Source: Acidobacteriota bacterium (GTDB lineage Bacteria > Acidobacteriota > Terriglobia > Terriglobales > Acidobacteriaceae). From it: a DNA stretch of 64,000 bases. Made by a program: the position numbers and the translations under genes. The stretch lies in contig JAJYVF010000018.1 in assembly GCA_021792135.1 (NCBI GenBank), positions 1 to 64,000 of the forward strand, given 5' to 3'. Positions 1-64,000 of this stretch are shown here, piece after piece. Position 1 is the first letter of the stretch; each line of letters starts with the position of its first letter. The notes below the pieces were generated by a model that saw only the letters and a list, made by a program, of their open reading frames with translations, had not been told where the DNA came from and did no database searches.

Positions 1-24
1 CAAAAATCGTAACTTTTCCTTCAT
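1..24 (-). CDS. Start of an unidentified gene running off the left edge
   Basis: Only eight codons are visible (MKEKLRFL). The ATG at 24-22 overlaps the stop codon of the truncated metE frame by four bases (ATGA). A strong purine-rich ribosome binding site, GGAAGGGAG, sits six bases upstream. This makes a real start likely, but nothing can be said about its function. Confidence 0.4.
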
Positions 25-1844
25 GACCGGCTCCCTTCCGCTTGTGGCTCTGAACTGTGCGTCCTTCTGAACTCACAGCCTAACCCACGATCAGCGCATC
101 GGTGCCGGTCACTCCATACTGACTGTTCGCGCGGCAGATCGTCTCGAACGAATGACCACTGGAGCATGGTCACAGGGCCGGTGATGATTCCCTTGACCGG
201 TAGCGCGGTCAGCGATTGTGCGTAGGATGACCATTCGACCGACATCGGCGAAGTGCGAGCGACGTCGCCAAACAGGATGGGAGGTTTGACACAGCGCGAC
301 CCGTAGCTCTGGACCCAGCCGTGGCGCGTCAGCAGGAAACCTTCCAGTTGGCCGGCAAAGTACTCGACCATATCGCCACGTTCGAATTCGCCGTGAACCA
401 GAACATCAAGGTCGACTTTCTCCTGAAAGCGTATGCCCCGCTCAATCTCAGCCCGCAGGAATTCCTCGTAGGCCTGCTTCGACAGCCGACGCCGCCGGAA
501 TGCGGTGCGAACGCGCCGCACCCGCTGCGTCTGCGGAAGGGACCCAATCGTGGTGGTCGACAGGTTCGGCAACCCCAGCGCTGCAGATTGCCCTTTCCAC
601 CTCCTGTCAAAGTTGCTTCCACGACGCAGCATTCTGTAAGCGACGGCCGCAACTCTGTCTCTTACCTTTGGATTCAGAATGCGTGAGGACAACCGACGGC
701 TTTGCAGTACCCGCCGATTTTCCGCCAGCCGATCCGCGACCTCGGGAGATTCGCCGGTACAGGCACGACCGACGAATACCACTTCCTCGAGCTTCTGCTT
801 CGCAAAGGCCATCCAGCTTCGCGATTCAAAGTCGAGCTTTGGTTCCTGATCGAGATCCACAGGGACGTGCAGCAGGCTGCATGATGGTGCAACCTGGATG
901 TGCTCGGGACCGATGCGGTCGCTCGCTGCGCGCACCAGCGCGACAGCATGATCCAGATTGGCGCGCCAGATGTTGCGGCCATCGATGACGCCGAGGGAAA
1001 GCGTTTGCCAGGCGGCGATGTGCTGCAATGCAGGCTGCAGTTGACCTGGATCGCGCACAAGATCCAGATGCAGCCCAGGCGCAGAAAGGTCAAAAGCCAG
1101 TTGCAGATTCGACCCAAGGCCCGAAAAGTAGGTGGCCAACAGAATCTTTGGTGACTTGCTGATCGCCACAAGGCGATCGTAAGCATCGCTGAACAACCGT
1201 TGCTCGAATCGATTGATATCCAGAGCGAGAAACGGTTCGTCGATCTGAACCCATTCGGCACCCGCATCGTTGAGGTCTCCCAATACCTCCTCATAGACCG
1301 GCACGAGACGTTCGACGATATCCTGCAGCCCTGTAGAACTGCTGCGGCATCTCCCGAGCAGAGCAAAGGAAACAGGGCCCAGCAGCACGGGACGAGTGGT
1401 CAAACCCAGTGCCTGTGCCTCCAGGAATTCCGCCACAGGTTTCTGACTGTCGGGGCAGAAATCCATACCGGTTTCAAATTCGGGCACGATGTAGTGGTAA
1501 TTCGTATCGAACCACGTGGTCATTTGCATGGGGTGTGCCGACTGCGTGCCTCGCGCCATCGAGAAATACCTTGCCAGATCCGAACCTGCCGACTTGCGGA
1601 ATCGTGCAGGAACAGCACCAACCATGACGGCTGTGTCAAGGACATGGTCGTAGAAGGAGAAGTCGTTGGAGGGGATCTGCTGAATCCCGATCTTCGCCTG
1701 CAAACGCCAGTGGCGCCGGCGCAACTTCGCTCCCAGCGCCTGCAGGCGATCCTCACTCCATGTGCCCTGCCAAAACCGCTCCACGGCAAATTTCAGTTCG
1801 CGATGTGACCCAATGCGCGGAAATCCAAGGCTGGTGGTGATCAT
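21..1844 (-). pseudogene. metE: Cobalamin-independent methionine synthase, C-terminally truncated
   Basis: MetE transfers the methyl group of 5-methyltetrahydropteroyltriglutamate to homocysteine, the last step of methionine synthesis. The frame carries the N-terminal barrel (SLGFPRIGSHRELK, NDFSFYDHVLDTA) and the start of the catalytic barrel (TTTIGSLPQT, VLVHGEFERGDMVEYF, SYGSRCVKPP, GPVTMLQWSF). Homology stops at about residue 575, just after WSFVRDDLPREQ; 33 unrelated residues and a stop follow. The 607-residue product is about 150 residues short of the usual 750-770. It lacks the region with the zinc ligands (His641, Cys643, Glu665, Cys726 in E. coli), so it should be inactive. The start at 1844 is preferred over the ATG at 1865 because GAAAGGG lies about six bases upstream. 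The break is either a real deletion joining foreign sequence or an assembly error. Confidence 0.8.
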
Positions 1845-1961
1845 CTGTGGCCCTTTCCCATTCAATTTCCCTGCTCAGGATGAGCTTGCTCCTGTTTTCT
1901 GTGGCAGCTCAATGAAGCGGATGTACCGCCAAGTGGGAGAAATAGCTCTGCGCTTCCAGAC

Positions 1962-2795
1962 TCAGCGGCTCACCAGGGCAGCATGCCGCGCACTCTTCTT
2001 CCGGCCAGAGCGTGCTCTCGATTTCGGCCGCCGTGCGGCTTCCACTGGCTGCTGACAGCAGCTGACCTGACTTTCCGGATCGGATTTCCGTTTGGAGTTG
2101 CATACTCCTTCCAGCGGGGAGCGAGATGTGCGGACGGCTTCCTTCGCAAGGAGCCGGAGGTCAGGAATATGGATCGTTCGCCGGCTGATCCGGATAACTC
2201 CCTCGGCCTGCAACTGGCTCAGGTTGCGAGACACCAACTCCCGGACTGTGCCAATCTGTGCTGCGATCTCGTGACTGGCCGGCAATCGCACGCAGGCGGT
2301 GTTGACGTTCCCCTGATTGCAACTCGCCAGACGCAGCAGGTATGCGGCGAGGCGGCCTCGTACAGTCGAAAATGATAATTCCTCAATCAGCTCGAGCGCG
2401 CTGCGCATGCGGCTGGCAATGATACGAAGCATCTCCCGAGCACATCCCGCGTGAACGCCACAGAGAATTTCCACTACTGCTCCGGGGATGAAGATCACGG
2501 TTGACCATGCAGTCGTCGCACAGCAGAAGGGATGGGTGCCGCCATCGATCATCGGCAGCTCCGACAGGATGTAGCCGGGACCGCAGGTTGCCAGCACCTG
2601 TTCCCTGCCGTCCGGGGAAACCTTGTAGAGTTTCAGCAGACCCGATTCCACAACGTACATCCCTTTGCAGATATCCCCCTCAACAAACAGAAGTTCATCC
2701 GGCTGGAGCCGCGTTCGAACTGCCTGCCGGGCGAGAAAATTCAGCGCTCTTCCCGGAAGGCCTGTGAACAACGGCACGCTCGCGAGCAACTTCAG
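1962..2795 (-). CDS. Crp/Fnr-family transcriptional regulator
   Basis: Predicted cytoplasmic DNA-binding regulator. A cyclic-nucleotide-binding-type beta-roll (from LLASVPLFTGLP; FVEGDICKGMYVVESGLLKLY) is followed by a dimerisation helix and a winged helix (ASHEIAAQIGTVRELVSRNL). The recognition helix RELVSR keeps the Arg, Glu and Arg used by CRP, with a Ser where FNR has one. No N-terminal cysteine cluster for an iron-sulfur cluster is seen, so the signal is unknown. About 50 residues after the winged helix form a basic tail unusual for the family. The start is uncertain: the frame is open to ATGs at 2957 and 3143, but the fold begins at about 2795, where a CTG follows AGGA by seven bases and overlaps the stop of the small upstream gene. 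NnrS-like and oxidase genes nearby suggest a role in low oxygen or nitric oxide. Confidence 0.8.
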   Translation of the reverse strand: MKLLASVPLFTGLPGRALNFLARQAVRTRLQPDELLFVEGDICKGMYVVESGLLKLYKVSPDGREQVLATCGPGYILSELPMIDGGTHPFCCATTAWSTVIFIPGAVVEILCGVHAGCAREMLRIIASRMRSALELIEELSFSTVRGRLAAYLLRLASCNQGNVNTACVRLPASHEIAAQIGTVRELVSRNLSQLQAEGVIRISRRTIHIPDLRLLAKEAVRTSRSPLEGVCNSKRKSDPESQVSCCQQPVEAARRPKSRARSGRKKSARHAALVSR

Positions 2796-3022
2796 GCAAT
2801 TGTCCTGTTTCGGTCCTGTTCCCTCAGGTTGAGATTGACGTTCCGGCCGCTCGAGTACACGCGAAGGATTTCGGACGCTTCCGTTGCAAGCTTGCTCGCC
2901 TGGTCCTGAAGATTCGGCCGATACCAGAACCGGGGATCCCCGACGAGGACATTGCATTCCCGCCGCAGCAGAAGCCATCGAGGTGGCAACTGGTTCAATC
3001 GGGCGAATTCTTCCAGGCTCAT
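2792..3022 (-). CDS. Small hypothetical protein upstream of the Crp/Fnr regulator
   Basis: A 76-residue frame beginning MSLEEFARLNQLPPRW, with many charged residues and no membrane segment. I do not recognise the family. Third codon positions are GC-rich as in neighbouring genes, and GGAAG lies eight bases before the ATG at 3022, so it is probably translated; an alternative ATG is at 3028. It overlaps the first codon of the regulator's core domain by a few bases, which suggests translational coupling. If real, it rules out the long upstream extension of the regulator frame. Confidence 0.45.
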   Translation of the reverse strand: MSLEEFARLNQLPPRWLLLRRECNVLVGDPRFWYRPNLQDQASKLATEASEILRVYSSGRNVNLNLREQDRNRTIA

Positions 3023-3230
3023 TGGCATGGCTTCCGAAGTCCCTCATAGCTCTCAGTGTTGGACGACGGACGGTCAGCTTCAATGAGACATTCATACCTC
3101 TGCGGCACACAGAAATCACAGAAACGGCTGAACTCGGCGGCATCAGGGTTGCGGAGAACGCTCTTGAAACGGTGAGCTCTGCGTCACGCGGATATGCCGG
3201 GACAGAGATGGGTCAGTAAGTTCCTACAGG

Positions 3231-3709
3231 CTATTTGCGGTGCACCTCGATGAACCCGCCGATAATAGCGGCACATCGCTCCAGAAACTCGCGGTCCGTC
3301 GGTCCGAAGGCACCTCGCGCATGACTGTCGACGTCGATTTCGCCAATAATTTCTTCCTGCACGCGAACAGGCACGACAATCTCCGACTTCGCCTCCACCC
3401 AGCAGGCAAGGTATCGCGGGTCCGATTGAACGTCATCCACGAGGATGGTGTCGCGTTGTGCCACCGCAGCGCCGCAGATCCCCTCAGTCACCGGGATCCG
3501 CACGTGTTCGGCGGCGCGCCGCGGAAGGGTCCCAGAACGAGAACGCCCGGGTCCTTCTCGTTCAACATATAGAAGCCCACCCAGTCGTAACGCGGCAGGC
3601 TCTCCGCGATGCGCTCAACAGTGAATTCCTGGAGCGATACGAGATCCGAAGCCGCTTGGGCGAAGCGCCGAATCTCTCCGAGAATCTCGTGATATTGTGA
3701 TTCGCTCAT
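3231..3709 (-). pseudogene. GAF-domain protein, free methionine-(R)-sulfoxide reductase type, frameshifted
   Basis: Two minus-strand frames together give one GAF domain of about 160 residues. The first part (3709-3488) has SLPRYDWVGFYML and VLVLGPFRGAP. The second (3503-3231) has VRIPVTEGICGAAVA, VDDVQSDPRYLACW, SEIVVPV and IGEIDVDSHARGAF. The family reduces free methionine sulfoxide or binds small ligands. Cysteines matching Cys94 (GICG) and Cys118 (LACW) of the E. coli enzyme are present, but the one matching Cys84 is not. The reading shifts at about 3503-3515 in a GC-rich run (gcgcgccgccg). One added base would restore a sequence reading GAP-P-EHVRIP. This is a pseudogene or a sequencing error. 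Confidence 0.75.
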
Positions 3710-3754
3710 CAGTTCAGGCCGCGCACATGGATCTATCGAACAGTCGTCACCTAC

Positions 3755-5077
3755 TCAACCACGAGCCGTTGCTGCCGGCTGAACTCGCAAATGTGCTGGC
3801 GGCTGCAAGAGCGTCATCGCCATGTTCAGCGCGAAGATTGTCACCGCACTCAGTTCGATGATCGCGGATACTGGCAGGATTTTCCACGCAGGAGCCCAGA
3901 TGTTCTGATAGGCAAGAGGCTCGGCCAGAACGCGCAGGAAGCAGCCCGTGAAAAGCAGGATCAGCGACCAGAACATCAGTCGCGTGCTCCAGAGAATGCG
4001 CATCCCGCAGAAGGCGGGCAGCACACGCTGGCCGATAGCAAAGACCATGCCGGCAACAAACCCAACCGTGATAGCGTGACGGCTGCCGCCCCAGATTCCT
4101 CCCGAGGAATCCCAGACTACGGCAATCATGCCGAGGACGCTCGATATCAGCAGCCACACGTAGGCGAAGCGTAGAAACCATGGAAACCGGGGATCGACAT
4201 TCACCACTTTCGGTGGGTTGACGGCCGGTTTCCAGATGTGCAGCGCGTCGATCGCCAGCCAGGTCGAGACAAAGAAAGCGACGGCGGCGACCGGCAGCCA
4301 GGAAACAAAAGTGGCGCCAACTCCGACCAGGCTGAGATCGTATGCTGCCCAGAGCGTGCGTGCTGAGGGTATCGGCAGGCCCAGGAACACCGGTAGCCAG
4401 CGCGCGTTGAACCCCCAGATGGTCGGGACCAGAACGCCCCATACCGCGAGGGTCACAAACTGCTCGTCGAGAACATGGGGCAGCGCCGGAGTGTTCGCAA
4501 AGAACGCCTGATGGAACAGCAGAAGGCAGTTCACTGCCAGGGCCAGCATGAAGACGATCGTCGATGCGACGACCAGCCGCGCCCAGGCCTCTGGCTTTGT
4601 GCCGCCAGCTTCCGGCCGATGCCTCCGCACCGAAAGAAAGAACAGGACGAATGCCGCCAGTTGCAGCACGCCCGAGAGGGGCAGAACGATCTTCCAGGCG
4701 TCGCCCGTGATCCCCCCGAACCAGCGAGCCAGCACCCCTGCGGTCCACAGTGCCCAGCAAATCCATGCGGCTCGCGCGGGAAAGCCTCTCGTACTCTTCA
4801 TCTTCGTCAGCGAGTAGAAACCAATGCCGAGGATGAAGGAGCCGATCCAGCCGAAGATCTGCGCTTGTCCGTGCGCCTGAATCCATGCCTGCGAGATCGA
4901 AGCCGGCCCATGTTCCCGGGAGATGCTCAGCAGGTTCCATACGCCGAGAAAGGTGCCCGGCAACAGCATGAACAGCAGTCCAGTGATGACAAACGCCGTC
5001 ACCAGATGCTGGCTGCGGCGCTCGCCGGCGATGCGAGCCGCTTCTGCCGGAGCACCGATCGACACCAGTGGATTCAT
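3755..5077 (-). CDS. NnrS-like multi-pass membrane protein
   Basis: A 440-residue inner-membrane protein with about twelve hydrophobic segments (for example VTAFVITGLLFMLLPGTFLG and HGQAQIFGWIGSFILGIGFY). NnrS proteins are haem- and copper-containing membrane proteins that ease nitric-oxide stress, and the HGxxxIFG element and overall layout fit that family. The start at 5077 (MNPLVSIGAP) has GAAGGA immediately upstream; the 72-residue extension to 5293 is low-complexity and unlikely to be translated. It diverges from the cupin-DUF2249 gene across a 276-base region holding a CRP-type palindrome. An uncharacterised oxidase-like membrane protein is the main alternative. Confidence 0.65.
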   Translation of the reverse strand: MNPLVSIGAPAEAARIAGERRSQHLVTAFVITGLLFMLLPGTFLGVWNLLSISREHGPASISQAWIQAHGQAQIFGWIGSFILGIGFYSLTKMKSTRGFPARAAWICWALWTAGVLARWFGGITGDAWKIVLPLSGVLQLAAFVLFFLSVRRHRPEAGGTKPEAWARLVVASTIVFMLALAVNCLLLFHQAFFANTPALPHVLDEQFVTLAVWGVLVPTIWGFNARWLPVFLGLPIPSARTLWAAYDLSLVGVGATFVSWLPVAAVAFFVSTWLAIDALHIWKPAVNPPKVVNVDPRFPWFLRFAYVWLLISSVLGMIAVVWDSSGGIWGGSRHAITVGFVAGMVFAIGQRVLPAFCGMRILWSTRLMFWSLILLFTGCFLRVLAEPLAYQNIWAPAWKILPVSAIIELSAVTIFALNMAMTLLQPPAHLRVQPAATARG

Positions 5078-5279
5078 TTCCTTCTTTCCGGCCGAGTTCA
5101 CGATTGAGCTGAGACGGCAACGCGGCCACGAGCGGGTGACGCCGCCATCGCTTCCGCCAAAACCCCATCTAAACACCGCTATGACAAGAGGTTGCAGGGA
5201 TGAAGCCAGAATTCCCCGGATTGGAGCTGCATCTCTGGAAGATCCCACATGATGTTGACTCCGATTCCGGCCTGGCTCA

Positions 5280-5293
5280 GTGACTTTAGTCAC
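5280..5293. promoter_or_regulatory. CRP/FNR-type palindromic operator candidate
   Basis: GTGACTTTAGTCAC is a perfect inverted repeat and fits the CRP-class half-site layout GTGA-N6-TCAC. It lies between the divergent NnrS-like gene (start 5077) and the cupin-DUF2249 gene (start 5354), about 60 bases upstream of the latter, where an activator site could sit. A Crp/Fnr-type regulator with CRP-like recognition residues is encoded at 1962-2795. Binding by that regulator is inference. Confidence 0.5.
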
Positions 5294-5353
5294 GGACTCC
5301 GGAAAAAGTTCGGCATACGCTGATTCCCGTACTTCCTACAGGGTCCCCAGCCC

Positions 5354-5959
5354 ATGCAAAAACACAATCTGCAGCAGCTCATTGAGTTCGACGAGACCCG
5401 TTTTTTGCCCAGGGTCATTCATAACCAGCCCGGCTTTCGCCTGGTGCTGCTGAACCTGCGTGCCGGCCAGAGCGTCCCTGAGCACTCCACCAGCGACAGA
5501 GTCGCCGTGTACGCCCTCTCCGGTCACATCACCTTTTACGAGAACCAGAGCCCTGCCGACCTGCGCGCGGGGGAGATGGTCACGATCGAGGCCGATGTGC
5601 CGCACAGGCTCGAGGCCCATGAGGATTCCTCGCTGCTGGTGATACGCGCCGGGGACGCTGCCCAATCCGGCCAGGAGCTGGACCTGCGGCAGGTCCCTCG
5701 CCCCGAGCGCCATCCGCTGGTCTTCGCAACCTTCGACAGACTGAACGTCAACGATTCGATGATTCTGGTGAACGATCACGATCCCATGCCTCTGCACATG
5801 CAGATGGAGAATCTGCGCCCCGGTCAGCTCGCCTGGGAATACATCATCCGCGGACCGGAAATCTTCCGCATCCGGATTCGGCGCGCAGCTCCGCCAACAG
5901 GAGCAGAGACCCCGCTGCCGGTGCCGTCCACAACTGTTGTCGGGATCCGCTCGGTATGA
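5354..5959 (+). CDS. Cupin - DUF2249 fusion protein
   Basis: A 201-residue cytoplasmic protein with two domains. Residues 1-105 form a small cupin barrel (LRAGQSVPEHST, VYALSGHITFYE, GEMVTIEADVPHRLEA), with His residues placed to bind a metal. Residues 110-185 match DUF2249 (LRQVPRPERHPLVFATFDRL, NDHDPMPLHMQMENL, WEYIIRGPEIFRIRI), a domain often found near denitrification, hemerythrin and nitric-oxide genes. The biochemical role is unknown. The next gene encodes cytochrome oxidase subunit I, and both follow the CRP-type palindrome, so co-regulation by oxygen or NO is likely but inferred. Confidence 0.8.
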   Translation: MQKHNLQQLIEFDETRFLPRVIHNQPGFRLVLLNLRAGQSVPEHSTSDRVAVYALSGHITFYENQSPADLRAGEMVTIEADVPHRLEAHEDSSLLVIRAGDAAQSGQELDLRQVPRPERHPLVFATFDRLNVNDSMILVNDHDPMPLHMQMENLRPGQLAWEYIIRGPEIFRIRIRRAAPPTGAETPLPVPSTTVVGIRSV

Positions 5960-6003
5960 CAAAGAGGTAAGCCAATATCGCCCGAGGGGAGGTTCAATCG
6001 CTG

Positions 6004-7653
<1,650 letters not shown>

Positions 7654-7966
7654 ATCGATGCCCGTCTTGTCGCTCGGTCCTCTGTCCTGAAGTACGGATT
7701 CATACCCGCGGAGTTTCAATAAACGTGAACGGCTTTCATCGCTGGTTTTGCCGATCGGCACCCCACCCCATAGGTTATAGGCGAAAACTCCATCGGAAGG
7801 GGACGCTTCTGTGCATGCGAGCTGATGGCTATGTATTTGATTATAATGGATATAATTTGCAGATTTGATGGCCGGTATTGGGAGGATATTGTTCCAATTG
7901 AGGAAATAGACATGACAGGAAAGTTTTCCTTTTTGGTTATTTTTCCGATTTGAGAAAATCGTCTCC
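7654..7966. other. Intergenic region, AT-rich in its second half
   Basis: No convincing gene is seen. From about 7820 to 7960 the sequence is much richer in A and T than its surroundings, with runs such as ttttcctttttggttatttt. This could be a promoter region or the edge of an acquired segment carrying the following gene fragment. Confidence 0.4.
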
Positions 7967-8449
7967 ATGCAAAACTCCGGCGCTGCCATCGAAGCTTCTG
8001 TCCTCCAGGCACTAAAGGACCAAGTCCCGTTCGTGCAGCTTCCGGGGATACAGGTCAGCGATGTGGTCGACAGCCGCCCGTTCGACGTTCGCTTCGACCT
8101 TGAATCTGGAACGAACAAGGTTCGAGTCTACGCGGAGATCAAGCAGTCAATCAGTCCCCGGCAACTGGAAAACATCGCACCCTGGATCGCCCGTCTCAAG
8201 GCGATCGAGAAGGACGCTGCATTCGCCATCGTCTCTCCGACTCTCTCCCCGCAAGCGCAGACCTTCTGTATTGAAGCGGGCATTGATTTCCTTGATCTGG
8301 CAGGCAACATCTCCATCAACGTTCCCGGCAAGTTCGTTCTCCAGCGGACCCGGCAGCGCAGCAAGGGCGTCGTTGAATCGACGGAAGCTCCCCGCGAGGT
8401 CAATGTCTTTTCCGGACGGTTTTCGCGGCTATATGTCGATGCTGCCTAG
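7967..8449 (+). CDS. Truncated nuclease-like / AbiEi-type N-terminal domain protein
   Basis: A 160-residue frame. It resembles the N-terminal PD-(D/E)XK-like domain of proteins that usually continue into winged-helix DNA-binding domains of the AbiEi-antitoxin type. The visible elements are FDVRFDLES and YAEIKQS (acidic residue plus ExK), FAIVSPTLSPQAQTFC and AGIDFLDLAGNISI. Relatives run to roughly 300 or more residues and read on after the NVFSGRFSR motif; here the frame ends a few residues later, in the 3' end of the convergent cytochrome gene. It is therefore probably a remnant. The ribosome binding site is weak and the upstream DNA is AT-rich, consistent with horizontal arrival and decay. 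Family assignment is from motif memory only. Confidence 0.45.
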   Translation: MQNSGAAIEASVLQALKDQVPFVQLPGIQVSDVVDSRPFDVRFDLESGTNKVRVYAEIKQSISPRQLENIAPWIARLKAIEKDAAFAIVSPTLSPQAQTFCIEAGIDFLDLAGNISINVPGKFVLQRTRQRSKGVVESTEAPREVNVFSGRFSRLYVDAA

Positions 8450-8877
8450 GGCTGCGGTGTCGCAATCTGAATCGCCTTCAGGCCTTCCAGGGTCTGCGGC
8501 AGTGGCGTTTTTCCTGCCGGATATTTGTTCGCGCTCAGGATGTACGCTATTAGTTCCGTCACATGTTCCGGGGTCAACGACCTGGGTTTCGTCGCCGGCA
8601 TGGTCGTCAGAATCTGCGTGAACAGATAATTCATGGTCAGTCCCGCCCACTTGGTCGTGAAATCGCTGCCTGCCAGGGGCGGATTCTGCTCCTTGCCTTC
8701 CAGATTCGCCTGGTGGCACGTCAGACACTGAGACACGTACAGGTCGTGCCCCTGCTGCGCCTGGGACTCCGTGTATACACCGTCTCTCGTCGTTTTGCCG
8801 GTCTGCGCCGCCATCACCGTTGCAAGGCCAACACAGGCGGTCAACGCCGCAATACCCTTTGTAATTCTGCCCTTCAC
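8446..8877 (-). CDS. Secreted monohaem c-type cytochrome
   Basis: A 143-residue periplasmic electron carrier. Residues 1-24 form a signal peptide (MKGRITKGIAALTACVGLAT, cut near MAAQ). The haem-binding motif CLTCH is at 51-55 and the likely axial methionine is Met93 (TTMPATK). The fold is that of a class I cytochrome c. It diverges from the PQQ-type dehydrogenase gene across 85 bases and could take that enzyme's electrons. Its 3' end overlaps the convergent truncated gene by four bases. Confidence 0.88.
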   Translation of the reverse strand: MKGRITKGIAALTACVGLATVMAAQTGKTTRDGVYTESQAQQGHDLYVSQCLTCHQANLEGKEQNPPLAGSDFTTKWAGLTMNYLFTQILTTMPATKPRSLTPEHVTELIAYILSANKYPAGKTPLPQTLEGLKAIQIATPQP

Positions 8878-8962
8878 GCGAAGAGATCCTCCTCGGTTTT
8901 ACCTGCCGTTGATTGTATCGGTGCAAAACCCTGTGTATAAAGGGGGAACGGAGGGTTTCCAC
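8878..8962. promoter_or_regulatory. Divergent promoter region between cytochrome c and PQQ-type dehydrogenase
   Basis: These 85 bases separate two gene starts pointing away from each other, so promoters for both must lie here or just inside the genes. The ribosome binding site CGGAGGG for the plus-strand gene is at about 8949-8955, and AGGATC lies just ahead of the cytochrome start. No operator is obvious. Confidence 0.5.
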
Positions 8963-10231
8963 TTGATTACGCGCCGTTTTCCCGCACTCATCGCTGCTTC
9001 AACCCTCGTCGCGTTTGCCCTGCTGCCTGCCTGTGCCGCGGCTGCTTCGCCTGCGTGCGATCCCGATAACGGCGGCATCCATCTGCCTGCTGGGTTCTGC
9101 GCGCTGGTCGTCGCCGACAACATTGGAGCGGCTCGCCATGCGGTTGCCGCGCCCAACGGCGATCTGTTCGTGGCGCTGCAGGATGGCGGGATTGCGGCCC
9201 TCCACGACTCCACCGGCAACGGCAAATTCGATGTCGTTGAGAAGTTTGGCGACAAGAGCACGACCGGCATCGCCTTCCACGATGGCTATCTCTACTTCGC
9301 CACTCCGACCACCGTCGAACGGTACAAGTGGTCACCCGGCCAGCTCAAGCCCACTGGCCCTGCGGAAGTCGTGGTCTCCGGCTTTCCCGAGCAGCGGGAA
9401 CATCGCGACAAGGGCCTTACTTTCGATAACAACGGCCATCTCTACGTCAACGTCGGCGCACCTTCCAACGCTTGCCAGTCGCATGATCGGATCGCCGGCA
9501 TCCCCGGCATGGATCCCTGCCCGATCCTTGAGAAGCACGGCGGCGTCTGGCAGTTCAAGGCCGATCAGCCTGGCCAAACCCAGGATACCGGCGTCCACTT
9601 CGCCACTGGCCTTCGTCAGTTCCCGGCCCTCGCCTGGCATGACGGCGCGGTCTACATTGTCATGAACAACCGCGATCAGCTCGATACGCTCTGGCCCAAA
9701 TACTTCACCGCCGAAGACAACGCCACCCTACCGGCTGAGCCCATGTACCGCGCAGTTCTCGGCTCGAACTTCGGCTGGCCCTATTGTGTCTTCGACTACA
9801 AAACGCAAAAGCTGATCCTCAATCCCGAGTACGGCGGCGATGGGAAGAAGGTTGGCCGCTGCAGCCAGTACACGCTGCCCATCGCCAGCTATCCCGCACA
9901 CTGGGCTCCCGTGGATCTCATGTTCTACAGCGGCCATCAGTTCCCGGCTGAGTATCGCGGCGGCGCCTTCATCGCCTTCCACGGCTCCTGGAATCGCGCT
10001 CCCCTGCCTCAGGCTGGCTACAATGTTGTCTTCCAGCCGTTCAAAGGGGAGCTGCCTTCGGGCAAGTTCCAGGTCTTTGCCGACGGCTTCAAGGGCAAAG
10101 AGACACTGATGTCACCCAGCGACGCTGCCGCCCGCCCCGATGGTCTGGCTCAGGCGCCCGACGGTTCGCTCTACATCACCGACAGCCAGCACGGCAAGGT
10201 ATGGCGTGTCTTCTACCGTCCCGGCAAATAG
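8963..10231 (+). CDS. PQQ-dependent sugar (sorbosone-type) dehydrogenase, exported
   Basis: A 422-residue periplasmic beta-propeller oxidoreductase, predicted to oxidise sugars or related aldehydes with PQQ. Residues 1-30 are a signal peptide (RRFPALIAASTLVAFALLPA). Family features include AAPNGDLFVALQDGG, RDKGLTFDNNGHLYVNVGAP, ATGLRQFPALAW, GSNFGWPYC, FIAFHGSWNR and RPDGLAQAPDGSLYITDS. The start is a TTG at 8963, seven bases after CGGAGGG; the frame is open further upstream but overlaps the divergent promoter and cytochrome gene. The divergent cytochrome c is a plausible electron acceptor. Substrate is unknown. Confidence 0.85.
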   Translation: MITRRFPALIAASTLVAFALLPACAAAASPACDPDNGGIHLPAGFCALVVADNIGAARHAVAAPNGDLFVALQDGGIAALHDSTGNGKFDVVEKFGDKSTTGIAFHDGYLYFATPTTVERYKWSPGQLKPTGPAEVVVSGFPEQREHRDKGLTFDNNGHLYVNVGAPSNACQSHDRIAGIPGMDPCPILEKHGGVWQFKADQPGQTQDTGVHFATGLRQFPALAWHDGAVYIVMNNRDQLDTLWPKYFTAEDNATLPAEPMYRAVLGSNFGWPYCVFDYKTQKLILNPEYGGDGKKVGRCSQYTLPIASYPAHWAPVDLMFYSGHQFPAEYRGGAFIAFHGSWNRAPLPQAGYNVVFQPFKGELPSGKFQVFADGFKGKETLMSPSDAAARPDGLAQAPDGSLYITDSQHGKVWRVFYRPGK

Positions 10232-10244
10232 ACAGGAGGTAGTT

Positions 10245-10823
10245 ATGAGCATGATCGTTGCGGGCGCAGTTCTTCTTTCCCTTCTTGCTGCTTCTCCGGC
10301 CCCGGGCCAGCGTGCCGCGGCGCCCGCGACGCCCGCGACGCCCGGCCTGACCATCACCTCCACCGCCTTTGACGACGGCGGAATCATTCCGAATCAATAC
10401 ACGCAGGACGCCACCGGTACCCCCATTTCGCCACCGCTCAAGTGGACGCACGTCCCCCCAGGCACGGTCAGCTTCGCCGTCATCATCGACGACGTCAATA
10501 CGGCGCTCCGCAAAACGCCGGCGGAGGTGCTGCACTGGCTCATCTTCAATATCCCCGGATCTGCCCGAGCTCTTCCGCCTGACGTCCCGCACTCGCCCCA
10601 CCTCCCGGATGGTGCGATCCAGGCCATCAACAGCCACGGAAGCGTGGGCTTTGTCGGCCCCGGCGCTCCAGCCGCCGGACCGTATCACCACTACGTCTTC
10701 CAGATCTACGCACTCGACACAAAGCTTTCCCTCGGGCCCGACGCTACTCGTGAAGACGTCCTCAAAGCCATGGAAGGCCACGTCCTCGGCAAGGGAGCGA
10801 TGGTCGGCCGCTTCCACCGCTGA
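10245..10823 (+). CDS. YbhB/YbcL family (PEBP, Raf-kinase-inhibitor-like) protein, exported
   Basis: A 192-residue protein of the phosphatidylethanolamine-binding fold. Residues 1-22 are a signal peptide ending near PAPGQRA. Family motifs are visible: ISPPLKWTHVPPGTVSFAVI, DDVNTALRKTPAEVLHWLIF and GPGAPAAGPYHHYVFQIYAL. AGGAGGT lies six bases upstream of the ATG, 14 bases after the PQQ-dehydrogenase stop, so the two genes are probably one operon. The bacterial role of these proteins is not settled; ligand binding in the periplasm is most likely. Confidence 0.87.
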   Translation: MSMIVAGAVLLSLLAASPAPGQRAAAPATPATPGLTITSTAFDDGGIIPNQYTQDATGTPISPPLKWTHVPPGTVSFAVIIDDVNTALRKTPAEVLHWLIFNIPGSARALPPDVPHSPHLPDGAIQAINSHGSVGFVGPGAPAAGPYHHYVFQIYALDTKLSLGPDATREDVLKAMEGHVLGKGAMVGRFHR

Positions 10824-11003
10824 TTCTCTGTTTGTCCGACCTGTGATGACAGCAACCACAGAGCAGGCGATAAGGCCCGCTCATTTCGATACTGCTCCTC
10901 AGTAAGCTCCAGCTACATGCCTCTGTCGATGGGGTGCTGGAGCGCCTGTCGCTGCTCGATATTCATTGTGTGACCGCTTTTCGATGCGACAGCGGGCAGG
11001 CAG

Positions 11004-11870
11004 TCAGGCGGATTCGTAGCCCATGCCTGCCAGCACGCCGCGCATATAGGCGAAGCTCCTGGAGACGCCGGGCATGGGGTCGTCGGGGTGGACTTCGTAT
11101 TCGAGGTCGACGAAGCCTGGATATCGGATCGCGATGAGAGATTCGAAGATGGCGCGGATGGGCATTTTGCCGTCGCCCACGGCTACCTGGCTCTCCATGT
11201 CGTGGAAGTCGGTCAGATCCTTCATGTGTATGTTGAAGAGGCGCGGGCCAACCTTATGGATGGCCTCGACGACATCGGTGCCGGCGCGGACCGTGTGGCC
11301 GACATCGATGCAGCAGCCGATGCGCGGGTCCATGCCCTGAATGTCTTTGAGGATGTCGAGGGGCGAGGGCCAGAGCTTGTCTTCCGGGCCGTGGTTGTGA
11401 ATGGCGAGACGGATATCGTACTGCTGAACGAATTTCTCGATGCGCGGCAGGGTTTGCGGAGAGGGATCGCCGGCGACGATCACGGGGATTCCGGCGCGCC
11501 TGACGTATTCGAACTTGCCGCGGATGTCGTCGTCGGTGGCCTGGCGGAAGTAGATGGCGCCGGCGGCATGCAGGTGGATGCCGGCGGCATGGTAGTCGGC
11601 GACGGCCTGCTCTTCGGCGGACGGATCCATGGGCAGGTGGTCCTTCACATCCTTGGCGTTCAGCTGATCGACGTTCAGCTGCTTCATGAAGCCGATGAGC
11701 TGGGCACGGGTGAAGTTGCGGAAGGTATAGCTGGCGAGGCCGAGGTGGACGGGCGAGGGCGCGCCCTGCGCGGTGCGGGGCTCAGCGGAGGCAGCGGCGG
11801 GAGCGAGCGAGGCCACAGTGGCGATGGCAGCGGTGCGGAGAAGATCGCGACGGGACATGCGGGAGTTCAT
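11004..11870 (-). CDS. Tat-exported sugar phosphate isomerase/epimerase-like TIM-barrel protein
   Basis: A 288-residue xylose-isomerase-like TIM barrel. The N-terminus MNSRMSRRDLLRTAAIATVA is a twin-arginine signal ending near AAASAEP, so the protein acts outside the cytoplasm. Probable metal-site segments are HNHGPEDK, CCIDVGHTVRAG, FNIHMKDLTD and VDLEYEVHPDD. The start at 11870 has AAAGGG seven bases upstream; the longer frame to 12020 covers a repeat-rich region. Together with the next two minus-strand genes it forms a set of exported sugar-modifying proteins. Export makes a true phospho-sugar substrate unlikely; keto-sugars or glycosides are more plausible. Confidence 0.83.
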   Translation of the reverse strand: MNSRMSRRDLLRTAAIATVASLAPAAASAEPRTAQGAPSPVHLGLASYTFRNFTRAQLIGFMKQLNVDQLNAKDVKDHLPMDPSAEEQAVADYHAAGIHLHAAGAIYFRQATDDDIRGKFEYVRRAGIPVIVAGDPSPQTLPRIEKFVQQYDIRLAIHNHGPEDKLWPSPLDILKDIQGMDPRIGCCIDVGHTVRAGTDVVEAIHKVGPRLFNIHMKDLTDFHDMESQVAVGDGKMPIRAIFESLIAIRYPGFVDLEYEVHPDDPMPGVSRSFAYMRGVLAGMGYESA

Positions 11871-11981
11871 GGAGTGCCCTTTCTTCAGAGCCGAAGCCCC
11901 TCTGTTATTGCGCCGGGTGGGAAGCCACAGCCAGGCAGTTTGCAGAATCATGCCGCAGAAGCGGAGAGAACCTATCCCTCG

Positions 11982-12034
11982 GCGGCTCAAGCCGCGTTCA
12001 TTCTGCGGGATTGACGGCACGGCTGAAGCCGTGC
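11982..12034. repeat. Pair of REP-like palindromes
   Basis: Two short inverted repeats built on the same core lie between two minus-strand genes. At 11982-11995 is GCGGCTCAAGCCGC, and at 12017-12034 is GCACGGCTGAAGCCGTGC. Both can form tight hairpins around a GGCT-(CA/GA)-AGCC core. A degenerate related piece (GCCTGAAGCCGTG) occurs near 12110-12122. Extragenic palindromes of this sort are usually genome-wide repeats; they may also stabilise or terminate transcripts. Confidence 0.6.
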
Positions 12035-12144
12035 TTCTTCAAAGAAGACAATCTTTTCGCCAGCCGTGGAGCCGGGACCGTTCAAAGAAAGGCTCTGTTC
12101 CGGCAAGCGCCTGAAGCCGTGTCCAGCCGCCGTGTGCGTCCCGG

Positions 12145-13467
12145 TCAGATCGTCGGCTCCCAGCCGGGCTGATATTCGCGGCCCCACCCCTTCATGGCTT
12201 CGGGGTCGTCGAGGATCTTGCCGTCCGTGGTGTCGAGCTTCAGTTCGCGCTGGACCTCCCAGGCGATGTTCGACAGCTGAAGAACGGTGACGGAGATATT
12301 GCCGACCTCGATGGGTGCGTGCAGCTTCTCGCCCTTCGTGATGCCGGCGATGAAGTTGGCAAAGTGAGCGTCGGTCATCGAGTCGCGGCCGACCAGGTCG
12401 GCGGATGAGGTCGCCTGCTTGTTGACGCGGTATTCGCTGGTCATTTTGCCGTCGAGGTCGTAGATCTCGTAGCCGTCGCGGTCCACCAGAACCGTGCCGG
12501 TGGTGCCGAGGATGGTCGAGCCGCGGTCGCGGTGGTAAATCTTCATGCCGGAGCAGCTGCGGCCTTCCCAGGAAATCATCTTGTCGGGGTATTCGAAGCT
12601 GGTCACCAGCGTGTCATAGAACTGCCAGTCGTCTTTGAACTGATAGCGGCCGCCGGATGCGGTGACACGCTCCGGATAATCGACGCCGAGGGCCCAGCGG
12701 CAGACATCGACTTCGTGGGTGCCGTTGTTGAGCGCCTCACCCGTGCCCCAGATGCGGAACCAGTGCCAGTTGTAAGGCTGGACGTTGCTTCTGTAGGGGC
12801 GGCGCGGCGCGGGGCCCTGCCAGAGGTCCCAGTCGAGCGTGGCGGGTACGGGCACGTCCAGGCCGTGGCCGATGGACTTGCGGGTGTTCGCATACCAGGC
12901 CATGCCGTAATAGGCGCGCCCGATTTCGCCGCTGTGGATCCGCTGGACGATCTCGATGGTGTGCGGCGAGGAACGCTGCTGGGTGCCCATTTGTACGAGC
13001 TTGCCGTACTTTTTCTGTGCGGCGACCAGTAGCGCGCCCTCGGCCGGATTGTGGCTGCAGGGCTTCTCGACATAGACGTTCTTGCCGGCCTTGAGGCCGT
13101 CGATGGCGATGGGCGTGTGCCAGTGGTCGGGCGTGGCGATGGAGATGGCGTCGATATCGCTGCGCTCGAGAAGCTTGCGGAAATCGCGCTCGGTCTGGGG
13201 CGCGTAACCGAGGCTTTGCTGGGCCGCGGCGGCGTATTTCTCGAGAAAGGTGCTTTCCACATCGGCGACAGCCACGAGGCGGGAGGTGCCGGCGTTGGCC
13301 TTGAGAGCGGAGAGGTGCGCGTAGCCGCGGCTGTGGAGACCGATCACCGCGAAGTTCACGCGATCGTTGGCGCCCATGATCTGGGCATAGCTCTTCGCCG
13401 TGGAACTGACGACCAGCCCCGCCGCACTCACCGCCATCGTCTTCCCGAATTCCCGTCGTGTAATCAT
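12145..13467 (-). CDS. Tat-exported Gfo/Idh/MocA-family oxidoreductase
   Basis: A 440-residue NAD(P)-dependent-type oxidoreductase. MITRREFGKTMAVSAAGLVV is a Tat signal ending near AKSYAQ, so it is exported folded, possibly with its cofactor bound as in glucose-fructose oxidoreductase. The Rossmann domain covers about 35-160 (VNFAVIGLHSRGYAH, AISIATPDHWHTPI, GKNVYVEKPCSHN with the catalytic EKP). The C-terminal domain includes NGTHEVDVCRWALGVDYPE and a trailing GKILDDPEAMKGWGREYQPG element common in exported members. It sits between two exported TIM-barrel proteins, suggesting a shared oxidation/isomerisation pathway for sugars or cyclitols. Confidence 0.88.
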   Translation of the reverse strand: MITRREFGKTMAVSAAGLVVSSTAKSYAQIMGANDRVNFAVIGLHSRGYAHLSALKANAGTSRLVAVADVESTFLEKYAAAAQQSLGYAPQTERDFRKLLERSDIDAISIATPDHWHTPIAIDGLKAGKNVYVEKPCSHNPAEGALLVAAQKKYGKLVQMGTQQRSSPHTIEIVQRIHSGEIGRAYYGMAWYANTRKSIGHGLDVPVPATLDWDLWQGPAPRRPYRSNVQPYNWHWFRIWGTGEALNNGTHEVDVCRWALGVDYPERVTASGGRYQFKDDWQFYDTLVTSFEYPDKMISWEGRSCSGMKIYHRDRGSTILGTTGTVLVDRDGYEIYDLDGKMTSEYRVNKQATSSADLVGRDSMTDAHFANFIAGITKGEKLHAPIEVGNISVTVLQLSNIAWEVQRELKLDTTDGKILDDPEAMKGWGREYQPGWEPTI

Positions 13468-13500
13468 CTGCTCTCCGCTTTCGTGGATGGGATTGGCTGC

Positions 13501-14481
13501 TCAGCAGCGAAGGCCGGCTTCGGCGAGCGCCTTCATCAGGTCGGCCATGCTGATGCGGGTGGATGCCTCGGGAGTCCCGGCGCCGCGCCAGTGGGTTTCG
13601 AGGCTGACGGCGTAGCGATAGCCGTCGCGGTGCAGGGCGCGAAGCTGGCCCGGCCAGTCGACGACACCGATGCCGACCGGTTCCCACTCATATTTGCCGC
13701 CCGGCTCACGCTTCACGTTCTTGCAGTGGCAGTGGCCGATGCGGTCCTTGGGCAGGAGGTCGTAGCCGGTGGGCCAGGGCACGTCGCCGGGGAAGGTGCC
13801 GGCGTTGCCGGGATCCCAGTTCAGCATGAAGTTTCTGTTGGGGATGGCGGCGAGGACGGCTGCGGCCTCTTTGGCGTTGCCGGTATTGCAGGACATTTCG
13901 TTTTCGAGGACGAGGATGACGCTGTGCTTTGCACAGGTTTCAGCGGCCTGAGCCAGGGTGTCGTTGATGGCGTGGCGGTAAGGCTGGGGATCTTCGAGAC
14001 GCCAGAAGTCGAAGCAGCGGATGCGGTCGGTGTCGAAGGCGCGGGTGAGGTCGATGCAGTGGCGGAGCAGAGGGCCCTGCTGGCTGAAGTCATCCTTCGC
14101 GTGGAACTGGTCGCGCCGCTCGCCGTTTTTTCGGGGGGCGCCGGGCCAGTCCACCTTATATAGGGGGCTGGCGATATCGGTGACGCGGAGGCGGTACTTC
14201 TTCAGGATGGCGCGGGCTTCGGCGATCTGGCTGGCGTCGAGGTCGGTGACGTTCCTGTTCCACATGCTGCGCAGTTCGATCCAGTGGAGGCCGAAATCGT
14301 GGGCGGCGACGGAACAGGCGTGGTCGAAGTCCTGAGAGATTTCGTCATTGATGACGGCGAGGCGAAAGGGACAAGTGGCAGGCACGGAATGTTCAGCTTG
14401 TGCGGAGGAGATGGCGGGAAGGGAGGCCGCGGCAGCAGCTGCGGTCAGACCACCCAGGAAATCGCGACGAGATACCGGCAT
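13501..14481 (-). CDS. Tat-exported sugar phosphate isomerase/epimerase-like TIM-barrel protein
   Basis: A 326-residue xylose-isomerase-like TIM barrel, distinct in sequence from the one at 11004-11870. MPVSRRDFLGGLTAAAAAAS is a Tat signal ending near ISSAQA. Metal-binding candidates are VLVLENEMSCNT, NFMLNWDPGNAG, GHCHCKNVK and VSLETHWRG. GGGAG lies just before the ATG at 14481; the longer frame to 14712 includes unlikely sequence. The stop is 33 bases from the oxidoreductase start, so the two are probably one operon. Substrate unknown. Confidence 0.85.
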   Translation of the reverse strand: MPVSRRDFLGGLTAAAAAASLPAISSAQAEHSVPATCPFRLAVINDEISQDFDHACSVAAHDFGLHWIELRSMWNRNVTDLDASQIAEARAILKKYRLRVTDIASPLYKVDWPGAPRKNGERRDQFHAKDDFSQQGPLLRHCIDLTRAFDTDRIRCFDFWRLEDPQPYRHAINDTLAQAAETCAKHSVILVLENEMSCNTGNAKEAAAVLAAIPNRNFMLNWDPGNAGTFPGDVPWPTGYDLLPKDRIGHCHCKNVKREPGGKYEWEPVGIGVVDWPGQLRALHRDGYRYAVSLETHWRGAGTPEASTRISMADLMKALAEAGLRC

Positions 14482-15068
14482 CCATTGCTCCCGTTGAGGA
14501 AACGCCAGTATAGACGCACGATGCCTGCAGTCGGGGTGCTCGAGGGCTACGACCGCAATTTTCCCGGGTGGATGCCACCAGCTGCGGATCGCTGTGCCGT
14601 CGCAGTGCGCGCTCTGAGCCTGGAAACCGGGCCTTCCCTCCGGGCATGAGTCAACTAAAGTAACCATCATCTCACGAGGGATGATGTTCTGAGGTTGGCA
14701 ATCGTCTTGCATCCATCGAGGGTAATTCCTTGGGTCATGCGCGCTCTTCCTCTGCTATCAATGACCTGCGAAATAAAGCAACATCAATTTTACCAGGTAG
14801 ATCGGTAATTTTTTCTGCCGATCTGCGGGAGGGGCAGTGTGGGAATTTTTACTCTCCTGCTCAGGAGTTGTTCTATCTAAAGTAACGATTAATCTGCACT
14901 TTTGTGATCCAGGTAACTTGCGCGCGTAACTGCAAGCCCCAATCATACAAAGAGCGCCCATCAGGTAGTCACTCCCGTTGACTCTTAACCGGGGACTGGC
15001 ATGCCGCAGGAAGCCTGCGCGCATGGACAGGTGGAGTGTGTCAGGGCGCGAGTACGAGGTGCCGCTTC
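14482..15068. other. Intergenic region with a repeated CTAAAGTAAC element
   Basis: This 587-base divergent region separates the minus-strand isomerase gene from the plus-strand secreted protein. No gene is convincing. The decamer CTAAAGTAAC occurs at 14655-14664 and 14877-14886, each followed by an AT-rich stretch (ccatcat and gattaat), so it may be an operator or promoter element. The part from about 14760 to 14960 is AT-richer than the surroundings and could hold the promoter of the secreted protein gene. Confidence 0.4.
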
Positions 15069-17588
15069 ATGTACTCCCATATTCTTTCCTATCTCCTGGA
15101 CTGTGAGAATTCGACTCGTGGTCTCTATTCAGGTGGCCTCATTTCGGACCGTAATGAAGATAAGTCTCAATCAGACAGGTGGTTACCGCGGAAGATTTCC
15201 TGGAGGATGGTGGTCATTCCCGCTTTGATCGGCTGTCTGCCGGCAGGGATGCATGCCGCCTCGTTTGTGCAGGTCGCAGCGGCGACGCCGCAGTCGCCGA
15301 CGGCAACCGTGAGCGTGACGTACCCCTCGTCGGAGAAGGCCGGGGACATGAACATCGTGGTGGTCGGCTGGAATGACACGACGGCCTCGGTGCAGTCGGT
15401 AACAGACAGTGCCGGGAACTCTTATAAGGTGGCGGTCGGGCCGACGAAAGGAACCGCGCTGGAGCAGTCGATCTACTACGCTGCGAGCATTCTGGGCGGA
15501 AGCAACACCGTCACGGTGACGTTTAATCAGGCAGCAACCTATCCGGACGTACGTATTCTGGAGTACTCGGGAGTGAGCGGCCTGGATGCAACGGCTGGGG
15601 CGAGTGGCAACAGTTCCAGCGCCAGCAGTGGCTCGGCAACGACGAAAAATGCGAACGAGCTGATCTTTGGGGCGAATATGGTGGCCACCCAGACATCCGG
15701 GGTGGGAAGCGGCTTCACGAAGCGGGTCATCACATCCCCGGACAGCGATCTGGCCGAAGACAAGACAACCAACAGCGCCGGTGCCAACAGCGCCACGGCC
15801 AGTCTTACCTCTTCCGGTCCCTGGGTCATGCAGATGGCCACGTTTGTCCCGGCCGTTCCGACCGTGACCAGCGTCAGCGCCAATAACGGTTCGACCGCGG
15901 GTGGAACAGCTGTGACCATCACGGGAACGAATTTTGTATCGGGCGCAACGGTGAAATTTGGCAGCGCCGCGGCGACCAATGTAACGGTTGCCAGCAGTAC
16001 CACCATCAAGGCAACAACGCCGGCGGGGACCGCCGGTGGAGCAACGGTGACGGTCACCGATCCGAATGGTCTGAGCGGAAGCCTTGCCAACGGATTCACA
16101 TATGTTTCGGGCTCGGCGATCAGTTTTGTGCAGGTAGCGGCGGCAACGCCGCAGTCGCCGACGGCCACGGTGAGCGTGAGCTACTCCTCTTCGGAGAAGG
16201 CCGGGGACATGAACGTCGTGGTGGTGGGGTGGAATGACACCACGGCCTCGGTACAGTCGGTCAAGGACAGTGTCGGGAACACCTATAAGCTGGCGGTCGG
16301 TCCGACGAAAGGAACCGCGCTGGAGCAGTCAATCTACTACGCTGCGAGCATTCTGGGCGGAAGCAACACCGTCACGGTGACGTTTAATCAGGCGGCAACC
16401 TATCCGGACGTACGTGTTCTGGAGTACTCGGGAGTGGCGAGCCTGGATGTGACAGCCGGAGCGAGCGGCAACAGCTCGAGCGCCAGCAGCGGCTCGGCAA
16501 CGACGAAGAATGCGAACGAGCTGATCTTCGGGGCGAATATGGTGGCCACGCAGACATCCGGGGCGGGCAGCGGCTTCACGAAGCGGGTCATCACGTCGCC
16601 CGACAGCGACCTGGCCGAAGACAGGACAGTGACCAGCACCGGTGCCAACAGCGCCACGGCCACTCTCACCTCTTCGGGGCCCTGGGTCATGCAGATGGCT
16701 ACCTTCTCGACGGCCGCGCCAACCCTGACGGTGAATGCCAGTCTGGGCGGAATGTCCTGCAGCAGTAGCTCAGAGACGGGAGCAGCACAGGATGCCTGCA
16801 CCGTGGCCCTGACCGGGGCGGCACCGAGTGGCGGAGTGGTGATCGCGCTGGCCAGTAACAACAGCGCAGTCTCTGTCCCGGCCTCGGTTACGGTAGCTTC
16901 GGGAGCAAGCAGCGCCGGGTTTACGGCGACGGTGTCGGCCGTGAGCTCCACGCAGACAGCGACGCTCACAGCGAGTGGTGCGGGAGCAACCTCCAGCTTC
17001 CCCCTGCAACTGAACGCCGCGGCAGCAGCGCTGTCGCTCAGCTCCAAAAGCGTGGCATTCGGAAACGTCATGGAGAATACACCCTCAACGCAGTCGGTGG
17101 TGTTAACTTCGAGCGGTACGGCGGCACTGACGATCAGTGGAGCGTCGATCGCCGGGACGGGATTCAGCATGTCGGGCGTGACTGCTCCGATTACGCTGAA
17201 TCCGGGTCAGACAGCCACTCTGAACATCCAGTTCGATCCGACGTCGACGGGTTCGATGAGCGGGGCGGTGACGCTGACCAGCAATGCCTCGTCAACGCCG
17301 ACAGCAACCGTCACTCTGAGCGGCACAGGACAGGCAACATCGTACCAGGTGGACCTAACCTGGGGCGCGCCAAGCAGTTCCACGGACGCCGTGGCGGGCT
17401 ATGACATCTACCGCGAGGTCAGCGGAGGGTCGTCGTATCAGCTGCTGAATTCGTCTGCGGATGGATCGACGACATACACAGACACCACTGTGCAAACGAA
17501 CACGACGTACAACTACTACATTGTCAGCGTCGATGCGCAGGGGAACCAAAGCTCTCCGTCGAACACCTTTACCGTGACGATTCCGTAG
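15069..17588 (+). CDS. Large secreted multidomain adhesin-like protein with duplicated domain
   Basis: About 839 residues, no enzyme motif. A hydrophobic export segment lies at 47-63 (MVVIPALIGCLPAGMHA). Two near-identical copies of a roughly 198-residue Ser/Thr/Ala-rich domain lie at 65-262 and 352-549, separated by an IPT/TIG immunoglobulin-like domain (VTSVSANNGSTAGGTAVTIT). An Ig-like region follows, then an ASPM/HYDIN-type domain (LSLSSKSVAFGNVMEN, LNPGQTATLNIQFDPTSTG), then a fibronectin type III domain (VDLTWGAPSSSTDAVAGYDI) to the end. Such architectures are typical of surface or secreted adhesion proteins. The start is uncertain: ATG 15069 has GAGGT eight bases upstream, but it leaves a long n-region; ATG 15207 directly abuts GGAGG; GTG 15036 also extends the frame. 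Confidence 0.8.
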   Translation: MYSHILSYLLDCENSTRGLYSGGLISDRNEDKSQSDRWLPRKISWRMVVIPALIGCLPAGMHAASFVQVAAATPQSPTATVSVTYPSSEKAGDMNIVVVGWNDTTASVQSVTDSAGNSYKVAVGPTKGTALEQSIYYAASILGGSNTVTVTFNQAATYPDVRILEYSGVSGLDATAGASGNSSSASSGSATTKNANELIFGANMVATQTSGVGSGFTKRVITSPDSDLAEDKTTNSAGANSATASLTSSGPWVMQMATFVPAVPTVTSVSANNGSTAGGTAVTITGTNFVSGATVKFGSAAATNVTVASSTTIKATTPAGTAGGATVTVTDPNGLSGSLANGFTYVSGSAISFVQVAAATPQSPTATVSVSYSSSEKAGDMNVVVVGWNDTTASVQSVKDSVGNTYKLAVGPTKGTALEQSIYYAASILGGSNTVTVTFNQAATYPDVRVLEYSGVASLDVTAGASGNSSSASSGSATTKNANELIFGANMVATQTSGAGSGFTKRVITSPDSDLAEDRTVTSTGANSATATLTSSGPWVMQMATFSTAAPTLTVNASLGGMSCSSSSETGAAQDACTVALTGAAPSGGVVIALASNNSAVSVPASVTVASGASSAGFTATVSAVSSTQTATLTASGAGATSSFPLQLNAAAAALSLSSKSVAFGNVMENTPSTQSVVLTSSGTAALTISGASIAGTGFSMSGVTAPITLNPGQTATLNIQFDPTSTGSMSGAVTLTSNASSTPTATVTLSGTGQATSYQVDLTWGAPSSSTDAVAGYDIYREVSGGSSYQLLNSSADGSTTYTDTTVQTNTTYNYYIVSVDAQGNQSSPSNTFTVTIP
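15261..16715 (+). repeat. Direct repeat of about 594 bases inside the secreted protein gene
   Basis: Copies at 15261-15854 and 16122-16715 are offset by exactly 861 bases and remain close at DNA level (long identical runs such as those around 15460-15550 and 16320-16410). They encode the two copies of the same domain and are separated by a 267-base segment for an IPT domain. The similarity suggests recent duplication or gene conversion. Confidence 0.88.
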
Positions 17589-17659
17589 ATTTGTTTCGGA
17601 AGGCGCAGATACGCCGCTGGCCGTCCCAGCAGGACGCGGCCGGCGGAGCCGTTCTTCAC

Positions 17660-17717
17660 AGGCCAGCTGGCATCAACCCGGGAGGGAGACCGGGCTGCGG
17701 CTGGCCTTTCTTTTTTT
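17660..17717 (+). terminator. Rho-independent terminator of the secreted protein gene
   Basis: AGGCCAGC at 17660-17667 pairs with GCTGGCCT at 17700-17707, and an inner CCCGG/CCGGG pair extends the hairpin. The tract TTTCTTTTTTT follows directly. It lies about 70 bases after the stop codon and is the clearest intrinsic terminator in the window. Confidence 0.85.
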
Positions 17718-18299
17718 GAAGAGCGGAATTTGGCACCGCGGCAGGGGTTATGGGGGAAGACTGCGCTCTGCCGCCCTGTGGAAACGTTCCGAATTGAATT
17801 ACGAATGATGCTTACCGGCTCGCGCGACGAGGGCTTCTCGTAACCGGCGAAGGTGTTACCTCAGCCCCAGAAGGGGGCCGGACTCGAATGCTGAGCTCAC
17901 CCGAAAGATGAAGAGCCTGGAGTAACCACGGCCGAGACCTGAGCGGTAACAGAGCCGGCAGGAGACTCGTCTGTCGGAGAGCCGGAAATGTCGCGGGTGC
18001 TCCGCGGCGGCACTGGGGGCCGGCATTTCGGCGGAACTCCAGGGTCAGGGTCGATCGCAGCGCCACAGTCCAGAGAGGGTGCGGTCGTTAGATGAGCAAT
18101 CAGAGACGGACTCGAATGAAGATCCTTTCGGGGGATCTCAACGCGTCCCGGGGGCCGCGGCTCGCGCAGCGACGACCGTTTTCAGGTCCGTGACGGTGCA
18201 ATGCCTGCCTGGGAAGGGAGCAGCGCGAGCAACATCGCGGAGTGAAGAATTGCCTCGATACTCTCCGGGGCCAAAGCGCTGGTGCCGGCCCGCGGGTAA
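17718..18299. other. Intergenic region, no gene recognised
   Basis: Between the terminator and the 3' end of the histidine kinase gene. Short open frames exist on both strands, but none has a good start site, recognisable motif or natural amino-acid composition. It may hold remnants of older coding sequence. Confidence 0.35.
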
Positions 18300-20066
18300 T
18301 CAGATATTCGAGGCGAGGCGGATTTCAAGGCGCGCGCCGCGATTGGGCCAGGACTCGAGGGCGAGTTCGCCATTGAAATCGTGGACGCGTTCGCGGATGA
18401 CGCGGGGGCCCTTGCGGGCTGCTTCGAGCTGGGCGAGCGACAGGCGGCCGGTGAAGTCGAACCCGCGGCCATCGTCCTGGATGACGATCTCCCAGGCATC
18501 GTCGCGGGAGGTGAGGCGCACGTCGACCTTGTGGGCCCCGCTGTGGCGGCGCACGTTGCTGAGGGCCTCTTCGATGATGCGGACCAGATCGTGGGAAACG
18601 CGGCGGGGGATGGCCTCTTCGCGAACGTTACAGGAGAAATGGGTGACAATCCCCGTTTCCGTTTGGAAGTCCTGCAGCATGTTCGTCAGGTGGGGCACGA
18701 CGGGCCGTGGCCGTGCGCTTGAGCGCAGCCGGTCGATCTGCTCGCGCAGTCTCCGCACTTCCACCCGAAGAATGTCCTGAGCGCTGGCAAGCGCGTCGGA
18801 GCTTTGCACGTTCCCCGGGGTGGGAAGCGTTTGGTGGCGCAGAAGCTCCAGTTGCATCTCGGTGGCGATCAGAGACTGGACAACCCCATCATGCAGGTCG
18901 CGGGCCAGCCGCTGCCGCTCAATCGCCCGCACACGGACACTGGTATGGCGCCACAGATAGAAGTTGTAGACAGAGGGGCCGACTTCATCCGCCATCTGCT
19001 GGAGCAGGCGCAGGCAGGACTCGACTCCGGCGGCGCAGCCAGGATCGACCACGAAAATGCGGCCCGTCCACTCGCTGCCAAACTGCAGCGTGGTAGTCAG
19101 GAGATTGCGGAAGGGCTGATGCCAGACGCGCTCCCCGCAAAGGGAGGTGGTTTCGAGTTTTGCGCGGTAGCCGCCTCTATCGAGCGCAAGAAAGTTGTAA
19201 CTGCTGCCCCGGCGGTGAAAAGCGATGGACCAGCCAGGCATCGGTATCGGCCAGAAATAACGGTCTTCCTCGGAAGAGGGAACATCCCGGAAGGAAGGCA
19301 TACCGCCATTCTCGCCCTGTGTCGCCCACTCGGAGACGCGCCAGGTGGAGGAGTTCCGGAGAACCAGGACCACCTTCCTGGCCTCGAAGATCTCCAGAAC
19401 GGTGGGAAGGATGTCGCGGAGATTCGCCTGAACGCCGGCCTCGGCGCTAAGTCGCTGGAGGATGGTGCGGGTGGCGTAGGCCTGCTGTTCGCGCTGGGTC
19501 CACCAGGCGGTGTAGGCCAGGAAGCCAGCGGCGAGGAGGAGAATGGCGGATTTGACCGCGAAGCGGTCGAGGTTCAGCGGCTGCGGGAGGAGGTGGAGCC
19601 AGGCGAAGGAAGGCAGGGAGGCGACCATCGATTCGCCGAGAACGATGAGCACGCCGGAGAAGCCGATGGCCACGGTCTCCAGGGCCTTGCGGCGGTAGGG
19701 ACCTGCCAGCAGGGCAAAGATGAAGAGGGGAAAGAACGGACTTCGGGTGCAGCCCGTAAAAAGGCAGATCAGCGAAGGCCAGACGAGATCGGAGGCATGC
19801 ACCAGGAGGAGGAAAGCCGAGGAGAGAGGGCGGGCCAGAAAGACACGCGCCAGGATGAGGAGGCTGAAGAGGGCGTAGCCGAAAAGAATAAGCCCGATGG
19901 CGGGGGTGTGCTCTCCGGCGAGGGGACCGATCAGAGGCAGGATGACGAGAAATGCGAGGGAAGTGACGAACCGGAAGATCGCGAGGGCCTGCTCGCGATA
20001 CAGGGCCTTCCCGAAGGGCAGGAGAGAGCGGAGATAAGATTTGGTTCGAAACGACGCCAGGTTCAT
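18300..20066 (-). CDS. NarL-type (HisKA_3) membrane sensor histidine kinase
   Basis: A 588-residue sensor kinase. Residues 25-190 contain about six hydrophobic segments, followed by a GAF-like sensor region (about 200-370). The dimerisation/phosphorylation box ERQRLARDLHDGVVQSL places the phospho-accepting His at about 392. The ATP-binding domain has the N box IIEEALSNVRRHSGA and G1 box QDDGRGFD. The segment where GLGLxGMRERV is normal reads KGPRVIRERV, so the lid glycines are missing and activity may be altered. GGGAGG lies seven bases before ATG 20066. The divergent NarL-type response regulator at 20570 is its likely partner. Confidence 0.87.
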   Translation of the reverse strand: MNLASFRTKSYLRSLLPFGKALYREQALAIFRFVTSLAFLVILPLIGPLAGEHTPAIGLILFGYALFSLLILARVFLARPLSSAFLLLVHASDLVWPSLICLFTGCTRSPFFPLFIFALLAGPYRRKALETVAIGFSGVLIVLGESMVASLPSFAWLHLLPQPLNLDRFAVKSAILLLAAGFLAYTAWWTQREQQAYATRTILQRLSAEAGVQANLRDILPTVLEIFEARKVVLVLRNSSTWRVSEWATQGENGGMPSFRDVPSSEEDRYFWPIPMPGWSIAFHRRGSSYNFLALDRGGYRAKLETTSLCGERVWHQPFRNLLTTTLQFGSEWTGRIFVVDPGCAAGVESCLRLLQQMADEVGPSVYNFYLWRHTSVRVRAIERQRLARDLHDGVVQSLIATEMQLELLRHQTLPTPGNVQSSDALASAQDILRVEVRRLREQIDRLRSSARPRPVVPHLTNMLQDFQTETGIVTHFSCNVREEAIPRRVSHDLVRIIEEALSNVRRHSGAHKVDVRLTSRDDAWEIVIQDDGRGFDFTGRLSLAQLEAARKGPRVIRERVHDFNGELALESWPNRGARLEIRLASNI

Positions 20067-20569
20067 TTGGCGCCTCCCACAGTGGAACCTCTGGCAAACC
20101 AGCAAAACCGAGTCATCTGAAAGCCGAATGCGCTGCGATCCTTCCGTTTCTCTGACGGTTTCAGACGCCGCTTTAGCCCGTGAAGCAACAGCGCCGCAGG
20201 CGGGTACAGCCGCAGGGGGGATAAGCGGCTGCAGGCGCGAAGGGGGGATCGGCTACCCACCGTGGTATCATGAGGCTGACTTACCCGTCAAGCGATAAAT
20301 GGAACCCCTGGCAGGTTTCTCTGCCGGGCAAGATGTTTTGACCTCAAATCGCACCAATTAATCGTCCATCGGCCCAGGCGGGTCGTCGGTCGGTCCTGCT
20401 TTTCCAGAAAATACGATAAATACCAGATAATTAAGCAGGATAACAGACGATATACTGACACAGAGCCGGGAATGCCGGACAGTTATCAGGATGCACACAT
20501 CTGACGTGCGATGTGGGGCAGATCCGATGTTTCCGAAGAGAAGCCCAGAGGAGGCAGGCGGGTTTATTG
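20067..20569. other. Divergent intergenic region between kinase and response regulator
   Basis: About 500 bases with promoters expected in both directions. The stretch from about 20400 to 20470 is AT-rich (aaaatacgataaataccagataattaag) and is the best candidate for the response-regulator promoter. No gene or known RNA motif is recognised. Confidence 0.4.
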
Positions 20570-21259
20570 ATGGTTACGGCAGTCAACAGCGACCCGGATT
20601 CCGTCCGTATTGTCATTGCGGATGACCACGCCCTCTTTCGCGATGGGCTGCGCAAACTGCTGCAGTCGGAACCTGGCTTCGAAGTGGTGGGCGAGGCCTC
20701 GAATGGGGAGGAACTGCTTCCCCTGCTGCGGGAGACGAGGCCGGATATCCTGTTGCTGGATCTGTCCATGCCGCGGCAGGACGGGATGGAGGTACTGCGG
20801 GAGCTGTCGACCACGGACCTTTCCGTGCGAACGCTGCTGCTGACGGCCTCTATCGAGAAGGCGCAGATCGTGCGGGCGCTGAAGCTGGGGGCTTATGGGG
20901 TGATCCTGAAGGAATCGACGAGCCAGCGGCTGTTCGACAGCATCCGGTGCGTGATGGCGGGCCAGTTCTGGGTCGGCCGGGAAAGCGTCTCCGACCTGGT
21001 GCGGGCTCTGCGGAGTGTCTCTTCGCCCGGGGAAGGCGCCCCGCGTGCCAAAGACTTTGGCCTGACGCCGCGGGAGATGGAGATCGTAACGATGGTGGTT
21101 GCGGGATACTCGAATCCCGACATCGCCCAGAGATGCTCGATCAGCGAGCAGACAGTCAAGCATCACGTCAGCAACATCTTCGACAAGCTTGGCGTTTCCA
21201 ACCGGCTGGAACTGGCGCTGTTTGCGGTCAATCACCGTCTGACCGAAGCCGGCTCGTAA
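20570..21259 (+). CDS. LuxR/NarL-family response regulator
   Basis: A 229-residue two-component transcription regulator. The receiver domain (about 12-130) has the acidic pair in IVIADDHALFRDG, the phospho-acceptor Asp64 in ILLLDLSMP, the Thr/Ser in LLLTAS and the Lys in VILKES. The LuxR-type helix-turn-helix (about 160-225) reads LTPREMEIVTMVVAGYSN, then SISEQTVKHHVSNIFDKLGV. It faces the HisKA_3 kinase gene and should be its output partner. The ATG at 20570 is used; AGGAGG is about 14 bases upstream and a GTG at 20513 is an alternative. Targets are unknown, but the exopolysaccharide locus begins just downstream. Confidence 0.9.
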   Translation: MVTAVNSDPDSVRIVIADDHALFRDGLRKLLQSEPGFEVVGEASNGEELLPLLRETRPDILLLDLSMPRQDGMEVLRELSTTDLSVRTLLLTASIEKAQIVRALKLGAYGVILKESTSQRLFDSIRCVMAGQFWVGRESVSDLVRALRSVSSPGEGAPRAKDFGLTPREMEIVTMVVAGYSNPDIAQRCSISEQTVKHHVSNIFDKLGVSNRLELALFAVNHRLTEAGS

Positions 21260-21607
21260 TTTACTTTCAAAATTCCTGTTTCGACGCGCAGATGACCGCG
21301 CTTCCGGGGACGCCTGCGCAGCGGCCGAGGGGCTCATTGCATTCGTGCCGGGCGCAGCGTAGAAGATGGTGCCTGTATTTGGGGGACGGGGAAGTTACTC
21401 CCGCTCCTAAGTAGAGGATGTGGTTGTTACCGGAACGTGGAAGGTCGGCTGCACGTCAGTAATACCCGGCAGTGCCATGGCAAATAGCACCATGCAGGGG
21501 CATGACCATAGTACTGTCGGGCCATTGCTGGCCCCGGCGAGGTCGCTTAGGCTTAGTTTCGCACTGTGGGGAACGGCGTTCCCTAGCCCGGGGTACAAGG
21601 AGATCCA
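21260..21607. other. Intergenic region before the PilZ gene
   Basis: No gene is recognised in these 348 bases. The last part includes a 15-base palindrome listed separately and the ribosome binding site AAGGAGATCC of the PilZ gene. The region probably contains the promoter for PilZ and perhaps the exopolysaccharide operon. Confidence 0.4.
21569..21583. promoter_or_regulatory. Perfect 15-base palindrome upstream of the PilZ gene
   Basis: GGGAACG-G-CGTTCCC is a perfect inverted repeat with a single central base, ending 24 bases before the PilZ start codon. It could be an operator or a small hairpin in the leader. It differs from the Gram-positive LexA box (GAAC-N4-GTTC) by its three-base spacer. 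Confidence 0.35.
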
Positions 21608-22039
21608 ATGGAAGCCAGACGGGCGCCGCGAGTCCTCTCAACGGAAATGACCCGGGCGAGGCGGTACGAGATCGGTACGGTGATTCGCTACCGCGTTCGT
21701 GGGCAGCGTGAATGGCGCGAGGGTATGACTGAGAACATCAGCACCTCGGGAGTGCTCATGCGCACGGGCAGTCCTTTAGAACCTAATACAGCCATCGAGA
21801 TGAGATTCTTTCTTCCAGTTGAATTGCACGGCGAGAGCGCCGCTGAAGTTTTCTGCCGAGGTTTGGTTGTTCGATCGTCGCAATGTGCTGACCCGGCTGG
21901 CGCGGTTTCCATCGCTGCCAGAATTGTTCATTCCCGGTTTCTTCGCCAGACGGCAAATGCGGATGCGGCCAGGGAATCAACGCTTAGCGAACGACGACTC
22001 ACTCAACAGTTCACCTCCCCGCTGAAAGACTCGCAGTAG
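21608..22039 (+). CDS. PilZ-domain protein
   Basis: A 143-residue cytoplasmic protein that is mostly one PilZ domain, the usual c-di-GMP receptor fold. The arginine-rich first motif (RARRYEIGTVIRYRV) and the second motif (ENISTSGVLM, matching [D/N]xSxxG) are visible, followed by the barrel strands (IEMRFFLPVEL, FCRGLVVRS). Arginine spacing in the first motif departs from RxxxR, so c-di-GMP binding is likely but not certain. It lies 90 bases upstream of the UpxY gene heading the exopolysaccharide locus. AAGGAG sits just before the ATG. Confidence 0.8.
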   Translation: MEARRAPRVLSTEMTRARRYEIGTVIRYRVRGQREWREGMTENISTSGVLMRTGSPLEPNTAIEMRFFLPVELHGESAAEVFCRGLVVRSSQCADPAGAVSIAARIVHSRFLRQTANADAARESTLSERRLTQQFTSPLKDSQ

Positions 22040-22040
22040 G

Positions 22041-22072
22041 CGCGGCAACCGGGCGTGCGCCCAGGGGCCGCG
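22041..22072 (+). other. GC-rich nested hairpin in the leader of the exopolysaccharide locus
   Basis: CGCGGC (22041-22046) pairs with GCCGCG (22067-22072), and inside it GGGCG (22051-22055) pairs with CGCCC (22058-22062). No run of U follows, so it is not a standard terminator. Its position just after the PilZ stop and before the NusG-paralogue gene makes a pausing, recruitment or mRNA-stability role possible. Confidence 0.35.
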
Positions 22073-22128
22073 AGAGGCAGTTAGAGGCAAGTTTCAAACG
22101 AGCTGAATGTAGCTCACAGGGCGAAGCT

Positions 22129-22830
22129 ATGTCCATATTGCAGAATCAGGGCGCTGAAATGCAGGTTAAGGGAATGCAAAAGCCAGAATACGGCGCGGAG
22201 ACGGCTGATGCGGCGAGCTGCTGGTGGGCGCTGTATACGCGGCATCAGCACGAGAAGGTGGTCGCGGACATGCTTGGAGCCAAGGGCTTCGAGGTGTTTC
22301 TGCCGCTGTACGAATCCGTACGGCGCTGGAGGGACCGGCGGAAGGTGCTTTCGCTGCCGCTGTTCCCCTGCTATGTTTTCGTGCGCGGGGGGCTGGACCG
22401 GCGGCTGCAGGTGGTGACCACGCCGGGCATTCACATGATCCTGACCCACGGTGACCGCATCGCGACTATCCCGGAAAATGAGATTCAGGCGATTCGCAGA
22501 ACCGTGGAGGGGCAATACCGGGTTGAGCCGCACCCGTTTCTGAAATGCGGCGATCGCGTGCGAGTGACGCGGGGCTCGCTGGAGGGCGTTGAGGGAATCC
22601 TGGTCAGGAAAAAGAACCTGTACCGACTGGTGCTCTCGGTGGACATGCTGGCGCAGTCGGTGGGTGTTGAAATTGATGCTTCGGACGTCGAGCCGGTTTC
22701 GCGGGCAGAGGCACCGGTCTGGGTTCCGCCGACGGCCGGCGAAAACCGGACGAATCACCAGGTCTTCGCTCCAGGGCAGGGGCACTGGGCTGCGGAAACG
22801 AAAAGAGATATCTCCGGGCTGACGGTCTGA
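22129..22830 (+). CDS. NusG-paralogue antitermination factor (UpxY/RfaH/LoaP type)
   Basis: A 233-residue transcription elongation factor. The NGN domain (about 25-135) starts CWWALYTRHQHEKVVADML and includes FEVFLPLYESVRRWRDRRK and LPLFPCYVFVRG. A KOW domain follows (CGDRVRVTRGSLEGVEGILV). Specialised NusG paralogues travel with RNA polymerase and prevent early termination in long polysaccharide operons. As first gene of a roughly 42 kb same-strand locus it fits that role exactly. The last 35 residues are a variable tail. Other in-frame ATGs at about 22159 and 22174 are possible starts. Confidence 0.9.
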   Translation: MSILQNQGAEMQVKGMQKPEYGAETADAASCWWALYTRHQHEKVVADMLGAKGFEVFLPLYESVRRWRDRRKVLSLPLFPCYVFVRGGLDRRLQVVTTPGIHMILTHGDRIATIPENEIQAIRRTVEGQYRVEPHPFLKCGDRVRVTRGSLEGVEGILVRKKNLYRLVLSVDMLAQSVGVEIDASDVEPVSRAEAPVWVPPTAGENRTNHQVFAPGQGHWAAETKRDISGLTV

Positions 22831-22884
22831 CACCGCACGGAGATGTCAGGGCCTCCGGCCGGCGAGCATGGACGGGAGTTCGTT

Positions 22885-23541
22885 ATGAACAGCACACGCA
22901 GTCGGCACGTCGGTATCGCGTTTGTTTTGGCCGCGCTTTGCGGATGCACGCTGGCGCAATCGGGGCCGGCATCGGCGGATCCGGCGATAGCCTCTGCAGC
23001 AGCCGCGCCAACCCTGGCAGAAACGGTGACCTCTCCGGGCGGCAAGCCGCACGATAACACCTTCGTGATCGGGGAAGACGATCAGCTGTCCATCAATGTC
23101 TGGAAGGAACGGGATCTGAGCGAATCGGTTCCGGTGCGCTCCGATGGGAAGATCTCGCTGCCTCTGATTGGAGATGTGCAGGCGGCGGGCAAGACGCCGC
23201 TGCAGTTGGAAGACGACATTACCGCCCGGCTCCGGGCCTACATCACGCAGCCGGAAGTGACGGTGATGGTGATGAAGATCAACAGCCAGAAGTTCAATAT
23301 TCTGGGGCGTGTCCTAAAACCCGGATCTTATCCGCTCACGTCTTCCATGACGGTGCTGGACGCGATCGCCGTGGCAGGCGGGTTTCAGGATTTTGCCAAG
23401 CAGAAGTCGGTCTACATTCTGCGTCAGGGCGCGAACGGGAAGGAGACTCGCCTCGCCTTCAACTACAAGGAAGTCATCAAGGGAAAGCATCCCGACCAGA
23501 ACGTCAAGCTGCAACCACACGACACGATTGTGGTGCCATGA
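22885..23541 (+). CDS. Polysaccharide export lipoprotein (Wza-like)
   Basis: A 218-residue outer-membrane export component. The start at 22885 gives a signal peptide with lipobox LCGC, so the mature protein would be lipid-anchored. The polysaccharide export domain covers about 55-135 (FVIGEDDQLSINVWKERDLS, VRSDGKISLPLIGDVQAAGK, TVMVMKINSQKFNILG), followed by a SLBB domain (VLKPGSYPLTSSMTVLDAIA). It is shorter than E. coli Wza (about 380) and has one clear SLBB domain. GGGAG lies six bases upstream of the start. The barrel, chain-length and kinase genes directly follow as one export unit. Confidence 0.9.
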   Translation: MNSTRSRHVGIAFVLAALCGCTLAQSGPASADPAIASAAAAPTLAETVTSPGGKPHDNTFVIGEDDQLSINVWKERDLSESVPVRSDGKISLPLIGDVQAAGKTPLQLEDDITARLRAYITQPEVTVMVMKINSQKFNILGRVLKPGSYPLTSSMTVLDAIAVAGGFQDFAKQKSVYILRQGANGKETRLAFNYKEVIKGKHPDQNVKLQPHDTIVVP

Positions 23542-23551
23542 GCATCGGTTC

Positions 23552-24886
23552 ATGCTGATCCGCGTGTGTCTGGGTCTCATGGTGATGATCGCGATTCCTG
23601 CCTGGTCGCAGGCGCAGGAGGACTTCCAGGACCAGACTATCTCGGCAGACGACAGCCAGATGCAGACGCCCCCTCCGATCAGCGACCAGCCGTATCCGAC
23701 GCAGACGGGTAACGAGGTGCGTTCGAATTATCTGAGCCTCGGTGCAGGATTCAGCACAGGGTACGTCGACAACCTCTACCCGGGTGCCACAGCGGCTCCT
23801 CTCAGCGAGACCTTCTATTCGATCAATCCCGCCGTCTCCTTCGATGAGCGTACCGGACGGCAACAGGCGACGATCGCCTACTTGTCAGGCTATACGTTCT
23901 ATCATCCCAACAGTATTCTGAATTTCGCGAATCAGAGCCTAACTGCGCTGTACAGTTATCGCTTCACTCCACACGTGACGCTGGTGACCCAGTACGGCTT
24001 TACGAGGACCTCGAATCTCTACGGTCAGCCCGGTCAGGTGGGGACAAACGGCGTCTCGGGATCGCTGCAGCCGTCCACCCAGGGGATTCTTGCCCCCTTT
24101 GCGAGTCAGAGGACCAATGCCGTGAACGCGGAACTGACGGTTCAGACCTCCCGCACGGTGATGGTCGGCGGTTCCTTCGAGGATATGACCCTGCACTATC
24201 TGAATCCGGCGCAGGCTGCAGGACTGTCGGATGGAAGCGCTCTGGGCGGCACCGGCTTCTTCAACCGGCGTCTCGGCCAATCGCAATATATCGGCGCAAA
24301 TTATCAGTACTCACGTATGCAGTCATCTCTGCTGAATACGAATTTCGATCTGCTGACACATACGATCGAGGCCTTCTACACCTTCTATTTCGATAAGAAC
24401 TTCTCCGTTTCGGTTGCGGCCGGACCCGAACACTACCAGATGCAGATGCCTCAATTTCCTTCGAACGGGTCGTGGACACCCTCAGCGGTGGCCAGTCTGG
24501 GCTGGCAGGGACCGACCACCAGTTTCTCCCTCAGCTATTCGCGAGCCGTGGGCGGAGGCGGAGGACTGATCGGAGCCTCCACTTCAGACATTGTCGACGC
24601 CGAGGCGCGGTGGCAGATCTCGCGGTCCTGGGCAACCGGCGTGGGCGCAAACTACGCCAATAACGGGAATGCGACGCAATTCATTCCTGCCGGCTTTGTG
24701 ACGGGCCACTCCATCGCAGGAACCGCTACCATCGAGCGGCGTCTGAGCGCTTTGCTGGAGGTCCAGTTCGCTTATATGAAGATCCACGAGAGCTACGGCG
24801 GGATTCCGGCCTTAGCCGCCAATCCGGACAGCAGCAGCGAAACGGTATACCTGACGTGGCAGCTCCGGCGGCCACTGGGAAGATAG
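23552..24886 (+). CDS. Outer-membrane beta-barrel protein of the exopolysaccharide export unit
   Basis: A 444-residue protein with a signal peptide (MLIRVCLGLMVMIAIPAWS, cut near AQAQ). Many alternating-hydrophobicity strands end in aromatic residues (YLSLGAGFSTGYVDNLY, LTALYSYRFTPHVTLVTQY, TIEAFYTFYFDKNFSVSVAA), and the C-terminus is VYLTWQLRRPLGR. This fits a porin-like barrel that could let polymer cross the outer membrane in systems with a short Wza. It starts 10 bases after the Wza-like stop; the longer overlapping frame from 23393 is not credible. The exact family is not identified. Confidence 0.75.
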   Translation: MLIRVCLGLMVMIAIPAWSQAQEDFQDQTISADDSQMQTPPPISDQPYPTQTGNEVRSNYLSLGAGFSTGYVDNLYPGATAAPLSETFYSINPAVSFDERTGRQQATIAYLSGYTFYHPNSILNFANQSLTALYSYRFTPHVTLVTQYGFTRTSNLYGQPGQVGTNGVSGSLQPSTQGILAPFASQRTNAVNAELTVQTSRTVMVGGSFEDMTLHYLNPAQAAGLSDGSALGGTGFFNRRLGQSQYIGANYQYSRMQSSLLNTNFDLLTHTIEAFYTFYFDKNFSVSVAAGPEHYQMQMPQFPSNGSWTPSAVASLGWQGPTTSFSLSYSRAVGGGGGLIGASTSDIVDAEARWQISRSWATGVGANYANNGNATQFIPAGFVTGHSIAGTATIERRLSALLEVQFAYMKIHESYGGIPALAANPDSSSETVYLTWQLRRPLGR

Positions 24887-24889
24887 TCC

Positions 24890-26500
24890 ATGCCTGAACT
24901 TCTCGAAGATCAGCCGACAAAAGAATTTGACCTCGCGGTCTATCTCGATATTATCCGGCGCAGACACGTCGTCTTTCTGGCGGTACTGCTGGCTGGCTGG
25001 TTTCTTGTCTGGGGTTCCAGCTGGGTGCTGCCTCCGCGCTATAAGTCGACGACGCTGATTCTGGTGCAGCAGCCAACGATGCCGCAGAACTATGTCATTC
25101 CGAACGTGAATGACAACCTACAGGATCGGCTGCAGACGATCACGCAGCAGATTCTGAGCCGTACGCGGCTGCTCCTGATCATCAATCGGCTGCATCTTTT
25201 CCCGGATACCGGACATGCCACCTCTCTGGACGACAAGGTTGCCCGCATGCGTAAGGCGATCGACATCGAACTGGTGCGGGACCCCGGAAACGACTCCATT
25301 ATCAATGCGTTCAAGGTTTCCTATTCGGCGGGTGATCCGCATCTCGCGCAGAAGGTGGACAGGGAACTGACCAGTCTCTTTATCGATGAGAACCTCAGGA
25401 TCCGGCAACAGGAATCTGAGGGCACCACAAGGTTCCTCCAGGACCAGCTGCAGAATGCCCGAATCGCTCTGGCCGATCAGGAAACGAAGGTCCGCGCCTT
25501 TGAAGCAGCCCATGAGGGAGAGCTGCCCGCGCAGCAGGCCAGCAATCTTGAAATCCTGCGGGGGCTGCAGGAGCAGCTGCAGACCGAAGAAGATTCACTG
25601 AATGCCGCAAGGCAGCAGCGGGCGTACTATCAGTCGCTCATTCAGCAATACCGGGCGCTGCAGACTCCTCTGCATACGGCTGGTGGCGCCCCAACCGGGC
25701 TGGCCGGTCTCGACCAGGAGCTTGAGAAGCTCAGAGCCCAGCTCACGGACCTGAGGACGCGTTACACGGATCAGTATCCCGACGTGCAGCGGGTCAGGCA
25801 GGAAATCGCAGAAACCGAGAGAACGCGCGCCACACTGGTAGCCGAACTTAAAAAGAAGGCAAGCAGCGAGAGCAGCGCCGGCGACAGTGCCACCCAGGAG
25901 CTGGTCGATCCCGGACAAAACGCTGCGCTCCTGCAACTGCAAAGCCAGGCTGACTCGAACCGCATGGAGATTGCGAACCGAGAGCAGGCGATCGCCAACC
26001 TGAAGACCAGGATCGCCAAATATGAGGGGCTGCTGAGCGCGGTGCCGGGCAGTGCTCAGGAGCTGGCTGAGCTTACCCGCGGCTATGAGCAGTCGCAGGC
26101 GAACTACAACGACCTTCTGAAGAAGGAAAGCGACTCCCAGATGGCAACCAGCATGGAACAGATGCAGGAGGGCGAGCGGTTCACCATGCTGGATCCTCCG
26201 AGCCTGCCCCTGAAGCCGGACTTTCCCAACCGTCTGAAGATGTGTGGTGCCGGGATCGGGGCTGGCCTGGGCCTCGCCGTTGCTCTGGTCGCTCTCCTGG
26301 AATTTTTCGACGACCGGCTGTATACAGAGCAGCAGATTAAGGACCTTTTGCCCATGGGGGTGATCGCAGAAGTGCCAGAGATCATCAGCATCGAGGACGA
26401 ACAGCACGAAAAGCGGAAGCTCTTTGCCGGCTGGGTCATGGCGGCGGCCGTACTGTTGATCATTCTGGTGGGTTCGGCGTTCAGCTATCTGCACGCATAG
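24890..26500 (+). CDS. Chain-length determinant (Wzz/GumC-like) protein
   Basis: A 536-residue inner-membrane polysaccharide co-polymerase. A Wzz domain with a first membrane helix (FLAVLLAGWFLVWGSSWVL, about 30-50) is followed by a long periplasmic coiled coil (about 170-430, rich in Gln, Glu and Leu; LEILRGLQEQLQTEEDSLN). The GNVR-type segment EELTRGYEQSQANYNDLL-like (here AELTRGYEQSQANYNDL) precedes a PPSLPLKPDFPNR motif, and a second helix pair is near the C-terminus. No kinase domain is fused; a separate BY-kinase lies two genes on. It resembles the chain-length proteins of exosortase-associated exopolysaccharide loci. Confidence 0.9.
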   Translation: MPELLEDQPTKEFDLAVYLDIIRRRHVVFLAVLLAGWFLVWGSSWVLPPRYKSTTLILVQQPTMPQNYVIPNVNDNLQDRLQTITQQILSRTRLLLIINRLHLFPDTGHATSLDDKVARMRKAIDIELVRDPGNDSIINAFKVSYSAGDPHLAQKVDRELTSLFIDENLRIRQQESEGTTRFLQDQLQNARIALADQETKVRAFEAAHEGELPAQQASNLEILRGLQEQLQTEEDSLNAARQQRAYYQSLIQQYRALQTPLHTAGGAPTGLAGLDQELEKLRAQLTDLRTRYTDQYPDVQRVRQEIAETERTRATLVAELKKKASSESSAGDSATQELVDPGQNAALLQLQSQADSNRMEIANREQAIANLKTRIAKYEGLLSAVPGSAQELAELTRGYEQSQANYNDLLKKESDSQMATSMEQMQEGERFTMLDPPSLPLKPDFPNRLKMCGAGIGAGLGLAVALVALLEFFDDRLYTEQQIKDLLPMGVIAEVPEIISIEDEQHEKRKLFAGWVMAAAVLLIILVGSAFSYLHA

Positions 26501-26506
26501 GCGGCT

Positions 26507-27496
26507 ATGTACAAAGCGTTTTTCAACCTGACGCGGAATCCATTTGACCTGACACCGGATCCGCGCTGTTTTGTGTCGACGCGGAGGCATAACGAGGCCC
26601 TGGCGGCACTCTACTACGGCGTTCGCTGGCATAAGGGATTCGTAGTGGTTACGGGCGAAGTGGGAACGGGAAAGACTCTGCTGCTGCGGTGCCTGCTGAA
26701 GCTGCTGAAAGAGAGCAAGGACATTGCCTACGCGTATTTGTTCAACAGCCGGCTCTCGCCGACGGAGTTCCTGCAGTACATCCTTTCGGATTTCGGGTTG
26801 CCGGCTTCGGGGAGAAACAAGAGCGAACTGCTGCTGGATCTGGGCCAGTTTCTGGTGTCGCGCGGATCGAAGAGGCTGACAACGGTGCTGATCGTCGATG
26901 AGGCGCATCATTTGTCGGACGAGATCCTGGAGGAAGTGCGCCTGCTGTCGAATCTGGAGACCACGGACGACAAGCTGCTGCAGATCGTACTGGTGGGACA
27001 GCCGGAACTGGACGAGAAGCTGGACTCGCTGGGCTTACGGCAGCTAAAGCAGAGGATCGCACTGCGTGCGCAGCTGGCTCCGCTGGACGAGGAAGAAACT
27101 CGGGCATACATCGAACGTCGTCTGCAGATTGCAGGGGCGGATCCAAAGCACGAGTCCATCTTTTCTGCGGGAGCGATCGCAGCTCTCTATCGGGAATCGG
27201 GAGGTCTGCCGCGACTGATCAACACAGTTGCGGAGAATGCCCTGATTGCTGCCTACGCAAGACAAATGCGGACTGTGACACCGGACATCATTGACGACGT
27301 GGCGAGGGAGTTTCGCCTTGGCATGGTAAGTGCGGGAGATTCCGATAAGACTCCCAACAACCGCGACATGGACGTACAAAGGGCTGCCAATATCCTTCTG
27401 GATCTCTTTGCGGCGCTGCGCAAGCCGCGCGCAGGAGACGCCGATCTGGATGTAGCCGTGGCCCTCGGGACGAGCGAAGATGAGCCATATATTTGA
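26507..27496 (+). CDS. ExeA-like AAA ATPase of exopolysaccharide loci
   Basis: A 329-residue ATPase. It begins MYKAFFNLTRNPFDLTPDPR, the typical ExeA/GspA opening. Walker A is GEVGTGKT with Lys56, Walker B is TVLIVDEAHH, and a sensor region QLKQRIALRAQL follows. This type regularly accompanies chain-length proteins and BY-kinases in exosortase/PEP-CTERM-type loci, where its precise function is unsettled. It lies six bases after the chain-length gene and overlaps the kinase gene by 17 bases, so coupled translation is likely. Confidence 0.88.
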   Translation: MYKAFFNLTRNPFDLTPDPRCFVSTRRHNEALAALYYGVRWHKGFVVVTGEVGTGKTLLLRCLLKLLKESKDIAYAYLFNSRLSPTEFLQYILSDFGLPASGRNKSELLLDLGQFLVSRGSKRLTTVLIVDEAHHLSDEILEEVRLLSNLETTDDKLLQIVLVGQPELDEKLDSLGLRQLKQRIALRAQLAPLDEEETRAYIERRLQIAGADPKHESIFSAGAIAALYRESGGLPRLINTVAENALIAAYARQMRTVTPDIIDDVAREFRLGMVSAGDSDKTPNNRDMDVQRAANILLDLFAALRKPRAGDADLDVAVALGTSEDEPYI

Positions 27497-28484
27497 CGCC
27501 CTGCAGCGGTCGCATGCGGAACATGGGGGGGCGGATGGGTCGTTGCAGTGTACCGCCACGGAACTGCTGGAGCGCGCCGAGCGGCAGGCTACTGCCACAT
27601 GGAAATCGGAGTCTCTGCCGGAGCAAACACCAGGAACTGAAATCGCGACCAGCGAATCTACCAGCTTCGGTGGTATTCGCGGTACCGGCACCTTCATCGA
27701 GGGCACTGCGGCCAGCGAACGAGCGGGGCTGGAGGCCGTCAGGGAAGTCTTCAGCCAGTTTCGCGAGATCGAGATATCCGTTTCCGCGCAGAGCCGGCTG
27801 GTGTGTCTGACCGACAAGGAAACTCCGCCCGCGGAAGCATTCCGGCTGCTCGGGGTCCGTCTTCGCCACCTGCGCGGCGACCAGATTGTCAAGAAACTGC
27901 TGGTTACCAGTACGGTTCCCCAGGAAGGAAAGAGCCTCTCTGCCGCAAACCTGGCGTGCACCCTGGGCTCGCGAGGCGAGCATAAGGTGCTCCTCCTCGA
28001 AGGCGATCTTCGGCGGCCATCCTTATCGCAGATGTTTGGCCTCAATGGCGTATCTGGTATCTCCGAGTGGCTGCAGGGAAAAGAAAATCTTGTTTCTACC
28101 ATCTGCCATCTGAAGGGGCCTGACATCTGGTTGCTGCCGGCGGGTAATCCACTGAAGAATCCGCTCGAATTTCTCCAGTCAGAAAAGCCGCTGGCGCTGA
28201 TCGATCAGCTGGCTGCCTGGTTCGACTGGGTCATCATCGATTCCCCTCCGGTGCTCCCCCTCGCCGATACGAGCGTCTGGGCGCACCTCGCCGATGGCAT
28301 CCTCCTGGTCGCCCGTCAGGGAACGACCGAGAAACGGCAGTTGCAGAGGGGCCTCGATGCGCTCGATCGGAACAAACTGATCGGCGCGATCATGAACTGT
28401 TCCAAAGTCTCTTCTTCTTCCGATTATTACTACTATGCAAAGCGCCCAGAAACCTCCGCCCCCTCCGCGCGATCCGCCTTGTAA
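27480..28484 (+). CDS. BY-kinase (CpsD/CapB-family tyrosine autokinase)
   Basis: A 334-residue cytoplasmic kinase that would act with the chain-length protein to control polymer export. The P-loop is VPQEGKS with Lys151; Walker A' is KVLLLEGDLRRPS and Walker B is WVIIDSPPVLPLAD. The C-terminus has the Tyr cluster DYYYYAKR expected for autophosphorylation. The first 110 residues are variable and rich in Ser, Thr and Glu. It is a separate gene from its Wzz-like activator, the layout usual in Firmicutes and in exosortase-type loci. Confidence 0.9.
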   Translation: MSHIFDALQRSHAEHGGADGSLQCTATELLERAERQATATWKSESLPEQTPGTEIATSESTSFGGIRGTGTFIEGTAASERAGLEAVREVFSQFREIEISVSAQSRLVCLTDKETPPAEAFRLLGVRLRHLRGDQIVKKLLVTSTVPQEGKSLSAANLACTLGSRGEHKVLLLEGDLRRPSLSQMFGLNGVSGISEWLQGKENLVSTICHLKGPDIWLLPAGNPLKNPLEFLQSEKPLALIDQLAAWFDWVIIDSPPVLPLADTSVWAHLADGILLVARQGTTEKRQLQRGLDALDRNKLIGAIMNCSKVSSSSDYYYYAKRPETSAPSARSAL

Positions 28485-28514
28485 TCATTGTTCTGCCGGG
28501 GAGTGAGTCCATAC

Positions 28515-29087
28515 ATGAAAATCAACGTTGAATCGACATGTCTGGGCGAGGTGGTTGTACTCGTTCCAGAAATCTTCCAGGATAGCCGGGGATTCTTCTC
28601 CGAAACTTTCCGCGCCGATCAGTTTGAGGAAATGGGCCTGCCGACGCATTTCGTTCAGGACAACCATTCGCGCTCGGCCAAGGGCGTGGTGCGAGGCCTG
28701 CACTTTCAGTGGGAACCGCCGATGGGCAAGCTGATGCGCGTGACCGCAGGCAGCGCCTTCCTCGTCGCTGTGGATATTCGCAAGGGATCACCGACTCTGG
28801 GCCGGTGGGTGGGCGTTGAAGCGAGTGCTTCGAATCGTCGCCAGGTCTGGGCGCCGGCCGGTTTCGCGCGCGGTTTCTGCGCTCTCGCCGACGGCACCGA
28901 AATCCAGTACAAATGCACCGGAATTTACAACAGCAAGGCAGAGTCGGGGATTCGCTGGAATGATCCCGAAATCGGAGTTGCGTGGCCGCTCACCGATGTC
29001 TCCGTTTCGGAGAAGGACAAGAACGCTCAGAGCCTGACCGAATGGCTCATGAGGCCCGAATCCGACAATTTTAAGTATTCAGTCTAA
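28515..29087 (+). CDS. rfbC: dTDP-4-dehydrorhamnose 3,5-epimerase-like protein
   Basis: A 190-residue cupin-fold sugar-nucleotide epimerase. Catalytic region KGVVRGLHFQ carries the active-site His, and FVQDNHSRSAKG, VAVDIRKGSPTLGRWVGV and VWAPAGFARGFCAL follow the family closely. The ATG at 28515 begins MKINVESTCLGEV. RfbD lies two genes on, but RfbA and RfbB are not in the window, so the precursor must be made elsewhere. The SDR gene between them leaves open a 6-deoxy sugar other than rhamnose. Confidence 0.88.
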   Translation: MKINVESTCLGEVVVLVPEIFQDSRGFFSETFRADQFEEMGLPTHFVQDNHSRSAKGVVRGLHFQWEPPMGKLMRVTAGSAFLVAVDIRKGSPTLGRWVGVEASASNRRQVWAPAGFARGFCALADGTEIQYKCTGIYNSKAESGIRWNDPEIGVAWPLTDVSVSEKDKNAQSLTEWLMRPESDNFKYSV

Positions 29088-29114
29088 CCGCGCAACACTC
29101 CGGAGTTGAATCCC

Positions 29115-30104
29115 ATGAGATTATTGATTGCCGGTGGCGCCGGCTACCTGGGCTCCGTACTGATCCCGAAACTGCTGGAACGGAGCTACAAAGTTGATGT
29201 CGTTGACCTTTTCTGGTTTGGTAATCACCTGCCCCGCCAGGTCGGCATTCTCAACAAAGACATCTTCCAGCTGACGGTTGACGATCTGGCTGCCTATGAT
29301 CAGGTTGTCTTTCTTGCCGGTTTATCCAATGACCCGATGGCGGAGTATTCGCCGAGCAAGAACTTCATCTTCAACGCGGCAGCGCCCGCGTATCTTGCTT
29401 ACATCGCCAAACTGGCGAAGGTCCGGCGGTATATTTATGCTTCGTCCTGCTCCGTATACGGATATACCGAGAACGAACTCTACGATGAGAGCCGCCCGGC
29501 CAGCTCAAACTATCCTTACGGCATTTCGAAGCTGCAGGGCGAGCAGGCTGTGATGCAGATGATGAGCGATGAATTCTCCGTCATCTCGCTGCGCAAAGGA
29601 ACGATCTCCGGATACAGCCCTCGCATGCGCCTCGACCTGATCATCAACACGATGTTCAAGAGCGCGATGCGCGATCACACCATCACGGTCAACAACCCGT
29701 CGATCTGGAGGCCGATCCTCAGCATCGAGGACGCCGCCACCGCCTACATTCGCGCTGTCGAAGCCAACGAGCGGATCTCGGGCATTTTCAATCTGGCCTC
29801 CGGCAATTACACCGTCGGCGAGGTTGCGGATCTTGTGAAAGCTGCAATGCAAGAGCGGATGGATCTTCGGGTCAATCTGAACATCAAGCATATTCACGAT
29901 TTTCGCAATTACAAGGTCAGCACCGAAAAGGCTGCGAATGTGCTGAGCTTCCATCCGGTCGGGAACATCAAGTCCATTGTCGATAATCTCATCGACAACG
30001 TCGATAAGTTCCGCGACTGGGACAATCCCGCGTATGCGAATATCCAGTGCTTCCGGGCCATCGAGAAGGAGATCGAAGTTCACAACATGGTGGGTGCGAT
30101 ATGA
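29115..30104 (+). CDS. NAD-dependent sugar epimerase/dehydratase (extended SDR)
   Basis: A 329-residue nucleotide-sugar SDR. The NAD-binding motif GGAGYLGS is at the N-terminus, and the catalytic YGISK follows an SSCSVYG segment. The FLAGLSNDPM segment is shared with the SDR at 60424-61476, so the two are paralogues. A GGAG lies nine bases before ATG 29115. It lies between rfbC and rfbD and overlaps rfbD by four bases, so it acts in the same deoxysugar pathway; the exact reaction (epimerisation or 4,6-dehydration) cannot be told. Confidence 0.85.
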   Translation: MRLLIAGGAGYLGSVLIPKLLERSYKVDVVDLFWFGNHLPRQVGILNKDIFQLTVDDLAAYDQVVFLAGLSNDPMAEYSPSKNFIFNAAAPAYLAYIAKLAKVRRYIYASSCSVYGYTENELYDESRPASSNYPYGISKLQGEQAVMQMMSDEFSVISLRKGTISGYSPRMRLDLIINTMFKSAMRDHTITVNNPSIWRPILSIEDAATAYIRAVEANERISGIFNLASGNYTVGEVADLVKAAMQERMDLRVNLNIKHIHDFRNYKVSTEKAANVLSFHPVGNIKSIVDNLIDNVDKFRDWDNPAYANIQCFRAIEKEIEVHNMVGAI

Positions 30105-30991
30105 AGGTGGCCGTAGCAGGAGCCAATGGGCAGCTGGGCGCCGATGTCGCAGCAGCATTTCGGGAGCGTGGCGACACGGTGGTTCCGCTGACCCATGAGG
30201 ATATGGAGCTGTCGAGCCTGGAGTCGGTCCGGAACTGTCTCGGCGGGTCCGGAGTCGAGGTGGTTGTCAATACCGCGGCGATGCATCATGTGGAGAGATG
30301 CGAGGCCGATCCGGAGCGGGCGTGGCTGGTGAACGGACTGGGCGCCCGCAATCTCGCCGAGGTTACGCGGGGCAGCGGCGCCACGCTGGTTCACGTGAGC
30401 ACCGACTATGTTTTCGACGGAACGAAGGGGCAGCCCTATGTGGAGACCGATGCGCCGCTTCCGCTGAACGTCTACGGCAACACCAAGCTGGCAGGCGAAT
30501 ACTTCGTCAGAACACTGAACCCTCGGCACTTTGTGCTGCGTACCTCGGGCCTTTATGGCACGAATCCGTGCCGGGCCAAGGGCGGCCGCAATTTTGTCGA
30601 TCTGATGCTGAAGCTCGGGCAGGAACGCGGGAAGGTGCGCGTGGTGGACAGCGAATTCGTCAGTCCCACATCCACGGCGGAGCTGGCGCGGCAGATCGTG
30701 GTTGTCAGCAGCTCCGAGGCGTTCGGACTCTACCATGCGACGGCGGAAGGCAGTTGCTCCTGGTATGAATTCGCAAAAGAGATTTTTTCCCTGGCGGGAA
30801 TGATGGTCCAGGTCGAGGTGGCCTCACCTTCGGAATTTCTCGCGAAGGTGCCGCGCCCGCTGTACTCCGTGCTCGAAAACAAGAGACTGAAGGAAAATCG
30901 GCTCAATGTGTTCAGGCCCTGGCAGACGGCTCTCGCCGAGTATCTGACCGCTATCCGCGAGAGGCTGAGCGCGCAGATGCTGCCGGCCTGA
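30101..30991 (+). CDS. rfbD: dTDP-4-dehydrorhamnose reductase-like protein
   Basis: A 296-residue SDR of the RmlD type that reduces the 4-keto group of a dTDP-deoxysugar. Motifs are VAGANGQLG (NADPH binding), NTAAMHHVERCEADPE, HVSTDYVFDGTKG and YGNTKLAGE (catalytic Tyr and Lys), then RTSGLYG. It starts within the stop of the previous SDR (ATGA overlap). AMHHV replaces the more common AYTxVD, a small deviation near the active site. Confidence 0.87.
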   Translation: MKVAVAGANGQLGADVAAAFRERGDTVVPLTHEDMELSSLESVRNCLGGSGVEVVVNTAAMHHVERCEADPERAWLVNGLGARNLAEVTRGSGATLVHVSTDYVFDGTKGQPYVETDAPLPLNVYGNTKLAGEYFVRTLNPRHFVLRTSGLYGTNPCRAKGGRNFVDLMLKLGQERGKVRVVDSEFVSPTSTAELARQIVVVSSSEAFGLYHATAEGSCSWYEFAKEIFSLAGMMVQVEVASPSEFLAKVPRPLYSVLENKRLKENRLNVFRPWQTALAEYLTAIRERLSAQMLPA

Positions 30992-30997
30992 TCAACG

Positions 30998-31022
30998 GAC
31001 CGGCCCTTCCCGATGGCCGGTC
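30998..31022 (+). terminator. Hairpin after rfbD, possible terminator
   Basis: GACCGGCC (30998-31005) and GGCCGGTC (31015-31022) form a perfect eight-base-pair stem with a nine-base loop, seven bases after the rfbD stop. The following tctctccgttt is only weakly U-rich, so termination would be partial and could be overridden by the UpxY antitermination factor. Confidence 0.45.
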
Positions 31023-31173
31023 TCTCCGTTTAGGAAACCCAACTCCCCCGGTTCACCTCTGCGATCGGCGTGCTGGCATCGAGGCCACCGCAGCGAGTGG
31101 CGCTGAAGAGGTCAGAACTGCCTTGCTGCATCCTGCCGTCAGGAAAATTGCCCAGACGTAAAGGAGATGTTCC

Positions 31174-32322
31174 GTGAGTGTGCGAGTTCCAGGTGAAAAG
31201 ACGAGATCGAGTTTCTCCATAGATCCCCCCAGTGCCGATGTGGAGCGCATTACGCTCAGCGAAGAGGGCTTCCGGCGCATGCTCGCAATTGAACGGAAGC
31301 GCACCGAGCGCACCCGCGAGCCCTTTTTGCTGATGCTGCTCGAAGCCGGAGAAGACAGCGGATCGGAGTGGCGGAACAGAGCGCTGGACAGCGTGATCAC
31401 CGCCCTGCAGGCCGCAACCCGGGAGACGGATGTCATCGGGTGGTACAAGGAGCGGGTCACCATCGGTGTCGTGTTTACCGGCCTTTCGGACAGCGATCGG
31501 AATTCCGTGCTGAGCACGATCCTGACCCGTGTCAGCAATACGCTGCGTGGTGAACTGACGATCGAGCAGTTCAGCCGCTTCAGCGTCTCCTTCCACTTCT
31601 TTCCTGATGATTGGGATGATGAGAATCCCGAGGGCCCGAGCAATCCGGCTCTCTATCCGGACCTTCTTCATCCTGCCGACCGGAAGCGTTCCCTGCTGGC
31701 CATTAAGCGCGCCATGGATGTGGTGGGAAGCCTGATATTGATTTTCTCCTTCCTGCCGGTTCTTCTGATCATCGCCGCGGCGGTGCGGGCCACCTCCAGA
31801 GGCCCCGTGTTCTTTCGGCAACAGCGTGTCGGCCAGTTTGGGCGCAACTTTACTTTTCTGAAGTTCCGGTCCATGTACGTCGGAAACGACCACAGCGTTC
31901 ACCGGGAGTACGTGAAGAAGCTGATTGCCGGCGAGGCGGACCGCATTGCGGCGAATGGAAGCAAAGAGGGCGTATACAAGCTTGCCAACGACAAGCGGAT
32001 CACCCCACTGGGCAAGTTTCTGCGCAAAACCAGCCTGGACGAGCTGCCGCAGTTTTTCAACGTTCTGCGCGGAGATATGTCGCTGGTCGGCCCGCGGCCT
32101 CCGATCCCTTATGAACTGGCCGCCTATCAGACCTGGCATCGCCGGCGGCTGCTGCAGGTCAAGCCGGGCATCACCGGTCTGTGGCAGGTTACCGGGCGCA
32201 GCCGCGTGAAGTTCGACGACATGGTTCGTCTCGATCTTCGCTATGCCACCTGCTGGTCGCCCTGGCTCGACCTGAAAATCCTGCTGCGCACGCCCGTAGC
32301 AGTCATCAAAGGCGCTTACTGA
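31174..32322 (+). CDS. Initiating sugar transferase with N-terminal degenerate GGDEF-like domain
   Basis: A 382-residue polyprenyl-phosphate glycosyl-1-phosphate transferase (bacterial sugar transferase, WbaP/EpsL class) that loads the first sugar onto undecaprenyl phosphate. The catalytic part begins at about 175: KRAMDVVGSLILIFSFLPV (membrane helix), FFRQQRVGQFGRNFTFLKFRSM, FLRKTSLDELPQFFNVLRGD, SLVGPRPP and PGITGLWQVTGRS. Residues 20-150 look like a GGDEF-type fold without its active site; TDVIGWYKERVTIGVVF stands where RYGGDEF would be. This replaces the usual multi-helix N-terminus. The start is GTG at 31174, after AAGGAG. Confidence 0.88.
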   Translation: MSVRVPGEKTRSSFSIDPPSADVERITLSEEGFRRMLAIERKRTERTREPFLLMLLEAGEDSGSEWRNRALDSVITALQAATRETDVIGWYKERVTIGVVFTGLSDSDRNSVLSTILTRVSNTLRGELTIEQFSRFSVSFHFFPDDWDDENPEGPSNPALYPDLLHPADRKRSLLAIKRAMDVVGSLILIFSFLPVLLIIAAAVRATSRGPVFFRQQRVGQFGRNFTFLKFRSMYVGNDHSVHREYVKKLIAGEADRIAANGSKEGVYKLANDKRITPLGKFLRKTSLDELPQFFNVLRGDMSLVGPRPPIPYELAAYQTWHRRRLLQVKPGITGLWQVTGRSRVKFDDMVRLDLRYATCWSPWLDLKILLRTPVAVIKGAY

Positions 32323-32426
32323 CTTGAAGCCCTCGCTTCAGGAACAGCCCCGTAGCCTGCGGCAGTCCTGGCCGATCCCCCCGGAAGTTCATTCTTAACG
32401 GCGTCAATGAACGCGGTGAACTGATC

Positions 32427-33425
32427 GTGAACTTTGGTGTTATTGGTTTCGGATATTGGGGCCCCAATGTGGTGAGAAATCTCACCAGCCTGGACGGGTC
32501 GCAGGTGCTGGCGATTGCGGAGCTGAGTCCGACGGCGCGGAAGCGGGCCCAGAAGGCGTATCCCGGGATCCATGTCACGGCAGATGTTTCGGATCTGATG
32601 AAATCTCCGGACATCGATGCGATCGCCGTCATCACTCCGGTGTGGACCCATTACGAACTGGCGAAGGCCGCTATCGAGAACGGCAAGCATGTCTTCGTGG
32701 AGAAACCGTTCACCAGCACGACTGCTCAGGGGGAAAAGCTGATTGAGCTGGCGCAGCGCAAAAACCTCAGAATCATGGTCGATCACACCTTCCTCTTCAC
32801 GGGAGCGGTGAAAAAGATCGCTTCCCTGCTCGGGGAAGGGACCCTGGGCAAGCTCTATTACTACGACTCCACTCGGGTGAATCTCGGCCTCTTTCAGCAC
32901 GACATTAACGTGCTGTGGGACCTCGCCCCGCATGACCTGTCCATCATGGACTACCTCATCAATGCCAGCCCGGAAGCGATCGTAGCCACCGGACAGAAAC
33001 ATCTGAACTGTCACGAAGACATTGCCTTCATGACGCTGTATTTTCCGGAAAAGGTGATCGCTCATATCAACGTGAACTGGCTCTCGCCGGTGAAGGTCCG
33101 CACCACCCTGATCGGCGGAGAGAAGCGGATGCTGGTCTGGAACGACCTGGAGGCTGACGAGAAGGTCAAGATCTACGACAAGGGCGTGAACATCACGAAT
33201 CGGGAAGGAGTCTACGAGCTTCTGGTCAGCTATCGCTCGGGGGATATGTGGGCTCCTCAGCTGGAGCAGGTGGAGGCACTTCGCCAGGAACTGAGCTACT
33301 TCGTCGACTGCATCGATAACGGCAAAGATCCTCACAACGATGGCTGCGCGGGGCTGCGGGTAGTCAGGATGCTGGAGGCAGCGACCGATTCTCTGAACAA
33401 GAATGGAGCTCTGGTTTATCTGTGA
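32427..33425 (+). CDS. Gfo/Idh/MocA-family UDP-sugar 3-dehydrogenase-like (WlbA-like)
   Basis: A 332-residue cytoplasmic oxidoreductase. The nucleotide-binding motif is GVIGFGYWGPNVVRN, the catalytic motif KHVFVEKPFTST, and the substrate domain includes MVDHTFLFTGAVKKI and WDLAPHDLSIMDYL. Unlike the protein at 12145 it has no signal peptide. Followed directly by an acetyltransferase (four-base overlap, GTGA) and a DegT aminotransferase, it fits WlbA, which oxidises C3 of a UDP-GlcNAc-uronic acid before transamination and acetylation. A GTG start at 32427 is used. Substrate is inferred from context. Confidence 0.83.
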   Translation: MNFGVIGFGYWGPNVVRNLTSLDGSQVLAIAELSPTARKRAQKAYPGIHVTADVSDLMKSPDIDAIAVITPVWTHYELAKAAIENGKHVFVEKPFTSTTAQGEKLIELAQRKNLRIMVDHTFLFTGAVKKIASLLGEGTLGKLYYYDSTRVNLGLFQHDINVLWDLAPHDLSIMDYLINASPEAIVATGQKHLNCHEDIAFMTLYFPEKVIAHINVNWLSPVKVRTTLIGGEKRMLVWNDLEADEKVKIYDKGVNITNREGVYELLVSYRSGDMWAPQLEQVEALRQELSYFVDCIDNGKDPHNDGCAGLRVVRMLEAATDSLNKNGALVYL

Positions 33426-33898
33426 ATTCCTGGAACTGCATTGCGGATGACGTGAAGCTCGGGGTCGGTATCCGGCTTGCGCAATTCATCAACCTTTATG
33501 GATGTTCCATCGGCGACGAAACCAAGATCGGCGCCTTCGTTGAAATCCAGAAGAACGCCTCGGTCGGCCGCCGCTGCAAAATCTCGAGCCATACCTTTAT
33601 CTGTGAAGGCGTAGTCATTGAGGACAATGTATTCGTCGGCCATGGGGTGATGTTCACCAACGATGGTTTCCCGCGGGCTACGACCGGCGATGGGAAGCTG
33701 CAGACCGAGGCCGACTGGAAAGTGGCGCCAACACGGGTGAGGACAGGCGCTTCGATTGGATCGGGCGCCACGATTCTCCCCAATCTCAGCATCGGTGAAA
33801 GCGCCATGGTCGGCGCCGGCAGTGTTGTGACCAAAGACGTTCCCCCTCACTCCGTCGTGGCGGGTAACCCTGCCCGCGTTCTGCGCTACTTGAAATAG
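33422..33898 (+). CDS. Hexapeptide-repeat N-acetyltransferase (WlbB-like)
   Basis: A 158-residue left-handed beta-helix acyltransferase. Hexapeptide-type turns run through the protein (INLYGCSIGDETKIGAFVEI, CEGVVIEDNVFVGHGVMF, GASIGSGATILPNLSIGESA), with the usual close VVTKDVPPHSVVAGNPAR. GTG 33422 overlaps the stop of the dehydrogenase gene. With its neighbours it most likely acetylates a 3-amino group of a UDP-amino sugar. Confidence 0.85.
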   Translation: MNSWNCIADDVKLGVGIRLAQFINLYGCSIGDETKIGAFVEIQKNASVGRRCKISSHTFICEGVVIEDNVFVGHGVMFTNDGFPRATTGDGKLQTEADWKVAPTRVRTGASIGSGATILPNLSIGESAMVGAGSVVTKDVPPHSVVAGNPARVLRYLK

Positions 33899-33912
33899 GA
33901 AAGAGGAAGAAA

Positions 33913-35154
33913 ATGGCCGCGGTCGATGTAATTCCGTTTCTTGATCTGGTCACCCCCCATCTGCAGATGGAGGAGGAACTCATCACTGTGTTCCGCATGG
34001 CTCTGCACTCCGGCGGTTTTATCGGCGGTCCGGTCATCGGGTCCTTTGAGAGGTCCTTCGCCGATTTTTGCGAGGCAGGGGAGGCGGTGGCGGTCAGCAG
34101 TGGCACCGACGCTTTGCGCTTCGCGCTGATGGCGGGCGGTGTGCTGGCCGGGGATGTGGTGGTGACCGTGCCGCACACGTTCATCGCAACCACGGAAGCC
34201 ATCACGCAGGCGGGGGCGCTGCCGGAATTCGTCGACATCGACGAGCGGACCTACAACCTTTCTGTCGCGAAGCTGCGGGAGTATCTGCAGCACGGATGCC
34301 GCCGCAACAGCGCGGGAAGGCTGATCAGCTGCCGTAGCGGACGTCCGGTGACCGCAGTCGTTCCCGTTCATCTTTACGGCCAGATGGCTGACATGGACCC
34401 CATTCTGGAGCTGGCGGATGAGTTCGGTCTGGTCGTCATCGAGGACGCCTGTCAGGCGCATGGTGCGGAGTATTTTTCCTCAAAGTCCGATCGCTGGATG
34501 AAGGCAGGCTCTGTGGGACGCGCCGCGGCCTTCAGCTTCTATCCCGGTAAGAACCTTGGTGCCTGTGGTGAAGGCGGCGCCGTTACGACCAATGATCCGG
34601 AGATTGCAGAGAAAATCCGGGTTCTGCGCGATCACGGCCAGGCGAAGAAGTATTATCACGACCTCGAAGGCTACAACGGCCGGCTGGATGCGATCCAGGC
34701 CGGGCTGCTGGAGGCCAAGCTGGCCTATCTCGGCGAGTGGAACGCGCAGCGTCGCGAGCGCGCCAGCAGCTATAACCGTCTTCTGACCGGGAAGTCAGCA
34801 GTTATCTGTCCCTGGGAGCCGCAGTGGTCCCGCGCTGTGTATCACCTGTATGTCGTTCGCACTCCTCATCGTGACGCGCTCATCGATCACCTGAAGGGCG
34901 CGGGCATCGGTACCGGGATCCACTACCCGGTCCCGCTGCACCAGCAGAAAGCCTATCGCTTCCTCCACTATCGTCCCGAGGAGTTTCCGGTCGCGTCGCG
35001 CGTGGCCACCGAGATCGTGTCACTGCCGATGTTCCCGCAGCTCACGCTCGAGCAGCAGGAAAGAGTGGCCGAGGAGATCCTCGCCTTCTGCTCCGCTCTC
35101 GAGAGCCCGCTGAAACCGGAAATGGAGACGGTTCTGGCGGCAGCGATATCGTGA
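33913..35154 (+). CDS. DegT/DnrJ/EryC1 sugar aminotransferase (WlbC-like)
   Basis: A 413-residue PLP-dependent enzyme that puts an amino group on a keto-sugar nucleotide. Motifs are AVSSGTDALRFAL, VVTVPHTFIATTEAI, VIEDACQAHGAEY (PLP-contacting Asp) and SFYPGKNLGACGEGG (Lys forming the Schiff base). An insert of about 15 residues (CRRNSAGRLISCRSGRP) lies before VTAVVPVHLYG. It completes a dehydrogenase/acetyltransferase/aminotransferase trio for a 3-acetamido sugar or uronic acid. AGGAAAGAGGAAG precedes the start. Confidence 0.9.
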   Translation: MAAVDVIPFLDLVTPHLQMEEELITVFRMALHSGGFIGGPVIGSFERSFADFCEAGEAVAVSSGTDALRFALMAGGVLAGDVVVTVPHTFIATTEAITQAGALPEFVDIDERTYNLSVAKLREYLQHGCRRNSAGRLISCRSGRPVTAVVPVHLYGQMADMDPILELADEFGLVVIEDACQAHGAEYFSSKSDRWMKAGSVGRAAAFSFYPGKNLGACGEGGAVTTNDPEIAEKIRVLRDHGQAKKYYHDLEGYNGRLDAIQAGLLEAKLAYLGEWNAQRRERASSYNRLLTGKSAVICPWEPQWSRAVYHLYVVRTPHRDALIDHLKGAGIGTGIHYPVPLHQQKAYRFLHYRPEEFPVASRVATEIVSLPMFPQLTLEQQERVAEEILAFCSALESPLKPEMETVLAAAIS

Positions 35155-35236
35155 ACCGAACCGCAGAAACGACGCGAAGAATTCATCGTCCCTCGGATCG
35201 CATGATTCCCACTATTCACGGATCGCCCCTTGCACG

Positions 35237-36445
35237 ATGAACAGACCAGAGAAGACCGCAGTCTGTATCGTGGTGGAAAATCTTCCGGTTCCTCTTGACA
35301 GAAGAGTCTGGAAGGAGGCCCGAGCGTTAACCGAAGCGGGTTATCGGGTCTCGGTGATCTGCCCCAGGGGCAAGGGCTTCGAAGCAGGTTATGAGCTTCT
35401 GGACGGAATTGAGATTTACCGGCACCGCGCCCGCGAGGCTTCAGGCGCCGCTGGCTATCTGCTGGAATATAGCTGGGCGCTTCTCGCGGAGTTTTACCTG
35501 ACCCTGAAAGTCTTCGCGCGCAGCCGCTTCCGTGTGCTTCAGGCCTGCAACCCGCCCGACACAATCTTTCTGATCGCGTGGTTTTTCAGGTTATTCGGTG
35601 TCCGGTTTGTTTTTGACCAGCATGATCTGGGCCCTGAGCTCTTTGAGGCAAAATTTGGCAGGCGAGGAGGATTGATCTATTCCGCCCTGCTCTTTCTCGA
35701 GGCGTGCTCCTTTCGGCTGGCCCACAGCTGTCTCGCCACAAGTGAATCCCTGCGGGAAATTGCGATGATCCGAGGCGGCAAGGATCCGGAGAGGGTGTTT
35801 CTGGTCAGGAACTGCCCGGACCTGATTACCTTCGATCGTCCTCGGCCTGCTTCCAGTGAGAAGTTCGGGAAGGCGTATCTGGTGACTTATGTGGGCTTCA
35901 TGGGAGATCAGGATGGTCTGGATCTGCTACTCGAGGCCATTGAACATCTGGTCATCCGGATGGGAAGACGCGACACGCACTTCCTTCTCGTGGGCAATGG
36001 CAGCTCACTCGGCTCTCTGAAAGCCCTTTGTGCGAGTAAAGGGCTGACCGAATACGTCACATTCACCGGCCAGGTGACGCACAGCCAAGTAGCCGATTAT
36101 CTTGCGCAGTCGGATCTCGGAGTCGCTCCTGATCCGAAAAATGCGATGAACGACAAGCTGACCATGATCAAAATTCTGGAATACATGGCATTCGGTCTTC
36201 CGATTATCCTGTTTGATCTTGAAGAGGGTCGGCGCATCGCGGGTTCTGCCGGGGCCTACGCCAGGCCCAATGACCCTGCTGATTTTGCAGCAAAGATAGC
36301 AGTTTTGCTCGACTGCTCTGAATGCCGCAGGAAGATGGGAGCGGCGGGACGACGCAAGGTCGAGAGTGAACTCAACTGGAATCAGGAAAAGAAATCCCTG
36401 ATCCGAGCCTATGAAGCCGCGCTTCAGGATTGTCGCGTCGGGTGA
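35237..36445 (+). CDS. Glycosyltransferase family 4-type
   Basis: A 402-residue GT-B glycosyltransferase. The N-terminal domain opens VVENLPVPLDRRVWKEARAL, typical of exopolysaccharide GT4 enzymes, and contains RFVFDQHDLGPELFEAKFG. The C-terminal domain has VTYVGFMGDQDGLDLLLEAI, FLLVGNGSS and the donor-binding stretch NDKLTMIKILEYMAFGLPII, in which Lys and Glu match the EX7E-like region. It adds one residue to the repeat unit; the sugar is unknown. The stop overlaps the next gene's GTG by four bases. Confidence 0.88.
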   Translation: MNRPEKTAVCIVVENLPVPLDRRVWKEARALTEAGYRVSVICPRGKGFEAGYELLDGIEIYRHRAREASGAAGYLLEYSWALLAEFYLTLKVFARSRFRVLQACNPPDTIFLIAWFFRLFGVRFVFDQHDLGPELFEAKFGRRGGLIYSALLFLEACSFRLAHSCLATSESLREIAMIRGGKDPERVFLVRNCPDLITFDRPRPASSEKFGKAYLVTYVGFMGDQDGLDLLLEAIEHLVIRMGRRDTHFLLVGNGSSLGSLKALCASKGLTEYVTFTGQVTHSQVADYLAQSDLGVAPDPKNAMNDKLTMIKILEYMAFGLPIILFDLEEGRRIAGSAGAYARPNDPADFAAKIAVLLDCSECRRKMGAAGRRKVESELNWNQEKKSLIRAYEAALQDCRVG

Positions 36446-38427
36446 AACGACACAGGTCCATCATGCAACTGCTCCGCCTCGCGTGTGTCACCCTCATCTT
36501 TTTGGCCGGTTCCGCTATGGGCAGAGCGGCGAAGCTGGTGTTCGTCCGCAACGCAGCCACCTCCGCAGCGGATCAGAGCCAGCTTCAGCTTGCCTGTCAG
36601 TTTTATGGCGTCGATCTGAAGGTAGTCGATGACAGCCGCACTGAACTGGACTCCGCATTCGCTGTCGTGAAGGACAGGGACACGGTGGCAGTCGCGATCG
36701 ACGCACATGCGCTGAAGGCGATCGACAGACGTCACTTGCTGGAATCGCTCAAGCGCGGCAAAGATGCTCCTGCTCCACTGCTTATCCTGGGACTGACAAC
36801 GGCAGAAAAATCCACTCTTCTGAGCGAGTGGTCAGGTGGGGTGCTGGAAACGATCGATCGACTCGCGGGCAGCAACGGCCTGGACTACATGGTCGGACGG
36901 ATTACGGGTGTTACGGATGAACTCAGCGGGGTCACGCTGCCATACCGTGGCCAGGCTCCGTATTTCCTACAACTGGAAGATGGTGTTCCTGTAGAACAGA
37001 TCATCACGATCCGGCAAGGTGATGCGGAGCTGTCTACGCTGATTGAAACAGAGCCGGACCGGCAACCGATCTTCTTTGCCACTGCCAGCACCTTCGAGAG
37101 GCGCAATGATCGGAATCTTCCCGGTCCGGATGTGCTGGATGCCTTCACCGCGAACGCCTCGGCACTGCTCTTTGTGAAGTATGCAGCGGGCGATCGGGCC
37201 TGGCACGCGCCGCAGCATTTCGCGAATCTGACCATCGACGACCCGTGGCTCCGCGAACCCTATGGCGACCTGAATTACGCCGGACTACTTGCGGAGATGA
37301 AGGCTCACAATTTTCACACGACGATCGCATTCATTCCCTGGAATTATGCCCGCAGCACTCCAGAAGTTTCGTCCATCTTTCGCGGCAACCCGGATCGCTT
37401 TTCAATTGCGATTCATGGCGATAATCACGACCACAAGGAATTTGAGGGCTTCGACAGCGTGCCGCTCGCGGTTCAGGCGCCCAAGCTGGAGCAGGCACTT
37501 GCGAGAATGGATGCCTTCCAGAAGCTGACGAACATTCACTTTGACCGTGTGTTCGTCTTCCCGCACAGCATCGGCGAGTGCCGGATTCTTCGGGAGTTGA
37601 AAGCGGACAACTACCAGGCGACGGTCAATTCCACGAATGTGCCCATGGGATGTACGCGGCCGCAGGATCCGCTCTTTGATCTGCGCCCGGTCACGACTGC
37701 CTACTACGACTTTCCCAGCATCCTGCGTTACCCGGTGGAGATGAAGGAACCCCGGGCCATGATCGCGGTCAATGAATTCCTCGGGAACCCGCTGTTCTTC
37801 TATGTCCACCAGGGGTTCTTTGCAAGAGGGATCGACGCCTTCGATCCGACGGCCGATGAGGTCAACGCGATTGAACCCCGAACGGAATGGCACAGCCTTG
37901 GGTATATAGCAGCACGTCTCTATCGGGTCAGGCGTATTAGCGGCTCAGAATACGACGTGTTGTCCTCATCGAGCAGCGTTGATCTGCGGAACAGCTCAGG
38001 ATCGCCCATCGCCTACCATGTGACGAAGAAAGAATCGACTCCGCTGCTTGTTCAGGCGGTTCTGGTGAATGGCCGTTCCGTTCCTTACACGGCAAAGGAT
38101 GGATACCTGCATTTCTCGGTCAGCGTTGCGGCTGGCGGCGCTGCCCATGCTGCCGTTCTGTACACGAACACCACCAATCTGGCTGCCATCGATATCGGCC
38201 ACCGGTCGGCCCGAGTCTATCTTCTGCGGATGGCTTCGGATTTCCGAGATATCTGGATGTCCCACTTCACACTCGGTGAGGCAATCACCGCCTGGTATTA
38301 CGAGAACGACGAGACGCCCCTTCGGCTGCTTTCCGACCTCGGCATTCTGGCGGCGACGACGACCGCCCTCGTTTGGTTTCTGGTGACCGTGCTACGGCGA
38401 CGCAGGTCGTCAGGTCTCGCGCGATGA
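36442..38427 (+). CDS. Exported polysaccharide-deacetylase-like protein with C-terminal membrane anchor
   Basis: A 661-residue envelope protein. The GTG at 36442 (GTGA overlap) gives a good signal peptide, MKRHRSIMQLLRLACVTLIF. The central part resembles a NodB-type deacetylase: NLTIDDPWLREPYG in place of TFDDG, AFIPWNYARS, IAIHGDNHDHKEF with metal-type His residues, and RVFVFPHS. A beta-rich domain follows, and one helix near the end (LLSDLGILAATTTALVWFLV) is followed by RRRRSS, anchoring the protein with its bulk outside. The first 200 residues are a Rossmann-like region I do not recognise. It may deacetylate or trim the polymer during export. Confidence 0.7.
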   Translation: MKRHRSIMQLLRLACVTLIFLAGSAMGRAAKLVFVRNAATSAADQSQLQLACQFYGVDLKVVDDSRTELDSAFAVVKDRDTVAVAIDAHALKAIDRRHLLESLKRGKDAPAPLLILGLTTAEKSTLLSEWSGGVLETIDRLAGSNGLDYMVGRITGVTDELSGVTLPYRGQAPYFLQLEDGVPVEQIITIRQGDAELSTLIETEPDRQPIFFATASTFERRNDRNLPGPDVLDAFTANASALLFVKYAAGDRAWHAPQHFANLTIDDPWLREPYGDLNYAGLLAEMKAHNFHTTIAFIPWNYARSTPEVSSIFRGNPDRFSIAIHGDNHDHKEFEGFDSVPLAVQAPKLEQALARMDAFQKLTNIHFDRVFVFPHSIGECRILRELKADNYQATVNSTNVPMGCTRPQDPLFDLRPVTTAYYDFPSILRYPVEMKEPRAMIAVNEFLGNPLFFYVHQGFFARGIDAFDPTADEVNAIEPRTEWHSLGYIAARLYRVRRISGSEYDVLSSSSSVDLRNSSGSPIAYHVTKKESTPLLVQAVLVNGRSVPYTAKDGYLHFSVSVAAGGAAHAAVLYTNTTNLAAIDIGHRSARVYLLRMASDFRDIWMSHFTLGEAITAWYYENDETPLRLLSDLGILAATTTALVWFLVTVLRRRRSSGLAR

Positions 38428-39323
38428 ACCCAACTTCCCTGATGACCGAGCCGCTATCCACCCGGTACGTTGTGATCACTCCCGTGCGCGACGAGGAGGA
38501 GCATCTGACGGCGACCATCGAAAGCATGGTTCGGCAGATCGTCCTGCCGAAGCAGTGGATTATCGTCAACGATGGCTCGAAAGATGGTACCAGGGCCATC
38601 ATCGACAGCTATGCTGCCAGGTATTCCTGGATTACAGCAGTCCATCGCCCGGATCGTGGTTTTCGGAAGTCCGGCGGTGGCGTTGTCGAGGCGTTCAACG
38701 CCGGTTTGGCGGCCCTTACGGTAAGGGAATGGGACTTCATCGCGAAGTTCGATGGCGATCTGACCTTTGGTACCGAATATTTTGCGAGTTGTTTCGCCGA
38801 ATTTGCGGCCGATCCCTGCCTGGGCGTGGGTGGGGGCGTTATCTGCTATTTCGATTCGGACGGCTCGAAGACCTTCGAAGAGGCGCCTTCCTTTCACGTC
38901 CGGGGCGCAACCAAGATCTATCGGCGGGAGTGCTGGGAGGGAATCGGTGGTTTGCTCCCGGCACCCGGGTGGGATACCTTCGATGAAATCAAGGCCAACA
39001 GTCTGGGATGGAAAACGAGGAGCTTCCCTCACCTGCATCTCCTCCATCACCGCGAGACGGGCGCGGCCGACGGGAACTGGCGAACTTCAGTGAAATATGG
39101 GCGAGCTAACTATATCTGCGGCTACCATCCTCTTTTCATGCTCTGTAAATGTCTTCGGCGCATCGCGCAGAAGCCATATTTCACGGGCGCGGCCGGACTT
39201 ATCTACGGATTTGTGACCGGATACCTCCAACGCATACCTCAGGCCGGCGACCGAGCTACCATTGCCTACCTCAGGCGCGAGCAGGTGAATCGTCTCTGGG
39301 GCAGAGAAACGATCTGGCGCTGA
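38424..39323 (+). CDS. Glycosyltransferase family 2
   Basis: A 299-residue GT-A enzyme. The start overlaps the preceding stop (ATGA). Motifs are YVVITPVRDEEEHLTATIES, WIIVNDGSKDGT, FIAKFDGDLTFG (metal-binding DxD) and PAPGWDTFDEIKANSLGWKT, with the acidic acceptor-site residues. A hydrophobic C-terminal stretch (YFTGAAGLIYGFVTGYL) suggests membrane association. It acts on the lipid-linked repeat unit; donor unknown. Confidence 0.88.
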   Translation: MNPTSLMTEPLSTRYVVITPVRDEEEHLTATIESMVRQIVLPKQWIIVNDGSKDGTRAIIDSYAARYSWITAVHRPDRGFRKSGGGVVEAFNAGLAALTVREWDFIAKFDGDLTFGTEYFASCFAEFAADPCLGVGGGVICYFDSDGSKTFEEAPSFHVRGATKIYRRECWEGIGGLLPAPGWDTFDEIKANSLGWKTRSFPHLHLLHHRETGAADGNWRTSVKYGRANYICGYHPLFMLCKCLRRIAQKPYFTGAAGLIYGFVTGYLQRIPQAGDRATIAYLRREQVNRLWGRETIWR

Positions 39324-39385
39324 GCCGGCTGGCAGTGGTCCATACGATTCACCGGTAACTTTTCCTTCCTGAAACTGAATCTGCG

Positions 39386-41287
39386 ATGTGCGGCATCTGC
39401 GGCATCCTGAAAATCGATTCCTCAGCCTCCATTCACGCTGGTGTGATCCGGGCGATGGCGGATTCTATTCGCCATCGCGGTCCGGATGATGAGGGCTATC
39501 ATGTCGCGGGGCCGGTCGGGCTGGGCTTTCGGCGGCTCTCGATCATCGATCTCAGTACCGGCCACCAGCCGCTGTCGAATGAGGACGGGACCGTCTGGAT
39601 CGTTTTCAATGGCGAGATCTATAACTATCAGGAGCTCCGCGCCGATCTGCTGAAGCGGGGACATATCTTCAAAACAAAAACTGACACGGAAGTCATCGTT
39701 CATCTGTATGAAGAATTCGGTCCTGATTGTCTGCAGAAGCTCCGCGGGATGTTTGCATTCGCCATCTGGGACAGCCGGACGAAGACGCTCCTGCTGGCCA
39801 GAGACCGGGTCGGCATTAAGCCCCTCTACTATGCCCTGACCGGCGAGTCTCTGGTCTTTGCATCGGAAATCAAAGCAATTCTTGCCGATCCCTCGGTCGA
39901 CCGGGAGATGGCGCCGGAACTGATCGACCGCTTCCTGACATTTCTGTACGTTCCCGGCGAAGAAACCCTGCTGAAAGGAGTTCGCAAACTCGCTCCGGGG
40001 CATTACCTGCTGGTGAAGAACGGGCAGATCACGATCCGGCAATATTGGGATCTGAATTTCGCCGAGTCCTTCGGGGAGAAATCGGCTGCGCAGGCGGAGG
40101 AGGAACTGCTTGCTTTGCTCGCCGAGACGGTTCGGCTGCACATGATTGCCGACGTCCCGGTGGGCGTCCTGCTGAGTGGTGGGGTCGACTCAACCGGGGT
40201 CCTGAGCCTCGCGACCAGGGAGACGGACAAGCGGATCAGCAGCTTCACGGTCGGGTTTTGCGCCGGGCAGGTGGCCGATGAACGGCCGTATGCCAGGCTG
40301 GCCGCAGAGAAGTACGGCACGGATCATCACGAGATCACGATCACGCCGCAGGATTTCGCCGCGTTTCTGCCCAGTTATGTCTGGTACATGGAAGAGCCGG
40401 TCTGCGAGCCGCCCGCGATTGCGCTGTACTACGTATCGAAACTGGCCCGGCAACACGTTGCGGTGCTTCTCTCGGGCGAGGGCGGCGACGAGGCGTTCGC
40501 GGGGTACAGCAATTATCGGAACCTCCTGTGGCTCGAGCGGATGAAGCGGGGTGGTTCGCTGCTGAATTCCGCACTGGCCGGCGGAATGTCCGTTGCCGAT
40601 TCGGGATTCGGCCTGACGAAATTCAGAAAATATGTTCCGCTCATGACGGAGCGTTTTCCGGACTACTACTACAGCCGCACCTCGAATCCGTATCTGACCA
40701 CCGGCAACGGACTGGGCACCGTCTATTCGGCAGAGTTCCAGAGCGCCATCAATCGCGAGCACAGCGTGGCGCCGGTGCGGATTCTGCAGGCGCGGATGCG
40801 GGGAAAAGACACGCTGCACACGATGCTGTACATCGACACGAAGACCTGGTTGCCGGACGACCTGCTGATCAAGGCAGACAAGATGACGATGGCGAACTCG
40901 ATCGAACTTCGGGTTCCTCTCCTCGATCACAAGGTACTGGAATTTGCGGCATCTTTGCCTCCACGGCAGAAGGTCAACGGGAGAAATACGAAATACATTC
41001 TGAAAAAGGCCCTGTCGCAGCGGATACCTCATCAGATTCGGGACCGAAAGAAAGCCGGTTTTCCCGTTCCATATGCCTCCTGGATGCGCACCGAGCTGAA
41101 AGACATGGTGCGCGACGTGCTGCTGGACTCGAAGACCTGCGAACGGGGCTACTTTCGCAGGGATGCAGTGGAGAAGCTGCTCGCAGAAAATTCCAGCGGC
41201 AGGGACTTCTCGAAGGAAATCTTCTCTCTGCTCAGTCTCGAACTGTGGCAGCGGACCTTCATCGAAGGAGAGCGCGTTGTTCTCTAA
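39386..41287 (+). CDS. asnB: Glutamine-dependent asparagine synthetase-type amidotransferase
   Basis: A 633-residue enzyme. It starts MCGICGIL, so Cys2 becomes the N-terminal nucleophile of the glutaminase domain; SIRHRGPDDEG, LGFRRLSIIDLS and FNGEIYNYQELR follow. The synthetase domain has the ATP motif VLLSGGVDSTGV and the segment LLSGEGGDEAFAGYS. Copies in polysaccharide loci often amidate sugar acids such as uronic acids rather than make asparagine, and the Wlb-like uronic-acid genes nearby fit this. The gene overlaps the next one by 11 bases. Confidence 0.92.
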   Translation: MCGICGILKIDSSASIHAGVIRAMADSIRHRGPDDEGYHVAGPVGLGFRRLSIIDLSTGHQPLSNEDGTVWIVFNGEIYNYQELRADLLKRGHIFKTKTDTEVIVHLYEEFGPDCLQKLRGMFAFAIWDSRTKTLLLARDRVGIKPLYYALTGESLVFASEIKAILADPSVDREMAPELIDRFLTFLYVPGEETLLKGVRKLAPGHYLLVKNGQITIRQYWDLNFAESFGEKSAAQAEEELLALLAETVRLHMIADVPVGVLLSGGVDSTGVLSLATRETDKRISSFTVGFCAGQVADERPYARLAAEKYGTDHHEITITPQDFAAFLPSYVWYMEEPVCEPPAIALYYVSKLARQHVAVLLSGEGGDEAFAGYSNYRNLLWLERMKRGGSLLNSALAGGMSVADSGFGLTKFRKYVPLMTERFPDYYYSRTSNPYLTTGNGLGTVYSAEFQSAINREHSVAPVRILQARMRGKDTLHTMLYIDTKTWLPDDLLIKADKMTMANSIELRVPLLDHKVLEFAASLPPRQKVNGRNTKYILKKALSQRIPHQIRDRKKAGFPVPYASWMRTELKDMVRDVLLDSKTCERGYFRRDAVEKLLAENSSGRDFSKEIFSLLSLELWQRTFIEGERVVL

Positions 41288-42356
41288 GCGGCTGCGCGAG
41301 GTCGCAATCGGGGCAGGGGCGGGCGTCTCCGGGCGGATTCCGGGCCGTTTTGGGATGGCTCATCTGCTCAACAGGTCCTGCTCGCTGCGCTGCGTGGTCT
41401 TCCATCATATTGCCGCCCAGCCGACGCCCTTCACCACAGGAATCAGAGTCACGGTTTCGCCGCGCACCTTCGAGAGCGCCCTGCAATTCCTGACGAAGCA
41501 CTATACGCCTGTAAGCCTGGACGATGTGCTGACAGACTGTGGGGGACGCGGGCTGCCGCTTCGTCCGGTCCTGCTGACCTTCGACGATGCGTACGCGTCG
41601 ATCGCCGAAGTTGCGGCTCCGCTGTGCCGGAAGTATGGGGTGCCTGCGGTCTTCTTCGTCAACGCTGCATTTGTCAACAATCGCCGGATGGCCCCCGACA
41701 ATCTTGTCTGCTATGTCGCCCATTTCGCTGGCATGGATGTGGTGAATGCGGCGATCCGAGAAGTTCCGGGGCGGGAAGACGTGGTATGTCGTGGTTTGAC
41801 GGAAGTGTTCGGGAGCTTTTTCCCCACATTGTCTCTCAAGCAGCGCGAACTGTTTCTCCATGCGCTCTGCCGCCTCGCGGAGATCGACGACAGTCGACTC
41901 GCGAAAGAAGCAAATCTGTACCTGACGGGTCATCAGCTTCGGAATCTGGGATGCTACGGCTTCGAAGTGGGAAACCATACTTACAGCCACACGCATTGCC
42001 GTTCTCTCTCCCATCGTGAGGTCGTCGCGGAGATCATGACCAACAAGTCCGAGCTGGAATCCATCTGTGGCAGGCGGGTACGCTCCTTCAGTCAGCCGTA
42101 TGGCTCATCGAAGGACGTGACGGGAACCGTCGAGGAGTGCCTCCGGCAGTCGGGACACGAGGCAGTGTTTCTCAGCGAAAGTGTAGCCAACCAGAGGAAC
42201 GCAAACCCGTTTCGACTGGATCGGGTCAGCACCTGCGCGGCGAGCGATGAAGCCTTGTTCTTTGAGCTGGAGGTGCTGCCGAGGCTTCGCGCCCACCGCA
42301 ATCAGCTACATCGGAAGGCCGGCTCGGTTCAGGCGGCTGAGCTTCGTCCCCAGTGA
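41277..42356 (+). CDS. NodB-type polysaccharide deacetylase
   Basis: A 359-residue carbohydrate esterase 4-like enzyme. Motif 1 is VLLTFDDAYASI (catalytic Asp plus metal Asp), motif 2 is EVGNHTYSHTH (metal His pair) and motif 3 is RSFSQPYGSS. The start is TTG 41277, six bases after AAGGAG and inside the end of asnB; the frame's upstream extension only shadows asnB. No signal peptide is seen, so it probably acts on lipid-linked sugars in the cytoplasm or at the membrane. About 100 residues are inserted between motifs 1 and 2. Confidence 0.85.
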   Translation: MFSKRLREVAIGAGAGVSGRIPGRFGMAHLLNRSCSLRCVVFHHIAAQPTPFTTGIRVTVSPRTFESALQFLTKHYTPVSLDDVLTDCGGRGLPLRPVLLTFDDAYASIAEVAAPLCRKYGVPAVFFVNAAFVNNRRMAPDNLVCYVAHFAGMDVVNAAIREVPGREDVVCRGLTEVFGSFFPTLSLKQRELFLHALCRLAEIDDSRLAKEANLYLTGHQLRNLGCYGFEVGNHTYSHTHCRSLSHREVVAEIMTNKSELESICGRRVRSFSQPYGSSKDVTGTVEECLRQSGHEAVFLSESVANQRNANPFRLDRVSTCAASDEALFFELEVLPRLRAHRNQLHRKAGSVQAAELRPQ

Positions 42357-42427
42357 GGAATTGCCTGTAACGCCCGCGCATCAACAGCAAAACGCACGAA
42401 CCAACAGATTGGTGAGGAACGGAGACA

Positions 42428-42664
42428 ATGACTCGCGAAGAATTTCTGCTTGAAATGGACGGAATGCTTGGGCTGCGGCCAGGCACGCTGCGCGGCACGG
42501 AAAAGCTTGAGGAACTCGAGAGCTGGGATTCGACTGCCCTGGTCGGCATGATCGTGCTGGCGGAATCCGCGAACGACACGGAGATTTCCCTCGATGAGGT
42601 TGTCGGTTGCTCAACGGTTGGGGACCTGTTACGAATTGCAGGTGTCGAGGGCAACTGCTGCTGA
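42428..42664 (+). CDS. Acyl carrier protein
   Basis: A 78-residue acidic helical protein. The phosphopantetheine site is Ser35 in LESWDSTALVGM, matching the DS(L/x) motif, and the rest fits the four-helix ACP fold (FLLEMDGMLGL, ISLDEVVGCSTVGDLL). It lies 84 bases before an FkbH-like gene. In known pairs, FkbH loads a glyceryl group from 1,3-bisphosphoglycerate onto its ACP, so this ACP probably carries the group that decorates the polysaccharide. It ends in two cysteines (GNCC), which is unusual. Confidence 0.88.
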   Translation: MTREEFLLEMDGMLGLRPGTLRGTEKLEELESWDSTALVGMIVLAESANDTEISLDEVVGCSTVGDLLRIAGVEGNCC

Positions 42665-42748
42665 ACGGCCGGGCTCTTCACGCAAACAGGAAACCCTGGC
42701 TGAGAGTACGACAGGGGTCGACACCGGGATCAGTGGAGGTTCATCGGG

Positions 42749-44632
42749 TTGACTCCGGAGACTCTGCACATGCAAGAAGAAATTCTTCGAGAGCTTAGAT
42801 TCCCGGCGACCGCTGCCAGTATCCTGCGCAAGCGGCAGCAGCTCAGGAAGGAACTGCTGGCGCAGCCGAACCTCTTACAGAAGAGGATCGCTATCCTCGG
42901 CGGCTCGACGACCACGGAAGTCCGGAGCATGCTGGAATTGTTTTTACTGGCCCATGGAATCGAGCCGGCGTTTTATGAGTCCGGATATAACCGGTATGCA
43001 GAAGATGTTCTGTTCGATAACCCGCAGCTAACCAGCTTCCATCCGGACATCGTGTTTTTGCACACCGGGTGGCAGAATGTCTCAGAGTTCCCGGAACTGC
43101 TCGAATCCGGCGAGGAGGTGGAACAGCGTCTCTGTCGCGAAATCGGCCGATTCCAGACAATCTGGGAAAAGATTCACACCCAGCTTGGTGCGGTAATCGT
43201 TCAGAACAACTTCGACCTGCCTCGGCTGCGGCCTCTGGGCAATCTTGACGGGTCAGAGACTTACGGGCGAGTGAGCTTCTTAATGAGGCTCAATGCTGAA
43301 TTTGCGGCTTACGCCCGCACCCATCAGCATTTTCTGATCAACGATATTCATTACCTCTCCGCGCAGATGGGTCTGGATGCCTGGCACGGCCACACATACT
43401 GGTACAACTTCCACATGGCTGTGACCCCGGCAGCCACAGTGGCTCTCGCGCGCAATGTGGCGGGCATCATCAAAGCGGTCTTCGGGAAGTCCAGAAAGTG
43501 TCTTGTCCTGGACCTCGACAACACTCTCTGGGGCGGGGTGATCGGCGATGACGGAGTACAGAATCTTATCCTCGGGCGCGATCACCCGGTCGGCGAAGCG
43601 TTTCTCGATTTCCAGCGGTATGTGAAAGCACTGCAGCGGCGAGGGGTGATCCTGGCCGTCTGTTCGAAAAATGATCCCGAAAACGCGAAGGCTGGGTTTG
43701 ATCACCCGGACGGCATACTCAAGCTGGAAGACTTCAGCGCATTCAAGGCGAACTGGAATCCCAAGCCCGACAATATCCGCGAGATCGCCGCAGAGCTCAA
43801 CATCGGGCTGGACAGTATGGTCTTCGTGGACGACAACCCGGCCGAGCGTGCGCTGGTGGCCAGCCAGCTTCCCGAGGTGGCCACTCCGGAAGTCGGCACA
43901 AACGCCGCTCGGTTCGCGGAGATTCTGGAATCCGAGTACTTTTTCGAAACGCATCGAGTGGTGCAGGATGATCTCGGGCGTTCGGCGTATTACGGTTCCA
44001 ACGCCCAGCGCAGTGCATCGCAGGCGACGTTCCGCGACTACGGCGAATATCTCCTCTCGCTGGAGATGAAGGCCGAAATTGCGTCCTTCACGCCTGTGTA
44101 TCTCGAGCGGATCACGCAGCTTATTAACAAGACGAATCAGTTCAACCTGACGACCCGCCGCTACACGAGCGCTGAAGTCGAAGAGATTGCTCAGAATCCT
44201 GGGTACGTCACCCTCTATGGTCGCCTGGCCGACCGATTTGGAGACAACGGCCTGGTCACGGTTCTGATCGGGCGCGTCGCCGGGGAGGCTCTGGAGATTG
44301 ACCTCTGGCTCATGAGCTGCCGCGTTCTGAATCGCGAAATGGAACTTTCCATGTTCGATGCCCTCGTCGAAGCCTGCCAGAGCCGAGGCCTGCGCCGCAT
44401 CGTCGGGACTTACACACCGTCAAAAAAGAACGCGATGGTGGCGGATCACTACGCGAAGCTCGGCTTTCAGCGAATCGAGAGCGCATCGGAAGGCCAGACT
44501 TCGTGGGTCTGGGAGATTCCCGAAGTCTATTTGCCGGGGCACCGCTCGATCGTCCGTATCAGCAAATCCGCCGCTGCGGACGAGGCGCGGGCGGGAACCG
44601 CGACAGCCGTTCTTGAGTCCGTGGGCGCCTGA
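42749..44632 (+). CDS. FkbH-like HAD-IIIC family protein
   Basis: A 627-residue three-part protein. Residues 45-240 resemble an SGNH-like domain (RIAILGGSTTTEVRSMLELF, VFLHTGWQNVSEFPE, WHGHTYWYNFHMAVT). The HAD domain has LDLDNTLWGGVIGDDG with Asp255 and Asp257, AVCSKNDPENA and VFVDDNPAERALV. A GNAT-like C-terminal domain follows (INKTNQFNLTTRRYTSAEVE, DLWLMSCRVLNREMELSMFD). FkbH proteins dephosphorylate 1,3-bisphosphoglycerate and move the glyceryl group to an ACP. The adjacent ACP supports this, though the final acceptor here would be a sugar. TTG 42749 follows GGAGG by nine bases; ATG 42770 is an equally fair start. Confidence 0.87.
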   Translation: MTPETLHMQEEILRELRFPATAASILRKRQQLRKELLAQPNLLQKRIAILGGSTTTEVRSMLELFLLAHGIEPAFYESGYNRYAEDVLFDNPQLTSFHPDIVFLHTGWQNVSEFPELLESGEEVEQRLCREIGRFQTIWEKIHTQLGAVIVQNNFDLPRLRPLGNLDGSETYGRVSFLMRLNAEFAAYARTHQHFLINDIHYLSAQMGLDAWHGHTYWYNFHMAVTPAATVALARNVAGIIKAVFGKSRKCLVLDLDNTLWGGVIGDDGVQNLILGRDHPVGEAFLDFQRYVKALQRRGVILAVCSKNDPENAKAGFDHPDGILKLEDFSAFKANWNPKPDNIREIAAELNIGLDSMVFVDDNPAERALVASQLPEVATPEVGTNAARFAEILESEYFFETHRVVQDDLGRSAYYGSNAQRSASQATFRDYGEYLLSLEMKAEIASFTPVYLERITQLINKTNQFNLTTRRYTSAEVEEIAQNPGYVTLYGRLADRFGDNGLVTVLIGRVAGEALEIDLWLMSCRVLNREMELSMFDALVEACQSRGLRRIVGTYTPSKKNAMVADHYAKLGFQRIESASEGQTSWVWEIPEVYLPGHRSIVRISKSAAADEARAGTATAVLESVGA

Positions 44633-44691
44633 GCCCGGAACGCCAGTTCATCGATATCGAACCGAACCCACACCAATTTCCCCGGGATTGC

Positions 44692-45789
44692 ATGAGAGAA
44701 AACATCTGGCAGGTCGAAGTCGATCGGATAGGCGACGGCGAATGGTCGCACCTGATCGAACTCTTCGAGGACGCCAATATCTATCAGACGGCAGCGTACG
44801 GCGGGGTGCGATGGGGCGCTCGCAGCCTCAGCCGGATCGTTCTCAGACACGGTGGGGAGATCGTAGCTGCTGCCCAGTTACGCATTGTCCAACCGACCCC
44901 TCTCAGATTCGGTATAGCTTATCTGCGCTGGGGACCCCTGTGGGAGCGGCGCGGCTGTCCGGCAGACGCTGAGGTTTCTGGGCGCATGGCCCGAGCCATT
45001 CAGGAAGAGTACGTGACGAGGAGAAAGCTTTTCCTGCGCATCGTGCCCAACGCCTTCGCCGGAACTTCCCGAGCCGCAGTGTTTCAGTCAGCGTTCTCTG
45101 GACTTGAACAGCAGCATTCCGACTCAGGGACTAACTACCGGACCTTCGTGCTCGATCTGAGCCCGCCACTCGAGGAGATTCGGAAGCGCCTCGACCCGAA
45201 GTGGCGCAACAAGCTGAGCGGAGCCGAGAGAAATAGCCTCACGGTCGTTGCCGGCGATGGGGTCGAGGAATACCGTGACTTCTGTCAGATTTATTCCGAG
45301 ATGCGCAGGCGGAAGACGTTTGAGACTACGGTGGATGCCGCCGAGTTTGAGCGCATCCAGCAGACTCTTCCTCCCTCTCAGCGGATGCGGGTTCTGCTTT
45401 GCCGAGAGAAGGGAACTCTGGTGGCCGGTCTGGTAGCTTCCGCTCTGGGCAACTCAGCGATCTACCTGCTCGGCGCAACCAGCGATGCCGGGCTCAATGC
45501 CAAGGGAGCTTACCTTCTGCAGTGGACCCTGATTGGCTGGCTGCGCGAGCGCGGCGTCGCCTGGTATGACCTGGGCGGCATCGATCCGGAAGTCAATCCG
45601 GGTGTGTACCAGTTCAAGAAGGGGCTTTCGGGCCTGGACACCACACAGATCAGCCCTCTGACGGCTTCCGGAAGCGCGGTTTCGTCCTGGATGGTTGGCG
45701 CAGGCTCCTGCGTACAGCGCATGCTTCGCCGTTCTTCCCAACCTGCAACCAGCAGCACCCTGGTCAAACAGCCAGCCGCAAGAGGCTGA
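44692..45789 (+). CDS. FemAB-like GNAT-fold acyltransferase
   Basis: A 365-residue protein with the two-lobed GNAT fold of FemAB enzymes, which transfer aminoacyl groups from tRNA to peptidoglycan. Visible elements are WSHLIELFEDANIYQTAAY, IAYLRWGPLWERRG, WRNKLSGAERNSLTVVAG, VAGLVASALGNSAIYLLGAT, and the closing GAYLLQWTLIGWLRERGVAW and DLGGIDPEVNPGVYQFKKGL. In polysaccharide loci similar proteins are thought to acylate sugars. Lying between FkbH and other acyltransferases, it is a candidate for moving the ACP-bound or aminoacyl group to the polymer. Confidence 0.82.
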   Translation: MRENIWQVEVDRIGDGEWSHLIELFEDANIYQTAAYGGVRWGARSLSRIVLRHGGEIVAAAQLRIVQPTPLRFGIAYLRWGPLWERRGCPADAEVSGRMARAIQEEYVTRRKLFLRIVPNAFAGTSRAAVFQSAFSGLEQQHSDSGTNYRTFVLDLSPPLEEIRKRLDPKWRNKLSGAERNSLTVVAGDGVEEYRDFCQIYSEMRRRKTFETTVDAAEFERIQQTLPPSQRMRVLLCREKGTLVAGLVASALGNSAIYLLGATSDAGLNAKGAYLLQWTLIGWLRERGVAWYDLGGIDPEVNPGVYQFKKGLSGLDTTQISPLTASGSAVSSWMVGAGSCVQRMLRRSSQPATSSTLVKQPAARG

Positions 45790-45793
45790 TCGT

Positions 45794-46759
45794 ATGCCGA
45801 CTGCTACCAATCCCATAGATATTTCCGTGGTCATCGTCGCCTGGAATGCGAAGAAATACGTCGAGCTCTGTCTCCAGAGCCTCATCGACGCTCCGCCGCG
45901 GCGCAGCATGGAGGTCTTCGTCGTCGACAACGCCTCCGGAGACGGCACTTCGGAGATGATCGAGACCCGCTTTCCGTGGGTCAGGCTGATCAAAAGCCCC
46001 GAGAACCTGGGATTTTCACGAGGCAATAATGTCGCCATCCGCCAAACTACAGGCCGCTATGTCGCGCTCGTCAATCCCGACGTCATCGTCTTCCCCGGCT
46101 GCCTCGATGCTCTCGCGGACTTTCTTGAGGAGAACCCAAAGGTGGGGAATGTAGGTCCGAGGGTCTTCAATCCGGATATGACCCAGCAGAGCACCTGCCG
46201 CAGGTTTCCCACACTCTGGAACAACTTCTGCTCCGCCTCCCGGCTGGAAGGCATCTTCAAAGGATCCGGCTTCTTCGCCGGCGAGCACATGTTCTATTTC
46301 CCGCATGACCGCACGCTGTCGGTCGATGTCATCGTGGGCTGCTTCTCGATGATTCGCCGCGAAGCGCTCGATCAGGTGGGGCTTCTCGACGAGGGTTTGT
46401 TTATGTACGGCGACGATGTCGACTGGTGCAGACGTGCCCGCAATGCAGGATGGGATGTGGTCTTCTACCCCGGCGCCCGGGCCATCCACGACCGCGGCAA
46501 AACCACCGCTCCTTTCCCGGTCCACTTCGCGGTCGCACAGCAGCGCTCGGTACTGCATTACTGGAAGAAGCATCATTCGCCTCTGGAAGTGCTGGGAATC
46601 CGGAGCATCATGGTCTTCCATCACTTGCTGCGATACATGATTGCTCTGGTGTCGTCGGCCACTCGCCGCGGGAACGGTGCGCATCCGCAAGTCCGGAGGC
46701 AGGTCAGCAGTGCCTGCCTGCGGGAAATTCTGGTCGGCGGCAGCACGAATAAAGGCTGA
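45794..46759 (+). CDS. Glycosyltransferase family 2 (rhamnosyltransferase-like)
   Basis: A 321-residue GT-A enzyme. Motifs are ISVVIVAWNAKKYVELCLQS, VFVVDNASGDGT, NLGFSRGNNVAIRQTTGRYV and ALVNPDVIV (DxD-type), then VDVIVGCFSMIRREALDQVG and YGDDVDWCRRARNAGWDVVF. This subgroup includes many rhamnosyltransferases, which fits the RfbC/RfbD genes. ATG 45794 lies five bases after the FemAB-like stop; the longer frame from 45695 overlaps it and is rejected. Confidence 0.9.
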   Translation: MPTATNPIDISVVIVAWNAKKYVELCLQSLIDAPPRRSMEVFVVDNASGDGTSEMIETRFPWVRLIKSPENLGFSRGNNVAIRQTTGRYVALVNPDVIVFPGCLDALADFLEENPKVGNVGPRVFNPDMTQQSTCRRFPTLWNNFCSASRLEGIFKGSGFFAGEHMFYFPHDRTLSVDVIVGCFSMIRREALDQVGLLDEGLFMYGDDVDWCRRARNAGWDVVFYPGARAIHDRGKTTAPFPVHFAVAQQRSVLHYWKKHHSPLEVLGIRSIMVFHHLLRYMIALVSSATRRGNGAHPQVRRQVSSACLREILVGGSTNKG

Positions 46760-46767
46760 AGGTCAGA

Positions 46768-47481
46768 ATGAGCATTTCCGCTATGTTCGCGCGTCTCGTG
46801 GAGTACCAGAGACGCCACGGATTCCGGGCGACCCTGCGCCGTGCCGGTGTGGCTGCCAGACGAGCGGTTCTGGCTCGCGATATGGTCGTCTTCTACTGCG
46901 ATCTCGACCCCGGCAAGCTCCGCCCCGTCAGGATCCCCGCTGGTTTCTCCATCGAGCGCGTTGTATCTCTGGCGGATTTCAGCAGCGCCGATTTTGAACA
47001 GGTGACCTCATTCTGGAACCCGAAGCTCGCCAGCGCCCATATGCGCGAGCGATTCGCCCGGGGAGCGGTGCTCTGGCTGGTCAAATCCGGGGAATCTGTG
47101 GCCGGCTATGGGTGGACGCTGCGGGGAGGTTCCATCGAACCGTATTACTTCCCGCTGGGCACGGATGATGTTCAGCTCTTTGATTTCTACGTCGCGCCGA
47201 AGTTCCGCGGTCGGGCAATCCACTGGTTGCTCACCGGCCATATTCTGCAGGTGCTGGCTGCTGAGGGTGATGGCAGAGCATTTGCCGATACGGGGGAATG
47301 GAATGACGCCCAACTGGCATCGTTCCGGATGACGAAGTTACGGCTTCTGGGACGAGTCAGAGCTTTCCGGGTATTCGGCCGGGTTCTGACCCACTGGAAA
47401 CTGAATGAGCCTGTCCGCGAACCCCGGCCCGCTGTGGCTCCGACCGGCAAGGTGACAGGACTGCTGAGGTCGAATGAATAG
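46768..47481 (+). CDS. GNAT-family N-acetyltransferase
   Basis: A 237-residue protein with a GNAT fold in its middle (VAGYGWTLRGGSIEPYYFPL, VQLFDFYVAPKFRGRAIHWL with the acyl-CoA-binding RxxGxG/A-like loop, ADTGEWNDAQLASFRMTKLR). The N-terminal 30 residues are basic and helical. It overlaps the VOC gene by eight bases and starts eight bases after the GT2 gene, so all are in one operon. It probably acylates a sugar amine or acts on a carrier-bound intermediate. Confidence 0.82.
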   Translation: MSISAMFARLVEYQRRHGFRATLRRAGVAARRAVLARDMVVFYCDLDPGKLRPVRIPAGFSIERVVSLADFSSADFEQVTSFWNPKLASAHMRERFARGAVLWLVKSGESVAGYGWTLRGGSIEPYYFPLGTDDVQLFDFYVAPKFRGRAIHWLLTGHILQVLAAEGDGRAFADTGEWNDAQLASFRMTKLRLLGRVRAFRVFGRVLTHWKLNEPVREPRPAVAPTGKVTGLLRSNE

Positions 47482-47944
47482 CGCCGCGTCCCCCGAAATG
47501 ACTCCTCCGGGAGAAGTGAGGCTCCACCACGTCGGATTTGTCCTGAACTCGATTCAGAACGGCGCCGATTCGTTCGCGCGTTCCCTCGGAGCGACTTGGG
47601 ACGGCAACATCATCTTCGATCCTGTCCAGAAGGTGCGGGTCACCTTTTTTCAGGGCGCCCACCCGCAAGACTCTCTGATTGAACTGGTGGAGCCGGGCGG
47701 TCCGGATTCGCCGGTTTCGCGCTTCCTGGCTGCCGGCGGTGGCCTGCATCACCTCTGCTATGAAGTCGAAGACCTGGAAGGACACCTCCGTTTTTGCAAA
47801 TCTGCCGGTACCTTGGTAATCCGCCAACCTGTTCCTGCCGTAGCATTTGGAGGACGCCGCATCGCCTGGGCGATCACCCGGCAGAAGCTGCTGGTGGAGT
47901 TCCTGGAGCGCGAATCGGCCCCGGCCGGGAGCATGCCCAGTTGA
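47474..47944 (+). CDS. VOC-family (glyoxalase/methylmalonyl-CoA epimerase-like) protein
   Basis: A 156-residue two-module vicinal-oxygen-chelate protein. Metal-ligand candidates are LHHVGFVL (His), SLIELVEP (Glu), LHHLCYEV (His) and LLVEFLE (Glu), the usual H/E/H/E set of the epimerase group. It ends the ACP/FkbH block and may epimerise a carrier- or CoA-linked acyl group. The start lies inside the GNAT gene end. The link to acyl decoration is inference. Confidence 0.83.
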   Translation: MNSAASPEMTPPGEVRLHHVGFVLNSIQNGADSFARSLGATWDGNIIFDPVQKVRVTFFQGAHPQDSLIELVEPGGPDSPVSRFLAAGGGLHHLCYEVEDLEGHLRFCKSAGTLVIRQPVPAVAFGGRRIAWAITRQKLLVEFLERESAPAGSMPS

Positions 47945-48407
47945 CAGAGACTCAGGGCTCGATTACGGTAAACCGAGTTGGGACTAGACGGTATCCGGCT
48001 TCCCCTGTTGTTGGGACGTTCGGGTCCGAGGCAGGATTCCGCAGCCCAATCTGAACAATCAGGAGCCCTCAGGCGGCATGGCCCTGCCGTCAGGCCTAAT
48101 TTTGGTACTGACGTAATCTGTTGGTAACCAAACTTCCTCGATTCTCATATTCCTGCCGGTATCATGAGACGAAACCAACGAGAGACTGCAAAAGTCCTGG
48201 GCCAAAGACCTCAAATAGAAGGTCCGTGATACCGATGACAAACAGGCATTGATACTCCCGTCATTGCTGTCTGTGTGTGGTTGTCCGGACCGGGAGCGAA
48301 GTTTGATCGAATTTAATCCGGGTATATCAGTCGACCGCCACGACTCTGGGTCGCCCCTAAGCACCTTTGCCGCCACCTCCAACCTTCCCCGCCGGATTCA
48401 GCAACGA
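47945..48407. other. Intergenic region, probable internal promoter
   Basis: These 463 bases break the otherwise tight operon. No gene is convincing. The stretch from about 48090 to 48180 is AT-rich (cctaattttggtactgacgtaatctg) and is a good place for a promoter serving the secreted protein and later genes. No terminator hairpin with a U run was seen. Confidence 0.4.
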
Positions 48408-50024
48408 ATGCGGCTTTCCATCTCTTTGCTTCTTTTGGTGCTTCCGTGCTGTGCCTTGGCACAGGGGGGGAGCTGCCCGTCCAACTGGAATTCCATCGAT
48501 CCAAACGGGAACGTGGTCGGCGTCGCATCCTACGCTGGGATCAAGAGCTGCTACTACGCCTCGAAATCCATCGGCTCGGACAGCAAATACGACGGAACCT
48601 CGGAGACGGTGAACGGAACCCACGGTCCCTTCGCTCATATTCCCGGGATGCAGGGCTGCTCTGGCAACTGCGCCAATGTCACTCCGGCCGCAGGTGAGGG
48701 CTTCATCATGCGAGGAGGCGATGCCTGGTCGGGCAGCGATCTGGGCGTGAACTGGAACTGGAGCGGCAGTGGTACCGGGAGCCAGATCTACGTTGGCGTT
48801 GACCAGAACTGGTATAACTCCAGCGCTTGCGGGTCCTCCTGGTGCCGGCCAATCTGGAACTTCTCCAGCACGAACGCGAACGCCTTCCTCGCCGATGGCG
48901 GGTCCAAGTATTGGTGGTTCGACAACGTCGAAATCACAGCGCTGTGCAATCAGGAGAACGGCGTGTACGTGCAGGGCGCAACCAACATCCGAGCCTCGCA
49001 GCTATATTTCCATGGCTGGACCCACTGCACGAATTCCGATAACGTGGGGTTTTTCTCGCAGGGAGGCCCCGGCTCGATGGCCGATCACAACGTGATTGAC
49101 GGATCGGATTCCAGCAAGAACACCTTCAACGCGTTCTACTCCTATTGGTCCTCTATCCAGTACAACGTGATCAAATATGTCGTCTCGGGACTGATTGGGT
49201 CCAGTGATGTCGTTCACGACAACGTACTTTCCAATACGGTCACTTCGGCAGATGGCGACCATTGCAACGGGTTCTTTACTTTCTCGCCTCTCAGCGGTAA
49301 TAGCCAGCTCATCTACAACAATGTTGTGGACATGGGAACGGGCTGCCCCGGCGGCGTACAGATGTGGTTCAACGGCAACAGCGGGACCGACTCCAGCTGG
49401 ATTGGTTACGGATTTGGAAACATCATCTATAACACCACCGGCGGAAACCTGGTCAACTTCGGAAATCACGGGACCGGGAATTACGGAAAATACTACTTCT
49501 TCAATAACACTGTGGACTGCACCAACGGTGGGTGCGACGGAACTCCCTCCAATGGTCCGTATTGGACGATGTACGACCAAAACAACCAGGTAATTAACGG
49601 ATCATATATCCCTCTTGAGGCTCCCTCGGGTGGGACGTCTCTGGTCTGTAATGATGGGTCTGGGAGCGGTTGTACGGATCTCAGTCAGAGCGAATCTTCG
49701 AACTACAGCTCGGCTGGCCCAGCTCCTTATCAACCAGCGAGTTCCTGCACGGCTTCGAGTTGCCCGACGGATGGAGCCGGCACGAATCTGAGCAGCGCGG
49801 TTTGCTCCGGCCTTTCCTCCATCAATGCCGACGCTTATAACGCGTGCCAGAGAGCGACCACTGCTGGGGTCGCTTACAACACCACCACGCACTCAATAAC
49901 TGGCCCGGCCGTCAAGCCGGTGGCTCGGCCGTCGGGTAAATGGGATATCGGCGCCTACCAAGTTGGAAGTTCCAACGGCCCCGCACCGGTTACCAACCTG
50001 ACGGGAAGCGTGGTTGCCCAGTAG
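48408..50024 (+). CDS. Secreted Asn/Gly/Ser/Cys-rich protein, probably beta-helical
   Basis: A 538-residue exported protein. The signal peptide is MRLSISLLLLVLPCCALAQ. The mature part is rich in Asn, Gly, Ser, Trp, Tyr and Cys. It shows right-handed beta-helix-type repeats (FDNVEITALCNQENGVYVQG, MADHNVIDGSDSSKNTF, IQYNVIKYVVSG, LIYNNVVDMGTG, YYFFNNTVDCTNGG). Such folds are common in polysaccharide lyases, epimerases and tail-spike-like proteins, so a polymer-trimming or polymer-binding role is plausible. No catalytic motif is identified. The DIGAYQ motif near the end is typical of choice-of-anchor/beta-helix proteins. Upstream frame to 48249 is not used. Confidence 0.7.
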   Translation: MRLSISLLLLVLPCCALAQGGSCPSNWNSIDPNGNVVGVASYAGIKSCYYASKSIGSDSKYDGTSETVNGTHGPFAHIPGMQGCSGNCANVTPAAGEGFIMRGGDAWSGSDLGVNWNWSGSGTGSQIYVGVDQNWYNSSACGSSWCRPIWNFSSTNANAFLADGGSKYWWFDNVEITALCNQENGVYVQGATNIRASQLYFHGWTHCTNSDNVGFFSQGGPGSMADHNVIDGSDSSKNTFNAFYSYWSSIQYNVIKYVVSGLIGSSDVVHDNVLSNTVTSADGDHCNGFFTFSPLSGNSQLIYNNVVDMGTGCPGGVQMWFNGNSGTDSSWIGYGFGNIIYNTTGGNLVNFGNHGTGNYGKYYFFNNTVDCTNGGCDGTPSNGPYWTMYDQNNQVINGSYIPLEAPSGGTSLVCNDGSGSGCTDLSQSESSNYSSAGPAPYQPASSCTASSCPTDGAGTNLSSAVCSGLSSINADAYNACQRATTAGVAYNTTTHSITGPAVKPVARPSGKWDIGAYQVGSSNGPAPVTNLTGSVVAQ

Positions 50025-50044
50025 TTAGCTGGTGAACACCAACG

Positions 50045-50078
50045 GCTGCGGAGTTCCGGTTTTGCGCGACTCCGCAGC
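50045..50078 (+). terminator. Strong hairpin after the secreted protein gene
   Basis: GCTGCGGAGT (50045-50054) pairs perfectly with ACTCCGCAGC (50069-50078) around a 14-base loop, 20 bases after the stop codon. The downstream sequence gccatcctcgttctcc lacks a U run, so it may act as a weak terminator or protect the mRNA end. Confidence 0.5.
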
Positions 50079-50200
50079 GCCATCCTCGTTCTCCCCTGTA
50101 GATTCCTTCCATTCAGCTTTCGCCAACAGCGAGTCGAGTGCTCCTGCTGTTTAGCGAACCGTCGCGCAGGCAAATTGCGCGGCTTCCGCGCATCTGAGTC

Positions 50201-51583
50201 ATGCAGCCCAAACACCTCTTTTTTGGCGGCGGAGCAGCCGAAACGTTTCTAAACCCTCTGGTTGCGGTTTGGATGTTGATTGCTATCGCGCTGATCCTGA
50301 CCCTTCCCCGCAACAAGGTGATCCTCCCGTTTTTCCTGGCCTTCTTCACCATACCTTGGGCCCAGGTCATTCTGATCGGGCCGCTGCATTTCCCGGTGCT
50401 GCGAATTCTGATCCTCGCCGGCATGGTGCGGCGGACGATCACTGGCAGCAGGGACCCGGGAGGAAGATATCCAGGAGGATTCAACGGACTGGATCGGGTC
50501 ACGATCCTGTGGACGATATCGGCCTTCGTCGTTGTCTCTCTGCAGTGGATGGAACTGCAGTCCACCATTAAGTTTGTCGGCGACCTGATGGATTCGCTTT
50601 TCGGCTACCTGGTGGTGCGCTATCTGATTCCCGACCGCGACACCGTACGCAGGACAGTCATGAGCCTCGGCTTGGTTTCCCTCATTGTGGGCGCCTGCAT
50701 GATGAGCGAGCAGTTCACTCACCACAATGTATTCGCAGCATTTGGCGCCAACGAGCCCGCGATTCGTGACGGCCATCTGCGCGCCGAAGGTTCACTGGGC
50801 ACGCTCTTTGGGGGAACGTTCGCGGGAGTCCTGATTCCCATGTTCCTCTGGTTGTGGAAAGAGAAGGACGGCAGGAGAGCAGCGGCGATCGGACTGATCG
50901 GGGCGACGGCCATGGTAGCCGCCTCCCACGCCAGCACCTCCTGGCTGGCTTATGCATCCGGGCTTCTCGGGCTGGCGTTCTGGCCCCTGCGCAAAAAAAT
51001 GCGGCTGATCCGCTGGGGCATCGTTGTCACTCTGACCGGGTTACACCTGGTGATGCACGGCCCGGTGTGGTCGCTGATCGAAAAAGTGGACGTCACGGGC
51101 GGATCATCCAGCTACCACCGCTACATGCTGGTGGACAACTGCATCCGCCACTTCAGCGACTGGTGGTTTCTGGGCTACAAGTTTTACGGCAGCTGGGGAT
51201 TCGATATGTGGGATCTCTGCAATCAGTTCGTGGCCGTGGCCCTGACCGGCGGACTCATCACTCTGGTGCTCTTCATCATGATCTACAGCCGGAGCCTCGG
51301 ACTGATTGGCAGGACCAGAAAGCGGGTAGAGGGAAACCGGTCGGAAGAATGGCTGCTGTGGTGCCTGGGTTCCACCCTGTTTGCGAACATCGTTGCGTCC
51401 TTCGGGATCAATTACATGATTCAACTACAGATGCTGCTCTTCCCGCTGCTCGCTTGTGTGTCTGTTGTTGCTGCGACTGCCAAAGTGCCGGTCGTGGCCA
51501 AGGCAAAGCCAGCCGGCGAGGTTCTGGCGCCTCCGCTGCCGATACCGGCCCGGGCGTTCGCTGCAGTCAGGGGAATGCAATGA
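50201..51583 (+). CDS. O-antigen ligase/polymerase-like (Wzy-type) membrane protein
   Basis: A 460-residue protein with about eleven membrane helices (VAVWMLIAIALILTL, VILPFFLAFFTIPWAQVILI, VVALTGGLITLVLFIMIY-like near the end). A large external loop (about 290-350) contains SSYHRYMLVDNCIRHFSDWW, resembling the R-containing loop of Wzy/WaaL proteins. It would join repeat units on the outer face of the inner membrane. No other polymerase is present in the locus, which supports the assignment. Its stop overlaps the next start (ATGA). Confidence 0.75.
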   Translation: MQPKHLFFGGGAAETFLNPLVAVWMLIAIALILTLPRNKVILPFFLAFFTIPWAQVILIGPLHFPVLRILILAGMVRRTITGSRDPGGRYPGGFNGLDRVTILWTISAFVVVSLQWMELQSTIKFVGDLMDSLFGYLVVRYLIPDRDTVRRTVMSLGLVSLIVGACMMSEQFTHHNVFAAFGANEPAIRDGHLRAEGSLGTLFGGTFAGVLIPMFLWLWKEKDGRRAAAIGLIGATAMVAASHASTSWLAYASGLLGLAFWPLRKKMRLIRWGIVVTLTGLHLVMHGPVWSLIEKVDVTGGSSSYHRYMLVDNCIRHFSDWWFLGYKFYGSWGFDMWDLCNQFVAVALTGGLITLVLFIMIYSRSLGLIGRTRKRVEGNRSEEWLLWCLGSTLFANIVASFGINYMIQLQMLLFPLLACVSVVAATAKVPVVAKAKPAGEVLAPPLPIPARAFAAVRGMQ

Positions 51584-52815
51584 AAACCGAGGCGGTTCGG
51601 GTCCTGTATAGCTTTCCGCTGCGTCTGGGTGCGGATCGCATTTGCTATACGGCCTGGCAGCAGGTAAATGGACTGGCCGCTGCCGGAGCGGACCTGGTCG
51701 TTTGTGCGGCCTCGATCGGCAGGCCCGTTGAGCCAGCTGCGCGAGTCGCTCCCACGCTCGCCCGCGGTCGATATCGGCTGCCCTATCGGCTGTTCGGAAC
51801 CACGCGCGCTGTGGCTCTTCATGACTGGATCACGGCTCGGCGGCTCGAAAAGCTGGCAGGGACGATCGATATCGTCCATACCTGGCCCACAGGTGCACTG
51901 CGGACTCTGAAGACTGCAGCAAAGCTGGCTATTCCGACCGTGCTGGAGAGGCCGAATGCCAACACCCGCGTCGCCATGCTCCTCGTCAAGAATGAGTGCC
52001 AGCGGCTTGGAGTCGCTTTGCCCCCCGGTCATGAGCATGCCTACGACGAGCGCAAACTGCGAAGGGAAGAGGAGGAATATGAGCTTGCCGATCGCCTCCT
52101 CTGTCCGTCAGATTTCGTTGTTCGAACCTTTCTGGAGCGCGGCTATCCGGCAGGCAAGCTGGTTCGTCATCAATATGGGTTTGACGAGAAGCGCTATTTT
52201 CCCGGTGCGCAAATGGGCGAGGGCGGCGGGCTCCGTGTTCTTTTCGCGGGCGTCTGCGCCGTGCGCAAAGGGCTTCATTATGCGCTTGAGGCGTGGATCG
52301 CCTCCCCCGCATCGGAGCAGGGCACGTTTTCCATCGCGGGAGAATTTCTACCGGCTTACAGGGAACGCCTGAAATCGATGCTGGTTCACCCCAGTGTGAG
52401 GGTACTCGGTCATCGGAGTGATCTGCCGGACCTGATGCGCAACAGTGACATTTTGGTCCTGCCCAGCATTGAAGAAGGAAGCGCGTTGGTCACTTCTGAG
52501 GCGCGCGGCAGCGGATGCGTCCTTCTTGTCTCCGAGGCCGCAGGCGCAATTTGCCGACACATGGAAGATGCTCTGGTGCACAGAGTCGGAGATGTGCCGA
52601 CCCTGACCCGGCATTTTGCGATGCTCCACCAGGACCGGGCTCTTCTCGAGCGGCTGCGGACCGCGTCTCTCGCCGGTATTTCCAGTCTTACCTGGACGGC
52701 AGCCGGAGTCAGGCTTCTCGACGTCTACCGGGAAACGATTGAAGCGCACAAGGCAGCGCAGTCGGGAGTCGACGCTAAGTCCTGCAATCCTGTTTACGCG
52801 CACTCGCAGGTTTAG
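51580..52815 (+). CDS. Glycosyltransferase family 4-type
   Basis: A 411-residue GT-B enzyme starting at ATG 51580, which overlaps the Wzy-like stop. The N-terminal half includes IDIVHTWPTGALRTLKTAAK and VLERPNANTRVAML. The C-terminal half has RVLFAGVCAVRKGLHYALEA, VRVLGHRSDLPDLMRNSDIL and the donor-site stretch LPSIEEGSALVTSEARGSGC, with the EX7E glutamates. The longer frame back to 50854 shadows the polymerase gene. Sugar unknown. Confidence 0.88.
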   Translation: MKTEAVRVLYSFPLRLGADRICYTAWQQVNGLAAAGADLVVCAASIGRPVEPAARVAPTLARGRYRLPYRLFGTTRAVALHDWITARRLEKLAGTIDIVHTWPTGALRTLKTAAKLAIPTVLERPNANTRVAMLLVKNECQRLGVALPPGHEHAYDERKLRREEEEYELADRLLCPSDFVVRTFLERGYPAGKLVRHQYGFDEKRYFPGAQMGEGGGLRVLFAGVCAVRKGLHYALEAWIASPASEQGTFSIAGEFLPAYRERLKSMLVHPSVRVLGHRSDLPDLMRNSDILVLPSIEEGSALVTSEARGSGCVLLVSEAAGAICRHMEDALVHRVGDVPTLTRHFAMLHQDRALLERLRTASLAGISSLTWTAAGVRLLDVYRETIEAHKAAQSGVDAKSCNPVYAHSQV

Positions 52816-52824
52816 AAAGCCAGT

Positions 52825-53850
52825 ATGACAACTCCGCAAGCCGGCCCTGAAGACTACAGGATCTCGGTGGTCATCCCAACCTACAACCGGGCCGAGAAAG
52901 TTCGCCGGGCCGTCGAGAGTGTTCTCGCGCAGACGATCCGCGATCTGGAAGTCGTCGTCGTCGATGACGGATCGAGCGACGATACGGCACTCGTTCTTGA
53001 ACAGACCTTTGGCAAGCGCATCCGCTATTTTACCCAGCCGAACCAGGGCGCCAGTGTTGCGCGCAACCGCGGAATCGAGGAAGCCACAGGCGACTGGATC
53101 GCCTTTCTCGATTCCGATGATGTCTGGGAGGCGGAGAAGATCGAGTGCCAGCTGGATGCGCTGCGTCGCGTAGGGACCGAATGCGGAGCCTGTTATACCG
53201 ATGTCCGGTTCTTCAACCACTCCGAAACGCGCACGATGTTCGAGCTGGCGGAATCCAGCTATCGGCATGTGGGGCAGATCGGTGTCAACGGGGAAGCTCT
53301 GCGGCTGCTCGTGAGGCCGGGCGGCGCAGGCATGGTGATTTGTCTGTCGTCGCTGCTGGCGCGCAAAGAGGTGATCCGGGAGGCGGGGGGCTTCGATCGC
53401 GACCTGCTGTACAGCCAGGACAGCGAATTCATGTTCCGCCTGGCGATGGCGACTCCATTCTGTTTTGTCAACCGGCCGCTGACCGGGTTTGACCGTTCGC
53501 CCGCCGAAGATCGGCACGTCGGCGTCAGTTCTGTATGGAACACACGGGAGTTTTTCCTGCAGGATAGTCAGCTCAGGCTGGAACGCCTGCTGCGTCTCAC
53601 CGAAAATCAGCCGGCCGCGGTTCGTGACGTGGTGCGTGGGCAGCTCGGCGCGATTCACAGCGGGTGGGTAAACTGTCATCTCAGCCGCGGGCAATATGGC
53701 AAGGCTCGCGCCTCCGCCTGGCTGGCTCTGCGGATGACCCCCTCTGTCAACTATGCCGCCAAGTGGCTGCTGACCTGGATGAGTCCGGGACTGGCCGTGC
53801 GAACCATCCGGCAGCGAGAGAGTAAGAAAGCGTCAGCTTTTACAGTTTAG
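52825..53850 (+). CDS. Glycosyltransferase family 2
   Basis: A 341-residue GT-A enzyme. Motifs are ISVVIPTYNRAEKVRRAVES, VVVVDDGSSDDT, NQGASVARNRGIEEATGDWI and AFLDSDDVWEAEK (DxD), followed by the acceptor-side segment GGFDRDLLYSQDSEFMFRLA. It lies nine bases after the previous gene. It probably adds a side-chain or backbone sugar; the donor is not predictable. Confidence 0.9.
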   Translation: MTTPQAGPEDYRISVVIPTYNRAEKVRRAVESVLAQTIRDLEVVVVDDGSSDDTALVLEQTFGKRIRYFTQPNQGASVARNRGIEEATGDWIAFLDSDDVWEAEKIECQLDALRRVGTECGACYTDVRFFNHSETRTMFELAESSYRHVGQIGVNGEALRLLVRPGGAGMVICLSSLLARKEVIREAGGFDRDLLYSQDSEFMFRLAMATPFCFVNRPLTGFDRSPAEDRHVGVSSVWNTREFFLQDSQLRLERLLRLTENQPAAVRDVVRGQLGAIHSGWVNCHLSRGQYGKARASAWLALRMTPSVNYAAKWLLTWMSPGLAVRTIRQRESKKASAFTV

Positions 53851-53870
53851 AATGCGAGGCGAGAACCGGG

Positions 53871-54863
53871 ATGGAGAGCAGTGCAGGATCGAGTGTGGTT
53901 ATGGATCGGGATGCGCGGGTAGAGCAGACGGCCCTTGCTGCCCCTGCCGGTGAAACCTGCCCGAGTTGTGGACAGTCCGGCGCGCGGGAGTGGCTGCGCG
54001 CGCCCGATCGCCTGCATGGCCGGGATGAGGAATATATTCTCGCACGGTGCCTGGCCTGCTCTCTCGTCTGGCTCAGGAACGCGCCGCAGCCGGCGGAGAT
54101 GCAGCGTCATTACACCGCCGCATATGATCAGCTCATCGCCGCGGCCGGCGAGAATTCCCCAGGAAGATGGCGCGCGCGCAACGAGGCACTGGCGCCGTAC
54201 AAGCGGTCAGGAGCGCTGCTGGATCTCGGATGCAGTTCGGGGGCCTTCCTGCAGAGCCTTTGCGGGAAAGGATGGGAGCTCTTCGGAATCGAGATGTCGG
54301 CGGAATCGGCGAAGCTGGCGAAACGACGCAGCGGCGCGACTGTTTTCAACGGCGACATTCTTGAAGCTGAGTTTGCGCCGAACTCCTTCGACGTGATTAC
54401 GTGCTTCGATGTCTTCGAGCATCTGTATGAGCCGCGTAAGGTGATTGCCAGGGTCGCCCAGTGGCTGAGGCCCGGAGGTATTTTCTATGTCCTCGTCCCC
54501 AACATCGACTCGGCTGAAGCGCGGGTCTTCGGCAGCTACTGGCATGGACTCGAACTCCCGCGGCACCTGTTCCACTATTCGCCGGCTTCGCTCCGTCATC
54601 TGGCGGAATCGGTCGGATTGACGACGTGTTCGCTCGAGACCCGGCGCAATCCCGCCGTGGGCACCAGCCTGCGGTATGTGTGGGACGATCTCTTTCGGGC
54701 AGTGGGGGTTCGCAGAACTCCCGCAGCTTACCTGAAAGAAGCCAGCCTGCCGTGGCGAGCCGGACGCCGGCTCACGCGGATTACCGTGCTGAAACTCCTG
54801 CTGGCTCTTGCTCCCCTCGCGGGGGGCGGAGAATCGATTCACGCCGTCTTCCGGAAGCAGTGA
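53871..54863 (+). CDS. Class I SAM-dependent methyltransferase with N-terminal zinc-ribbon-like motif
   Basis: A 330-residue methyltransferase. A CPSCG...CLACS cysteine cluster (about 35-65) suggests a structural zinc. The SAM-binding core has LLDLGCSSGAFLQSL (motif I), ELFGIEMSAES (acidic ribose contact), VITCFDVFEHLYEPRKVIAR and LRPGGIFYVLVPN. It probably methylates a sugar hydroxyl or lipid-linked glycan, perhaps capping the polymer. It lies 20 bases after the GT2 gene, in the same operon. Confidence 0.87.
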   Translation: MESSAGSSVVMDRDARVEQTALAAPAGETCPSCGQSGAREWLRAPDRLHGRDEEYILARCLACSLVWLRNAPQPAEMQRHYTAAYDQLIAAAGENSPGRWRARNEALAPYKRSGALLDLGCSSGAFLQSLCGKGWELFGIEMSAESAKLAKRRSGATVFNGDILEAEFAPNSFDVITCFDVFEHLYEPRKVIARVAQWLRPGGIFYVLVPNIDSAEARVFGSYWHGLELPRHLFHYSPASLRHLAESVGLTTCSLETRRNPAVGTSLRYVWDDLFRAVGVRRTPAAYLKEASLPWRAGRRLTRITVLKLLLALAPLAGGGESIHAVFRKQ

Positions 54864-54915
54864 ATGACCATCTCTGCGAGGATAGACCCCACTCATCTTC
54901 ACGAGAACAGCATCA

Positions 54916-55590
54916 ATGTCTAATCGCTGTCTTAACTCCAGCACCATGCCCGCGGAGGACCCGCTCAACCTGCTGTCGATCGCAGCTACGAAACTGCACA
55001 GCTGGTGGGTGGGTTGTACCTATCCGTTCGCATACAAAGGGCGCAATCTTTGCATGCATCGAACCGTGCGTCTCAGCAGGCGGATCGCTCCGGGCATTGG
55101 TTACGGGAATAACGTGATCATCCGGAATCACGCCTGGATCAACACCTTCGACCTGGAGGGCCCTGAGGACATAAAGATCAGAATTGACGACAGCTGTGTA
55201 ATCAATGCCCAGTGTGTCATATCCGCTAAGAACAACATCCACCTGAAGCGCGGTGTCATGCTTTCGGCGTGCTCCCTTGTTATGGATCATAATCACGCAT
55301 ATGAGGATACCCACCGGCTGATTCAGGATCAGGGATTGACGGAGGGAGGAAAGATCATCATCGAGGAAGGCTGCTGGATCGGCCACGGGGCCGCAATCGT
55401 CTGCGGTCGGGGGGTTCTCGTTTTGGGACGTAACAGCGTTGTCGCGGCGAATGCGCTGGTTACGAAGAGTTTTCCTCCGCATTCCGTGATTGTAGGCAAC
55501 CCTGCGCGACTGGCAAGACAGTACGATCCAGAACAAGGAATGTGGGTCGGACCGACGGGAAGGCGAGTGGTGGCGGCAGAAGCGAGCTAG
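54916..55590 (+). CDS. Hexapeptide-repeat O-acetyltransferase
   Basis: A 224-residue left-handed beta-helix acyltransferase of the maltose/galactoside acetyltransferase group. Repeats include GIGYGNNVIIRNHAWINTF, VINAQCVISAKNNIHLKRGV and CWIGHGAAIVCGRGVLVLGR, with the active-site-type DHNHAYED segment and the usual VVAANALVTKSFPPHSVIVGNPA close. It probably acetylates a hydroxyl of the repeat unit. The first 60 residues before the helix are poorly conserved. Confidence 0.85.
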   Translation: MSNRCLNSSTMPAEDPLNLLSIAATKLHSWWVGCTYPFAYKGRNLCMHRTVRLSRRIAPGIGYGNNVIIRNHAWINTFDLEGPEDIKIRIDDSCVINAQCVISAKNNIHLKRGVMLSACSLVMDHNHAYEDTHRLIQDQGLTEGGKIIIEEGCWIGHGAAIVCGRGVLVLGRNSVVAANALVTKSFPPHSVIVGNPARLARQYDPEQGMWVGPTGRRVVAAEAS

Positions 55591-55611
55591 TTACACGCCG
55601 GAGTAGCAGAG

Positions 55612-56676
55612 ATGGCATACAATTCACAGCCCCTCGTCAGCGTGGTAACCCCCGTTTATAACGAGGAGCAGCACCTTGCGACCTGTATAGAAAGCGTCCG
55701 CAATCAGACCTACAGCAACTGGGAATATACGATTGTCGATAATTGCAGCTCCGACAGCAGCAGACAGATTGCTCTGAAATATGCTGCAATTGATTCGCGT
55801 ATTCACGTTTGTGTCAACGAGCGATTCCTGCCGATGCTCGCCAACCACAACAATGCGCTGCGAAAGATATCCCCTCACAGTAAGTACTGTAAGATGGTCT
55901 TCGCCGACGACTGGATTTCACCTGTGTGTCTCGAACACATGGTCGCCGTTGCCGAGCCACATCCAACGGTTGGAATAGTAAGTGCCTACGAGCAATCGGG
56001 GGAACAGATAAGATTAATCGGGCTGCCTCGAGAGCAGATCGTGGTTCCTGGCAGGGACGCCTGTCGTGGCTTCCTCATGGACAAGTTGCTGTTGTTTGGC
56101 TCGCAAAACACGGTAATGTACCGTGCGGACCTGGTCCGAGCGCGTGATCCGTTTTTTGTGGAAAGCGATATGTACGCGGATTTCGAAGCGTGCTTCGCTC
56201 TGCTCCGCACCTCCGATCTGGGATTTGTACATGAGGTCGCCACGTTTGCAACCCCGCGGCCCCAATCTGCGAGTGCTATAGCATCCGATGCTGGCGCTCA
56301 CTTTCGCAGCCTATTAGGACTGCTCTACACCTACGGCCCAGACATTCTGAACGCGGATGAATTTGAGGCCGTTCGAGAGCGAATCCTTGGGCAATATTAT
56401 CGGTTTCTCGGGAGACGGATCTACCTCGAACGAAGCCTGGCGTTTTGGTCGTATCACCGAGAGACTTTCGCGGCACTGGGCTTAGAATTCAGCCGTACAC
56501 GGTTGGCGAAGTCCGCCGCTCGCCAGCTCATCGGATCGATCAAGAGTCCTGCCTCTACCTGGGAAAGCATATGGCGCGTGTCCCGGCTTCGGAGAATCAG
56601 AAGCGCGGATATGAGACATATAGTGTCAGGTTTCGGTGCTGATCACGCCGAACGGGCGAATGATCTGGAGAGGTAG
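55612..56676 (+). CDS. Glycosyltransferase family 2
   Basis: A 354-residue GT-A enzyme. Motifs are VSVVTPVYNEEQHLATCIES, YTIVDNCSSDSSRQIAL and KMVFADDWISPVCLEHMV (DD in the DxD position), with the later FFVESDMYADFEACFALL acceptor region. The DNA from here to about 58000 is visibly more AT-rich than the rest of the locus and uses more A/T-ending codons, suggesting separate ancestry. It lies 21 bases after the acetyltransferase gene. Confidence 0.87.
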   Translation: MAYNSQPLVSVVTPVYNEEQHLATCIESVRNQTYSNWEYTIVDNCSSDSSRQIALKYAAIDSRIHVCVNERFLPMLANHNNALRKISPHSKYCKMVFADDWISPVCLEHMVAVAEPHPTVGIVSAYEQSGEQIRLIGLPREQIVVPGRDACRGFLMDKLLLFGSQNTVMYRADLVRARDPFFVESDMYADFEACFALLRTSDLGFVHEVATFATPRPQSASAIASDAGAHFRSLLGLLYTYGPDILNADEFEAVRERILGQYYRFLGRRIYLERSLAFWSYHRETFAALGLEFSRTRLAKSAARQLIGSIKSPASTWESIWRVSRLRRIRSADMRHIVSGFGADHAERANDLER

Positions 56677-56686
56677 CGGAAGTCAC

Positions 56687-58003
56687 GTGAACAGCCCAAC
56701 TCGTGGTGCGGAGAAGCGAGGAAGGGGAGGCGACAAGTCGAGGAGAACCAGGGTGTTCCTCTTCGGTCATTTTGGCCTTGGAAATCTCGGCAATGAGAGC
56801 ACTCTCCAGGCGATGATCGGAAACCTGCGCCGACTTGTTCCAGACGCAGAACTGATCTGCATCTGCACTGGTCCGGACATTACCCGTGCCCTCCACAAGA
56901 TAAAGACGATTCCGATCCATCCGTGGGTGAGCAATCGAAGAGGCCCGCGGCGGAAGTTTCTACGATGGATGCGTACTGTTTTTATCGGAATACCGTTAGA
57001 GTTACTTCGCTGGGTATACGCACTGAAGTTATTACGGAGAGGCGATATATTTATCATTCCGGGGACCGGACTGCTCAACGATGCGTATACGTTGAGGGGC
57101 TGGGGACCTTACGGCTTGTTCAAGTGGTGTACGATCGCCAGGTTGCGGGGTTGCAAGGTGCTGTTTGTCAGCGTTGGTGCCGGACCTCTCCGCACTCAGC
57201 TCGGGCGCGGCTTGGCGAAGGCGGCCTTGGGCTTGGGGAACTTTCGGTCCTATCGAGATGTCGCCAGCTTGCAATATCTGCGGAACCTAGGCTTTACGCG
57301 GAGCAGTGACCGTGTATATCCCGACCTTGCGTTCAGTCTCCCGCAATGTCTCGCATCCGAGATGCCCCAACCGTTGTTCCGGCGAGATGGGAGGAAGACT
57401 GTTGGTATCGGGGCGATGCTGCTGAATGAGCGCTACAGTACAAGCCAATCAGATCAACGAGGACAGAGCTACATCGAGACGTTGACAGGGGCGATCACAT
57501 TTTTGATCGAAAGCGGTTATAACGTGCGTTTGCTGATCGGTGATTTTTCGGACCGGCCGGTCGTTGAAAGTGTCAAAAGCCTTGTTGTGAAGCGGCTTCC
57601 ACCGGAGCTTCACAGCCGAATATTGGACGACAGGGTTGATTGCGTGGAAGGGCTACTGGCGCAAATTGCTCAGACGGACCTGGTTATTGCCACTCGCTTT
57701 CATAACATTCTTCTGGGGCTAATGCTTAATAAGCCCACCATTGCCCTCTCGTTCCACCATAAGTGTGCCGCTCTCATGAGCGAAATGGGTCTCTCTGAAT
57801 ACTGTCTCGATATTCACAATCTGAGCCTACAGCAACTCATCGCGAAGGTTCTGGTGCTCGAACAGAACGCCGCTGCGATCGGAATGAAGATCAGTGAGAG
57901 AACCGGGGCGTGCCGTGCAGTGCTTGAAGAGCAATACAGATTGATCAGTCAGATGCTCGGGTCCTCTTTCAAGCTGGTGGATCGCGGGATGGCCCGGGTG
58001 TGA
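56687..58003 (+). CDS. Polysaccharide pyruvyl transferase family protein
   Basis: A 438-residue enzyme of the CsaB/WcaK family that adds a pyruvate ketal to sugars, giving the polymer negative charge. Motifs are VFLFGHFGLGNLGNESTLQA at the N-terminus, DIFIIPGTGLLND, VLFVSVGAGPLRTQLGR and, near the end, TDLVIATRFHNILLGLMLNK and ALSFHHKCAALMSEMGL. The start is GTG 56687, four bases after GGAAG; the longer frame to 56636 overlaps the previous gene. It lies in the AT-richer segment and overlaps the next gene by four bases. Confidence 0.87.
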   Translation: MNSPTRGAEKRGRGGDKSRRTRVFLFGHFGLGNLGNESTLQAMIGNLRRLVPDAELICICTGPDITRALHKIKTIPIHPWVSNRRGPRRKFLRWMRTVFIGIPLELLRWVYALKLLRRGDIFIIPGTGLLNDAYTLRGWGPYGLFKWCTIARLRGCKVLFVSVGAGPLRTQLGRGLAKAALGLGNFRSYRDVASLQYLRNLGFTRSSDRVYPDLAFSLPQCLASEMPQPLFRRDGRKTVGIGAMLLNERYSTSQSDQRGQSYIETLTGAITFLIESGYNVRLLIGDFSDRPVVESVKSLVVKRLPPELHSRILDDRVDCVEGLLAQIAQTDLVIATRFHNILLGLMLNKPTIALSFHHKCAALMSEMGLSEYCLDIHNLSLQQLIAKVLVLEQNAAAIGMKISERTGACRAVLEEQYRLISQMLGSSFKLVDRGMARV

Positions 58004-58956
58004 ACAGACTACGGGATGACAAATCGGTCGTTTCCTTTCTGCGCCGCTGCTTAGGCCGACCCTTTCTTGGCGTGAATGAACGATTGTGGCGACGTCTCCC
58101 TGGTTTCTTGAGGACAAGCCGTCCGGGTCGCAGCTATGGGCGGTTCCTTCATTCGCTGGTGCTGCTTCGCTCCCAGCGCAGGCAATATCACGGCACTTTC
58201 TTCTTTCGGAATCGGCCCGAACTACAGCTGCTCTGCTCGCTGGCGTCGAGACAGCCGAAGGGTTCTACTCTGAAGGTTGCCGTCCTGGCGTGCAGCAATG
58301 GCGCGGAAGCCTATTCGATCATGTACGCGCTGCGCTCCGCCCAGCCTGACCGGAAGATCGTGTTTCATGCTGTCGACATAGCATCCGAGGTGGTTGAGAT
58401 TGCGCGGGAAGGTATCTATCCGCGCGAAAGCCAGCAGCTGATCGGCTCGGCGATCTTCGAGAGAATGACCTGCAGCGAAGAAAGAAGGATGTTCCACTGC
58501 GAAGACGGCTATGTCCGCGTGCAGGATTGGGTGAGAGAGGGGATCGAGTGGCATGTGGGCGATGCGGGTGATCCTGAGCTCCATTCGGTCCTCGGTCCCA
58601 TGGATATCGTGGTTGCTAACAAGTTTTTGTGCCACATGGATGCCCCGGATGCCGAGCGGTGTCTCCGGGCGATTGCCCCCCTGGTGCGCAGCGGTGGATA
58701 CTTGTTCGTCTCGGGCGTGGATCTGGCCGTGCGTACTCGCGTGGCACGGGATCTCAACTGGACGCCGGTATCGGAACTTCTGGAGGAGATTCATGATGGT
58801 GATCCTTCCGTAAGAGGCGACTGGCCCTGGAGATACTGGGGATTGGAGCCCCTGGATCGCAGCCGGAAAGATTGGCAGATTCGCTATGCCTCGGTGTTTC
58901 AGCTGGGCGCGAAAACCGCAGCACAGCCCCTCACCGAGCTAATCGCGGCAAAGTAA
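58000..58956 (+). CDS. CheR-like SAM-dependent methyltransferase
   Basis: A 318-residue methyltransferase related to CheR. HGTFFFRNRPELQLL matches the CheR T-x-FFR region, VAVLACSNGAEAYSIMYALR stands for the SAM-binding CATGEEPYSLAM, FHAVDIASEVVEIAREGIYP matches the DI motif and IVVANKFLCHMD replaces CRNVLIYF. Normal CheR proteins methylate chemoreceptor glutamates; no chemotaxis genes are near, and the deviating motifs suggest a changed substrate such as a sugar. GTG 58000 overlaps the pyruvyl transferase stop. Confidence 0.8.
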   Translation: MNRLRDDKSVVSFLRRCLGRPFLGVNERLWRRLPGFLRTSRPGRSYGRFLHSLVLLRSQRRQYHGTFFFRNRPELQLLCSLASRQPKGSTLKVAVLACSNGAEAYSIMYALRSAQPDRKIVFHAVDIASEVVEIAREGIYPRESQQLIGSAIFERMTCSEERRMFHCEDGYVRVQDWVREGIEWHVGDAGDPELHSVLGPMDIVVANKFLCHMDAPDAERCLRAIAPLVRSGGYLFVSGVDLAVRTRVARDLNWTPVSELLEEIHDGDPSVRGDWPWRYWGLEPLDRSRKDWQIRYASVFQLGAKTAAQPLTELIAAK

Positions 58957-59048
58957 GGCGTGGACGATCGGACATTCGTTCTTACGCAGACGCGCTGAGG
59001 TACAGGCAAGCTGATGGGGATGCGGCCTCGCCGGCATGTGGATGAATC

Positions 59049-60362
59049 GTGAACCTTCTGGTGGAAAAGCCCGAGATCGAAACGACTGCGGAGTTGGGAG
59101 CCTGGCTGCACCAGTTTGCCGCCGAGCTCTACCCAATATGCCGCAGTATTACGGGCGATGGCATCCGGCAGACGCTGGCCGCGATTCAGAGCCGCATTCG
59201 GCTGGAGATTTTCGAAGTTCCCAGCGGTACCGAGGTTTTTGACTGGACCGTACCCAAAGAGTGGAACATCCGCGACGCGTATATCAAGGATGCTGACGGG
59301 CGGAAGGTCGTCGACTTCCGCAACTCCAGTCTGCACGTCATGAGCTACAGCAGTCCAGTTCACGCGATCCTGCCTCTGGAGTCGATCCGGCCGCATTTGC
59401 ATACCATTCCGGAGCACCCCGACTGGATTCCGTACCGGACGTCCTACTACCAGGAGGACTGGGGATTCTGTCTGGCTCACAGTCAGTTGCTGACTCTTGC
59501 GGATGGCGACTACGAAGTGTGTATTGACTCGAGCCTCGAAGACGGCCACCTGACTTATGGGGAATGCTATCTGCCCGGCCGGTCATCGGAAGAGGTGCTG
59601 ATCTCCTGCCACGCCTGCCATCCATCGCTGGCGAATGACAACCTCTCAGGCCTCACCGTTGCGACGGCTTTGGCAAAGTCTCTTGCAGGGCAGGATCTGC
59701 GCTATTCCTACCGGTTTCTGTTCATCCCCGGCACAATTGGCGCGATTACCTGGCTGGCTCAGAATCGGGAACAGGCGGCGAAGACCCGGCATGGTCTGGT
59801 TCTCACCTGCATCGGCGATGGAGGCGGTTTCCATTACAAGAAGAGCCGCAGGGGAAATGCCGAAATCGATCGCGCCGTCGCCTGCGCTTTGAGGGATTGC
59901 GGGGAACATTTCGAGATTCTGGATTTCTCTCCGTACGGCTACGACGAGCGACAGTATTGTTCTCCTGGCTTCAATCTCCCCGTGGGCTGTCTGATGAGAA
60001 GCGTGTGGGGAACATTTCCGGAATATCACACTTCCGCGGATAATCTGGAATTCATTCAGCCTGTCTCGCTCGCCAATTCACTGCGCGTCTGCACTGCCGT
60101 GGTGAACATTCTCGAAAAGAATGAGCGTTATCTGAATCAGAACCCCTGTTGTGAGCCGCAACTGGGAAAGAGAAACCTTTATCAGTCGACAGGTGGAGAA
60201 CCCATTGGTCAGCAGATTCATGCTCGATTGTGGACCCTGAATCTGTCAGACGGGGAACATTCACTGCTCGATATTGCCGAACGCTCCGGTCTCCCCTTCG
60301 AAACAATTGCCGGCGCCGCCGAAGTCCTGAGTCAGTCGGGGCTGCTGGCTCCGCTCCCCTGA
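59049..60362 (+). CDS. DUF4910/DUF2172-type aminopeptidase-like protein with winged helix
   Basis: A 437-residue protein of a zinc-aminopeptidase-like family common in surface-sugar gene clusters. Metal-ligand candidates are [20 protein letters not shown] (His, Asp), YGYDERQY and [10 protein letters not shown]. The last 60 residues form a winged-helix-like domain ([20 protein letters not shown]). No signal peptide is present, so it works in the cytoplasm. Its regular company of SDR, methyltransferase, cytidylyltransferase and PIG-L genes suggests it removes an amide-linked group from a sugar nucleotide rather than cutting peptides; that is inference. The start is GTG 59049. Confidence 0.8.
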
Positions 60363-60423
60363 AAGCACGGCCGCCTGCGCCAACTGTGGATCATCCACAT
60401 CGCTTGATGAGGTGAGGAATCTC

Positions 60424-61476
60424 ATGAGAATACTTGTGACGGGCCATAAAGGCTATATCGGATGCGTGGCGGTGCCTATGCTGAAGGAGGCCGGACACCA
60501 GATAGTGGGTCTGGATGCCGACCTGTACGCGGGTTGCGATTTCGGCCCCAGTGAACCGCCCTCCAGCGAGCTGCGTAAGGATCTTCGCGACCTGGAGCTT
60601 TCCGATCTGGAGGGGGTCGATGCCGTGGTGCATCTGGCCGCGTTGTCCAATGATCCCATCGGGAATCTCAATCCGCATCTGACGTATGACATCAACCACC
60701 TGGCATCGGTCCGGCTGGCGCGGCTCGCCAAAGCTGCTGGGGTCAGCCGCTATGTATTTGCCTCCTCCTGCAGCACCTATGGTGCCGCCGGTGATGACTT
60801 CCTTGATGAGACTTCGTCCCTCAATCCGGTGACACCCTATGGGGAGTCGAAGGTGCTTGTCGAACGAGACGTGGCAGCCCTCGCGAGCGACGATTTCAGT
60901 CCGACATTCATGCGCAATGCAACCGCCTACGGAGCGTCGCCTCGCCTGCGGCTCGACATCGTTCTTAATGACCTGGTTGCATCGGCCGTGACTACCGGGC
61001 GTATTTACATCAAGAGCGACGGCACACCGTGGCGGCCCATTGTTCACATCCGCGACATTACGGCTGCGGTGATCGCGGCGCTGGATGCTCCGCGAGAGGC
61101 GGTGCACAATCAAACCTTCAATGTCGGCCGGACCGAGGAAAACTTTCGCATCCGGGAGCTGGCAGAAATCGTGGCCGAGGTGGTGGGCGGGTGCCGGATC
61201 GAATACGCGCCGGGTGGTGGACCCGACCTTCGCTGTTATCGCGTGAATTTCGATAAGATCACGCAACTGCTGCCCGGCTTTCGGCCGCAGTGGAACGCCC
61301 GGCGCGGGGCTCAGGAGCTCTACGAGGCTTATCAGAAGCAGGACCTTAGTGACCGGGATGTGAAGGATGGGAAGTATCTTCGCATTGCCGAGATTCGCAG
61401 GCTCCAGGCATCGGCACTGCTAGACGATCAGCTGCGTTGGGTGAAGAAGTATTCAGAGGCGGCGGTTATCGCCTGA
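60424..61476 (+). CDS. NAD-dependent sugar epimerase/dehydratase (extended SDR)
   Basis: A 350-residue nucleotide-sugar SDR and paralogue of the one at 29115. The dinucleotide motif is VTGHKGYIG (Lys in place of a usual Gly/Ala), the catalytic YGESK follows FASSCSTYG, and [10 protein letters not shown] is the shared signature. [14 protein letters not shown] is typical of epimerases acting on CDP- or GDP-sugars. It lies just upstream of the methyltransferase and cytidylyltransferase genes and should act on their CDP-sugar product. ATG 60424 is used; a start 12 bases earlier is possible. Confidence 0.87.
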
Positions 61477-61494
61477 AGAGACCGGAGAGTGACG

Positions 61495-62766
61495 ATGACA
61501 ACGACAGAGCTGTTGAAGGAAGTGGATGTGTCACCAGCCGTGAAGGCCTGTCGCTTTTGCGGAGCCGGTCTGCGGCAGACCTTTGTTGACCTCGGTATGT
61601 CCCCTCTGTGCGAGACCTACCCCGCAGCTGCGGATCTGAACCGCGGCGAAAAGTATTACCCGCTGCATGTTTACGTCTGCGAGAAGTGCTTCCTCGTTCA
61701 GCTGGAAGAATACGAGAGTGCGGAGAGCATTTTCAGCGATTATGCCTACTTTTCGTCCTATTCGGATTCATGGCTGCGGCATGCGGACAATTACTGCAGA
61801 AAGATGAAGGCTCGCTTCAACCTGTCCGGAGACAGCTTCGTCGTGGAGGTGGCCAGCAACGACGGTTATCTGCTGCAGTATTTCGTTCAGCGAGGTGTAC
61901 CGGTTCTCGGTATCGAACCGGCCGCAAACGTGGCCGAGGTGGCAGTACGCAAAGGCGTCCCGACGCTGGTCCGGTTTTTTGGGACGGAGCTCGCACAGGA
62001 ACTCGCCGATCAGGGACGACATGCCGATCTGGTTGCCGGCAACAACGTCCTTGCGCAAGTTCCCGCGCTGAATGATTTTGTCGAGGGTCTGCGAATCATT
62101 TTGAAGCCGGCGGGGGTCCTGACCCTGGAATTCCCGCATTTGCTTAGGCTGATGGAGCACAATGAGTTCGACACCATTTATCACGAACACTTCTCCTACT
62201 TCTCGCTGCTGACAACGGTGAAGCTGCTCGAGGCGCACGGACTTAGGGTCTTCGATGTGGAAGAACTGCCTTCGCATGGCGGATCCCTGCGCGTCTTTGC
62301 CTGCCGTTCAGGGGCGGAGACGCACCCCACGGAAGAGAATGTGGCCCGCGTTCTCGAGCAGGAACAGAGGGAAAGACTCGACACAATCGAGGGCTATGAA
62401 CAATTCGCCGCGCAAGTCAGGGAAACCAAGCTGGCGCTGCTTGAATTCTTGTTGCGTGCCGCTCGGGAAGGGAAGACCGTTGCCGGTTACGGTGCGCCGG
62501 GAAAAAGCGCTACTTTGCTGCACTATTGCGGCATCGGCAAAGACCTGATCTCTTATACCGTCGATCGGAGCCCATATAAGCAGAGCCGGTTCCTGCCGGG
62601 TACTCACATCCCGATCTACGGCCCGGAGCGGATTCGCGAGACCAGGCCCGATTACGTTGTGATCCTGCCCTGGAACCTGCAAAGCGAGATCATGCAGCAG
62701 CTGCAGTACATCCGCGAATGGGGCGGCCAATTCGTCGTACCAATTCCGAGAGCGACGGTTCTCTAG
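61495..62766 (+). CDS. Sugar C-methyltransferase-like SAM-dependent enzyme
   Basis: A 423-residue protein with the three-part layout of TylC3/NovU-type sugar C-methyltransferases. An N-terminal zinc site (CRFCG and CEKC, about 15-65) is followed by a SAM domain (VVEVASNDGYLLQYF, VLGIEPAANVAEVA, HADLVAGNNVLAQVPALNDF, LTLEFPHLLRLMEHNEFDTI, YHEHFSYFSL with catalytic His/Glu) and a C-terminal domain (VAGYGAPGKSATLLHYCG). This supports transfer of a methyl group to a keto-sugar carbon. ATG 61495 has GGAG seven bases upstream. Neighbours supply the CDP-sugar substrate. Confidence 0.88.
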   Translation: MTTTELLKEVDVSPAVKACRFCGAGLRQTFVDLGMSPLCETYPAAADLNRGEKYYPLHVYVCEKCFLVQLEEYESAESIFSDYAYFSSYSDSWLRHADNYCRKMKARFNLSGDSFVVEVASNDGYLLQYFVQRGVPVLGIEPAANVAEVAVRKGVPTLVRFFGTELAQELADQGRHADLVAGNNVLAQVPALNDFVEGLRIILKPAGVLTLEFPHLLRLMEHNEFDTIYHEHFSYFSLLTTVKLLEAHGLRVFDVEELPSHGGSLRVFACRSGAETHPTEENVARVLEQEQRERLDTIEGYEQFAAQVRETKLALLEFLLRAAREGKTVAGYGAPGKSATLLHYCGIGKDLISYTVDRSPYKQSRFLPGTHIPIYGPERIRETRPDYVVILPWNLQSEIMQQLQYIREWGGQFVVPIPRATVL

Positions 62767-62784
62767 AGAGGAAGGAGCCAGGTT

Positions 62785-63639
62785 ATGAAAGTCGTGCTGT
62801 TTTGCGGCGGGGCCGGCATGAGGCTCCGCGGATATGCTGACGATGTGCCAAAGCCGATGGTACAGATCGGGACCAGGCCGATTCTCTGGCATCTGATGAA
62901 ATACTATGCTCACTTCGGTCATAAGGATTTCATTCTCTGCCTGGGTTACAAAGGAAACTGCATCAAGGATTATTTTCTCCACTACGACGAGTCTGTTTCC
63001 AACGACTTTGTGTGGTCTCAGGGTGGGAAACAAGTTCAGCTGCTCAACCGCGACATTGATGACTGGACGATCACTTTTGTCGAGACTGGCGCCAATGCCA
63101 ATATCGGTCAGCGCCTGAAAGCAGTCGAACCATATCTTCGGGACGAAGAGATATTCCTGGCAAATTACGGAGATGGACTAAGCGATCTGCCGCTGCCCGG
63201 GATGCTCGATAAGTTTCGTCGCAGCGGTGCCATTGCTTCTCTGCTTCTGGTTCAGCCCACGGCCAGCTTCGATATTGTCTTCATTGGACCCGACGGTGGG
63301 GTCGAAGAGATTCGGCCCATTACGCGGACCGATATCTGGATTAATGGCGGATTCTTTGCCATGCGCAACGAGATCTTCCTTTATTTGCAGGCCGGAGAGG
63401 AACTGGTTCGTGAACCATTCCAGCGATTAATCGACAGAAATGCTCTCCTCGCGCACAAATATACAGGCTTCTGGCAATGCATGGACACCTTCAAGGACAA
63501 ACAACACCTCGAGGAACTGAATCAGGGCATTGCTCCCTGGAAGGTGTGGTCTCATGGCGGAAACGGGCCCATCTCGTGCGAACGTGAGTCGCGCGCAGCC
63601 AACCGGGAAAACTCCATCGCGGTGCCAACACCGTTATGA
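62785..63639 (+). CDS. rfbF: Glucose-1-phosphate cytidylyltransferase-like protein
   Basis: A 284-residue nucleotidyltransferase making CDP-glucose or a similar CDP-sugar from CTP and sugar-1-phosphate. The N-terminal signature is LFCGGAGMRLRGYADDVPKP, with the later LANYGDGLSDLPL (metal-binding Asp) and INGGFFAMRNEIFLYL. At the C-terminus FWQCMDTFKDKQHLEEL follows the family pattern. AAGGAG precedes the start. The next gene begins inside its stop codon. The normal RfbF motif is GGxGTRL; here GMR is a small variation. Confidence 0.9.
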   Translation: MKVVLFCGGAGMRLRGYADDVPKPMVQIGTRPILWHLMKYYAHFGHKDFILCLGYKGNCIKDYFLHYDESVSNDFVWSQGGKQVQLLNRDIDDWTITFVETGANANIGQRLKAVEPYLRDEEIFLANYGDGLSDLPLPGMLDKFRRSGAIASLLLVQPTASFDIVFIGPDGGVEEIRPITRTDIWINGGFFAMRNEIFLYLQAGEELVREPFQRLIDRNALLAHKYTGFWQCMDTFKDKQHLEELNQGIAPWKVWSHGGNGPISCERESRAANRENSIAVPTPL

Positions 63640-64000
63640 TGACTGTGGGTTTTGGGCTGAATTCCGGGAGGCCTTTGCGGGTGCTGTGCATGGGAGCCCA
63701 TTCGGATGATATTGAGATTGGCTGCGGGGGAACGATCCTTCGTCTGGCGTCTGAATATCCCGATTGCGAGTTTCACTGGGTAGTCTTTAGTGCCGTCGGG
63801 GAACGTCGTGCAGAGGCAGAGCGGGCGGCTCGGCTGTTTGCCGGCTCGCAACTCCGGGGCCCAGTCCTGAAGGAGTTCCAGGATGGATTTATGCCGTATC
63901 TGGGCAGCGAGGTAAAGACTGTCTTCGAGAAGGAACTCAAGCTCATGGCCCCTGATCTCATTTTTACCCACCACGGCAATGATGCGCATCAGGATCATCG
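63636..64000 (+). CDS. PIG-L family deacetylase, runs off the right edge
   Basis: The first 121 residues of a LmbE/PIG-L zinc deacetylase are visible. The metal motif CMGAHSDDIEIGCGG (His plus two Asp; AHSDD where AHPDD is usual) and the distal LIFTHHGNDAHQDH region are present. The start overlaps the preceding stop (ATGA); a second ATG follows directly. It probably removes an acetyl group from an N-acetylated sugar in the same CDP-sugar pathway. The C-terminus is outside the window. Confidence 0.88.
   Translation, partial: MMTVGFGLNSGRPLRVLCMGAHSDDIEIGCGGTILRLASEYPDCEFHWVVFSAVGERRAEAERAARLFAGSQLRGPVLKEFQDGFMPYLGSEVKTVFEKELKLMAPDLIFTHHGNDAHQDH

Follow-up and report, generated by a model that had tools for sequence, protein, structure and literature searches.

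Analysis of the window, that is, the whole 64,000-nucleotide stretch of DNA examined, identified an acyl carrier protein (ACP), an FkbH-like enzyme and a VOC protein in a sugar-coat cluster as a trio, two of whose members are of types more familiar from antibiotic biosynthesis, that probably loads a three-carbon acid on a carrier for attachment to the coat. In the preferred reading, to which we assign a probability of about one half, FkbH would load a C3 unit, probably glyceryl, on the ACP, the VOC protein would change its configuration at C2, and an acyltransferase would pass the unit to the exopolysaccharide.

The surrounding exopolysaccharide cluster occupies positions 22843..63639 of the plus strand. 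According to Pfam and NCBIfam scans, it encodes Wza/Wzz-type export, a priming sugar transferase, several glycosyltransferases, a pyruvyltransferase and a Gfo/Idh–hexapeptide–DegT set (32427-35154); two hexapeptide proteins lie at 33422-33898 and 54916-55590. Downstream of an asparagine-synthase-like amidotransferase (39386-41287) and a polysaccharide deacetylase (41163-42356), which were annotated on the same strand by the same scans, the plus strand encodes the ACP (78 aa; 42428..42664), the FkbH-like enzyme proposed to load it (627 aa; 42749..44632), a FemAB-like protein (365 aa; 44692..45789), a family 2 glycosyltransferase (GT2; ORF 45695..46759), a GNAT acyltransferase (237 aa; 46768..47481) and the VOC protein, which is methylmalonyl-CoA-epimerase-like (156 aa; 47474..47944). 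Because the GT2 ORF overlaps FemAB, its true start may lie further 3'. The preliminary description had placed the ACP, FkbH, FemAB, GNAT and VOC genes in the block 42428-47944, in agreement with the ORF list, and its family calls for the last four hold, each scoring above its cut-off as given below; it had, however, omitted GT2 (PF00535, 91.1 bits) between FemAB and GNAT. Its remark that polyketide synthase is absent agrees with the lack of any ketosynthase match among the 30 window proteins, a part of the window, that were scanned with Pfam.

The FkbH-like enzyme scored 288.8 bits against TIGR01686 (cut-off 146.65), placing it in this family, and it is the sole TIGR01686 match in its own genome. 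It comprises an SGNH-like N-terminal part, which matched Pfam FkbH_N weakly (16.5 vs. 27 bits), a HAD-IIIC domain and the C-terminal part of the FkbH model, which we take to be GNAT-like, and it is related to BF1531 (structure 3slr). Every position invariant in an alignment of 127 FkbH sequences, a set including the window, its fragment copy L149 and the three duplicate loci L134, L146 and L174, is retained in the window enzyme. The retained residues include D255, D257, T259, K307, K339, D361, D362 and C524, so that both the HAD motif residues and the conserved C-terminal cysteine are present; the role ascribed to C524 is our assumption. In the FkbH tree, four FkbH domains inside large proteins of 1315-2850 aa, presumably PKS/NRPS, formed a separate clade away from the window enzyme.

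The ACP scored below the cut-offs of both Pfam (PP-binding, 13.7 vs. 20.8 bits) and NCBIfam (14.6 vs. 66 bits). Despite these scores it is judged from its sequence to be a real gene of carrier type, because homologues with 64, 65, 58, 51 and 36% identity are present in five other genomes (6/396 including the window's own), it matches a profile of FkbH-adjacent ACPs (E 4e-5), and the serine of its W-D-S motif is conserved. This serine was kept in 17/17 aligned carrier sequences (the window and 16 others), and Ser35 in E-S-W-D-S is probably the 4'-phosphopantetheine site, contrary to the concern raised earlier that the carrier might lack phosphopantetheine attachment. A phosphopantetheinyl transferase (PF01648) is also present. 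The window ACP is divergent and lies upstream of FkbH; elsewhere the carrier is mostly downstream. Genome G160 encodes a window-type ACP and two GNATs, and a stand-alone FkbH was not found in that genome; the window type of ACP may therefore be charged by another route. Related ACPs in G289 and G108 each precede a gene that we presume from its sequence to be KAS III-like.

The VOC protein exceeded the cut-off of PF13669 (61.2 vs. 27 bits) and fell below that of the methylmalonyl-CoA epimerase model TIGR03081 (51.1 vs. 114.95 bits). Its AF2 model (pLDDT 93.6) was matched by Foldseek to the methylmalonyl-CoA epimerases 1jc4, 6wf6 and 3rmu, with which it has both the modelled fold and conserved His/Glu positions in common; unlike these enzymes, it is below the TIGR03081 cut-off and has relatives linked to FkbH-ACP. 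The nearest solved chains were 2qh0 and 3hdp, a "glyoxalase" of Clostridium acetobutylicum. Residues H19, E70, H93 and E142 are near-invariant (33, 32, 34 and 34 of 34 sequences, respectively) and are presumed by us to be metal ligands. The protein is thus predicted to fold like an acyl-thioester epimerase with a putative metal site. It is encoded 2.8 kb from FkbH, behind GNAT, and in most linked loci the VOC gene lies directly behind the ACP. VOC is dispensable in the close relative L005, since that locus has ACP-FkbH-FemAB-GT2-GNAT without it.

Linkage of the trio was evident across genomes. All 37 strong VOC matches in 200 genomes of the order were in genomes with FkbH, and 30 of them lay ≤5 kb from an FkbH match, where approximately 0.3% is expected per match; the other seven were unlinked to FkbH. 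Only 2/26 weak VOC matches were this close in the same genomes. In a second order, all six VOC matches were 252-375 bp from FkbH. Neighbours within 3 kb of FkbH were counted in 98 loci (97 fetched via FkbH alone, plus the window), leaving out the duplicates L134 and L146 and one of 99 loci in which FkbH runs off the end. A profile-detected ACP was present in 88/98 of these, MaoC in 62, SDR in 56 and an MBOAT acyltransferase in 28. With MaoC and SDR so frequent, an intact FkbH was rejected as proof of a glyceryl unit. One locus had both VOC and MaoC beside FkbH, 10 had VOC only, 61 MaoC only and 26 neither (locus-level Fisher test, p = 1.5e-4, ignoring relatedness of the loci); VOC and MaoC seldom co-occur near FkbH, as if each handles the same intermediate. 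In a tree built from 123 FkbH sequences, which has several low-support nodes and includes 16 loci fetched because of VOC, the VOC label changed 12 times, compared with a mean of 24.7 and a minimum of 21 after shuffling. ACP, FkbH and VOC are one module, and their neighbourhood is beyond chance.

Other bacterial groups carry comparable sets of genes. The trio adjoins MBOAT on Sinorhizobium meliloti pSymB, approximately 5 kb upstream of capsule genes, and on a Rhodobacteraceae plasmid. An SGNH-type partner was read from the sequences of MBOAT-bearing related loci. In contrast, the locus on a Methylosinus plasmid (L202) is annotated with KAS III and type I PKS.

The preliminary description had treated ACP, FkbH, FemAB, GNAT and VOC as a single block, but this splits in two. 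In the related genome G180 (locus L153), a nearly collinear cluster holds FemAB, GT2 and GNAT without ACP, FkbH and VOC, and that genome gave no FkbH match at E 1e-30 and no VOC match at E 1e-10. The same three genes were found without the trio on the 20 kb examined of G134 (L154), which has FkbH and ACP on another contig; these may serve the cluster in trans. The amidotransferase and polysaccharide deacetylase flanks are also present in L004, L005 and L153. FemAB, GT2 and GNAT are part of the polysaccharide backbone gene set rather than of the carrier module, and the five genes were rejected as one unit. Of the conserved linkage that had been anticipated for the block, that of ACP-FkbH-VOC is recurrent (VOC-FkbH in two orders), whereas FemAB-GT2-GNAT occurs without them.

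Both FemAB and GNAT had been suggested as transferases. The FemAB-like protein is a homologue of the FemAB/FemX family of aminoacyl-tRNA-dependent transferases (PF02388, 49.4 bits, cut-off 24), with FemX as its nearest solved relative by sequence (E 2.7e-13). It is probably not the dedicated transferase, because FemAB is present in the G180 cluster, from which ACP, FkbH and VOC are missing. GNAT (PF00583, 25.2 bits, cut-off 20.7; GNAT fold) stays a candidate on the evidence of G160, where a second GNAT of the window's type adjoins the window-type ACP. In the GNAT tree, a split with support 0.991 places the ACP-adjacent members together on one side, but this tree alone is a weak argument because it holds seven distinct sequences and a comparable split (0.931) is seen for FemAB. 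GNAT was found in 4/200 and 5/398 genomes and FemAB in 4/200, counting the window's own genome each time; both are too rare for GNAT-FkbH linkage statistics over the order. The 237-aa GNAT is most likely the best transfer candidate, ahead of FemAB.

It is proposed that ACP-FkbH-VOC acts as an accessory supply module plugged into the exopolysaccharide cluster. The substrate of FkbH would be a C3 acid in phosphorylated form, 1,3-bisphosphoglycerate by analogy, from which the HAD domain of the enzyme would remove phosphate. The acyl group would then be transferred to the phosphopantetheine of the ACP, probably via the invariant C524, giving glyceryl-ACP, and the putatively metal-binding VOC protein would epimerise this thioester at C2. 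Transfer of the acyl group to a repeat-unit sugar, perhaps to a free amine, would be made by an acyltransferase, most likely the GNAT.

The same module could handle an acyl unit other than glyceryl (a phosphorylated acid of lactyl type or of greater length, for example) or use another transferase, either one of the two hexapeptide proteins inside the cluster or FemAB. The specificity of FkbH is not readable from sequence, and in many FkbH-ACP pairs the place of VOC is taken by MaoC and SDR, which would modify a glyceryl unit. However, the presence of VOC in the absence of MaoC and SDR is consistent with an alpha-hydroxy thioester that is simply epimerised and otherwise left unaltered, and FemAB is found without ACP and FkbH; such a variant is considered rather unlikely, although it is the strongest competitor of the glyceryl reading.

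It is more doubtful still that the output of the trio is a small molecule, secreted or linked to a lipid, that has nothing to do with the polymer, and that the trio lies in the cluster incidentally. Small-molecule pathways are known to use FkbH-ACP pairs, as passages of PMC7489565 describe, and the module is inserted in an otherwise nearly collinear cluster. Nevertheless, the insertion sites differ (L005 vs. L004 and the window) and yet belong to the same cluster type, MBOAT recurs near FkbH, and the scanned window proteins are free of ketosynthase. A chance neighbourhood of unrelated genes in a large cluster, in which VOC and ACP would be housekeeping or decayed genes, could account for the low ACP and TIGR03081 scores. 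This explanation is highly improbable, because it is contradicted by the VOC-FkbH linkage counts in two orders; the conservation of the ACP at 36-65% in five other genomes and the intact conserved residues of FkbH also stand against it.

Beyond the window, it is tentatively suggested that Bacteria repeatedly use ACP-FkbH-VOC as a supply module outside polyketide synthesis. Glycerate from glycolysis would be loaded on a carrier protein by FkbH, VOC would determine its stereochemistry, and the transfer to surface glycans would fall to acyltransferases that can replace one another (MBOAT with a partner protein, GNAT and others); a sister version, with MaoC and SDR, would supply a reduced C3 unit. 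Some glyceroyl-type groups that lack assigned genes could be explained in this way. If true, the decoration of bacterial surface sugars would have a general route whose chemistry has so far been associated mostly with polyketide antibiotics, candidate genes would become available for glycerate-type groups without assigned biosynthesis (a gap stated outright in a passage of PMC6120980), and a function could be given to genes annotated "HAD-IIIC family phosphatase" and to VOC proteins labelled glyoxalase. The trio in S. meliloti makes the reading testable in a tractable species.

An FkbH-ACP route to glycans was not found in the open literature searched, which covered few subscription papers, and prior work is possible. 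The flagellin locus of Campylobacter jejuni presumably has ACPs and an FkbH-like gene. Glyceroyl is described on pseudaminic acid in the O-glycan of Tannerella forsythia, where the candidate gene "remains elusive" (PMC6120980), and a di-O-methylglyceric acid derivative on C. jejuni flagellin (PMC3958885). These are C3 glycerate-type groups like the one proposed here, occurring in other phyla and on other sugars, and the glycan passages of the two articles give no FkbH/ACP assignment. In the O-polysaccharide of Flavobacterium psychrophilum, a cluster-specific ACP (wfpD), similar to the situation in the window, is proposed as acyl donor to an amino sugar with the acyltransferase wfpG; there, passages of PMC6519341 propose that ketoacyl-ACP synthases assemble the acyl group, whereas the window FkbH would draw on central metabolism. 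The route had been called little-described; this stands for FkbH on glycans within the open literature searched, but not for glyceroyl on glycans or for a dedicated O-antigen-acylation ACP, which are already published (PMC6120980, PMC3958885, PMC6519341, as far as their passages go). A table on Campylobacter hepaticus names a subfamily IIIC phosphatase, an oxoacyl synthase and ACPs, the pathway not being given there (PMC5554493), and the relevant part of PMC13122637 concerns an NRPS pathway.

Glyceryl-ACP formed by FkbH/ACP pairs is the chemistry proposed for tetronate pathways, and tetromadurin Mad7/Mad8 and Mad14/Mad12, like the window, combine an FkbH-like enzyme with a stand-alone ACP (passages of PMC7489565). 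Unlike tetronate and methoxymalonyl pathways, the window FkbH has no ketosynthase, KAS III or oxidising dehydrogenase pair alongside, and it has a VOC companion and a polysaccharide setting. The tetronate glycerate-utilisation operon, with a FabH-like KAS III, an acyltransferase and a dehydratase beside FkbH-ACP, was not recognised, no KAS III being found in the 30 window proteins. The two dehydrogenases and O-methyltransferase of methoxymalonyl-ACP pathways were likewise absent among the FkbH neighbours, which are polysaccharide deacetylase, ACP, FemAB, GT2, GNAT and VOC by Pfam. DltABCD and AlgI-type O-acylation systems use a carrier-protein thioester together with an MBOAT, and an adenylating loader such as DltA. 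The MBOAT profile had no match in window positions 30000-58000, whereas related FkbH loci of S. meliloti, Rhodobacteraceae and Methylomonas resemble these systems in having an MBOAT, and in the proposed route FkbH would take the place of the adenylating loader DltA.

Open reading frames and scans against Pfam and NCBIfam placed six genes on the forward strand at 42428-47944, encoding an acyl carrier protein (ACP, 78 aa), an FkbH-like protein (627 aa), a FemAB-like protein (365 aa), a family-2 glycosyltransferase (GT2) omitted from the preliminary description, a GNAT protein (237 aa) and a VOC protein (156 aa). The stretch is embedded in an exopolysaccharide (EPS) cluster that also encodes Wza- and Wzz-type export proteins (Pfam/NCBIfam), a priming sugar transferase, a pyruvyltransferase, several glycosyltransferases, and a C-methyltransferase accompanied by a glucose-1-phosphate cytidylyltransferase-like protein. 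A probable amino-sugar set is encoded there too, made up of a Gfo/Idh oxidoreductase plus hexapeptide and DegT proteins. No ketosynthase was detected among the 30 window proteins that were scanned with Pfam. The 591-aa protein at 48249-50024 matched nothing in Pfam or NCBIfam at E 0.1; its relatives occur in the clusters of five comparison loci (L004, L005, L153, L154 and L155). The closest named loci, judged on FkbH sequence, are the Acidobacteriota MAGs L004 and L005. Two regions resemble XrtA/PEP-CTERM-associated models with scores under the cut-off, an ATPase (26507-27496) and an amidotransferase (39386-41287), and the cluster may have exosortase-linked EPS clusters as its relatives.

The preliminary description had treated ACP, FkbH, FemAB, GNAT and VOC as one block. 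The association is real, but the unit was drawn too wide, since FemAB-GT2-GNAT is found without the other three genes in L153; the supported unit is ACP-FkbH-VOC. FkbH scored 288.8 bits against TIGR01686 (cut-off 146.65), the single match to this model in the window genome, and the sole solved chain matched at E 0.01 was BF1531 (3slr; residues 42-402, E 6.9e-56). A total of 127 FkbH sequences, drawn from the window and the fetched loci and counting window fragment L149, three duplicate loci and four domains within large proteins, were aligned; the window FkbH retained every invariant position, including D255, D257, T259, S306, K307, N308, K339, D361 and D362. The C-terminal part contains an invariant S523-C524-R525, of which C524 is presumably the acyl-bearing residue of the family.

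The ACP had no above-threshold match in Pfam or NCBIfam; it retains the site serine in the carrier alignment, and the genome has one phosphopantetheinyl transferase match (PF01648). Homologues with 36-65% identity were found in five other genomes (6 of 396, counting its own). Of 98 loci, comprising the window and 97 fetched via FkbH alone, 88 had a carrier protein within 3 kb of FkbH, so the two genes make up a stable pair. In two genomes (G289 and G108), a relative of the window ACP precedes a protein whose sequence looks KAS III-like; downstream in G108 are also a DegT aminotransferase match and a presumed ketoisomerase. The loci concerned are L198:9782-13076 and L199:9814-12795, the latter being the one with the ketoisomerase-like protein and the DegT aminotransferase. 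The G289/G108 set is similar to the genes for O-antigen acylation in Flavobacterium psychrophilum (PMC6519341), which suggests that ACPs of this kind act in sugar acylation and can be charged by more than one loader.

The VOC protein belongs with FkbH. With the window VOC as query, 200 genomes of the order yielded 37 strong matches (E <1e-18, own match set aside), all in FkbH-bearing genomes and 30 within 5 kb of an FkbH match, where uniform placement predicts approximately 0.3% per match; seven were unlinked, and weaker matches were linked in 2 of 26 cases. Conversely, 32 of 114 FkbH matches had such a VOC within 5 kb. In an independent test, all six VOC matches among 201 genomes of a second order, that of a Methylomonas genome, lay 252-375 bp from FkbH; one (G412, locus L009) was within the profile, one (G610, with the coordinates of L012) resembled two profile rows, and four were new. 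Among the linked loci that were read, the most frequent order was FkbH-ACP-VOC, and some had VOC-FkbH-ACP; the VOC of the window and of L004 lies 2.8 kb from FkbH, downstream of GNAT. A tree of 123 FkbH sequences requires 12 changes of the VOC label, and therefore the association with VOC was probably gained or lost many times over.

The VOC structure model (27-row alignment, pLDDT 93.6) was nearest to two Clostridium acetobutylicum proteins labelled 'glyoxalase', 3hdp and 2qh0, followed by 3oa4 and then methylmalonyl-CoA epimerases (query-normalised TM-scores about 0.65-0.76). H19, E70, H93 and E142, present in 33, 32, 34 and 34 of 34 sequences, line up with columns that hold His/Glu in 2qh0, 3hdp and 3oa4, and the score is under the methylmalonyl-CoA epimerase cut-off. 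By analogy, this combination points to a protein that would work like an acyl-thioester epimerase, not classed as a methylmalonyl-CoA epimerase.

FemAB-GT2-GNAT is a distinct module. L153 (genome G180) keeps the window order of GT4, GT2, asparagine-synthase-like protein, deacetylase, FemAB, GT2 and GNAT and then as far as the hexapeptide protein at 54.9 kb; a single gene, a relative of the epimerase at 29.1 kb, is displaced, and the cluster lacks ACP, FkbH and VOC. L154 (G134) likewise carries FemAB-GT2-GNAT with these three absent from the stretch read, and its genome has FkbH and ACP on a different contig. L004 has the window order, L005 has FemAB-GT2-GNAT-ACP-FkbH without VOC, and genome G166 has deacetylase-ACP-FkbH running to the contig end. 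G160 (L155:8631-12252; FemAB-GT2-GNAT-ACP-GNAT, no FkbH on the 12-kb contig) is the informative case, with a window-type ACP between GNAT paralogues of both types. The GNATs of L005, the window and L004 and the second of G160 split from those of L153 and L154 and the first of G160 (support 0.991; the tree holds three additional rows, which are pieces of these genes). The L005 and second G160 GNATs adjoin ACP, and those of the window and L004 share a cluster with it. Part of this split is plain descent, because the FemAB tree similarly sets the window, L004 and L005 apart (0.931). The GNAT model has a generic GNAT fold (pLDDT 80.4), which is compatible with a phosphopantetheine thioester donor but does not single one out. 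As candidate transferase, GNAT is ahead of FemAB.

Within 3 kb of FkbH, MaoC occurred in 62 of the 98 loci, SDR in 56, MBOAT in 28 and VOC in 11, and MaoC and VOC jointly in one. VOC and MaoC/SDR would act on the same acyl-ACP: MaoC and SDR would dehydrate and reduce the glyceryl unit, possibly to a lactyl-type unit, and VOC would merely invert it. MaoC/SDR-bearing loci (many of L004-L083 and L129-L148) span Bacteroidota, Firmicutes, Helicobacter and Acidobacteriota, among others; L138 (G153:C180) is the single surveyed locus combining MaoC-SDR and VOC beside FkbH-ACP. The chemistry first proposed, a glyceryl or similar thioester on the ACP, was sensibly guessed. Glyceroyl is borne by the pseudaminic acid of Tannerella forsythia, with no gene assigned in that paper (PMC6120980), and a di-O-methylglyceric acid derivative occurs in C. 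jejuni flagellin (PMC3958885). No FkbH/subfamily IIIC route to O-antigen, exopolysaccharide, capsule, polysaccharide or lipopolysaccharide, or via MBOAT, was recognised in the partial literature searched.

VOC, MBOAT, ACP and FkbH are clustered on Sinorhizobium meliloti pSymB (CP140934.1; L200:4472-10353), with capsule genes approximately 5 kb downstream, and likewise occur in Rhodobacteraceae bacterium SC52; profile checks agree on these named plasmids. The MBOAT-adjacent protein, annotated as 'TonB-dependent receptor' in pSymB and 'hypothetical' in SC52, reads like a candidate SGNH-type partner. The pSymB locus offers a tractable test case. In the Methylomonas/Methylococcaceae loci L009:259-5080, L012 and L025, MBOAT stands behind FkbH-ACP-VOC each time, and L009 additionally has a 315-aa protein there reading as a candidate SGNH partner. 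This layout is Dlt/Alg-like, with FkbH in the loader position. The window module would be a variant of polyketide-type C3 loading, transferred to a glycan setting.
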